Shown here: piece by piece, positions 1-37,832 of the stretch
Numbering within the stretch: position 1 is the stretch's first letter
Layout of the letters: every line of letters begins with the position of its first letter
Assembly: GCA_919903055.1 (NCBI GenBank)
Contig: CAKKSB010000068.1
Coordinates: 1 to 37,832, forward strand
Origin: Gammaproteobacteria bacterium
GTDB lineage: Bacteria; Pseudomonadota; Gammaproteobacteria; DRLM01
Direction: 5' to 3'
DNA: 37,832 bases
Program-made: the position numbers and the translations under genes
The notes under the pieces: model-generated
The model's database searches: none
Told to the model about the DNA's origin: nothing
What the model saw: the letters and a program-made list of their open reading frames with translations, nothing else

Positions 1-306
1 GGCGTCGTAGGGGGCGATGAAATTGTCGAGCATCTTCGAGCCGCAACTGGTCTTGACGCCTTGCGTGCAGAAGATGTCCTTCTGGGCGAAGGGCACGCCG
101 AGCAGGGGGCCGGTCTCCCCACCGGCGAGCCGTTCATCGGCGGCGCGGGCTGCGGCGAGCGCCGACTCTTCGGTGACGGTGACGAAGCTGTTCAGCCGGC
201 CGTCGAGTTGTTTGATGCGGTTCAGGAAATGGCCGGTCAGCTCGACGCTGGAAACTTCTTTACTGCGCAAGGCCTGGGCTAACTCGGCGATGGTTCGGTT
301 GTGCAT
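1..306 (-). CDS. gatA: Glu-tRNA(Gln)/Asp-tRNA(Asn) amidotransferase subunit A, N-terminal part (runs off the left edge)
   Basis: The minus strand from an ATG at 304-306 reads 102 codons to the window edge without a stop. The start reads [20 protein letters not shown], and further on [20 protein letters not shown], which carries the first catalytic lysine region of the amidase-signature family (GVPFAxKD). GatA hydrolyses glutamine and, within GatCAB, transfers the ammonia to Glu-tRNA(Gln) or Asp-tRNA(Asn) in the cytoplasm. Only about the first fifth of the usual ~485 residues is present. It lies 40 nt downstream of gatC in the same direction, the normal gatCA order, so gatB is expected beyond the left edge. 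Identification is from residue patterns and gene order. Confidence 0.93.
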
Positions 307-346
307 CGTGCGGAGATTCCTTGAAAACGGGGTAGGGCGGCGCGCT

Positions 347-634
347 TTACTCGATGACCTTGGGCACCAGATAAAGCCCGGCTTCCACCTGGGGGGCGAG
401 GGCTTGGAAACGCTCGCGCTGATCGGTCTCGCTTACCTGGTCGGGACGCAGGCGCTGGCTTGCGGCCAGCGGATGGGCCATCGGCGCCACGTCGCGGGTG
501 TCCACCGCGCTCATTTGTTCCACCATGGCGAAGATGTTGGAGAGTTCACGGGTGTAGCGCGGAATGTCCTCCTCGCCGACGGCCAAGCGGGCCAAGTGGG
601 CGATTTTTTCAATGTCGGCTCGATTGAGACTCAT
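347..634 (-). CDS. gatC: Glu-tRNA(Gln)/Asp-tRNA(Asn) amidotransferase subunit C
   Basis: A 95-aa protein beginning [19 protein letters not shown], the typical GatC opening, with the family's HPL motif near the middle ([10 protein letters not shown]). GatC is the small stabilising subunit of the cytoplasmic GatCAB complex, wrapped around GatA. The reading frame extends 21 codons further upstream to 697, but family length and the MSL opening favour the start at 634. It is the first gene of a gatCA(B) operon that diverges from mreB. The ~160-nt spacer between the two start codons must hold both promoters. Confidence 0.94.
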
Positions 635-688
635 GGCTGATACCGTTGCGTGACCCCGAAAAAAGCGCAACTTACCACAGTTACGTGC

Positions 689-717
689 TTGCCCCAAACC
701 CCACTGGTTGTTAAATT
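689..717 (+). promoter_or_regulatory. Candidate sigma-70 promoter for mreB operon
   Basis: TTGCCC (689-694) and TAAATT (712-717) are separated by exactly 17 nt in the divergent gatC/mreB spacer, each matching four of six consensus bases. They lie about 80 nt upstream of the mreB ATG. This is a pattern match only; the other strand also needs a promoter here. Confidence 0.35.
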
Positions 718-788
718 ACTGCGGATTCGCAAGCGCCCCGCCCGGGAAGATCGGCGGCGCGGCTCCAACCCCCCTTTCCACAGGATAA

Positions 789-1844
<1,056 letters not shown>

Positions 1845-1934
1845 TGATCATCATCGAATCCGCGGCCGGCCCGCTGCGCGTCAGCGGCGCGCGGCCCGTC
1901 ATGCGCCGGCGATCAGAGCAACGGAGCGCATTCC

Positions 1935-2834
1935 ATTAAACCGCTATTCAGGCAGGGGCCATCGGAAAACATCCGGCTCGCGGTGTTCGTGGCGGCGTCG
2001 CTCCTGTTGATGACCCTCGACCACCGTTTTCACCACCTCGACAGCGTGCGGGCGGGATTGAGTCTGGTGATCTCGCCGCTGCAATACGTGCTGGGCGCAC
2101 CCGCCGCGGTCGGCGGGTGGTTCGGCGAATTGTTCGAAACCCGCGAGTCCCTCCAGGAAGAAAACGCGGCGCTCAAATCGCAGCATCTGCTGCTGGAGGC
2201 ACGCCTGCAGAAAATGGCGGCGCTGGAGACCGAGAACATGCGCCTGCGCGAGTTACTCGATTCGTCCTTCAAGGTAGCGGAGCGAGTGCTGGTGGCCGAG
2301 CTGCTGCAAGTCGATCTCGATCCTTTCTCGCAGCAAATCGTCATCAATAAAGGCAGCCGGCACGGCGTGATCGCCGGCCAGCCTTTGGTGGATGCCTTGG
2401 GCGTGGTAGGGCAGGTGGTGCACGTCGCGCCCTACACCAGCACCGCGATGCTGATCACCGATCCCAGCCACGCCTTGCCGGTGTGGATTAACCGCAGCGG
2501 TTTGCGGGCCATCGCGGTCGGCACCGGCGCGCCCGGCAAATTGGAATTGCTGCACTTGCCGGTCAACGCCGATGTCGAACCGGGCGACTTGCTGATCACC
2601 TCCGGGCTGGGCGGCGGTTTTCCCGCCGGTTATCCGGTGGGCGTCGTCGAAAAAATCGACCGTAATCCCGCCGAGAGCTTCGCCACGGTGAGCGCCAGGC
2701 CGGTGGCCAAACTGGAGCAGAACCGGGAAGTCTTGCTGGTGTGGGGGCCGCCCGCGCCGGTGGTGCCTTGTGATGTAAATGCCGGGCCCTGCCCGTCTAT
2801 TCCTGACACGCCCGCCGCGGCGCCGGTGAAATAA
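1935..2834 (+). CDS. mreC: Rod shape-determining protein MreC (apparent ATT start)
   Basis: About 299 aa. MreC is a bitopic inner-membrane protein that links the MreB cytoskeleton to periplasmic PBP2 and activates it. Visible parts are a short basic N-terminus, a membrane segment (AVFVAASLLLMTL), a coiled coil (EENAALKSQHLLLEARLQKM) and the periplasmic beta domains (VINKGSRHGVIAGQPLVD, TSGLGGGFPAGYPVG). The family begins M-K-P-[IL]-F-x-x-G-P-S. Here KPLFRQGPSENIRL is preceded by ATT (1935-1937). The frame contains no ATG, GTG or TTG between the stop at 1845 and this point. ACGGAG (1921-1926) sits at Shine-Dalgarno distance. The first ordinary start, GTG at 1983, would remove the whole cytoplasmic N-terminus and part of the membrane segment. 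Confidence 0.93.
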   Translation: MKPLFRQGPSENIRLAVFVAASLLLMTLDHRFHHLDSVRAGLSLVISPLQYVLGAPAAVGGWFGELFETRESLQEENAALKSQHLLLEARLQKMAALETENMRLRELLDSSFKVAERVLVAELLQVDLDPFSQQIVINKGSRHGVIAGQPLVDALGVVGQVVHVAPYTSTAMLITDPSHALPVWINRSGLRAIAVGTGAPGKLELLHLPVNADVEPGDLLITSGLGGGFPAGYPVGVVEKIDRNPAESFATVSARPVAKLEQNREVLLVWGPPAPVVPCDVNAGPCPSIPDTPAAAPVK

Positions 2835-2836
2835 TC

Positions 2837-3325
2837 ATGGTGATCCGACGTCATCATAGCGGCTGGATTATTATCGCGAGTTTCGTGGTCGCGCTTCTGC
2901 TCGGTATCGTGATCATGCCGGCCTGGACCGCGCTGTTTCGTCCCGAGTGGGCGGCCATGGTGCTGATTTATTGGTGTCTGGCCTTGCCGCACCGCATCAA
3001 CGTCGGTTACGGCTGGCTGGCGGGCCTGTGCGTCGACGTGTTGAGCGGGGCATTGCTGGGCCAGCATGCGCTGGGTTTCGCGGTCATCGCTTATCTGGTC
3101 GTGAAACTCCATCAGCGTTTGCGGGTCTTCCCGGTGTGGCAGCAGGCCTTGAGCGTGACGGTGTTCGTGGCTTTGGAGCAATTGTTGGTGCTGTGGGTGC
3201 AGGGCATGATCGGCTTGGCGCACGAGAGCTGGACCTACTGGTTGCCCAGCATCGTCAGCGGTCTGTTGTGGCCTTGGACTTTTTGGTTGCTGCGCCGTCT
3301 ACGCCGCCGTTTCCGGGTGAGCTGA
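2837..3325 (+). CDS. mreD: Rod shape-determining membrane protein MreD
   Basis: 162 aa, the normal MreD length, almost entirely hydrophobic with about five membrane segments and a basic C-terminus (RRLRRRFRVS). Family features include the PxWxALxxPEWxxMVLIYW-type segment near residues 30-45 and the GLCVDVLSGALLGQHAL stretch near 64-80. MreD belongs to the inner-membrane elongasome with MreC, RodA and PBP2. Its ATG is 2 nt after the mreC stop, so the two are translationally coupled. Confidence 0.95.
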   Translation: MVIRRHHSGWIIIASFVVALLLGIVIMPAWTALFRPEWAAMVLIYWCLALPHRINVGYGWLAGLCVDVLSGALLGQHALGFAVIAYLVVKLHQRLRVFPVWQQALSVTVFVALEQLLVLWVQGMIGLAHESWTYWLPSIVSGLLWPWTFWLLRRLRRRFRVS

Positions 3326-3336
3326 CCGCTCCTCTC

Positions 3337-5190
3337 ATGGCCCCACGCACTCCCTTAAAAGATCATTTGCGGGAAACCCATTTATTCACCAGCCGGGTCT
3401 TGATCGCGCTGGTGATGGTCGGGGTGTTGCTGGTGGTGGTGGTGGCCCGGCTGATTTATTTGCAGATCATCAGTCACGAACACTTCTCCACTCTGTCTGA
3501 AAATAACCGCGTCAACATCGTGCCCATGCCGCCTACCCGCGGTTTGATCTACGACCGCAACGGGGTATTGCTGGCGCAGAATCTGCCTGCCTTCAGTTTG
3601 GAGCTGATACCCGAACAAGTGAAAGATCTCGACCAGACCCTCGCGGCGCTGGCGCAACTTATCGCCATCGGCGAAGACGACCTCGATCAATTCAAAAAGC
3701 GTCTCGACCAACGCCACCCTTTTGAAGCGATTCCCTTGCGGCTGCGGCTGAGCGAGGAAGAGGTGGCGCGCTTCGCGGTCAATCGCCATCGTTTTCCCGG
3801 CGTGGATGTCGGTGCGCGATTGGCCCGCGATTATCCGCTCGGCGAACTGGCGGTGCACGCGGTGGGGTACGCGGGCCGCATCAACGAAGCGGATTTGAAA
3901 GTGCTGGACGTTTCGAATTACCGGGGCACTACTCACACCGGCAAAACCGGCGTGGAAAAATATTACGAAGATATTTTGCACGGCCAGGTGGGTTACCAGC
4001 ACGAAGAGACCAACGCGGTGGGCCGGGTGCTGCGGGTCTTGGAACGGCGCTTGCCGACCCCCGGTCAGAATCTCTACCTCAGTCTCGATGTCGATTTGCA
4101 GATGGTGGCGGAGCTGGCGCTCACCGGCAAACGCGGCGCGGTGGTGGCGATCAATCCTAAAAACGGCGAAGTGCTGGTCGCGGCCAGCCTGCCGGGTTAC
4201 GATCCCGGCTCCTTCGTCAACGGCATCTCGACCAAGGACTACGACCTTCTGCGGCGGTCGCCCGATCAACCTTTATTCAATCGCCTCGTCACCGGCCAGT
4301 ATCCGCCGGGTTCGACGATCAAGCCGCTGGTGGCCTTGGCGGGTTTGGAATACCAGGAGATCACGCCGCACAGCAGTACGTTCTGCCCGGGCTGGTTTTC
4401 CTTGCCCGGCGACGATCATCGCTACCGCGACTGGAAAAAAGAAGGCCACGGCAGCGTCGACGTGCGTTTGGCGATCATGCGTTCCTGCGACGTGTATTTT
4501 TATGACTTGGCGCGCACTCTCGGCATCGACCGCATGCAAAAATACCTGGGTTATTTCGGGCTGGGCCGCCGGACCGGCATCGATTTGCCCGGCGAAGTCG
4601 CCGGCCTGTTGCCGTCGCGCGACTGGAAGCGGAGCGCGCGGCGCCAGGCCTGGTATCCCGGCGAGACGCTGATCACCGGCATCGGCCAGGGCTTTATGCT
4701 GACCACGCCCATCCAATTGGCGGCGGCCACCGCGATGCTGGCCAGCCGCGGCGAGGTGTGGCGGCCGCATCTGCTGCACGCCACCCAGCCGACCAGCACC
4801 AGCCGCTTGCTGGTGCAGCCGCCGCTGCGTACCGGCAAGGTGCCGATTTCCGACGGCGCCAATTGGGATACAGTGATCTCCGCCATGGAAGGCGTGGTGC
4901 ACGATCCGGGCGGCACCGCCAAGGGCATCAATCGCGGCATCACTTATCATATGGCGGGCAAGACCGGCACCGCGCAGGTGTTCGGCATCAAACAAGGCGA
5001 AAAATACAAAGCCAGCGAACTGGCCGAGCGGTTGCACGACCACGCTTTGTTCGTGTCGTTCGCGCCGGTGGAAAACCCGGAGATCGCGGTGGTGGTAGTG
5101 GTGGAAAATGGCGGCAGCGGCAGCGGCGAGGCGGCGCCGGTGGCGCGCGCGGTGATGGATCGTTACTTCGCCAATAAACCGGGCTCATGA
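3337..5190 (+). CDS. mrdA: Penicillin-binding protein 2 (elongation transpeptidase)
   Basis: 617 aa, an inner-membrane class B PBP that cross-links peptidoglycan during rod elongation, partnered with RodA. A single membrane anchor ([20 protein letters not shown]) follows the cytoplasmic start [17 protein letters not shown]. The PBP dimerisation domain includes [17 protein letters not shown]. The transpeptidase motifs are complete: SxxK as STIK at residues 326-329, SxN as SCD at 383-385 and KTG at 542-544. SCD instead of SxN is normal for PBP2. The frame stays open upstream to 2947 inside mreD, but homology begins at MAPRTPL, 11 nt after the mreD stop. The stop overlaps the rodA start by 4 nt. 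Confidence 0.97.
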
Positions 5191-6326
5191 AGATGGCCAC
5201 CGATTATTCACTCACTCGTTTGGCGAACCGGCGGCACCGGCGCACCCTCTGGTTGCGCGGCCTGCATGTGGACATCCCGCTGCTGGCCGGCCTGCTGGTG
5301 CTGGCCGCGGTGGGGCTGACCGTGTTGTACAGCGCCAGCGCGCAAAGCGGCGACATGCTCGGGCGGCAATTGATCCGACTGGGCCTCGGCTTCGGCGCCA
5401 TGCTGGTGCTGGCGCATATCCCGCCCCATCACTTCCGGCGCTGGACGCCGTGGTTATACGGCCTCGGGGTGATTTTATTGTTGGCGGTGCTGGTGATGGG
5501 CGAGATCGGCAAGGGCGCGCAGCGCTGGCTGGATCTGGGCGTGATCCGTTTTCAGCCCTCCGAGATCATGAAACTCGCCGTGCCGCTGATGGTGGCCTGG
5601 TATATGGCGGAACGGCCCTTGCCGCCGGCGCCTAAAATTCTGCTGATGGCCGCGCTCACCCTGGTGGTGCCGGCCTTGCTGATCGCCCGCCAGCCGGATT
5701 TGGGCACGGGTTTGCTGGTGGCGAGCTCCGGGCTATTCGTGCTGCTGCTGGCCGGCGTGGCATGGCGGCTGGTGTTCACGGTGCTGGCGCTGCTGGCGGC
5801 GGTGGCGCCGGTGTTTTGGTATTTCCTGCACGACTACCAGCGCGAGCGGGTCATCACCTTCTTGAATCCCGAACATGATCCGCTGGGTTCGGGTTATCAC
5901 ATCATTCAATCCAAAATCGCCATCGGTTCCGGCGGTTTTTACGGCAAGGGCTGGCTCAACGGCACCCAGGCCCACCTGGATTTTCTGCCGGAACGCTCCA
6001 CGGACTTCATCTTCGCGGTGCTGGGAGAAGAGTTCGGCTTGATCGGCATCCTGGTGCTGCTGCTGATCTATTTCTTCATCATCGCCCGCGGGCTGTACAT
6101 CGCCACTCAGGCGCAAAGCACTTTCACCCGGCTGGTGGCGGGCAGCATCACCCTCACCTTCTTCGTGTACGTCTTCATCAACATCGGCATGGTCACCGGT
6201 CTGTTGCCGGTGGTCGGCGTGCCCTTGCCCTTGGTGAGTTACGGCGGCACCTCCCTGGTGACCATGATGGCCGGGTTCGGTATTCTGATGTCCATCCACA
6301 CGCACCGGCGTTTATTGTCGAGTTAA
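5187..6326 (+). CDS. rodA: Peptidoglycan glycosyltransferase RodA (SEDS family)
   Basis: 379 aa, typical for RodA, with about ten hydrophobic membrane segments. SEDS signatures include [20 protein letters not shown] (~residues 110-130), the [15 protein letters not shown] loop, [19 protein letters not shown] (~270-290) and [14 protein letters not shown] near the C-terminus. RodA polymerises glycan strands from lipid II in complex with PBP2. Its ATG overlaps the mrdA stop (ATGA), giving a stoichiometric pair. The first 20 residues are basic and cytoplasmic. Confidence 0.97.
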
Positions 6327-6340
6327 TACAGGTTTGATTT

Positions 6341-7351
6341 ATGACCCCTCGTTGGATTCTATTGTTATTGTCTCTGTCCTTGGTGGCCTGCGCCGGCGCG
6401 CCGGTCGGCGCCGAATACGTGCAGCGGAATGATGTCAGCGCCTTCATCGACGAGATGCATGAGCGCCACGGTTTTGAGCGCGGCCAATTGGAGACTTGGT
6501 TTAAAGACGTGCGCGTGCGCGACGACATCATCGCCGCCATTTCCCGTCCCGCCGAGAGCAAGCCCTGGCATCAGTACCGGCCGATTTTCCTGCAAAATGC
6601 CCGCATCGAAGGCGGATTGGAGTTTTGGCGGGAGCATGCCGCGGATTTGAAGCGCGCCGAGGAACAATACGGCGTGCCGCCGCAAATCGTCATCGCCATT
6701 CTTGGCGTGGAAACCCGCTACGGCCGCCAGCAGGGCAACTACCGGGTGCTGGACGCGCTCACTACCCTGGCCTTCGATTATCCGCCGCGCGCGAAATTTT
6801 TCCGCGGTGAACTGGAGCAGTATCTCTTGCTCGCCCGCGAAGAAGGCATCGATCCGCTCGCGCTGAAGGGTTCGTACGCCGGGGCGATGGGCCAGGCGCA
6901 GTTCATTTCCAGCAGTTTCCGCAATTACGCCGTCGACTTCGACGGCGACGGCAAACGGGACTTGTGGAACAGCCCCAGCGACGCCATCGGCAGCATCGCC
7001 AACTATTTCAAAGTACACGGCTGGGAATGGCACGGCCTGGTGGCGGTGCCGGCCACGGTGAGCGGCGAGCACTATCCGGCCTTGCTGGAGGCGGGGCTGA
7101 AACCGTCGCTGACCTGGGCCGAGATTAAGCAACGCGGCGTGGAGACCCCGGTGACGCTGCTCGATCAACTCCCCGTCGCCCTGATCGCCCTCGAGCAGGA
7201 GGCCGGGCCGGAGTATTGGCTGGGGCTGCAAAACTTTTATGTCATCACCCGTTATAATCGCAGTCCGTTATACGCCATGGCGGTGTACCAATTGAGCGAA
7301 GAGATCCGCCGGCTGCGGGAACGTCAGTCCGCCGACCGGGAAGCGAAATAA
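6341..7351 (+). CDS. mltB: Membrane-bound lytic murein transglycosylase B
   Basis: 336 aa lipoprotein. The signal peptide ends in the lipobox LVAC (SLSLVACAGAPVG), so cleavage before Cys and lipidation to the outer membrane are expected. The body is a family 3 (SLT_2) lytic transglycosylase. The catalytic glutamate lies in ILGVETRYGR at residue 124. Other family stretches are FLQNARIEGGLEFW and GSYAGAMGQAQFISSSF. The DFDGDGKRDLW segment resembles the EF-hand-like calcium site known in MltB. It cleaves glycan strands to 1,6-anhydroMurNAc ends during elongation. It begins 14 nt after rodA, in the conserved order rodA-mltB-rlpA. Confidence 0.96.
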   Translation: MTPRWILLLLSLSLVACAGAPVGAEYVQRNDVSAFIDEMHERHGFERGQLETWFKDVRVRDDIIAAISRPAESKPWHQYRPIFLQNARIEGGLEFWREHAADLKRAEEQYGVPPQIVIAILGVETRYGRQQGNYRVLDALTTLAFDYPPRAKFFRGELEQYLLLAREEGIDPLALKGSYAGAMGQAQFISSSFRNYAVDFDGDGKRDLWNSPSDAIGSIANYFKVHGWEWHGLVAVPATVSGEHYPALLEAGLKPSLTWAEIKQRGVETPVTLLDQLPVALIALEQEAGPEYWLGLQNFYVITRYNRSPLYAMAVYQLSEEIRRLRERQSADREAK

Positions 7352-7374
7352 TCAGAACGAGAGATACCCATAGA

Positions 7375-8217
7375 ATGCGATGCCCTTGTTTGACGCCGCC
7401 GCGCGCCTTGTTATTGGCGGCGCTGTTGTTGCCCTTGTTGAATGCCTGCAGCAGTCTGCCCAAGACCGGTGGTATCTTGGACACCTCCGGCGACGGCCTG
7501 CCCGCGTCCGGCGTGCCGAAAAATTTAAATCCCGACATCGTCGCCGATGCCGTGCCGCGCAACGAACCGCGCAGCCGGTATGGCAATCCGAGTTCCTACC
7601 AAGTGGAAGGCCGCCGCTACACCGTGCTGGCCAACGCCGAGGGTTACCAGGAGCAAGGCATCGCCTCCTGGTACGGAGCCAAGTTCCACGGCCGCCGCAC
7701 CTCCAGCGGCGAGCCTTACGACATGTACGCCATGACCGCCGCCCACACCACCCTGCCGCTGCCCAGCTATGTGCAAGTCACCAACCTCCGCAACGGCCGC
7801 AAGGTCATCGTCAAGGTCAACGACCGCGGCCCCTTCCGTCACAGCCGGGTCATCGATTTGTCCTACGTCGCGGCGCTCAAGCTGGGCATCGTCGCCGAAG
7901 GCACCGGTCTGGTGGAGGTGAAGGTGGTGACCGCCGAGGACGCACCCGCGCCGGCCGCCGCCGCGTCGGCGCCCAATCCGTCGCCGGATATTTATCTGCA
8001 GGTAGGGGCGTTCGCCGAACGGGCCAAGGCCGAGCGCTTGTCGCAGCGCGTCGCCCCGGTGGCGCCCCGCGGCGCGGTGCAGATTCGTGAAGAAAGCGGC
8101 GCCCGCCCGTTGTACCGGGTGCGGCTCGGGCCGCTTTCCAACGTGGAAGAAGTGGATCGAGTGACCCGCAAGCTGGACGGCTTGGGGGTGAACGACGCGC
8201 ATGTGGTGATCGATTGA
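7375..8217 (+). CDS. rlpA: Septal ring lytic transglycosylase RlpA (lipoprotein with SPOR domain)
   Basis: 280 aa. An N-terminal hydrophobic signal ends in the lipobox LNAC (LLPLLNACSSLPK), predicting an outer-membrane lipoprotein. A double-psi beta-barrel domain follows (~residues 95-180: QGIASWYGAKFHGRRTSSGE, VKVNDRGPFRHSRVIDLSY) carrying the conserved Asp of VNDRGPF. An Ala/Pro-rich linker leads to a C-terminal SPOR domain (~205-280; YLQVGAFAERAKAERL, YRVRLGPLSNVEE) that binds denuded glycan. RlpA cleaves naked glycan strands or organises septal wall in species studied. It follows mltB by 23 nt. Confidence 0.95.
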   Translation: MRCPCLTPPRALLLAALLLPLLNACSSLPKTGGILDTSGDGLPASGVPKNLNPDIVADAVPRNEPRSRYGNPSSYQVEGRRYTVLANAEGYQEQGIASWYGAKFHGRRTSSGEPYDMYAMTAAHTTLPLPSYVQVTNLRNGRKVIVKVNDRGPFRHSRVIDLSYVAALKLGIVAEGTGLVEVKVVTAEDAPAPAAAASAPNPSPDIYLQVGAFAERAKAERLSQRVAPVAPRGAVQIREESGARPLYRVRLGPLSNVEEVDRVTRKLDGLGVNDAHVVID

Positions 8218-8230
8218 ACAACGCGGATGG

Positions 8231-8259
8231 CTGCAATTGCCGCCGATGCGAGTTAGAAT
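8231..8259 (+). promoter_or_regulatory. Possible internal promoter upstream of dacA
   Basis: In the 129-nt gap between rlpA and the carboxypeptidase gene, TAGAAT (8254-8259) matches five of six -10 bases. CTGCAA (8231-8236) stands 17 nt upstream as a weak -35. Directly downstream AGGCG...CGCCT (8260-8277) could form a small hairpin. This gap is the longest in the mrdA-lipA run, which makes an internal start plausible but unproven. Confidence 0.25.
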
Positions 8260-8346
8260 AGGCGTCACTTTCCGCCTCAAAACCTCGCCTGATCCCAGCC
8301 AGCAAAACGCCCGCGCCGCGGGTCACAAGTGACGGATGAATCTCAA

Positions 8347-9513
8347 ATGAAATGGTGTGTCGTGAAAACCGGGCCTAGTTTTATCGTGAAGGCGTTGTGC
8401 GCCGTGTTGTTGATGTCGTTGCAGCAGTTCGCCGTGGCGGCGGTCGCCGTACCGCCGCCGCCCGAGGTGGCCGCCCGCGGCTATATCCTGATGGATTTTC
8501 AAAGCGGGCGGGTGCTCGCCGAGTCCAAGGCCGACGAGCGCATGGAACCGGCCAGCCTTACCAAGATCATGACCTCGTATCTGGTTTCCAAGGAAATCGA
8601 GGCCGGGCGCATCAAGCTCGCCGACATGGTCACCATCAGCGAACGCGCCTGGCGCATGGAAGGCTCGCGTTCCTTCATGCGGGTCGGCACGCTGGTGCCG
8701 GTGGAAGTTTTGTTGAAGGGCATGATCGTGCAATCGGGCAACGATGCGACGGTGGCCTTGGCGGAACACGTGGCCGGCGATGAAACGGTGTTCGCTTCGC
8801 TGATGAATCAGCAGGCCAATGCCTTGGGCATGACCCGCAGCCATTTCGTCAATGCCACCGGCCTGCCCGATCCCCAGCATTACACCACCGCGCGCGACGT
8901 GGCGATACTGACGCGGGCCTTGATCCGCGATTTTCCCGAAGAATACAAATGGCACGCCATCCGCGAATTCACTTATAACAACATCACCCAGCACAACCGC
9001 AACCGCTTGCTGTGGCGCAATAAGAGCGTCGATGGGGTGAAGACCGGCCACACCGAGTCGGCGGGCTTTTGCCTGGTGGCCTCGGCCCAGCAGGACGGCA
9101 TGCGATTGATCTCGGTGGTGCTGGGCACCGCCGGCGATAACGAACGGGCCCTCGAAAGCGAGAAATTATTAGGCTACGGTTTCCGCTTCTTCGAAACCCA
9201 TCGTCTTTACAGCGCCCGGCAGCCGCTGTCGAGCGTGCGGGTCTGGAAGGGCGCGACCGAGAACCTGCCGCTGGGTTTGCAGCAGGATTTATACCTCACC
9301 ATTCCGCGCGGCACGTACAAAGAACTCAAGGCGGAGATGCGGGTGGACAACCCCATCATCGCGCCCGCGGCCAAGGGTAAACGCTATGGCGCGTTGAACA
9401 TCAGCCTGCAAGGCGAGGCCTTGGCGGCGCGCCCGCTGGTGGCGCTCAACGAGGTGGCCGAGGGCGGTATGCTGCAACGCGCGCTCGACGCGGTGCGGCT
9501 TTGGATGCAATAA
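8347..9513 (+). CDS. dacA: D-alanyl-D-alanine carboxypeptidase (PBP5/6 type, S11 family)
   Basis: 388 aa from the ATG at 8347; a GTG six codons upstream (8329) is an alternative. GGATGA at 8335-8340 is at ribosome-binding distance from 8347. A Sec signal ends near AVAA. The catalytic motifs are intact: SLTK (residues 70-73), SGN (130-132) and KTG (232-234). A C-terminal beta domain (LGLQQDLYLTIPRGTYKEL) and an amphipathic C-terminal helix (MLQRALDAVRLWM) fit a PBP5-like periplasmic enzyme held on the inner membrane. It removes the terminal D-Ala of pentapeptide stems. The position between rlpA and ybeD-lipB matches dacA of Escherichia coli; dacA and dacC cannot be told apart by sequence alone. 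Confidence 0.94.
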   Translation: MKWCVVKTGPSFIVKALCAVLLMSLQQFAVAAVAVPPPPEVAARGYILMDFQSGRVLAESKADERMEPASLTKIMTSYLVSKEIEAGRIKLADMVTISERAWRMEGSRSFMRVGTLVPVEVLLKGMIVQSGNDATVALAEHVAGDETVFASLMNQQANALGMTRSHFVNATGLPDPQHYTTARDVAILTRALIRDFPEEYKWHAIREFTYNNITQHNRNRLLWRNKSVDGVKTGHTESAGFCLVASAQQDGMRLISVVLGTAGDNERALESEKLLGYGFRFFETHRLYSARQPLSSVRVWKGATENLPLGLQQDLYLTIPRGTYKELKAEMRVDNPIIAPAAKGKRYGALNISLQGEALAARPLVALNEVAEGGMLQRALDAVRLWMQ

Positions 9514-9529
9514 AAAAGGTCAGTTTCCC

Positions 9530-10402
9530 ATGACGACGGTGTATTTGAACGGCGACTATCTTCCTCTCGCGCAGGCCCGGGTGCCGGTCACCGATCGCGG
9601 CTTCGTATTCGGCGACGGCGTATACGAAGTCATCCCGGTCTACGGCGCGCACTTGTTCCGCTTGGAGCAGCATTTGGTGCGGCTGGCCCGCAGCCTGGCG
9701 GAGATCCGTCTCGCCAATCCGCTCAGCGGCGCGGCGTGGCGCGAGGTTTTGCAGAACCTGGTGGCCCGCAACGGCGGCGGCGACCAGTCGGTGTACGTGC
9801 AAGTCACCCGCGGCCCGGCGCCGCGCGACCATGCTTTTCCCAAGGACGTGCGGCCCACGGTGTACGCCACCAGCAGTCCGCTCAAACCGCTGCCGGCCGA
9901 CCTGGCGCAAAACGGCGTGGCCGCCATCACCCTCGACGACAACCGCTGGCAACGCTGCGACATCAAGGCCATCACCCTGCTGCCGAATATTTTGTTGCGC
10001 CAGCAGGCCGTCGATGCCGGCGCGGTCGAAGCTATCCTGATCCGCGACGGCGTGATCACCGAGGGCGCGGCCAGCAATGTCTTCATGGTGCGCGGCGGCG
10101 TGTTGGTGACGCCGGCCAAGGGACCGTTTCTGCTGCCCGGCATCACCCGTGATTTGATCCTCGAATTGGCCGCCGTCAATACTATCCCTTACGAGGAAAG
10201 CAGCTTCACCGCCGGCGCCTTGCGCCACGCCGATGAAGTGTGGCTGACCAGTTCGACGCGGGAGATCCTGCCGGTCACCCGCTTGGATCAGCGGCCGGTG
10301 GGTAACGGCAAGCCCGGCCCGCTGTGGCGGCGCATGATGGATCTTTATCAATTCTATAAACAGCAAGTGCGCGAACGCGGCGAAGACGTCGCGGTGGTAT
10401 GA
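9530..10402 (+). CDS. dat: D-amino-acid transaminase (PLP class IV)
   Basis: 290 aa, the usual length for fold-type IV aminotransferases. The family start YLNGDYLPLAQARVPVTDRG is followed by FGDGVYEVIPVY. The PLP lysine is K146 in DIKAITLLPNIL, and the second signature EGAASNVFMV follows, then WLTSSTREILPV. The R-G-P motif (VTRGPAPRDHAFP) and overall pattern favour D-alanine transaminase over BCAT or ADC lyase. It interconverts D-Ala/2-oxoglutarate and D-Glu/pyruvate in the cytoplasm, feeding peptidoglycan precursors. It starts 16 nt after the carboxypeptidase gene, so it is part of the wall operon. Exact substrate preference cannot be read from the sequence. Confidence 0.88.
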   Translation: MTTVYLNGDYLPLAQARVPVTDRGFVFGDGVYEVIPVYGAHLFRLEQHLVRLARSLAEIRLANPLSGAAWREVLQNLVARNGGGDQSVYVQVTRGPAPRDHAFPKDVRPTVYATSSPLKPLPADLAQNGVAAITLDDNRWQRCDIKAITLLPNILLRQQAVDAGAVEAILIRDGVITEGAASNVFMVRGGVLVTPAKGPFLLPGITRDLILELAAVNTIPYEESSFTAGALRHADEVWLTSSTREILPVTRLDQRPVGNGKPGPLWRRMMDLYQFYKQQVRERGEDVAVV

Positions 10403-10462
10403 GTTGCGGCGGACCCAAGTTCGGCCGCTACACTTCATAAGCCGCAACCGAGTAGGATTGCC

Positions 10463-10732
10463 ATGCAGACACCGGAAGAAACGCTGTTCAATTTTCCCTG
10501 CGAATTTCCCATCAAGGCGATGGGCCTCGCCAGCGAACATTTCGACGCGCTGGTGGTGAGCATCGTCCGCCGCCACGCCGGCGATATCGCCGAGGGCGCG
10601 GTGACCACCCGCGCCAGTTCGGGCGGAAAATATTTGGCGGTCACCGTCACTATACAAGCCAGCAGCCGCGCTCAGCTCGACGCGATTTATCATGACCTGG
10701 TCGCCGCCGAGCAGGTGCTGATGGCGTTTTGA
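10463..10732 (+). CDS. ybeD: DUF493 / UPF0250 family protein YbeD
   Basis: 89 aa cytoplasmic protein: [19 protein letters not shown] at the N-terminus and [20 protein letters not shown] in the middle, both characteristic of the YbeD (DUF493) ACT-like fold. The biochemical role is not settled; the gene sits before lipB in most gammaproteobacteria, as here. Its TGA overlaps the lipB ATG by one base, so the two are coupled. Confidence 0.93.
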
Positions 10733-11400
10733 TGAATATCCTCACGGTCCGCCGACTCGGGACGCGGGATTACCAACCGGTGTGGCGCGCCATGCAGGAG
10801 TACACCGAGCGGCGCGACGCCGACAGCGGCGATGAAGTGTGGCTGGTCGAGCATCCGCCGGTCTTCACCGTGGGCCTCAACGGCAAGCCGGAACACCTGC
10901 TGGCGCCCGGCGATATTCCGGTGGTGCACATCGATCGCGGCGGCCAGGTGACCTATCACGGCCCCGGCCAATTGGTGATCTATCCCCTGCTCGACCTGCG
11001 GCGCTTGAAACTGGGCGTGCGGCAATTGGTCGCCAGTTTGGAACAGGCGGTGATCGATCTGCTCGCCGATTATGAAATAACCGCGGTCGGCCGGCGCGAC
11101 GCGCCCGGAGTCTACGTGGACGGCGCCAAGATCGCCGCCCTCGGCCTGCGGGTGCGGCGCGGTTGCTGTTATCACGGCCTGAGTCTCAACGTCGCCATGG
11201 ATTTGCAACCTTTCGCGCGCATCAATCCCTGCGGCTACCCGGATTTGCGGGTCACCCAGCTCAGCGCGCTGACCGGCGGAGTGGAGACGGCGGCGGTGGC
11301 GCAAGGACTGGTTGCCCACTTAGCGCGCGGGCTGGGTGTTACACTGCGCGCAACCGAAACGCCCGCGCCGGCCGCCGTTTCGCGCGCTGCCGGCCTTTAA
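10732..11400 (+). CDS. lipB: Octanoyl-[acyl-carrier-protein]:protein N-octanoyltransferase
   Basis: 222 aa beginning [10 protein letters not shown]. LipB transfers octanoate from ACP to lysines of lipoate-dependent enzymes. The catalytic pair is present: K133 in [12 protein letters not shown] and C167 in [13 protein letters not shown]. The substrate loop [20 protein letters not shown] is also intact. The ATG at 10732 shares a base with the ybeD stop (TGATG); an upstream TTG at 10729 is less likely. lipA follows after a 19-nt gap. Confidence 0.97.
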
Positions 11401-11419
11401 TTTTTTCCGGAGAGTATCC

Positions 11420-12385
11420 GTGTCCACCGACGACCAAAAACCCGCCGCTCCTCACGATCCGCGCCAACGCGGCGCGGCCAAAGTGGCGCGCATCCCGATT
11501 AAAGTGGAACCCACCATGCAGGCGCTGCGCAAACCCAATTGGATACGCGCCAAGGCGCCGACTTCGCCGGAAGTGGCGCGTTTGAAATCAGTGTTGCGCG
11601 AACACCGTTTGCACACGGTGTGCGAAGAAGCATCCTGTCCGAATCTCGGCGAGTGCTTCAGCCACGGCACCGCCACCTTCATGATCATGGGCGACATCTG
11701 CACGCGGCGTTGCCCCTTTTGCGACGTGGCCCACGGCCGGCCCAACGCCCTCGACAGCGAAGAGCCGATTAACCTCGCGCGCACCATCGCCGCGATGAAT
11801 TTGAAATATGTGGTGATCACCTCGGTGGACCGCGACGATTTGCGCGACGGCGGCGCCGGGCATTTCAAGGACTGTATCGCGGCGGTGCGCGCGCAATCGC
11901 CGCATACCAAGATCGAAGTACTGGTGCCGGATTTTCGCGGACGCATCGACGTCGCGCTGGAGATCGTCGCCCAGCAGCCGCCCGATGTCTTCAATCACAA
12001 TCTCGAAAGCGTGCCGCGTCTTTATAAAGCCGTGCGTCCCGGCGCCGATTACGCCGGTTCGTTAAGCTTGTTGCGGCGTTTTAAAAACGCCCATCCGCAC
12101 GTCCCCACCAAATCGGGTTTGATGTTGGGACTCGGCGAAACCATCGAAGAGATCGAGCAGGTGATGCGGGATTTGCGCGCCCACGGCGTGGACATGCTCA
12201 CTCTCGGCCAATATCTGCAACCCAGCCGTCATCATTTACCGGTGGTGCGTTACGTGACGCCGGATGAATTCGCCGCTCTCGGCGAAACGGCCGTGGCTAT
12301 GGGCTACGCCAATGTGGCGAGCGGACCGATGGTGCGTTCGTCTTATCACGCCGATTTGCAGGCGGCGGGTGAACGGGTGTCGTAA
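11420..12385 (+). CDS. lipA: Lipoyl synthase (radical SAM)
   Basis: 321 aa from a GTG at 11420, with GGAG at 11409-11412 as ribosome-binding site. The frame is open back to 11336 inside lipB but has no family similarity there. LipA inserts two sulfurs into protein-bound octanoyl chains. The auxiliary-cluster cysteines are C68, C73 and C79 ([12 protein letters not shown]). The radical-SAM CxxxCxxC is C94, C98, C101 (CTRRCPFC). The terminal RSSY motif that ligates the auxiliary cluster is at 306-309. It ends the long housekeeping series; no convincing terminator follows, only a 5-bp stem with a GTAA loop at 12441-12454. Confidence 0.97.
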
Positions 12386-12709
12386 CCCAAACTCAGTTCA
12401 CTGTCGCGCCGTAATTCCTTCCGCTGATTATTCCGCCGCGCCGGCGTAAGCCGGTATCGGGGGTATCGTATGACATGCCCTCCATGCCTGTTATCGCCTG
12501 CTCATTTTTTCGGGACGACACAAGTTCGCCCGAATTTTATGTCGCGGCGGTGGCTATTTATTCGATTAAATTCACCCGCCGGGTATTTTGATTCCATCGG
12601 CAAGGTTTAACCGGGCGGGCAAATATACCTCAACGTTTTTAAAATTTTCAATTACTTAAATTTTCACAAGGTTTACCTGGGTTGGTGAATGACGTGATTT
12701 ATTACTTCC

Positions 12710-12736
12710 TTGACATTTAAAAAAACTGTCCATAAT
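12710..12736 (+). promoter_or_regulatory. Candidate sigma-70 promoter of the surface-protein operon
   Basis: A perfect -35 TTGACA (12710-12715) is followed, 15 nt on, by CATAAT (12731-12736), five of six -10 bases. It lies in the AT-rich tract about 110 nt before the first surface-protein start. The 15-nt spacer is short, which could mean activator dependence or a different -10. Confidence 0.5.
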
Positions 12737-12794
12737 TAGAGAAGCTTAATTTAATTAAAAACTAATAATCATGCGCGTGAGGTCCACGTCAACG

Positions 12795-12818
12795 AACCTG
12801 TGAATGATCATTCAGGTT
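12795..12818. promoter_or_regulatory. 24-nt inverted repeat in the leader (operator or RNA hairpin)
   Basis: AACCTG (12795-12800) and CAGGTT (12813-12818) flank the perfect 10-bp palindrome AATGATCATT. It lies downstream of the candidate promoter and about 28 nt before the start codon. It could be a dimeric repressor site or an RNA hairpin. The CTG...CAG ends recall lux-type boxes, but the half-site spacing is 2 nt longer than in those. Confidence 0.45.
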
Positions 12819-12846
12819 TAAGCCGGGGCCAGTTGGAAGGATGTAA

Positions 12847-13380
12847 ATGCTGTTTGTTGTATTGCGCGCGTGGAGCGGTATCGGAATCGTGTTGCTGACC
12901 GTCGGTGTCGTAAAGGCCGCCGATCCGCCCAGCGTTGTGGTCACGCTTTCCGCTCAAAAAATCATCGTGAGCGTCGAGGGCCGCGAGCGGCGGCTGCCGG
13001 CGGAACGGACGCGGCCCGGTGACATCGTCGAATACCGGGCGATGTACAAAAATGCCGGAAAATCCACGGTAAAAAATCTGGTGGCCACTTTGCCGGTTCC
13101 CGCGGCGGGGATGGAATATCTACCGCGTACCGCCGATCCCCATATCGTTCAAGCCAGCGTCGACGGCATTGCTTTCGATAACGTGCCGCTCAAACGCCGC
13201 ATCGTGCTGCCCGGCGGTAGGCAGGTATCGCACGACATCCCTTATTCAGAATACCGCTACCTGCGCTGGGAGCTTGGTGAATTACCGCCCGGAAAAAACA
13301 CCTCGGTAAGCGCACGCATGCGCGTCAATCCAGTAGAACCTCCACCCGTTACGCTCTCGACATCAGGAGATAAGCCATGA
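12847..13380 (+). CDS. Secreted single-domain DUF11-like protein (function unknown)
   Basis: 177 aa. A Sec signal peptide ends near VVKA before ADPPSVVV. The mature part is one small beta-sandwich of the DUF11/'conserved repeat' type: RPGDIVEYRAMYKNAGKSTV, VATLPVPAAGMEYLPRTADP and the closing LRWELGELPPGKNTSVSARM. Such domains are common in bacterial cell-surface proteins. No membrane anchor, lipobox or catalytic motif is visible, so it is probably periplasmic or exported. GGAAGG at 12835-12840 serves as ribosome-binding site. Its stop overlaps the next start by 4 nt (ATGA), which makes it the first gene of the surface operon. I do not recognise a named family beyond the repeat domain. Confidence 0.85.
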   Translation: MLFVVLRAWSGIGIVLLTVGVVKAADPPSVVVTLSAQKIIVSVEGRERRLPAERTRPGDIVEYRAMYKNAGKSTVKNLVATLPVPAAGMEYLPRTADPHIVQASVDGIAFDNVPLKRRIVLPGGRQVSHDIPYSEYRYLRWELGELPPGKNTSVSARMRVNPVEPPPVTLSTSGDKP

Positions 13381-16025
13381 TAGTCCATCATGCGTCGCGT
13401 CATCGTCTGCTTAAAGTGGTTTCAACGGGTGGAATCAATGCCGCCGCGCTGATCTCGATGTTGATGGTATTGATGATACTGGCGTTGCCGCGGGCGCAGG
13501 CCGCGCCGGCGGCCGGCAGCAGCATCGGCAATCAAGCTTCCGCCACGTATTCGGATGTTTCACTCGTTACCCGTACCGTCACGTCCAACACCGTGACTAC
13601 CGTCGTGCAGCAGGTGGCGAGCCTGAGCCTGACCGCCGGCGGTACGAAAACCGTCACGCCCGGCGGACAGGCGAGTTATCCGCACACCCTGGTCAACACC
13701 GGCAACGGCGGCGACAGTTTCACGTTGAGCACCGGCAACGCCGGCAGCATGACGTTTTCTTCGGTCGCGCTGTATGCCGACGCCAACGGTGACGGCGTTG
13801 CCGACAACGCAACCGCGATTACCAGCAGCGGCGAACTGGCGGCGGGCGGCGTCTTCAAATTCGTGGTGGTGGGCAATGCGCCGGGCACGGCGGTGGCGGG
13901 CAACACCAATACCTTGACGCTCACCGCCGCCAGCGTCTTCACACCCGCGGTCACCGCCTCGAACAGCGACGTCACCACGGTGACTAACAACGCGGTGATC
14001 AACGTCACCAAGTCGATCGACCTGAGCGCCGGCGCGTCGCCCAGCGGCCCGCGCACCGTCACCTTGACTTACACCAACACCGGCAACGCGACCGCCACCG
14101 CGCTGACGCTCACCGATCTCCTGCCTTCCGGCATGACTTACGTGGCCAGCAGCGCGCGCTGGAGCGCCGGCGGCGCCACCGTGCTCACCGACCTCAACGC
14201 CGCCGACAACCAGGGCGGCATCGTTTACGATTTCGGCGTCACGCTCGCCGGCCGCGTCACCGCGGTGATCGCGTCGGTCGCGCCCGGCGTCGCGGCGACG
14301 CTGACTTTCCAAGTCAACATCAACAGCGGCCTCGCGCCCGGCGCCAACGCGGCGACCGCCAACACCGCCGCCTTCGCCTATCACGACGGCAGCAGCCAGA
14401 TCGCCGCCACCAATACCAACACCGTGCAATTCGCCGTCGCGCGCGCCGCGGCGTTGGCCCTCACCGGCGCGACGGTGGCGAACGCCAGCCAGGGCAGCAC
14501 GGCGAGCTTCACCAATCTGCTCGCCAACAACGGCAACGGCGGCGACACCTTCGACATCACGCTCGGCGCCAGCACCTATCCGGCCGGCACTACCTTCACG
14601 CTGTATCAAGCCGACGGCGTCACGCCCTTGTCGGACAGCAACGGCAACGGCGTCGCCGACAGCGGGCCGCTGGCCGCGGGCACGAGTTACAACGTGATAC
14701 TCAAGGCGACGCTGCCGGCCGGCGCCACCGGCGGACCGTACAGCGTGCAATTGATCGCGACCTCGCTGGCCGATCCGACCAGGACCGCCACCGTCTCCGA
14801 CACCCTGACCACGATCACCGCCAATAGCGTCGATCTCACCAACACCAGCGCGGGCGTCGGCGCGCCCGGCCTCGGCGCGGGACCGGAAGCGGGAGCGGTG
14901 GTCACCGCCACCGTCGCGCCGGGCAACACCACCCGCTTCACCTTGTATGCGGCCAACGGCAGCTCGGTGGCCGACACCTTTAACTTGCAGGCGAGCACCG
15001 ACTCGAGCTTCGCCGCGCTGAGCCTGCCGGCAGGCTGGAGCGTCAGCTTCAAAAACGCCGGCGGCGCGGTTATCAGCAACAGCGGCGTGATCAACGGCGG
15101 CGCCAATAGCGTAATTTACGCCGACGTGACGGTGCCGGCCGGCACCGCGGCGGGCACCACGGATTTATATTTCCGCGCGCTGTCGCCCACCTCCGGCGCG
15201 GTTGATCGTCTGCACGACGCGGTCACCGTCAACACCATCCGCGGCCTCACGCTCACGCCGAATCAAAACGGCCAGATCTTTCCCGGTGGCACCGTCGTCT
15301 ACAGCCACACCCTCACCAACAACGGCAACGTGCTGGAAGGCGACGGCGTGGCCAGCAGCGTCACGCTCGCCACCGCCGACAGCGCGGCCGGCTTCAGCGC
15401 CGTGGTGTACTGGGACAAAAACAACGACGGCGTGCTCGACACCGCCGATCCGGTGCTCGCCGATCTCGCCGCGCTGACCGGCGGCAGCAACGGCGCGAGC
15501 ACCGCCGCCGGTCTCGCCCCCGGCGAAAGCGCGACGCTGTTCGTCAAAGTGTTCGCCGCGGGCGGCGCGGCGATCGGCGCGATCGACGCGACCACCACCA
15601 CGCTGAGCGTGAGCGGCGCCATCAACGGCGCCGCGGCGCCGGCCAACGCGACCGCCGTCGCCAGCTCGACGGTGATCGCCGGCCAGGTCGGCCTGATCAA
15701 ATTGCAGGCGCTGGACGCGGCTTGCGACGGCACGCCGGACGCCGCTTACGCGCCGACCAATCTCACCAGCGGCGCCGTGCCCGGCGCCTGCGTGCGTTAT
15801 CAAGTCACCGCCACCAACGTCGGCGTGGTCGACGTCACCAGCGTGGTGGTGAGCGACGCCACGCCGGCCAATACCACTTACACCGCGACCAGTGCGCTGG
15901 CGAGCAGCGTCGGCACGGTCAGCGCGCCGGCCGACGGCGCGGCGGGCACGTTGCAGGCCACCGTCGGCACGCTCGCGCCGGGACAGTCCGCGGTCATCAC
16001 TTTCGGGGTGAGGATCGCGCCCTGA
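13377..16025 (+). CDS. Large secreted multi-domain DUF11-repeat protein (function unknown)
   Basis: 882 aa. A long basic N-region and hydrophobic stretch (ISMLMVLMILALPRAQA) make a signal peptide cleaved near residue 42. The mature N-terminus APAAGSSIGNQASATYSD is repeated in the next gene product. Then come several tandem beta-sandwich repeats of ~110-150 residues, each with phrases such as GGQASYPHTLVNTGNGGDSF, LTLTDLLPSGMTYVASSARW and GGTVVYSHTLTNNGNVLEGD. Three Asp/Asn-rich calcium-type loops lie at DNA 13779-13808, 14634-14663 and 15414-15443. The last repeat ends AVITFGVRIAP at the C-terminus, so there is no sorting signal, barrel or anchor. Composition is rich in Ala, Gly, Thr, Asn and almost free of Cys and Lys. 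It overlaps the upstream gene by 4 nt. A surface or extracellular fibre-like role is inferred. Confidence 0.85.
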   Translation: MIVHHASRHRLLKVVSTGGINAAALISMLMVLMILALPRAQAAPAAGSSIGNQASATYSDVSLVTRTVTSNTVTTVVQQVASLSLTAGGTKTVTPGGQASYPHTLVNTGNGGDSFTLSTGNAGSMTFSSVALYADANGDGVADNATAITSSGELAAGGVFKFVVVGNAPGTAVAGNTNTLTLTAASVFTPAVTASNSDVTTVTNNAVINVTKSIDLSAGASPSGPRTVTLTYTNTGNATATALTLTDLLPSGMTYVASSARWSAGGATVLTDLNAADNQGGIVYDFGVTLAGRVTAVIASVAPGVAATLTFQVNINSGLAPGANAATANTAAFAYHDGSSQIAATNTNTVQFAVARAAALALTGATVANASQGSTASFTNLLANNGNGGDTFDITLGASTYPAGTTFTLYQADGVTPLSDSNGNGVADSGPLAAGTSYNVILKATLPAGATGGPYSVQLIATSLADPTRTATVSDTLTTITANSVDLTNTSAGVGAPGLGAGPEAGAVVTATVAPGNTTRFTLYAANGSSVADTFNLQASTDSSFAALSLPAGWSVSFKNAGGAVISNSGVINGGANSVIYADVTVPAGTAAGTTDLYFRALSPTSGAVDRLHDAVTVNTIRGLTLTPNQNGQIFPGGTVVYSHTLTNNGNVLEGDGVASSVTLATADSAAGFSAVVYWDKNNDGVLDTADPVLADLAALTGGSNGASTAAGLAPGESATLFVKVFAAGGAAIGAIDATTTTLSVSGAINGAAAPANATAVASSTVIAGQVGLIKLQALDAACDGTPDAAYAPTNLTSGAVPGACVRYQVTATNVGVVDVTSVVVSDATPANTTYTATSALASSVGTVSAPADGAAGTLQATVGTLAPGQSAVITFGVRIAP

Positions 16026-16124
16026 GCGCAAGCCCGCTTCCGCCGGTTGCGACGCGAGCGCGCAGCCGGGCGCGGCAGCGCTGGTTCGACGCGGATACGG
16101 CGGCCGGTTGAAGGCGGAAGTGCG

Positions 16125-19100
16125 ATGTACAACGCTTTCAAAAACGCACGGTGTCGAAGGGGCGCGGCCGGCCTGCTCATGCTGACGGGGATGATGCCCG
16201 GCCACGCCGCGCCGCCGGCCGGCAGCGTGATCGGCAACTGGGCGACGATGGCGTATTTCGATCCGGCCAGCGGACTCAATTCCAATCTACGATCCAACAC
16301 CGTCAACGTCATCGTCCAACCGCTGGAAGCGCTGACCCTGACGCGGAATCAAGACATCGTGCACCGCCCCGGCAGCACCTTCCATCTGGCGCATCGCCTC
16401 ATCAACACCGGCAACACGCCGGCGGATTATCTGCTGAGCGTCGCCAATCTCGCCGGCGATCACTATGATCTCGCCGACCTCGGCGTGGTGTACGACGGCA
16501 ACGCCAACGGCATCGCCGACAGCGGCGAGCCCGCGCTCGGCAACGGCGCCGATCTGCGCCTCGCCGCCGGCCAGTGGGCGGATCTGGTGGTCACCGGCAC
16601 CATTCCCGGCACGACGCCGCTGGCCAACGCCGCCGCCCTGCAACTCACCGCGACCAGCCGGCTGCAACAGATCAGCGCCGCCAATACCGATACCGTCACC
16701 ACCCATGACGCGGCCGCGCTGCACCTTGTCACCGCCGCGTCCACCCTCACCCCGGCCCGCGACGAAATGGTGACCTTCACCCTCCGCGCCAGCAACGTCG
16801 GCGGCCTGCACGCGACGGGTATGCCGATAACCTTGAACGGCGCGCCGGCGTCCATGATCGTGATCTACAATGACGTGCCGGCCAACACCACGCTGGTGGA
16901 GCTGAGCGGGCCGGCCAACGGCATACCGCTTTATCATCTGCTGGGCGATCCGCCCATGCTGTTCAGCTCGGCGGCGCCCGCCGACCTCGGCCGGGTGGAC
17001 GCGGTGGGTTACGGTTTCGCCGGTTTCATGGCGGGACAGACCAGCGTCGTCAATCTCAAGGTCAAGATCAACAGCCTCGCCAGCGGCGCGCTGTCCCATC
17101 AGGCGCAGGTGTTTTATACCGACGGCGTCCACCCCGCGGTCATCGGCGCCGAGTCCAACCAGGTCATGCTCGGCATGGCCGCGCTGGCGCCGGCCATCAA
17201 ATATTTCAGAAATGGCAATTTCGATACCGAGCAAGCGGCGACGCGGGTCGGCATGCCTTTATACGTGCAGGCCGAAGCCGCCGCCTGCAACACCGCCGGT
17301 CCGGCCATCGAAACCATCGACATCACGCTTTCGTCGGCGCTGACGACGGACACCGAGGTCTTCGCCGCCACCGAAACCGCGGCCAATTCCGGCCAGTTCC
17401 GCGTCACCGGCGACGTGATGACGGCCGACGGCGATCTTCAGCCGGCGATCAGCGGCAACGGCATACTCGAAGTGAAAAAAGGCGACACCCTCACCGCCAG
17501 CATTCAAGGTTGCGGCGCGACGATGACCCAGACCGCCATCCTGATCGACCCGGCCGGCATCGTCTTCGACAGCAAGACCAATGCCCCGCTGAGCGGCGCG
17601 ACGGTGAGTCTGATCGACGTCGCCGGCGCCGCCAACGGCGGCAACCCCGGCGGCGCGGCGCGGGTGTTCGACATGGACGGCGTGACGGCGGCGCCGAGCA
17701 CGGTGGTGACCGGCGCCGACGGTTTCTATCAATTTCCGCTGGTGGGCGCGAGCACCTATCGCCTGCTGGTGACGCCGCCGGGCGCTTACCGTTTTCCCTC
17801 GACGCTGGCGGCGGGACTGTTACCGGCCGGTCGGCGCATCGATGTCGCGGGTTCCTACGGCGGCGTGTTCCCGGTCAATGAAATCACGGGCGCGGTGATG
17901 ATCGACATCCCGCTCGACGCGGGCGGCGAGGGCTTGTTCGTGCAAAAGACCGCGTCGCGCCGCACGGCGGAGATCGCCGAGTTCGTCGATTACACCGTCA
18001 AGATCAAAAACGTCAGCGGCGCGGCGCTGGCGGGCATCACCTTGTCCGACGCCCTGCCCGCCGGTTTCGCCTACCAGCCCGGCACGGCGCGCTTGAACGG
18101 CGCCGGGGTCGCCGATCCCGCCGGCGGCCGCGGCCCGGCGCTGCGCTTCGCGGTCGGCAATCTCGGCGACGGCGTCACCGCGACGCTGAGTTACCGCGTG
18201 CGCATCGGCCCCGGCGCCTTGCAGGGCGACGGCGTCAACCGCGCCCAGGCCGGCAGCGCGCTGCCCTTGCCCAAACTCAGCAACCTCGCCACCGCCGAAG
18301 TGAAAGTGCAGGGCGGCGTGTTCAGCGACCGCGGTTATCTGCTCGGCAAGGTCTACGCCGACTGCAACGGCAACCGCATACAGGATACCGGCGAAGCGGG
18401 CCTGCCCGGCGTGCGGCTGTATCTCGAAGACGGCAGTTTCGTGATCGCCGACGGCGACGGCAAATACAGTTTTTACGGACTCAGTCCACGCACCCACGTG
18501 CTCAAGCTCGACACCACCACCCTGCCCGCCGGCGCGAGACTCGCCGTGCTCGCCAACCGCAACGCCGGCGACGCCGGCAGCCGCTTCGTCGATCTCAAAC
18601 ACGGCGAATTGCACAAAGCCGATTTCGCGGTGGACGGCTGCGACGAGGCGCTGGCCGCGGCGATAACGCTGCGCAAGCGCAGCGTGGCGGGCGATGAACT
18701 GGCGCGCGGCCTGAAAACCGAGATGACCGCCGACGGCCAGGCCGCCGCGCTCGGCGATGTGCGGGCCTTGCCGGCGAGCGGTGTGCTCGGCGGCGAGACG
18801 CCGGCGGCCTTGCCCGCCACGGCGGAGAATGATGCCGTAACGCCGCCGACCGCTGTCGCGGCCCGCGCCGCGCCCGCGCCGGATGCGCCGCCGCTCGCGG
18901 CCGACGCGGATGAACAACCGGGATTCATCGGCCTGGGCGACCGCGACGTGTTGCCGATGGCGCAGACCAATCTGCGCATCAAAGGTCCGGCGCGCGCCGC
19001 GTTGAGTCTGCTGGTGAACGGCGTAGCGGTGCCGGACGATCGCATCGGCACGCGGCTGGTCCTCGAAGACCGCCGGATCGAAGTGCGCGAATACATCGGC

Positions 19101-21953
19101 CTCGCGCTGCGGCCCGGCGAAAATGTCCTCACCGTCAGCGCCGCCGACGCGTTCGGCAATCCGCGCGGCAGTCACGCCATCACCGTGATCGCGCCCGGTG
19201 AATTGGCGCGGCTGGTGATCGACGTTCCGCAAGCCAAGATGACGGCGGACGGCAGCAGCCTGGGCAGGCTGCGGCTGCGGCTGGTCGACGGCCATAACGT
19301 GCCGGTCACCGCGCGCACGGCGGTGACGCTGGAGACCAGTCTCGGCCTGTGGCAAATCGACGATCTCGACAAACGCGAGCCCGCCGTGCAGACCTTCGTC
19401 GAAGGCGGTCAGGCCGAGTTCGCGCTGCGCGCGCCGGCGGAGCCCGGCGAGGCCCGAGTGCGGATAAGCAGCGGCAGGCTGCGGGCGGAAACTCACATCA
19501 CCTTCCTGCCGCAACTGCGGCCGCTGCTGGCGGTCGGCGTCATCGAAGGTGCTTTCAATCTGCGCAAACTCGACAGCGGCGCGCTGGTGCCGGCGCGCGC
19601 GCAGGATAATTTCGAGCGGGAATTGCGCCAGTTTTCGCAGGAAAACGGCAAAGGCCAGGCCGGCGCGCGCGCCGCGTTATTCCTGAAAGGTAAGATCAAG
19701 GGTGAATATCTGCTGACGCTCGGTTACGACTCCGACAAGGAAACCCAGGAACGCCTGTTTCGCGACATCCAGCCCGATCAGTTTTATCCGGTGTACGGCG
19801 ACGCCGCGGTGAAAGGTTTCGATGCGCAATCCACCGGCCGGCTCTACGTGCGGGTGGACAAGCAACGGTCGTATCTACTGTACGGCGATTACACCACGCA
19901 GACCGCCGTTCAGCCGGCGCGCGGCCTCAGCGCCTATAATCGCAGCCTCAACGGCCTCAAACACCATTACGAAAATTCACGCATCGCCGCCAACGTCTTC
20001 GCCAGCCGCGACAGCACCCGCCAGGTGGTGGAAGAACTGCCCGCCAACGGCACCTCGGGCCCTTATACCTTGAGCAACGACAATGCGATCGAGAACAGCG
20101 AGCGCATCGAGATCATCACCCGTGATCGCAACCAGTCGGCGGTGATTTTGAAAAGCGTGCCGCAGACCCGCTTCAGCGATTACGAGATCGAGGCCTTTAC
20201 CGGCCGGATATTATTTAGGGCGCCGGTGCCCGGCGTCGATGCCGACCTCAATCCGAATTCGATACGCGTGACGTATGAAGTGGATCAGGGCGGCGCTGCA
20301 TTCTGGGTGACGGGCATGGATGCCCAGGTCAAACTCAACGGCCGCGTCGAAGTCGGCGGCAGTTGGATCGACGACCGGAATCCGCAAGACCCGGCGACCT
20401 TGCAGAGCGTCAACGCCACGCTGCGTCTCGCCGAGCAGACCGTGGTGATGGGCGAACTGGTGCGCACCGACAAGCTCAGCGTCGGCGACGGTCACGGCGA
20501 GCGCATCGAAGTGCGCCACGACGGCGAGAATCTGCAAGCGACGCTGTTCGCCGGCCGCACCGACGCGGAGTTCGACAATCCCTCGGCGAGTTTGAGCAAG
20601 GGCCGCGCCGAAGCCGGCGCGCGCGCCTCCTATAAGATCGACGAGCGCACCCGCCTGGTCGGCGAAGCGATCCGCACCGAGGACGTGGTGAGCGACGACC
20701 GCCGCGACGGCGTGATGCTCGGCGCCGAGCGCAGCTTCGACAATAATCTGCGGCTCGAAGCCGGCGTGCGCCACGCCCGCGAACACAGCGCGGCGGCCGA
20801 CATCGACTTTACCAGTCTGCGCGCCAAACTGTCCGCGGCGTTGCCCGGCCTGCCCGCGGCTTCGGTATACGGCGAGGCCGAACGCGAGATCGACGACGAT
20901 AACGGCGTGCTCGCCGCCGGCGGTGAATACCGTTTCACCGACCGCGGCCGTCTGTACGCACGGCACGAGTTCATTTCCTCGCTCGCCGGCCCGTACGCGC
21001 TCAACGCCGATCAACAGCAGAACACCAGCGTACTCGGCATTGACACCGCTTACATGCAAGACGGCCAGGCCTACAGCGAATACCGGGTGCGCGAGGCGAT
21101 CAGCGGCCGCGAGGGCCAGGCGGCGATCGGCCTGCGCAATCTGTGGCGGATCGCCGAAGGCACGCGGCTCAACACCAGCATCGAGCGCATCCACGCGGTG
21201 GCGGGCGGCGCGGACAATGAATCGACCGCGCTCACCGGCGCCATCGAATACACCCGCAATCCGCTGTGGAAAGGCACGGCGCGCCTCGAACTCTACAACA
21301 GCGATCTCAGCCGCAGTCTGCTCAACAGTCTGGGCCTCGCCTACAAGCTCGGCGACGACTGGACCTTGCTCGGCAAGACCATCCTTAGCATCACCGACAA
21401 CAGAAGTCCCGGTGCGGGCCAGCGTTTATTGAGCCGTCTCCAACTCGGTCTGGCCTATCGCGAGACCGCGCGCAATGTTTGGAGCGGCCTCTCGCGCTAC
21501 GAATACAAACGCGAGGACGACGACAGTAATCCCGCCCTGGCGGTGCGGCGCGATGTGCATATCGTCTCACTGCATGCGAACTATCAGCCGAGCAATCCGC
21601 TGATCTTCACCGCGCGTTACGCCGCCAAGCGGGCGACCGAGGACAGCAACGCGATCGAGAGCCGCGCCAGCGCGCAGTTGCTGAGCGGCCGGGCGACGTA
21701 CGACATCGACAAGCGCTGGGACGCCGGTGTCATCATCAGCGGCCTGTTCAGCGGCGGCTACGCGAGCACGCAGTACGGCATGGGCGCGGAGATCGGCCGG
21801 GTGCTTCAGGAAAATCTCTGGATGTCGGTCGGCTACAATTTTTTCGGTTACAGCGACGAGGATTTGACCGGCCAGGACTACACCAACCGCGGCCCTTATT
21901 TGCGGCTGCGCTTCAAGTTCGATGAAAATCTGTTCAGCGGAAGAGCGATGTGA
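16125..21953 (+). CDS. Giant surface protein: DUF11/SdrD-B/Ig-like domains plus predicted C-terminal outer-membrane beta-barrel
   Basis: 1942 aa from the ATG at 16125. The frame is open to 16047, but the signal peptide (RRGAAGLLMLTGMMPGHA) starts here. Order: the APPAGSVIGNWATMAYFD module shared with the upstream protein and DUF11-like repeats (~30-400); a carboxypeptidase-regulatory-like domain (~475-600); a DUF11 domain (~604-735); an SdrD-B-like domain with GKVYADCNGNRIQDTGEAGL (~738-820); an Ala/Pro linker; Ig-like domains including an invasin-type Big-1-like stretch (~1025-1125). From ~1127 to the end, ~815 residues alternate polar and hydrophobic residues with many short turns (YLLTLGYDSDKETQERLF, LYVRVDKQRSYLLYGDYTTQ), as in transmembrane beta-barrels. 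The penultimate strand GPYLRLRFKFDENLF fits this, though the last residue is Met rather than Phe. It probably anchors the operon's products in the outer membrane. Confidence 0.85.
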   Translation: MYNAFKNARCRRGAAGLLMLTGMMPGHAAPPAGSVIGNWATMAYFDPASGLNSNLRSNTVNVIVQPLEALTLTRNQDIVHRPGSTFHLAHRLINTGNTPADYLLSVANLAGDHYDLADLGVVYDGNANGIADSGEPALGNGADLRLAAGQWADLVVTGTIPGTTPLANAAALQLTATSRLQQISAANTDTVTTHDAAALHLVTAASTLTPARDEMVTFTLRASNVGGLHATGMPITLNGAPASMIVIYNDVPANTTLVELSGPANGIPLYHLLGDPPMLFSSAAPADLGRVDAVGYGFAGFMAGQTSVVNLKVKINSLASGALSHQAQVFYTDGVHPAVIGAESNQVMLGMAALAPAIKYFRNGNFDTEQAATRVGMPLYVQAEAAACNTAGPAIETIDITLSSALTTDTEVFAATETAANSGQFRVTGDVMTADGDLQPAISGNGILEVKKGDTLTASIQGCGATMTQTAILIDPAGIVFDSKTNAPLSGATVSLIDVAGAANGGNPGGAARVFDMDGVTAAPSTVVTGADGFYQFPLVGASTYRLLVTPPGAYRFPSTLAAGLLPAGRRIDVAGSYGGVFPVNEITGAVMIDIPLDAGGEGLFVQKTASRRTAEIAEFVDYTVKIKNVSGAALAGITLSDALPAGFAYQPGTARLNGAGVADPAGGRGPALRFAVGNLGDGVTATLSYRVRIGPGALQGDGVNRAQAGSALPLPKLSNLATAEVKVQGGVFSDRGYLLGKVYADCNGNRIQDTGEAGLPGVRLYLEDGSFVIADGDGKYSFYGLSPRTHVLKLDTTTLPAGARLAVLANRNAGDAGSRFVDLKHGELHKADFAVDGCDEALAAAITLRKRSVAGDELARGLKTEMTADGQAAALGDVRALPASGVLGGETPAALPATAENDAVTPPTAVAARAAPAPDAPPLAADADEQPGFIGLGDRDVLPMAQTNLRIKGPARAALSLLVNGVAVPDDRIGTRLVLEDRRIEVREYIGLALRPGENVLTVSAADAFGNPRGSHAITVIAPGELARLVIDVPQAKMTADGSSLGRLRLRLVDGHNVPVTARTAVTLETSLGLWQIDDLDKREPAVQTFVEGGQAEFALRAPAEPGEARVRISSGRLRAETHITFLPQLRPLLAVGVIEGAFNLRKLDSGALVPARAQDNFERELRQFSQENGKGQAGARAALFLKGKIKGEYLLTLGYDSDKETQERLFRDIQPDQFYPVYGDAAVKGFDAQSTGRLYVRVDKQRSYLLYGDYTTQTAVQPARGLSAYNRSLNGLKHHYENSRIAANVFASRDSTRQVVEELPANGTSGPYTLSNDNAIENSERIEIITRDRNQSAVILKSVPQTRFSDYEIEAFTGRILFRAPVPGVDADLNPNSIRVTYEVDQGGAAFWVTGMDAQVKLNGRVEVGGSWIDDRNPQDPATLQSVNATLRLAEQTVVMGELVRTDKLSVGDGHGERIEVRHDGENLQATLFAGRTDAEFDNPSASLSKGRAEAGARASYKIDERTRLVGEAIRTEDVVSDDRRDGVMLGAERSFDNNLRLEAGVRHAREHSAAADIDFTSLRAKLSAALPGLPAASVYGEAEREIDDDNGVLAAGGEYRFTDRGRLYARHEFISSLAGPYALNADQQQNTSVLGIDTAYMQDGQAYSEYRVREAISGREGQAAIGLRNLWRIAEGTRLNTSIERIHAVAGGADNESTALTGAIEYTRNPLWKGTARLELYNSDLSRSLLNSLGLAYKLGDDWTLLGKTILSITDNRSPGAGQRLLSRLQLGLAYRETARNVWSGLSRYEYKREDDDSNPALAVRRDVHIVSLHANYQPSNPLIFTARYAAKRATEDSNAIESRASAQLLSGRATYDIDKRWDAGVIISGLFSGGYASTQYGMGAEIGRVLQENLWMSVGYNFFGYSDEDLTGQDYTNRGPYLRLRFKFDENLFSGRAM

Positions 21954-21954
21954 C

Positions 21955-24705
21955 ATGCGTATCACGCTACTGATAAGACTGTGCGCGCTGATGCTGTGCT
22001 GCGGCGGGCTGGCGGCCATGGCGCCGGCGCAGGCCGCGTGCACTGGCGGCGCCTGCCTGTCCGCCGGGCCGCGGCTCGCCAGCGTCGATTCCACGCGCGG
22101 CGCGCTGCTCAATGCCTTGCTCGGCAATTTGCTCGGCAGCAGCGTGAATCTGAGCGTCGCCGACTGGAATAATCTCGCGCAAGGCGACGTCAATCTCGTG
22201 AGTTATCTCAATGCGCTGCAAACGTCGTTGAACGTTTCATCGCCGGCCGCCGCGCTCAGCGCCGACGCCACGCTCGCGCAATTGATTTCGACGATGGCCG
22301 CCGCCGCGCAGGCCGACGGCGATACCGCCACCGCCGCCGCGCTCGCTAATCTGCAGCCGCAGGTCTCCGCCCTTGCCGCCACCGTGCGCCTCGGCGATCT
22401 GCTGACGGTGACCACGCCCAGCGGCGCCTTGTCGGACGTCAATCTCAACGCGCTCGATCTCGTCACCGGCGGCATCCAGCTCTACAATTACGACAACGTG
22501 CTGACCACGCCCACGCCGGTGACGATATCCGGCGGCGCCATCGGCCTCGCCGGCGTGATCAATTCGGTGCAGCTCTACGCGCAGGTGATCGAGCCGCCGG
22601 TGATGATTTGCGGTCCGGCCGGTACGCAATTCCACACCGCGGCGATCCGCGTCAAGCTCAACCTGGATCTGGTGGACTTGGGCCTGGGTACCTCGGCCTT
22701 GACCCTATTACCGGGTGTGACCAGCGCGGCGCTGACCCTGGCGCAACTCGAACTCTATGTCGAGGTCGCCCGCGCGCAAGGCACGCTCGCCACCGTCAAC
22801 GCGCTGGCCGACGCCGTGATCGTGCAGGCTACGCCGGGGGTCGCCGATCTTTACCTCGGCAGTATCAGCGACGCGAACTTTTTCAATCGTAGCCGCGTGC
22901 TGAACACCGCCACCGATCTCGGCTTCAGCACCATCGGCGCGCTCACCATCAACGCGCTCACCGTCAATCTTCAAGTGAAGAGCGCTGCGCGCGGCGAGGC
23001 ACCCTTCAGCAGCAGTCTGAGTTTCAGCGGGCCGTATCCGCAGACCCGCAGCGCGAGCACCAGCGCCGCCTTCATCGCCAACCTCGCCGGCACGTTGGTG
23101 AACAACCTCAGTGTGAGCGTGAGTCCCAGCCTGGGCTTGCTCGACGCGGTGGTGTTGCCCGCCGTCAAGACCCTGGTCGGCACGGCCTTGACGCCGGTAT
23201 TGACCACGCTATTGACCGGCCTGGTCGATCCTCTGCTCGAACTGCTCGGCATTCGCCTCGGTGAAGTGGACGTGACGGTCTACGGCGTCACCCGGTCCTG
23301 TTCGATTGCGGGAACGGTGTATCTCGACGCGAATCACAACGCCACACTTGACGGCGAGGCCGGCACCGGCCTCACGCTGTACGCCAAAGCCATAGCGTCC
23401 TCCTCGCCCGGCGGACCGGCGCTGCTGGCGGCGACTGTGGATCCGGCCAGCGGCGCTTACAGCCTGGCCGGCATCGGCGGCGGCAGCTACACCGTGATCG
23501 TCGATACCAACAACACTCTGAGCGACGTCGCGCCCACGGCGCCGGCGGGCTGGGTCGGCACGGAGAGTCCGAGCCTCGCGCGTGTTAATACGACCCTCAC
23601 CTTCAACGATGTCGGCGCTCAGAATTTCGGCCTCTATCACGGCAGCAAACTCAGCGGCAGGGTGTTCAAGGACAACGGCGCCGGCGGCGGCACGCCCAAC
23701 AACGCGGTGCAGGACGGCGGCGAAACCGGTCTTGCCAACGTAGTGATAAAAATCACCGATAATGGCGGCGGCGTCATCCACGACAGCACCGCGAGCGGCG
23801 GTGACGGCAACTACACGCTGTGGATACCGGCCGCCGCCGACGCGAGCATCGTGAAGGTGGTGGAAATCAATGCCGGCGGTTACATTTCCGTCGGCGGCGC
23901 GGCCGGCAATACCGGCGGCGGTTATGATCGCGCCGGCGATACTTTGAGCTTCACCAATGCGGCGGGCGGCAGCTATACCGGCGTTAATTTCGCCGATGTG
24001 CCGGACCTCCGTTTTCTCACCGACGGCCGCCAGACCGCCGTGCCGGGCGGCGTGGTGTTTTATCCGCACCAATTCGTCGCCGGCAGTGGCGGCCAGCTCA
24101 CTTTCAGCGCCGCCGGCACGGCCAACCCGAACGAAGCCGGCTGGAACCAGGTGCTGTATCTCGACGGTAATTGCAGCGGCGCGCTCGATAGCGGCGAGTT
24201 GCCGATAGCGGCCGTGTTGAACGTCGGCGCCGATCAGCAAGTGTGTATCGTGGTGAAGGTCGGCGTACCGGTAAACGCCGCGTACAACGCGCAATACCCG
24301 CTCACGGTGAGCGCGAGTTTCACTTACATCAATGCCAGCCCCGCCTTGACCGGCACGCAAAGCCACAGCGATCTCACCACCGTGAGCAATCCCGCCGAGG
24401 CGGGATTGAAACTCACCAAAACCGTGGACAAGAACGTGGCGCAATCCGGCGAGGTGATCACGTACACCGTCAGCTACATCAATAACAGCAGCGCGGCCTT
24501 GAGCAATCTCAAAATCAACGACTCGACGCCGGCCTACACCGTGTTCAACGCGGCCTCTTGCGGCGCGCTGCCCGCCGGTCTCACCGTTTGCACACTGACG
24601 GCGCAACCCGCCGCCGGCGCCGCCGGCGCCATCGAATGGACGTTCACCGGCACATTGATTTCCGGTGGCAGCGGGAATGTCGGTTTCAGCGTCATCTTGG
24701 AATAA
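21955..24705 (+). CDS. Secreted protein with Tad_C-like N-terminal region, two SdrD-B-like domains and a terminal DUF11 domain
   Basis: 916 aa from the ATG at 21955, one base after the preceding stop; GGAAGAG at 21939-21945 serves as ribosome-binding site. The signal peptide ends in APAQA before ACTGGACL. Residues ~28-445 resemble, by phrase order, the Tad_C region of TadG-like Flp pilus proteins: SLSVADWNNLA-type start, LQLYNYDNVL-like segment, VIEPPVMICGPAGTQFHTAA, then LLELLGIRLGEVDVTVYGV before a Cys. Two SdrD-B-like modules follow (GTVYLDANHNATLDGEAGTG ~455; SGRVFKDNGAGGGTPNNAVQ ~566). The last ~100 residues are a DUF11 domain (LKLTKTVDKNVAQSGEVITY). No barrel or sorting signal is present. 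It closes the operon, with a hairpin at 24748-24773 behind it. The Tad_C assignment is from memory of the family and needs a profile search. Confidence 0.82.
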   Translation: MRITLLIRLCALMLCCGGLAAMAPAQAACTGGACLSAGPRLASVDSTRGALLNALLGNLLGSSVNLSVADWNNLAQGDVNLVSYLNALQTSLNVSSPAAALSADATLAQLISTMAAAAQADGDTATAAALANLQPQVSALAATVRLGDLLTVTTPSGALSDVNLNALDLVTGGIQLYNYDNVLTTPTPVTISGGAIGLAGVINSVQLYAQVIEPPVMICGPAGTQFHTAAIRVKLNLDLVDLGLGTSALTLLPGVTSAALTLAQLELYVEVARAQGTLATVNALADAVIVQATPGVADLYLGSISDANFFNRSRVLNTATDLGFSTIGALTINALTVNLQVKSAARGEAPFSSSLSFSGPYPQTRSASTSAAFIANLAGTLVNNLSVSVSPSLGLLDAVVLPAVKTLVGTALTPVLTTLLTGLVDPLLELLGIRLGEVDVTVYGVTRSCSIAGTVYLDANHNATLDGEAGTGLTLYAKAIASSSPGGPALLAATVDPASGAYSLAGIGGGSYTVIVDTNNTLSDVAPTAPAGWVGTESPSLARVNTTLTFNDVGAQNFGLYHGSKLSGRVFKDNGAGGGTPNNAVQDGGETGLANVVIKITDNGGGVIHDSTASGGDGNYTLWIPAAADASIVKVVEINAGGYISVGGAAGNTGGGYDRAGDTLSFTNAAGGSYTGVNFADVPDLRFLTDGRQTAVPGGVVFYPHQFVAGSGGQLTFSAAGTANPNEAGWNQVLYLDGNCSGALDSGELPIAAVLNVGADQQVCIVVKVGVPVNAAYNAQYPLTVSASFTYINASPALTGTQSHSDLTTVSNPAEAGLKLTKTVDKNVAQSGEVITYTVSYINNSSAALSNLKINDSTPAYTVFNAASCGALPAGLTVCTLTAQPAAGAAGAIEWTFTGTLISGGSGNVGFSVILE

Positions 24706-24747
24706 TTAAAAGATTCCTGGAACACGCCGTGTCGCGTCTTTGGAAAG

Positions 24748-24773
24748 CGATATGCCCGTTCGTAGGCATATCG
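24748..24773. terminator. Hairpin after the surface operon (possible terminator)
   Basis: A perfect 9-bp stem, CGATATGCC / GGCATATCG, with an 8-nt loop, 42 nt after the last stop of the operon. It is followed by ATTTACG rather than a clear T-run, so intrinsic termination would be weak. Confidence 0.4.
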
Positions 24774-24834
24774 ATTTACGTCGAGCGATCTTGATCGCCT
24801 CGCTTCGGCACGCTACATCACCGCGGAAAGTAAA

Positions 24835-24860
24835 TGTAGGGTGCGTCCCACGCACCCAAT
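24835..24860 (+). repeat. REP-like hairpin element, left copy
   Basis: TGTAGGGTGCGTCCCACGCA and the following CCCAAT form an element whose core GGTGCGT-CCC-ACGCACC is a hairpin with a 7-bp stem. A near-identical inverted copy is at 25435-25459, so the two bracket the RAYT gene. GTAGGGTGCG-type hairpins beside RAYT genes are typical REP sequences mobilised by these enzymes. Confidence 0.8.
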
Positions 24861-24864
24861 AAAA

Positions 24865-25416
24865 CTACTCACCAAATTCCGCTTTATCCCGATCTCCGTC
24901 TGACGCGCCACACCAATCCAACGGGTAAACCCCGTTTGTCGCGTATTTGTGAAATGTTGAATAAGGCCAATCCGACACCCGGCTCACCAGCCCGTGTTTG
25001 ACGGGATTCCAATGTATATAATCGACATGCCTCAAGTAATCGCCTTCATCTCGGATTAGATGCTCCCAATAACGCCTTTGCCACAAGTTGGTTTCCTTGC
25101 GCTTCAACCGAGATTCGCTCAGCGATTCCGGCCGGGTTAATGGGTTGCCACATGTCCGGCTGACATGCCGTTTGATCATTCCCCAACGCTTGGCAAAATC
25201 CGCATCCCCTTCGGGCAAGGTCCAGATGCAATGAAGGTGGTCCGGTAACAATACCCATGCCTGGATTTGAAAGGGAAATCTTTCGCGCGTTTTTTGTATA
25301 CCCTCTCTCAATGCTTGACGCAGGTTTTCTTCCGTCAACACCGATTGTCTGCGGTAGGTGTTTACGGTGAAGAAGTAAGTTCCTCCTTGCGTATTGGCGC
25401 GCCGGTATTCAGGCAT
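24865..25416 (-). CDS. REP-associated tyrosine transposase (RAYT, Y1 HUH family)
   Basis: 183 aa from the ATG at 25416, beginning MPEYRRANTQGGTYFFTVNT. The HUH metal motif is HLH in LLPDHLHCIWTLPEGDADF, and the catalytic-tyrosine helix is in RHVDYIHWNPVKHGLVSRV. Other RAYT hallmarks are ETNLWQRRYWEHLIRDEGDY and the closing DWPYSTFHKYATNGVYPLDW. These single-strand nucleases act on REP hairpins. Here inverted REP-like copies lie 5 nt beyond the stop and about 20 nt upstream of the start. The frame is open upstream to 25896 and runs in frame through a cassette-gene fragment, so a longer chimeric product is possible. All key residues seem present, so it may be active. Confidence 0.92.
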   Translation of the reverse strand: MPEYRRANTQGGTYFFTVNTYRRQSVLTEENLRQALREGIQKTRERFPFQIQAWVLLPDHLHCIWTLPEGDADFAKRWGMIKRHVSRTCGNPLTRPESLSESRLKRKETNLWQRRYWEHLIRDEGDYLRHVDYIHWNPVKHGLVSRVSDWPYSTFHKYATNGVYPLDWCGASDGDRDKAEFGE

Positions 25417-25434
25417 AGGTTCATTTACCCATGT

Positions 25435-25459
25435 ATTGGTGCGTGGGACGCACCCTACG
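25435..25459 (-). repeat. REP-like hairpin element, right copy (inverted)
   Basis: ATTGGTGCGTGGGACGCACC followed by CTACG is the reverse complement of the left copy, differing by one C in a run. Together with 24835-24860 it defines a ~625-bp REP-RAYT-REP unit that interrupts the adjacent gene remnant. Confidence 0.8.
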
Positions 25460-25692
25460 CTTGCTGAACCAAGTGCGAATTCAGAATCTATTTGTGTAGG
25501 CCCTTTAACTGCTGCTCTCACAGCCTTGGCCTTTTCGAATGCATCTGCTGCGGTAGCACATGCATCGATTTCCGGTGACGCTAAAGCCGGAAACTCAATT
25601 CCCTCAACAAGTTCGAATCCCAAACCATTCAGAAGATCAGAGAGATTTCTTCTCTCCAAACCTGTCTTTTGAATTTCGATAGCCCATCTCAC
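25460..25692 (-). pseudogene. N-terminal remnant of an unknown gene, cut off by the REP-RAYT unit
   Basis: From a GTG at 25690-25692 the minus strand reads about 78 codons: MRWAIEIQKTGLERRNLSDL, then LLNGLGFELVEGIEFPALAS, then PEIDACATAADAFEKAKAVR, then a GPTQIDSEFALGS end. The protein then stops making sense at the REP boundary and the frame continues into the RAYT. Codon use and phrase quality suggest a real gene. I see no matching 3' part left of the REP-RAYT unit, so it is truncated, not merely interrupted. The gene's function is not recognised. The start lies about 6 nt downstream (minus direction) of an attC-like remnant, as expected for a cassette gene. Confidence 0.65.
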
Positions 25693-25697
25693 ATGTG

Positions 25698-25738
25698 TGT
25701 CCCGTTTTCTGTCGGCTGGATGCGATTGTTGGAAGGCG
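25698..25738 (-). other. Partial attC-like site after the 266-aa gene
   Basis: On the minus strand, 4 nt after the stop, TTCCAACAATCGCATCCAGC leads into CGAC. This agrees closely with the conserved R''-L'' side of integron attC sites (YAACAAxTCGxTCxAGCsGA, recalled consensus) with a one-base shift. It is then broken by AGAAAACGGGACA (25698-25710 on the plus strand as its complement), the same 13 bases that end the inverted-repeat insert at 26621. No R' half is seen. It is a remnant of an attC, not a complete one. Confidence 0.5.
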
Positions 25739-26539
25739 TTACGCGAACACCAGCACGAGCCCAACGATACTCGCAATTGACGCGACGGCAGCAAACAATG
25801 TCCAGCCCCAATGCTCGGTGACAAGCTCTGCAATGGCTTGTGGATGAATGCCGCGAGCCTCCCACCATGAAGCATTGGTCTTGAGGGTTCCATCAAGCGT
25901 ACGACCGAACAGGTTCGCCAAGATGTCCACCTTTCTGAGGGTGGACTGATGCAGTTTCACGAACTCGCCGTTTTCAAAGGCTGCCGCTTCATCTTTTCCA
26001 ACCAAGAAGCTTTTGTCTGTGATTTTGTTGATGTTCACGATGCTTTCAAGGCGGGGGTGGCCAGCGTACCCGACGCCGTAGATGCTGATTAAAGCGCGCG
26101 CCAAATCAATTTTTCGTTCTTCTGGCAGCCTCGAAGGGGGCTGCCCGCCGAGAATCTTGTGTCTGTGCTCTATCGCCTGAAATCCATAATTGATGTCTCT
26201 CATGTTCCAGTGCATCCATGTGCAGAGGCTGTTCCCCTGTAGAAAATCACCAAACTCGTCCAACATTTCCTTTTCTAGTTGGTCGTAGTAGTTGGCTATC
26301 TGGTCTAGGGGAATTTTCTTTAGCTCCGCGACCTTGTGAATGGAGAACGATTCCGTTTGGCCTGAGCCAAGGTTGCGAACCGCGATAGACGTAACTCTGG
26401 GCGTAGATCCCTCTGGGCGGTCGAAGAAGCTTTCACATGAGTAGTGAACGACTACGACATGATCTTTTCGGGCGTCTATGTCATGCAGTCGCCTCAAGGT
26501 TTCCTTTCGGCTTCTCAGTCGTCGCAGCGTGTCCCCCAC
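25739..26539 (-). CDS. Unknown protein with C-terminal membrane helix (probable cassette gene)
   Basis: 266 aa from a GTG at 26539 with AGGAGAGG just upstream. The N-terminal ~110 residues have alternating strands (HVVVVHYSCESFF, VTSIAVRNLGSG, ESFSIHKVAELK) and a helix with WMHWNMRDINYGFQAIEHRH. This order recalls an RNase H-like/DEDD exonuclease fold, but the acidic metal ligands are not clear. A middle helical part includes IDLARALISIYGVGYAGHPR and VKLHQSTLRKVDILANLFGR. The last ~20 residues (WTLFAAVASIASIVGLVLVF) form one membrane helix. I do not recognise a named family. It lies between two attC-like sites on the minus strand with lower GC than the housekeeping genes, which suggests acquisition as a gene cassette; a defence effector is one possibility. 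Confidence 0.8.
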   Translation of the reverse strand: MGDTLRRLRSRKETLRRLHDIDARKDHVVVVHYSCESFFDRPEGSTPRVTSIAVRNLGSGQTESFSIHKVAELKKIPLDQIANYYDQLEKEMLDEFGDFLQGNSLCTWMHWNMRDINYGFQAIEHRHKILGGQPPSRLPEERKIDLARALISIYGVGYAGHPRLESIVNINKITDKSFLVGKDEAAAFENGEFVKLHQSTLRKVDILANLFGRTLDGTLKTNASWWEARGIHPQAIAELVTEHWGWTLFAAVASIASIVGLVLVFA

Positions 26540-26607
26540 AGCCCTCTCCTATGCTTTCCAACTTTATTAGGCACCCCAACAGGCGCTTTTCTTTGCGCCA
26601 ATGTGGC

Positions 26608-26740
26608 GCATAATTCCAAGAGAAAACGGGACAGATTTATTTATGCGGTTGGCCGTTATTTCACCCCAAAAATAAATCTGTCCGTTTTCTTGCGAAGCGT
26701 CCCAGTGAGCGAAGCGAACGACTTGAGCGCCGTGTTATGC
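26608..26740 (-). other. attC-like recombination site carrying a 70-nt insert
   Basis: On the minus strand the site starts 2 nt after the 99-aa gene's stop with GCATAACACGGCGCTCAAGT (R'' then L'') and ends CTTGGAATTATGC (L' then R'). GCATAA pairs with TTATGC and CAAG with CTTG, as in attC hairpins. Without the 70-nt insert at 26621-26690 the site is 63 nt, within the normal attC size range. The orientation is right for a cassette transcribed on the minus strand. Confidence 0.6.
26621..26690. mobile_element. 70-nt inverted-repeat (MITE-like) element inside the attC-like site
   Basis: The 23-nt ends AGAAAACGGGACAGATTTAT (26621 onward) and ATAAATCTGTCCGTTTTCT (to 26690) are inverted repeats with a single-base gap (GGGAC versus GGAC). 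The ~24-nt centre carries no gene. It lies exactly between the L''-side and L'-side of the attC. Similar 'ACGGGACAGATTTATTT' ends are familiar around transposase genes in gammaproteobacteria, but no transposase is present here. Confidence 0.6.
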
Positions 26741-26742
26741 AT

Positions 26743-27042
26743 TTATTCTCGACGACGGATTAATACTGATCCGTCGTATGTTTTCAAGAAAAATTGCTTT
26801 CCTTCTTTATCTTCCCATACAACTTTTTCCCATCCTTCTAATTGAATTCTGCTTTGTAAATTTTTGGATGAGCACCAACTAATTTTGTAGCCTTTGTCTT
26901 CTAAATTTTGTTGCAATCCGGAATCGGAAGGAAATTTTATGTTGACTTCTAGATCTACGAATTCAGCCGGTTCCCAACTAACTCCACCGATTGGAGTATC
27001 TATCCCTCTCAGTGATTTAAGTATCTTCCTTACCCATTTCAC
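26743..27042 (-). CDS. Small unknown protein, probable integron cassette gene
   Basis: 99 aa from a GTG at 27042; AGGAG seven nt upstream is a good ribosome-binding site. It begins MKWVRKILKSLRGIDTPIGG and ends KQFFLKTYDGSVLIRRRE. No signal peptide, membrane helix or known domain is visible; it is Lys/Trp-rich, and its DNA is markedly more AT-rich than the neighbours, a sign of transfer. Its leader is only ~16 nt after one attC-like site (27059-27096). Its stop is 2 nt before the next (26740), so gene plus attC forms a ~300-nt unit of classic cassette architecture. Function is unknown. Confidence 0.75.
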   Translation of the reverse strand: MKWVRKILKSLRGIDTPIGGVSWEPAEFVDLEVNIKFPSDSGLQQNLEDKGYKISWCSSKNLQSRIQLEGWEKVVWEDKEGKQFFLKTYDGSVLIRRRE

Positions 27043-27058
27043 CCCTCAACTCCTTTAT

Positions 27059-27096
27059 GCATAACGTTCAAGGTCCGATTGACCGCAGGGTTGGGC
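27059..27096 (-). other. Short attC-like site between the AbiTii-domain and 99-aa genes
   Basis: On the minus strand, 23 nt after the AbiTii-gene stop: GCCCAAC (R''; fits RYYYAAC) ... GACCTTGAACGTTATGC (L'-R'). The right end matches the recalled consensus CTCVRRCGTTAGSC at 12 of 14 positions. A GGTC/GACC mini-stem lies in the centre. At 38 nt it is shorter than standard attC sites, so it may be degenerate. Confidence 0.55.
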
Positions 27097-27119
27097 GTCA
27101 TCGTGCGCATGAGGCCATG

Positions 27120-28043
27120 CTACTTAAGACCGTAGTATTTGAGTAAAGCCTCTTTAACGACGTCGGATGCGACTGCAACCCCCATCTTCCAAGTGCCGGA
27201 CGCGGCTTTCTTGAGGTTTTCAACGAACCAGGTGCGAACGCGAGGCCCCATTGGTTCGGCGCTGCTATCTGGATTTTCAGATGCCGCGAGACGCGCAAGT
27301 TCTTGAGCATCTTCTTCCGCCATGCCGGACCCTGTTAGAAACTGCGCCAAGCTATTTGCATCATGCGGCGCCACTGCCACTTGAATCGTAGCTCCATCGC
27401 CAGTGGCTGCGATCGACGTGAAGTTTCCGTAGATGATTTGCTGCGCAATTTGCGTAGCTGCTGCAGAACTAGGCGCTGACGGCAAAGCCCCCGGGCCAAT
27501 TGTGACCGCTGCGGCATCCGGAACAGACTTCTCAAGTTCCAGAGTCAGTTCGAGAACGCGACTCCGCACCGCATGGCGTATAGCCGCAAGTGATGAGCGT
27601 GCGATACGCCCAGTTACCGAGTTGCATGCATAGTCCGGATAGACTTTGCCCTGAAGCAGAAGGATGAGGTCGGCAGCGTTTATTCCCAGATCGCCACCTT
27701 TCTCGGCTGTACCTAGTAGATCGTCGACGGCAGCGATGCTCTCACGCATCTCGTACCGCACCCAATGCTCTCCGGCGAATTTCTTAACCAAGTACGGTGA
27801 GATAGGGGCGTTGTTGATCCCAGACCCAAAGGGTCCAGAGAAGCTGGCTGTGTAGGAGACGGTAATGAAACGATAGTCGGGCAACTCGGCATCCCGTGGG
27901 TAGCCCTCTGATTCGTGCCGTACCCAATCGGCGAGTGGCTGACTTCCGATCCGAGCGGCCAAAAGCCGAAGCTTAAGAAGGATCGGACCAAGATCCGATT
28001 CGTCTTGAAGTACCGCAGCTTGGATTTCGTGAAGTAGGCTCAC
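27120..28043 (-). CDS. AbiTii-domain protein (putative abortive-infection/antiphage)
   Basis: 307 aa from a GTG at 28043, chosen because GGGAGC lies just upstream and the family begins MSLLHEIQ; an upstream TTG at 28067 lies inside the preceding repeat. Residues ~1-190 match the AbiTii pattern by eye: SLLHEIQAAVLQDESDLGPI, LRLLAARIGSQPLADWVRHE, SEGYPRDAELPDYRFI and later helices with DLILLLQGKVYPDYACNSVT. AbiTii-type domains occur in phage-resistance proteins. A linker (ALPSAPSSAAATQIAQQIIY) leads to a C-terminal part with ATGDGATIQVAVAPHDANSL and a helical tail (ASDVVKEALLKYYGLK). That arrangement resembles other AbiTii proteins, but its role is uncertain. It is probably the first visible cassette gene of the array. 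Mechanism is not known to me. Confidence 0.82.
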   Translation of the reverse strand: MSLLHEIQAAVLQDESDLGPILLKLRLLAARIGSQPLADWVRHESEGYPRDAELPDYRFITVSYTASFSGPFGSGINNAPISPYLVKKFAGEHWVRYEMRESIAAVDDLLGTAEKGGDLGINAADLILLLQGKVYPDYACNSVTGRIARSSLAAIRHAVRSRVLELTLELEKSVPDAAAVTIGPGALPSAPSSAAATQIAQQIIYGNFTSIAATGDGATIQVAVAPHDANSLAQFLTGSGMAEEDAQELARLAASENPDSSAEPMGPRVRTWFVENLKKAASGTWKMGVAVASDVVKEALLKYYGLK

Positions 28044-28061
28044 ATATGCTCCCTTGATGAC

Positions 28062-28105
28062 GCCCAACTTGAAATAGACATCCTAATTGACGCCTTATAA
28101 TGCGT
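28062..28105 (-). other. Weak attC-like site upstream of the AbiTii-domain gene
   Basis: On the minus strand the segment ends TTCAAGTTGGGC, a perfect GTTRRRY core 18 nt before the AbiTii start, and begins GCATTATAAGGCGTC. The two ends pair poorly, so it is the least convincing of the four sites. The same TTGGGCGTCAT string recurs inverted after the gene (27091-27101 on plus). Confidence 0.3.
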
Positions 28106-28485
28106 CATCCTGTGTTCTTAATTATTTCCCATGACCAAAGTATCTTAATTGCAATAAGCAAATCAATTTTAGAATGTCCTATTTAGCTAGGACTAATAAG
28201 CCAGACAGTTCTCTCGAACCGCGTAATGCCCGTATCCGGCGACACTCCATTCAACTGGGCTTACAGTTTTTTCGTGAAGACGACGCCGACTACAAACCAT
28301 GTTCATCACGCGTGCGCGCGCCGCGCGTTTCACCTAAACCACCACCCAGAAAAGAACCCAAGCCACCAAGCTGTCCGTCGCTCAGGGTTTTTTCCTCGGA
28401 TTAAAGCCGCTCCCCCTCCCTCCCGATAACCGCACCATCGGCGCTGGATGCCGATTGATTGGGATGTCTTGAGGAGTGCGGTTCC
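28106..28485. other. 380-nt spacer between cassette region and protease gene
   Basis: The first 90 nt are AT-rich. After that GC rises and short open frames (28174-28404 and 28226-28429) are compositional, with Pro/Arg/Lys-rich translations and no good ribosome-binding site. No integrase gene or attI site is visible. The spacer must hold the promoter of the protease gene. GAGGAG at 28471-28476 is its likely ribosome-binding site. Confidence 0.5.
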
Positions 28486-31400
28486 ATGGTGCGGGACGTG
28501 AGCATGACTCCGCTACGGCCATGGAGGCCTTTCCACCGGGTAGGGGGAAAGATGCGCGGTTACGCCGCCATCGCAGCGGTATTTTCAATATTAATGGCTG
28601 ACTGGCCGGGTTTCGCCGAGGTGCGGGCCGCGTCGTCGGCGGCTGTCGATTCGGGGGTGCGTTCCCTTACTCAAATCGAATACGCCGGACGTAAGCCGAC
28701 GCCGCTGGCGCGCGGTTTGACGGGCGTGGCCAACGATGCCGCCGCGGTGCAATTCGTCCAAGGCGCGGTCCATCTCGATCCCCGTTATCTGCCGGTCTTG
28801 CGCGGCGACGAAGGCCATGTGCTGCTGCAATTCCGGGGGCCGCTCGACGTGGAACAGCAACGGCGTCTGACCGGACACGGTGTGGCCCTGCTCGAATACA
28901 TTCCTCACAACACGTGGAAGGCGCGGGTGCGCAGCGCGTCGCTGGCGGCCGTGCGCGGTCTGGATTTCGTCCAGGCGGTCGGCTCGATTTATCCGGTCGA
29001 TAAATTGCCGGCGGCGATCCTCGCCGGAGATTTTCATCCCCGCTCGCTCAATGCCGACGGCAGTTTGAGTCTCGAAGTGTATTTCCATCCCGGTGTCGAT
29101 TACGCCCGCGCGGCGGTCTTGCTGGCGGGGATCGGCGCCGCGCCGGTCCAGGCCGATTTTTTGAGCGGCCGGCATCTGACGGTGCGCCTGCCGCAGAATC
29201 GGGTGATCGACCTGTTGGCCCTCGACAGCGTGGCGTGGGTGGAGGATCGCGAGGCGCCCAAGGCCGGTGAAAACGTGGGGGCGGCCGCTTTGTCGCACGT
29301 GGACAGTTTGTGGCGGGCGCCGTTGAATCTCAGCGGCGCCGGCGTGGCGATCGGTATGTGGGATGAGGGTTTGGTGGATGTCAGTCATCCCGACTTGGCG
29401 GGTCATGTGGCTACCGGCGAGGCGGGGCAGGTGGTAGGCCATGCCACCCATGTGGCCGGCACCTTGTCCGGTTCGGGCGCCGGCAATAGCAGCGCGCGGG
29501 GCATGGCGCCCGCCGCCGCGGTGTGGTCCTATGATTACTTCGGCGACCCGGTGGCGGAACACACCGCCGCCCGCAAGGACCGCGGGATCGCGGTGGCTAA
29601 TAATTCCTGGGGTTATCTGGCCGGCTGGCAGTCGAATTATTACAACGACGGGTATTGGGTGTGGTTTGGCGGCGCGGCCAACCGGACTGATCCGGATTTC
29701 GGCGGTTATTCCTCGCTGACCCGCAATTGGGACCGGCTGGTGTACGACACCGAACTGGTGGTGGTGAAGTCGGCGGGGAATGACCGCAGCGAGAGCGGGG
29801 CCGCGGGCCGCGCCCATCGCCACTACGGCGACAGCACGACCTTGTATTACGATCACCACGACGCCGACGGCGATTACCGCAGCATCGGCCAGATCGCCAC
29901 CGCCAAGAACGTCATCACCGTGGGCGCGGTGGATAATGCCGGCGCCATGACCGCGTACAGCGCCTGGGGTCCGACCAACGACGGCCGGCTCAAGCCGGAT
30001 GTGGTGGCCAAGGGCCAGGATGTCTATTCCACTTATCTTGCGAGCGGTTACACCTCATTAAATGGCACCTCGATGGCCACGCCTACCGTCAGCGGCGCCA
30101 TCGCCCTGCTGGTGGAGAGATACCGCAAAGTCACCGGCAGCCTGGCGCCGCCGCCGGCCCATCTGATCCGCGCTTTGGTGGCCAACACCGCCGCCGATCT
30201 CGGCACGCCGGGACCGGATTACGCCTATGGCTGGGGTTTGCTCGATGCGCAGGCCGCCCTCAAGGTAATCGACGCCGACAGCGGCGCCGGCCGCCGTTTC
30301 ATCACCGCCAGCCTGTTGCAGGGCACGGCGCAGCGCTACGATATCGACGTCGCCGCTAATGCCGGGCCTCTCAAAATCAGCCTGGCCTGGACCGATCCGC
30401 CGGGTTCTCCCGGTGCCGCCGCCGCGCTGGTGAATGATTTGGATATCCGGCTGATCGGCCCCGCCGGGACGGTGTACTACCCTTACAGCCTGGCTGGATT
30501 GCGCGACCCCGCCGCGCCGGCCACCGCCCTCGGCCCCAATAGCGTGGATAATCTCGAGCAAGTGCTGGTCGCGTCGCCGCAGGCCGGGCTGTGGCAGGTG
30601 GAGGTCCGCGGCAGTCGAGTGCAGGGTGTGCAATCCTATTCCCTGGTGAACAACCTCGACATGCCGACCGATAAAACCCCGCCCGGTGGCGGTTATGTAG
30701 TCGTCAACCAAGGCGGCGAATACGCCCTCTCGCCTAAAATCATGGTGTTTTTGGCGGGATACGACAATCAGGGCGTGACCGGTTATTATCTGTCGGAAAA
30801 TCCGGCGCGGCCGGGTTTGAGCCAATTCACCGCGGCGGATACGGTGGCCCGCTTAAGCCTCAGCGTGCCGTATACCTTGTCCGCCGGCGACGGCAGTAAG
30901 ACACTTTATCTGTGGTTGCGCGACGCCTCCGGCAACATCAGCGAGGCGGCGTCGGTCACGGTGAAACTGGACACCCAGCCGCCGGATGCGCCCCGGCTCA
31001 GCGTGCAGGCCGGAACGCAAGGCGGACGGCCGCAATGGGAATGGACGCCGGGCAATGGCATGGGCGTTTTCCGCTACAAGCTCAATGACTCGCGTTTAAA
31101 TATCGGTGCCGAGGAAACCCGGAACCTCGCCTTCCTGCCCGGCGCGCCCTTGAGTCCGGGCATGCACATTTTGTACGTGCAGGAGCGGGATGAGGCGGGG
31201 CAGTGGTCGGCCGTGAGTCAAATGAGTATTACGGTCACCGCCCAGGAATGGGATTCGCCGCAACTCGGCGCGGGCGGCGTACCGCTGGCGCCGAGTCTGC
31301 GCGCCTTGACCCCGGTGAACGATCCTTTACCGCGCTGGTTGTGGAATTCGATAAACGGCGGCGGTATTTTCCGGTTACGGCTGAATGAGGCCGATCTCAG

Positions 31401-31974
31401 CGGCGCCGCCGAGACCACCGCGACCGCCTTCCTGCCGCCGGTGAAGTTGGCCGACGGCCTGCACAGGCTTTATATCCAGGAGCGCGGAGTCAGCGGGCTG
31501 TGGTCGCCGGTGATTTCTTTCGCGGTCATGGTGGATACCGCCGCGCCGGTGACCACCGCCAGCATCACACCGGCGGCGTCGACCTCTACTCAGTGGGTGA
31601 GTTTACGTTGCGACGACATCGGCGCCGGCTGCGCGGCCACCTATTACACTTTGGATGGCAGCGTGCCCACGCCCCAATCGCCGCGGTATAACGGCATGAT
31701 TCCGGTGAGCGCCAGCACGACCCTGCGTTTTCTGTCGTTTGACCAGGCGGGCAACGTCGAGCCGGATCGCGTCGAGACCTATCTGGTCAGCGAGCCCGCC
31801 CAGGCCGGCAGCGGCGGGGGTGGCGGCGGCTTACTGACGGAGTTGCTGCTGCTGATTTGTGCTCTGCCGCTGGCCGCCGCGCGGCGCGGGCGGCGGTTTT
31901 ATTGGCTGCGGGTGCTGACCACTTCGAAGCGTTGGCGTTGTTCGCCGCGCAATTGCACGGTGGATTTGAAGTAG
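28486..31974 (+). CDS. Secreted subtilisin-family (S8) serine protease with GlyGly-CTERM-like tail
   Basis: 1162 aa from the ATG at 28486 (GAGGAG 9 nt upstream); ATG 28552 is a plausible alternative start for the signal peptide (YAAIAAVFSILM...VRA). The S8 triad is complete: D293 (IGMWDEGLVDVSHPDLAG), H319 (GHATHVAGTLSGSG) and S529 (NGTSMATPTVSG), with the oxyanion Asn in NNSWG. A C-terminal jelly-roll/P-like domain follows (ISLAWTDPPGSPGA, NDLDIRLIGPAG), then Ig/FN3-like modules in tandem (LYVQERDEAGQWSAV; LYIQERGVSGLWSPV) and a chitobiase-type C-terminal segment (YYTLDGSVPTPQSP). The end is GSGGGGGG, a hydrophobic helix and RRGRR, matching GlyGly-CTERM rhombosortase targets. A further ~24 residues run past the arginines and overlap the opposite gene by 76 nt. 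Confidence 0.9.
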   Translation: MVRDVSMTPLRPWRPFHRVGGKMRGYAAIAAVFSILMADWPGFAEVRAASSAAVDSGVRSLTQIEYAGRKPTPLARGLTGVANDAAAVQFVQGAVHLDPRYLPVLRGDEGHVLLQFRGPLDVEQQRRLTGHGVALLEYIPHNTWKARVRSASLAAVRGLDFVQAVGSIYPVDKLPAAILAGDFHPRSLNADGSLSLEVYFHPGVDYARAAVLLAGIGAAPVQADFLSGRHLTVRLPQNRVIDLLALDSVAWVEDREAPKAGENVGAAALSHVDSLWRAPLNLSGAGVAIGMWDEGLVDVSHPDLAGHVATGEAGQVVGHATHVAGTLSGSGAGNSSARGMAPAAAVWSYDYFGDPVAEHTAARKDRGIAVANNSWGYLAGWQSNYYNDGYWVWFGGAANRTDPDFGGYSSLTRNWDRLVYDTELVVVKSAGNDRSESGAAGRAHRHYGDSTTLYYDHHDADGDYRSIGQIATAKNVITVGAVDNAGAMTAYSAWGPTNDGRLKPDVVAKGQDVYSTYLASGYTSLNGTSMATPTVSGAIALLVERYRKVTGSLAPPPAHLIRALVANTAADLGTPGPDYAYGWGLLDAQAALKVIDADSGAGRRFITASLLQGTAQRYDIDVAANAGPLKISLAWTDPPGSPGAAAALVNDLDIRLIGPAGTVYYPYSLAGLRDPAAPATALGPNSVDNLEQVLVASPQAGLWQVEVRGSRVQGVQSYSLVNNLDMPTDKTPPGGGYVVVNQGGEYALSPKIMVFLAGYDNQGVTGYYLSENPARPGLSQFTAADTVARLSLSVPYTLSAGDGSKTLYLWLRDASGNISEAASVTVKLDTQPPDAPRLSVQAGTQGGRPQWEWTPGNGMGVFRYKLNDSRLNIGAEETRNLAFLPGAPLSPGMHILYVQERDEAGQWSAVSQMSITVTAQEWDSPQLGAGGVPLAPSLRALTPVNDPLPRWLWNSINGGGIFRLRLNEADLSGAAETTATAFLPPVKLADGLHRLYIQERGVSGLWSPVISFAVMVDTAAPVTTASITPAASTSTQWVSLRCDDIGAGCAATYYTLDGSVPTPQSPRYNGMIPVSASTTLRFLSFDQAGNVEPDRVETYLVSEPAQAGSGGGGGGLLTELLLLICALPLAAARRGRRFYWLRVLTTSKRWRCSPRNCTVDLK

Positions 31975-32381
31975 GCCCGCTCGCGGACATCCCGCGCCTG
32001 GCCCGGCGGGATTTTCGGTTTCAGAGTGACGGTGGTTTGATCGACGACCTCGCAGTGCCCGTCGCCCAGGCAGTCTTCGATGGAGATGCGCAGCACCACT
32101 TCCATGAGGGTGTAGTGCGGCGAGTGATTACGCAGACGTCCCGACAGATCTTTCAGGCCGCGCCCCGCTTCCGTTAACCGCATCTCGGCCAATTCGATCT
32201 CGGCGGGCGTGATCCGTTGTTTGGACTGGCCCAGCTCGTGATCTTGATACCAAGCGAAGAAGGCGATGATGCCGACGATGGTCACCAGCGCGACGGGCAG
32301 GGCGCGCCGCAAGTCTTTTTTAGTGATGAGAACGGCGAGAAGGATCACCGTGAAAATCAGCCCGAACAATCCCCAGATCAT
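31899..32381 (-). CDS. Small inner-membrane protein of unknown function
   Basis: 160 aa beginning MIWGLFGLIFTVILLAVLIT, with two closely spaced membrane helices (~4-20 and ~29-44). A soluble part follows with an E/K-rich helix (ITPAEIELAEMRLTEAGRGL) and beta strands (TLMEVVLRISIEDCLGDGHC, TTVTLKPKIPPGQARDVRER) containing a Cys pair that could form a disulfide in the periplasm. It is convergent with the protease gene and overlaps its 3' end by 76 nt. I do not recognise the family. Confidence 0.75.
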   Translation of the reverse strand: MIWGLFGLIFTVILLAVLITKKDLRRALPVALVTIVGIIAFFAWYQDHELGQSKQRITPAEIELAEMRLTEAGRGLKDLSGRLRNHSPHYTLMEVVLRISIEDCLGDGHCEVVDQTTVTLKPKIPPGQARDVRERAYFKSTVQLRGEQRQRFEVVSTRSQ

Positions 32382-32556
32382 GCCGTGTCATTCCTATGTG
32401 GGCGAGGCCGGCGAAGTATACCAGTCTTGGCGTCCCCGCCGGCTAAAGCCGTGGCCAAGCACGAAGCGGTGGTAGGGTTTTACAGGTCGGTGGGTCAGGG
32501 GCGTAGCATATTTGTGGAGGGGTTTACATCGAACCGCGCCGCGGTGTCCGATCACA

Positions 32557-32901
32557 TCAGGCGAGGACGTCCAATCCCCGCGCCGGCCGGGCGCGATTTA
32601 CATCGGATGCCCCGGCATCCCCAGCGCCGCGCCGCTCGCCGCGCCGCCGCTCGCGTTGGGCGCGAGTGTCCAATAACACCGCGCGCCGCGCCCAGCGGCG
32701 GTGTTGATGGCGGCGGTCGGTGCGGCGGCGGTTCGGGCTTTGTTCCACTGGCCGGCTCGCCGCCGAGGCGGGTTCGGCTGGCCGTTCTTCTATGCTGGGC
32801 GTAGCGGTCACCGGCGCGACCGTGCCCGCCGCGCGGGCGGCGTTACTTTCTTGAAGGCGGTGCAATCCGGCATCGTCGCGGGGGATGGGGAGTATCGTCA
32901 T
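32557..32901 (-). CDS. Small arginine-rich protein of unknown function
   Basis: 114 aa from the ATG at 32901, with GAGGTG at Shine-Dalgarno distance (a GTG three codons further upstream is less good). It begins MTILPIPRDDAGLHRLQESN, continues with an Ala/Pro-rich linker, and has an Arg-rich region (NRRRTDRRHQHRRWARRAVL, LDTRAQRERRRGERRG). No membrane segment or enzyme motif is visible. The strongly basic, low-complexity body could bind nucleic acid or be disordered. Composition makes overprediction possible, but the start context is convincing. Confidence 0.55.
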   Translation of the reverse strand: MTILPIPRDDAGLHRLQESNAARAAGTVAPVTATPSIEERPAEPASAASRPVEQSPNRRRTDRRHQHRRWARRAVLLDTRAQRERRRGERRGAGDAGASDVNRARPARGLDVLA

Positions 32902-33333
32902 GGAAATCACCTCGCATTACAGACTATCTACCTATCAAATCGGCCGGGGGTCCGTCAACTGGGGATGAACGGTCTCGGATTTAAAGAAGTCTCAAGAGAA
33001 CGCGGCGGAGCCCCCGCCGAGCCGGTAACTTACAATGGGGTAGCCTCACCTTGGGAGGTTTATTGTAGTATTCATGGGTCGATTTGAAGCATGTTTAAAA
33101 TCCCCGCGCAGCTACCGCCAGTCCGGGAAAGGGAAGTTGATCAAGACAGGTTCTCCTGCTTCGGCCGGCACGGATGGTCTCTCCGCATGCAATCGGAATT
33201 TACCGAGATCAGCAGCGAGTACGTGCCGGTGGCCGCGCGCTACTTCAGCGTAAGCCAATGTAGCCGATAAGGAAATAGCTTTGCCCGTATCTGCCGTTCG
33301 GCTGCGCGCGGGCCACAAAAAGGAGGCGTGTTG
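32902..33333. other. 432-nt spacer; possible short open frame 33091-33270
   Basis: No clear gene. A 59-codon plus-strand frame at 33091-33270 (MFKIPAQLPPVREREVDQDR ... SSEYVPVAARYFSVSQCSR) reads more like protein than its neighbours, but it lacks a strong ribosome-binding site and a recognisable family; it may be a gene remnant. The end of the spacer carries AGGAGG (33321-33326), the ribosome-binding site of the next gene. Confidence 0.35.
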
Positions 33334-34479
33334 ATGATCCATGACAAGACCCATGCCGGGCGGTGGGCGGGCTTGGCCTTGCTGGTGTGTTTATTGAGCG
33401 CATGCGCCATGGTGGGAGGAAAAAAAGAGACGGCGCTGAGTCCGGGTATCAAACTCTATGCGCCGCTGAGCGTGGAGGAATTGGCGCGGCTGCCGCCGGC
33501 CGAGCAAATCCGCTATTTCACCGATAACGTTTATTTCGCCGCCACCAATCGCGGCGGCGCCGGCGAAGCGCGGGCCGAAGCCGCCGCGGCCGCCTTGCGT
33601 TATTTGCAGGACACCCTCGGCAAAGAAGAATTTCTGCGTTTTTGGACAGGCGTGGACGGTGACTTTTTCGGACGCGTGAACGCTGCCTTGGAATTTACCG
33701 ACTACACCCGGCCCCAAGCCGCTTTGGATGAGCGGCGGGTGCGCACGGCCTACAACCTCACCGCGCGGCATTTGGAGGTGGTGAAAAATCTCGGCGAGGC
33801 GCGCCAGCGCGCCATGACTTATTTGATCGAGCTGGCCAGTAAAGGCGAAAGTGAAGCCTGCTTCGCTTTTCACAAGGCCTATAAAGATTATGCTAACCCG
33901 CTGCACGCCGACACCGAGTTGACTTGGCCGCAAGTGGACGGCAAACCTTTCCGCAAGTCGATGTGGGCGGGTTCGGGGGAGGCGACGGTCGGCGGTAAGG
34001 TCGTGCAAATCGCCATTCCAGCCGAAGTGGTGCTGGGGTGCCGCGCGATTTTGCATCCGCCCGTCACGGTGACCGCCGGGGTGGTGGAGGATGTGAAGCA
34101 GTTTTTTGCCGGGATCAAGCTCGGCCGCGACTTTAACCTGGCCGGCTATAACCAGCGTAAAGAGGCGTGGCGGCGCGACATCGCCCAGCAGGCGTTGGCG
34201 GCCGCGGAAAAACTGCGCTTGGAAAAGATCCGTATCGTCAACGTGGTGGACGTGTATCAGATATATCCGCCCGAGCTGGATTATGAATACGAACTGGCGG
34301 CCGGCAACGGCACTTTATCCGAACGGGTAGCGGCCGGCATACTCGGTGAACAAGAAGCCTTCGTGGTGGAGCAGCGTATCCACGAGCGCGCCGTGTTGTT
34401 GACCGGCGTAGGTATTACCCCGCAAGGCACGCCCATGGCGTTTCTGTATATGGTGTCGGACCGCGCCGCGAAAAAATAA
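33334..34479 (+). CDS. Predicted lipoprotein of unknown function
   Basis: 381 aa from the ATG at 33334, with a perfect AGGAGG seven nt upstream; GTG 33328 and TTG 33331 are overridden by that spacing. The signal peptide ends in the lipobox LSAC (LLVCLLSACAMVGGKK), so it is probably an outer-membrane lipoprotein. The body has helical stretches (RAEAAAAALRYLQDTLGKEE, NLTARHLEVVKNLGEARQRA), then VVQIAIPAEVVLGCRAILHP and a C-terminal part ending GTPMAFLYMVSDRAAKK. No enzymatic motif is recognised. It stands alone between two spacers and converges on the phosphatase-family gene. A hairpin GGCGGC-AAC-GCCGCC (34490-34504) just after the stop may help end transcription. Confidence 0.82.
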   Translation: MIHDKTHAGRWAGLALLVCLLSACAMVGGKKETALSPGIKLYAPLSVEELARLPPAEQIRYFTDNVYFAATNRGGAGEARAEAAAAALRYLQDTLGKEEFLRFWTGVDGDFFGRVNAALEFTDYTRPQAALDERRVRTAYNLTARHLEVVKNLGEARQRAMTYLIELASKGESEACFAFHKAYKDYANPLHADTELTWPQVDGKPFRKSMWAGSGEATVGGKVVQIAIPAEVVLGCRAILHPPVTVTAGVVEDVKQFFAGIKLGRDFNLAGYNQRKEAWRRDIAQQALAAAEKLRLEKIRIVNVVDVYQIYPPELDYEYELAAGNGTLSERVAAGILGEQEAFVVEQRIHERAVLLTGVGITPQGTPMAFLYMVSDRAAKK

Positions 34480-34533
34480 TCCGCCGTGCGGCGGCAACGC
34501 CGCCATCGCCTTCATCCTGAAAAAAGCAGTTGG

Positions 34534-34653
34534 CCACGGTGGACACGGGAGGAACACATCAACGATGGCATGTCCTTATCGAATGTACTCGCCAGGCGAA
34601 CTCGTCCAATGGTGTAACATCCCGATGCTCCGTGTCCTCCCTGTTCTCCGTGG
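34534..34653. repeat. Imperfect inverted repeat between convergent genes
   Basis: CCACGGTGGACACGGGAGGA (starting 34534, arm to 34557) is matched inversely by GTGTCCTCCCTGTTCTCCGT (starting 34632, arm to 34653). The arms are ~22-24 nt with a few mismatches and one-base gaps, and ~74 nt between. It lies exactly between the lipoprotein and the phosphatase-family gene, so it could act as a two-way terminator or be a dispersed extragenic repeat. Confidence 0.5.
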
Positions 34654-34677
34654 TTTGCATCATCCGCGGTTTTTAGG

Positions 34678-35505
34678 TTAATTGGCCAACAGCTGAACCG
34701 TCTCCGGCACTTCGATCTCCACCGCAATAGGCAGATGATCGGAGATGGCATGGTTGAGCACTTGCAGATTGGTGACTTTCAGCGACGGCGTGGTGAGGAT
34801 GTGGTCGATGTTGCGGATCGGCCGCCAGCTGGGAAAGGTGTGCAGAATTTGGGTGGGTTCGCAGAGCTTGGAGACGGTTAACAGACGGTCCATTTCCCGG
34901 CTCTGCGGCGCGCAGTTGAAATCACCCATCACCACCGCATGCTCGTAATCGCAGACCAGCTCGCCCAGAAAATCCAGTTGCCGTTGGCGGGTGCGCCGCC
35001 CCAGGGCGAGGTGGACCAGGATTAGCATGATGGGGTTGTCATGGTGCCCGAAGCGCACGGCCATGGCGCCGCGGCCGGGGATGAGGCCCGGCAGTTTGTG
35101 CTGCTCGATCATGCTGGGACGGATCCGGCTCAGCAGGCCGTTGCTGTGCTGGGCGAATTTGCCGAGGTCGCGGTTGGTCTGATGGCACCAGAACGGGAAG
35201 TGGCCGCGGCGCGCGAGATATTCCACCTGATTGATGAAATAGCTGCGCAGACTGCCGGCATCCGCTTCCTGAAGGGCCACCACGTCGTACTGGGAGGCCA
35301 GCCGGGCGATGCGGTCCAAGTTGTCGAAACTGGAGAAGTGGGGCAGCACATGTTTCCAGCTGCGCGTGAAATAGTGATGGGGCCGGGTCGAAGCCACCGC
35401 GGTTTGAATGTTGTAAGTGAGCAGGCGTAACCGCGACTTGCCGCCGCCGGTAACGCTGCCGGGGTGCGCGTGTTCCTCAACCAGCGCCGAGATGGGTGGG
35501 CTCAT
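34678..35505 (-). CDS. Endonuclease/exonuclease/phosphatase (EEP) family protein
   Basis: 275 aa. The EEP metal-hydrolase motifs are in order: LLTYNIQT (Asn32), VVALQEAD (Glu80), MGDFNCAP (Asp195, Asn197), IRNIDHILTT and ISDHLPIAVEIE (Asp256, His257). The fold cleaves phosphodiester or phosphomonoester bonds using Mg2+. No signal peptide or membrane segment is seen, so it is probably cytoplasmic; the substrate cannot be told from the sequence (nucleic acid, phospholipid or inositol phosphate types share these motifs). Its ATG overlaps the stop of the upstream ThDP-enzyme gene (ATGA), so the two are translated together. Confidence 0.9.
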   Translation of the reverse strand: MSPPISALVEEHAHPGSVTGGGKSRLRLLTYNIQTAVASTRPHHYFTRSWKHVLPHFSSFDNLDRIARLASQYDVVALQEADAGSLRSYFINQVEYLARRGHFPFWCHQTNRDLGKFAQHSNGLLSRIRPSMIEQHKLPGLIPGRGAMAVRFGHHDNPIMLILVHLALGRRTRQRQLDFLGELVCDYEHAVVMGDFNCAPQSREMDRLLTVSKLCEPTQILHTFPSWRPIRNIDHILTTPSLKVTNLQVLNHAISDHLPIAVEIEVPETVQLLAN

Positions 35506-37133
35506 AGGGGAAAGATCGTCTCGCCGAGTTTGGCCGTCAATTTCAGGTTCTCCGTATAATCGACCGGGCAGTCGATGATGTTTACGCCGCCGTCGGCCAG
35601 CGCCTGCCGCAGTATCGGCATCAATTGCCCGGCGCTCTCGACTCGATAGCCTTTAGCGCCGAAGGACTCGGCGTATTTTACGAAGTCCGGGTTCTTGAAG
35701 TGTACATAGGCCGGCCGGCCATACGTACTCATTTGTTTCCATTCGATCAGGCCGTAGCCGCCGTCATTCCAGATCAGCACCACTATCGGAAGCTTGAGCC
35801 GCACCGCGGTTTCGATTTCTTGCGAGTTCATCAAAAAACCGGCGTCGCCGGTCACCGCCACCACCCGCCGTTCGGGACAGGCGAGCTTGGCGCCGACCGC
35901 GCCCGGCACGGCGATCCCCATGCTGGCGAAGCCGTTGGAAATGATACAGGTGTTGGGCTGCTCGCAGCGGAACATCCGCGCCATCCACATTTTATGCGCG
36001 CCGACGTCGCAGATTACGATGTCTTCCAGGTCGAGCGCGGTGCGTAAATCCCAAATGATTTTTTGCGGCTTGAGCGGGAAGGCGTCGTCGTCGCGGTGCT
36101 GATTCATGTCCTCGATCAGCGCGTCGCGCAGCGGCCGCAAAGGATGGCCTTGCTGCGGCGTCGCGCGTTCGGCAATGCGGCGCAGGCTGTGGCGAAGATC
36201 GCCCACCACGCCGACCTCGACCGTGTAATGGGCGTCGACCTCGGCGGGATTGGCGTCGATGTGGATGATCTTGCGATCGCGGGTCGGGTGCCAGAGGCGC
36301 GGGTGGTATTCCACCAGATCGTAGCCGACGCAGACGATGACGTCGGCGCGGTTAAAGCCGCTGTTGACGTAATCTTGCGATTGCAGGCCGACGCTGCCGA
36401 GGGCGGTGGGATGTTTGAAGGGCACCACGCCCTTGGCCATGAAGGTATTGGCCACCGGAATATTCAGCGCGGCCGCGAACTCGGCGAGTTCCCGCCAGGC
36501 CTGGGCGCGGATCACTCCGTTGCCGGCGAGGATGATGGGATGGCGCGCCTCGGAGAGGAGACGGGCGGCGGCCTCCACCCGGTCGGCGGCCGGCTCGGGC
36601 ATGGTCGGCTGCTGGGCGCGCAGCGGTTCGGCTTCGATTTCCATGTCGGCGAGATTTTCGGGAAATTCGATGAAGCAGGCGCCGCTCTTTTCGGTCTGCG
36701 CCAATTTAAAGGCTTTGCGCACCACCTCGGGCACGGTGTTGGGCGTCAACAGCCGCGAGGAATATTTGGTGACCGGCGCGAAAATGCTCTTGAGGTCGAG
36801 CACTTGATGCGATTCTTTGTGCAACCGGCTGGTGTCGGCCTGGCCGGCGATCGCGACCAGCGGCGCGTGGTCCATGTTGGCGTCGGCGACGCCGGTGAGC
36901 AGGTTGGTGGCGCCGGGGCCGAGGGTGGACAGACAAACCCCGGCCCGCGCGGTGAGCCGGCCGTAGACGTCGGCCATGAAGGCCGCGCCTTGTTCATGCC
37001 GGGTGGTGATGAATTGGATGGGCGAATCCAGCAAGGCGTCCATCAGCGCGAGGTTCTCCTCGCCGGGAATGCCGAAGATATATTCGACGCCTTCGTTTTC
37101 GAGGCATTTGACGAACAGCTTGGCGGTTTTCAT
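35502..37133 (-). CDS. Acetolactate synthase large-subunit family ThDP enzyme
   Basis: 543 aa from the ATG at 37133 (start MKTAKLFVKCLENEGVEYIF); an upstream in-frame start at 37184 adds 17 atypical residues. The ThDP-activating Glu is E47 in TTRHEQGAAFMADVYGRLTA. The ThDP/Mg motif is VTGDAGFLMNSQEIETAVRL ... LIWNDGGYGLIEWKQ. The middle FAD/DHS-like domain has AGNGVIRAQAWRELAEFAAA. Length and phrases resemble catabolic AlsS-type acetolactate synthase (pyruvate to 2-acetolactate) as much as biosynthetic IlvB; no ilvN small subunit follows. It overlaps the EEP-family gene by 4 nt. An alternative is a related decarboxylase of the same family, so no gene symbol is given. Confidence 0.88.
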   Translation of the reverse strand: MKTAKLFVKCLENEGVEYIFGIPGEENLALMDALLDSPIQFITTRHEQGAAFMADVYGRLTARAGVCLSTLGPGATNLLTGVADANMDHAPLVAIAGQADTSRLHKESHQVLDLKSIFAPVTKYSSRLLTPNTVPEVVRKAFKLAQTEKSGACFIEFPENLADMEIEAEPLRAQQPTMPEPAADRVEAAARLLSEARHPIILAGNGVIRAQAWRELAEFAAALNIPVANTFMAKGVVPFKHPTALGSVGLQSQDYVNSGFNRADVIVCVGYDLVEYHPRLWHPTRDRKIIHIDANPAEVDAHYTVEVGVVGDLRHSLRRIAERATPQQGHPLRPLRDALIEDMNQHRDDDAFPLKPQKIIWDLRTALDLEDIVICDVGAHKMWMARMFRCEQPNTCIISNGFASMGIAVPGAVGAKLACPERRVVAVTGDAGFLMNSQEIETAVRLKLPIVVLIWNDGGYGLIEWKQMSTYGRPAYVHFKNPDFVKYAESFGAKGYRVESAGQLMPILRQALADGGVNIIDCPVDYTENLKLTAKLGETIFPL

Positions 37134-37221
37134 CTTGGGTTGTGGACCGATCTGCGCCGCGCGGGCGGGCGGCCCGCGCGGCATAAAGCTGCCCGGCGTG
37201 ACGGGTGGGTCAGGTCGCCGG

Positions 37222-37832
37222 TCATAAACCTTTGCGTTCTTTTTCGATGAGGAAATCCATGACCTTGAGCATGGCGTTGAAATTGCCTTCGACCTGGCCG
37301 GGATTGAGGATGTATTTACCGTTGATTACTATGGAGGGCGTGGCTTCGGTCTGATAACGGCGACTCATTTCCTTGGCGCGCCGTACCTTGGCCTCCACCG
37401 AAAAGGAATTAAAGGTCTTTTTGAAATCGTCATTGCTGACGCCTTGTTCGGCGAAGAACTCCATCAAACGTTCTTCGGTGTCGAGCCGGCGTTTTTGCGC
37501 GTGGATGGCGTCGAACAACGGCTTATGAATTTTGTCGAGCACGCCCAGAGCTTCGGCGGCGTAAAAGGCGCGGGCATGAATAATCCAGTGTTCCGCCAAG
37601 GTGGCGGGCATGCGGCGGTATTCCACGTCGGCCGGCAATTGTTTTACCCAGCGTTCGAGATAAGGCTGGAAACGATAGCAGTGAGGACAGCCGTACCAGA
37701 ACAATTCCACCACTTCGATCTTGCTTTTGCTTTCGGTGGGTTGGGCGGGAACGATGCGCGTGTAATTGCGGCCTTCCTGGAATTCGGCGGCCTGGGCCAG
37801 GGCGGGAAGCAGCAACAAGGGCAACAGCCAGC
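37222..37832 (-). CDS. dsbA: Thiol:disulfide interchange protein DsbA (5' end outside the window)
   Basis: About 203 codons to the right edge, where the signal peptide (WLLPLLLLPALAQA) is still open; the true start lies beyond. DsbA is a periplasmic oxidase that introduces disulfides and is re-oxidised by DsbB. The catalytic CPHC is in ELFWYGCPHCYRFQPYLERW. The cis-Pro loop is EATPSIVINGKYILNP near the C-terminus. The inserted helical domain includes FNSFSVEAKVRRAKEM. It lies 88 nt upstream of the ThDP-enzyme gene in the same direction, with no sign that the two are related in function. Confidence 0.95.
   Translation of the reverse strand, partial: WLLPLLLLPALAQAAEFQEGRNYTRIVPAQPTESKSKIEVVELFWYGCPHCYRFQPYLERWVKQLPADVEYRRMPATLAEHWIIHARAFYAAEALGVLDKIHKPLFDAIHAQKRRLDTEERLMEFFAEQGVSNDDFKKTFNSFSVEAKVRRAKEMSRRYQTEATPSIVINGKYILNPGQVEGNFNAMLKVMDFLIEKERKGL

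Follow-up and report, generated by a model that had tools for sequence, protein, structure and literature searches.

Split DUF11 domains in a four-gene locus with a predicted outer-membrane barrel: a candidate fibre system of Gram-negative bacteria

The analysed window, that is, the whole 37,832-nt stretch of gammaproteobacterial DNA, contains four closely packed genes (g1 to g4), each product of which starts with a segment that resembles a signal peptide on inspection by eye. Only g3 was thought to possess a membrane anchor in the preliminary description, which suggested that it forms an outer-membrane base, with the other proteins attached to the base or to one another to give a fibre, sheath or adhesion layer. 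As judged from sequence, a DUF11 domain is split across the g2, g3 and g4 subunits, and this split, an addition to the earlier barrel-base proposal, suggests a mechanism of assembly.

Gene composition and the g3 barrel

The genes and their main regions are as follows.

12847–13380, plus strand: g1, 177 aa, predicted exported protein; its DUF11-like body ends after the second-to-last strand
13377–16025, plus strand: g2, 882 aa, shaft-like; combines a donor strand with an acceptor domain
16125–21953, plus strand: g3, predicted exported protein with a donor strand, Ig-like, DUF11 and SdrD_B domains and a predicted C-terminal outer-membrane barrel
19497–21950, plus strand: barrel region of g3, C-terminal ~815 aa
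21955–24705, plus strand: g4, acceptor-only protein, proposed tip, starting at ATG 21955
21955–23334, within g4: N-terminal head, ~450 aa; the C-terminal half of g4 consists of SdrD_B and a truncated DUF11 domain

The reading frames and their packing agree with the preliminary description: g1 and g2 overlap by 4 nt, g2 and g3 are separated by 99 nt, and g3 and g4, by 1 nt. The frame of g3 is open from 16047, ATG at 16125 being the likely start. The claim that all four proteins use DUF11-type repeats holds for g2, g3 and g4, where DUF11 scores above the Pfam cut-off, but in g1 only an NCBIfam repeat is seen, below the cut-off (21.0 vs. 24 bits). A match to SdrD_B is also present in g3, together with a weak match to Invasin_D3 ahead of the barrel.

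No plus-strand sigma-70-type site was produced by a consensus scan, so the single candidate promoter suggested earlier is not supported; the TTGACA at 12710 is followed by a CATAAT at a distance of just 15 nt. A search for a riboswitch upstream of g1 gave no Rfam match at E≤1. The g1 leader carries a 24-nt near-perfect dyad, AACCTGTGAATGATCATTCAGGTT (12795–12818), which has no second copy in the genome; the sequence around it shows no conservation at the other loci.

The C-terminal 928 residues of g3 were modelled with a mean pLDDT of 70.5 and pTM of 0.50. In this model the C-terminal ~815 residues, for which the preliminary description had left soluble domains as the other outcome, form a barrel: the Ig-like domain is followed by long antiparallel strands, ~36–40 by our own count, with a low-confidence, plug-like insert near model residues 295–363. 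The 50 matches listed in a PDB fold search are barrel proteins of the outer membrane without exception, among them SlpA, TonB-dependent receptors, LptD, the Mtr complex and FimD; their TM-scores lie below 0.3, which makes the outer-membrane barrel class clear, but not the family. No autotransporter or intimin/invasin barrel family matches g3 in Pfam at E≤1. The prediction for the C-terminus of g3 is an outer-membrane barrel built from a great many strands.

Donor strands and acceptor domains

The reference structure is 9IFR, a CLIPPER domain of the DUF11 fibrillar adhesin B9T28_05395 from Acinetobacter silvestris, with isopeptide residues Lys715, Asp748 and Asn806 (PMC12617251). In a complete domain of this type, Lys and Asp are located in the body, and Asn, near the last strand. 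The regions of the locus relevant to this layout are:

13503–13616, plus strand: g2 donor strand, residues 43–80, at the mature N-terminus; codon of Asn52 at 13530–13532
15681–16022, plus strand: g2 acceptor, truncated C-terminal DUF11 domain without the last strand; Lys775 at 15699–15701, Asp827 at 15855–15857
16209–16325, plus strand: g3 donor strand at the mature N-terminus; Asn codon at 16236–16238
17937–18257, plus strand: complete internal DUF11 domain of g3, aligning with 9IFR including Lys, Asp and Asn
24406–24702, plus strand: g4 acceptor, truncated C-terminal DUF11 domain; Lys at 24418–24420, Asp at 24520–24522

While Lys, Asp and Asn all lie within the one internal domain of g3 when it is aligned to 9IFR, the C-terminal DUF11 domains of g2 and g4 break off just ahead of the last strand, with Lys and Asp present and Asn absent, and the mature N-termini of g2 and g3 correspond to the missing strand, with Asn. 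The three residues thus do not occur together within the terminal domain of either g2 or g4, Asn being on the donor of another chain.

The split is seen with an HMM of the complete internal DUF11 domain of g2 (153 positions, six sequences): the C-terminus of g2 covers positions 11–111, the protein stopping two residues further on, and its mature N-terminus covers positions 113–152. One or both split ends are matched likewise in L024, L027, L042, L036, L035, L037, L040 and L026, with modest single E-values (~1e-4 to 0.05). The N-termini of g2 and g3 align over the full length and share the motif G-[ST]-x-I-x-N-x-A-x-x-x-[YF], whose alternation is what a strand that buries one of its faces should show. 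Foldseek aligned 77 columns of the g2 acceptor with 9IFR (target length 123 residues), consistent with a partial domain. For AlphaFold, acceptor and donor were joined by continuing the g2 frame past its stop codon into g3, the two genes being in frame; the acceptor was modelled with pLDDT 70–84, and the donor, with pLDDT ~31–38 and no confident placement.

Conservation across genomes

As a check of its proposal, the preliminary description had suggested looking for the four-gene order in other genomes, and the order does recur. With the barrel part as query, a scan of a single genome from each species yielded 18 relatives, and tblastn of each of the four proteins against the relatives' loci and whole-genome relatives revealed the order g1-g2-g3-g4 in 12 further loci (L024, L026, L027, L031, L032, L035, L036, L037, L038, L040, L041 and L042). 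The hosts include Burkholderiales, the alphaproteobacterium Acidocella and one MAG labelled Verrucomicrobiaceae (L024), which may reflect horizontal transfer or misbinning. Rivibacter subsaxonicus and Curvibacter gracilis are carriers from the environment that are in culture. The g2 of L024 is the closest copy among the related loci fetched (65% identity).

Among 369 genomes sampled across the class, 50 match the barrel profile and 31 the g1 profile, both being present in 28 of these 31. By our own reading of the two profile-match tables, g1 precedes the barrel gene by ~4.6–9.3 kb, in the same orientation, in all 22 genomes where they clearly share a contig. In a phylum sample g1 was found in 37 of 399 genomes. 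The four-gene set is present in dozens of bacteria, far beyond chance. Another arrangement is seen in L028, L030 and L039, where a DUF11 protein of ~2800–3100 aa adjoins a separate barrel protein of ~1100 aa, and neither donor nor acceptor was called.

A further 20 loci were picked solely by profiles of g1 and the barrel. Most of their barrel genes score near the N-terminus against a donor HMM built from the first locus set (with which L084 overlaps), and 19 of 20 have the donor motif, counting motifs seen by eye and two frame-split genes; the barrel protein of L075 is the sole one without it. Typing of ORFs by donor (D) and acceptor (A) calls gives an acceptor-like g1, one or two DA subunits and a D-only barrel protein, often with A-only proteins near this set; as the acceptor HMM was partly trained on the new shaft genes, independence there is limited to the A-only calls. 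At the source locus, calls are limited to g2 (D and A), g3 (D) and g4 (A), g1 being too divergent for the acceptor HMM. None of 310 minus-strand control ORFs was called D or A, and neither were the three other DUF11 proteins of the host genome.

The distribution of the reactive residues follows the typing. Both Lys and Asp are retained in all 12 g4 acceptors and each in 11 of 13 g2 acceptors, with L024 and L027 lacking both; such joint loss is expected if the two residues react. Shaft-like genes of the 20 further loci have Asp in 25/25 and Lys in 21/25 cases. The donor Asn is found in 14/14 g2 and 10/14 g3 proteins and, in the further loci, in 25/26 shaft-like and 19/20 barrel genes (some by eye). 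In g1, Asp is present in only 3 of 34 proteins and Lys in 11 of 34. L045 and L084 come from one genome and hence are not independent in these counts. As the acceptor supplies Lys and Asp and the donor supplies Asn, covalent locking is expected at most joints, and Lys-Asn bonds between subunits are likely, as far as residue patterns tell; at some joints a covalent bond is impossible, since four of 14 g3 donors have no Asn and some acceptors have no Lys.

Possible assembly, related systems and flanking genes

We consider it probable that the locus encodes an outer-membrane-anchored fibre, whose subunits are joined by donor-strand complementation of split DUF11/CLIPPER domains. The N-terminal strand of g2 would complete the unfinished C-terminal domain of the following subunit, so that g2 could form a chain. 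Having a donor only and a large barrel, g3 would be the base, whereas g4, with an acceptor alone, can only end the chain, and its variable head may act as a tip adhesin displayed on the surface. The small incomplete domain of g1, acceptor-like and usually without the catalytic Asp, is most likely that of a cap or chaperone, which would reversibly cap donor strands in the periplasm. At most joints, a spontaneous isopeptide bond between the acceptor Lys, assisted by its Asp, and the donor Asn might then lock the fibre. The earlier suggestion of a barrel base with the others as a fibre is the best reading, with the split DUF11 domains as its proposed link; nothing speaks separately for a sheath or a layer.

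The g4 heads differ between homologues while the acceptor end is kept; the head is replaced in most homologues, several of which have SpaA- or SdrD-type stalk domains, and this variation is what a tip adhesin would be expected to show. The head studied here (~450 aa) has no Pfam match and, among the loci compared, is common to L024 and L027 only. A likeness of the head to TadG-type pilus proteins was considered and discarded: Pfam gave it no support, and the head has no relative elsewhere in the genome.

Three other readings were weighed against this fibre. It is rather unlikely that donor strands join the subunits as proposed but with no isopeptide bond at the joints. Some DUF11 domains indeed have no such bond (PMC12617251), and the split is kept in two g2 acceptors without Lys and Asp, in four g3 donors without Asn, and in some shaft genes without Lys; on the other hand, the retention of Lys and Asp in all g4 and nearly all g2 acceptors, their joint loss and the invariant Asn of the g2 donors argue for a reaction. 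That the subunits are not joined at all, the N-terminal strand completing a domain of its own chain, either the first or the C-terminal one, in four separate surface proteins with only the operon in common, would agree with the lack of confident donor-acceptor docking by AlphaFold, but self-completion cannot serve a g4 acceptor without a donor or a g3 donor without an acceptor, and the gene order is conserved and the genes co-occur, making this reading improbable.

We regard as very improbable that g3 is mainly an usher-like secretion channel for g2 and g4 and not the base of a fibre. The very many predicted strands and the low-confidence plug-like insert do suggest a wide channel, and FimD and LptD are among the fold matches; these matches are, however, unspecific given their TM-scores, and g3 has the donor strand of a shaft protein, needless for a mere channel. 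Moreover, both roles can coexist, as in autotransporters. Cargo of a T11SS was dropped as an explanation, the relevant paper naming DUF11 in passing only.

Chaperone-usher pili are donor-strand fibres. The proposed fibre would work much as they do (FimA/FimC/FimD): its Ig-like subunits look incomplete in sequence, an N-terminal strand is the putative donor, g4 the proposed tip adhesin and g3 the predicted outer-membrane barrel, and a small Ig-like gene may act as helper. It differs in multi-domain subunits, possible covalent joints and no usher family in the genome. Usher (PF00577) had no match in the host genome or in g3, with E. coli as a positive control, and sortase (PF04203) had none in the host genome, with three positive control genomes; at 75% genome completeness, both absences are weak evidence. 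PapD-like chaperone and fimbrial pilin families had no Pfam match in g1–g4 at E≤1. Autotransporters and intimin/invasin similarly join an Ig-like passenger to a barrel in one chain, but g3 matches no such barrel family and has far more predicted strands.

The archaeal thread Saci_0406 is assembled head-to-tail without an usher; donor strands join its subunits, and an isopeptide bond has been proposed (PMC9715654). The candidate fibre would share these features, the bond being proposed in both; the thread, however, is archaeal, has one main subunit and no outer-membrane barrel, and its bond would run from the amino group of the N-terminal Asp to an Asn in another subunit, whereas the residue pattern here points to Lys-Asn. 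TasA is another donor-strand fibre (PMC9674648). B9T28_05395 is likewise a Gram-negative surface protein with a DUF11 Lys-Asp-Asn isopeptide triad, to which the intact g3 domain aligns, but has a complete domain in one chain and an OmpA-like anchor, in place of a split domain and a large barrel. Pairs of the SpyTag/SpyCatcher type are isopeptide domains split by engineers (PMC6539128, PMC5487036). There too, a strand with a reactive residue is set apart from the remainder of the domain; here the split is natural and found in many genomes, and the covalent rejoining is putative.

In the open-licence literature we found nothing combining DUF11, donor strand and isopeptide bond, one paper, on another fibre, combining DUF11 and donor strand, no account of a DUF11 domain that is split by nature and, in line with the preliminary description, no named system of such composition. 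More tentatively, and with some doubt, the locus may represent a widespread, unnamed class of Gram-negative fibres, covalent without sortase, in which a split CLIPPER domain acts as tag and catcher with a Lys-Asn lock and a barrel anchor. If true, this class would unite donor-strand joining and spontaneous isopeptide cross-links, each known separately, provide a natural counterpart to the engineered tag/catcher proteins, and account for many “DUF11 domain-containing” genes without an assigned role; the assembly model, with its reactive residues already named, would be directly testable.

Neither flank looks like a part of the fibre system. Upstream of g1 are mreB, rodA, rlpA-like, dacC-like, lipB and lipA genes; downstream of g4 are Y1-transposase-like, AbiTii-like and subtilase genes. 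The first of the latter (24865–25896, minus strand), directly downstream of g4, is of the Y1/IS200 type, adjoins a short repeat-like GTAGGGTGCGT stretch at ~24838, and looks like a REP-associated transposase. The second (27120–28067, minus strand) encodes a protein with an AbiTii-type abortive infection domain (Pfam E-value 2.4e-39), possibly a phage defence gene. The third (28459–31974, plus strand) encodes a predicted secreted subtilase with a Gly-rich C-terminal tail, a hydrophobic stretch and an Arg cluster, reminiscent of a sorting signal; the genome's other DUF11 proteins (L001, L003) finish in tails of this kind.
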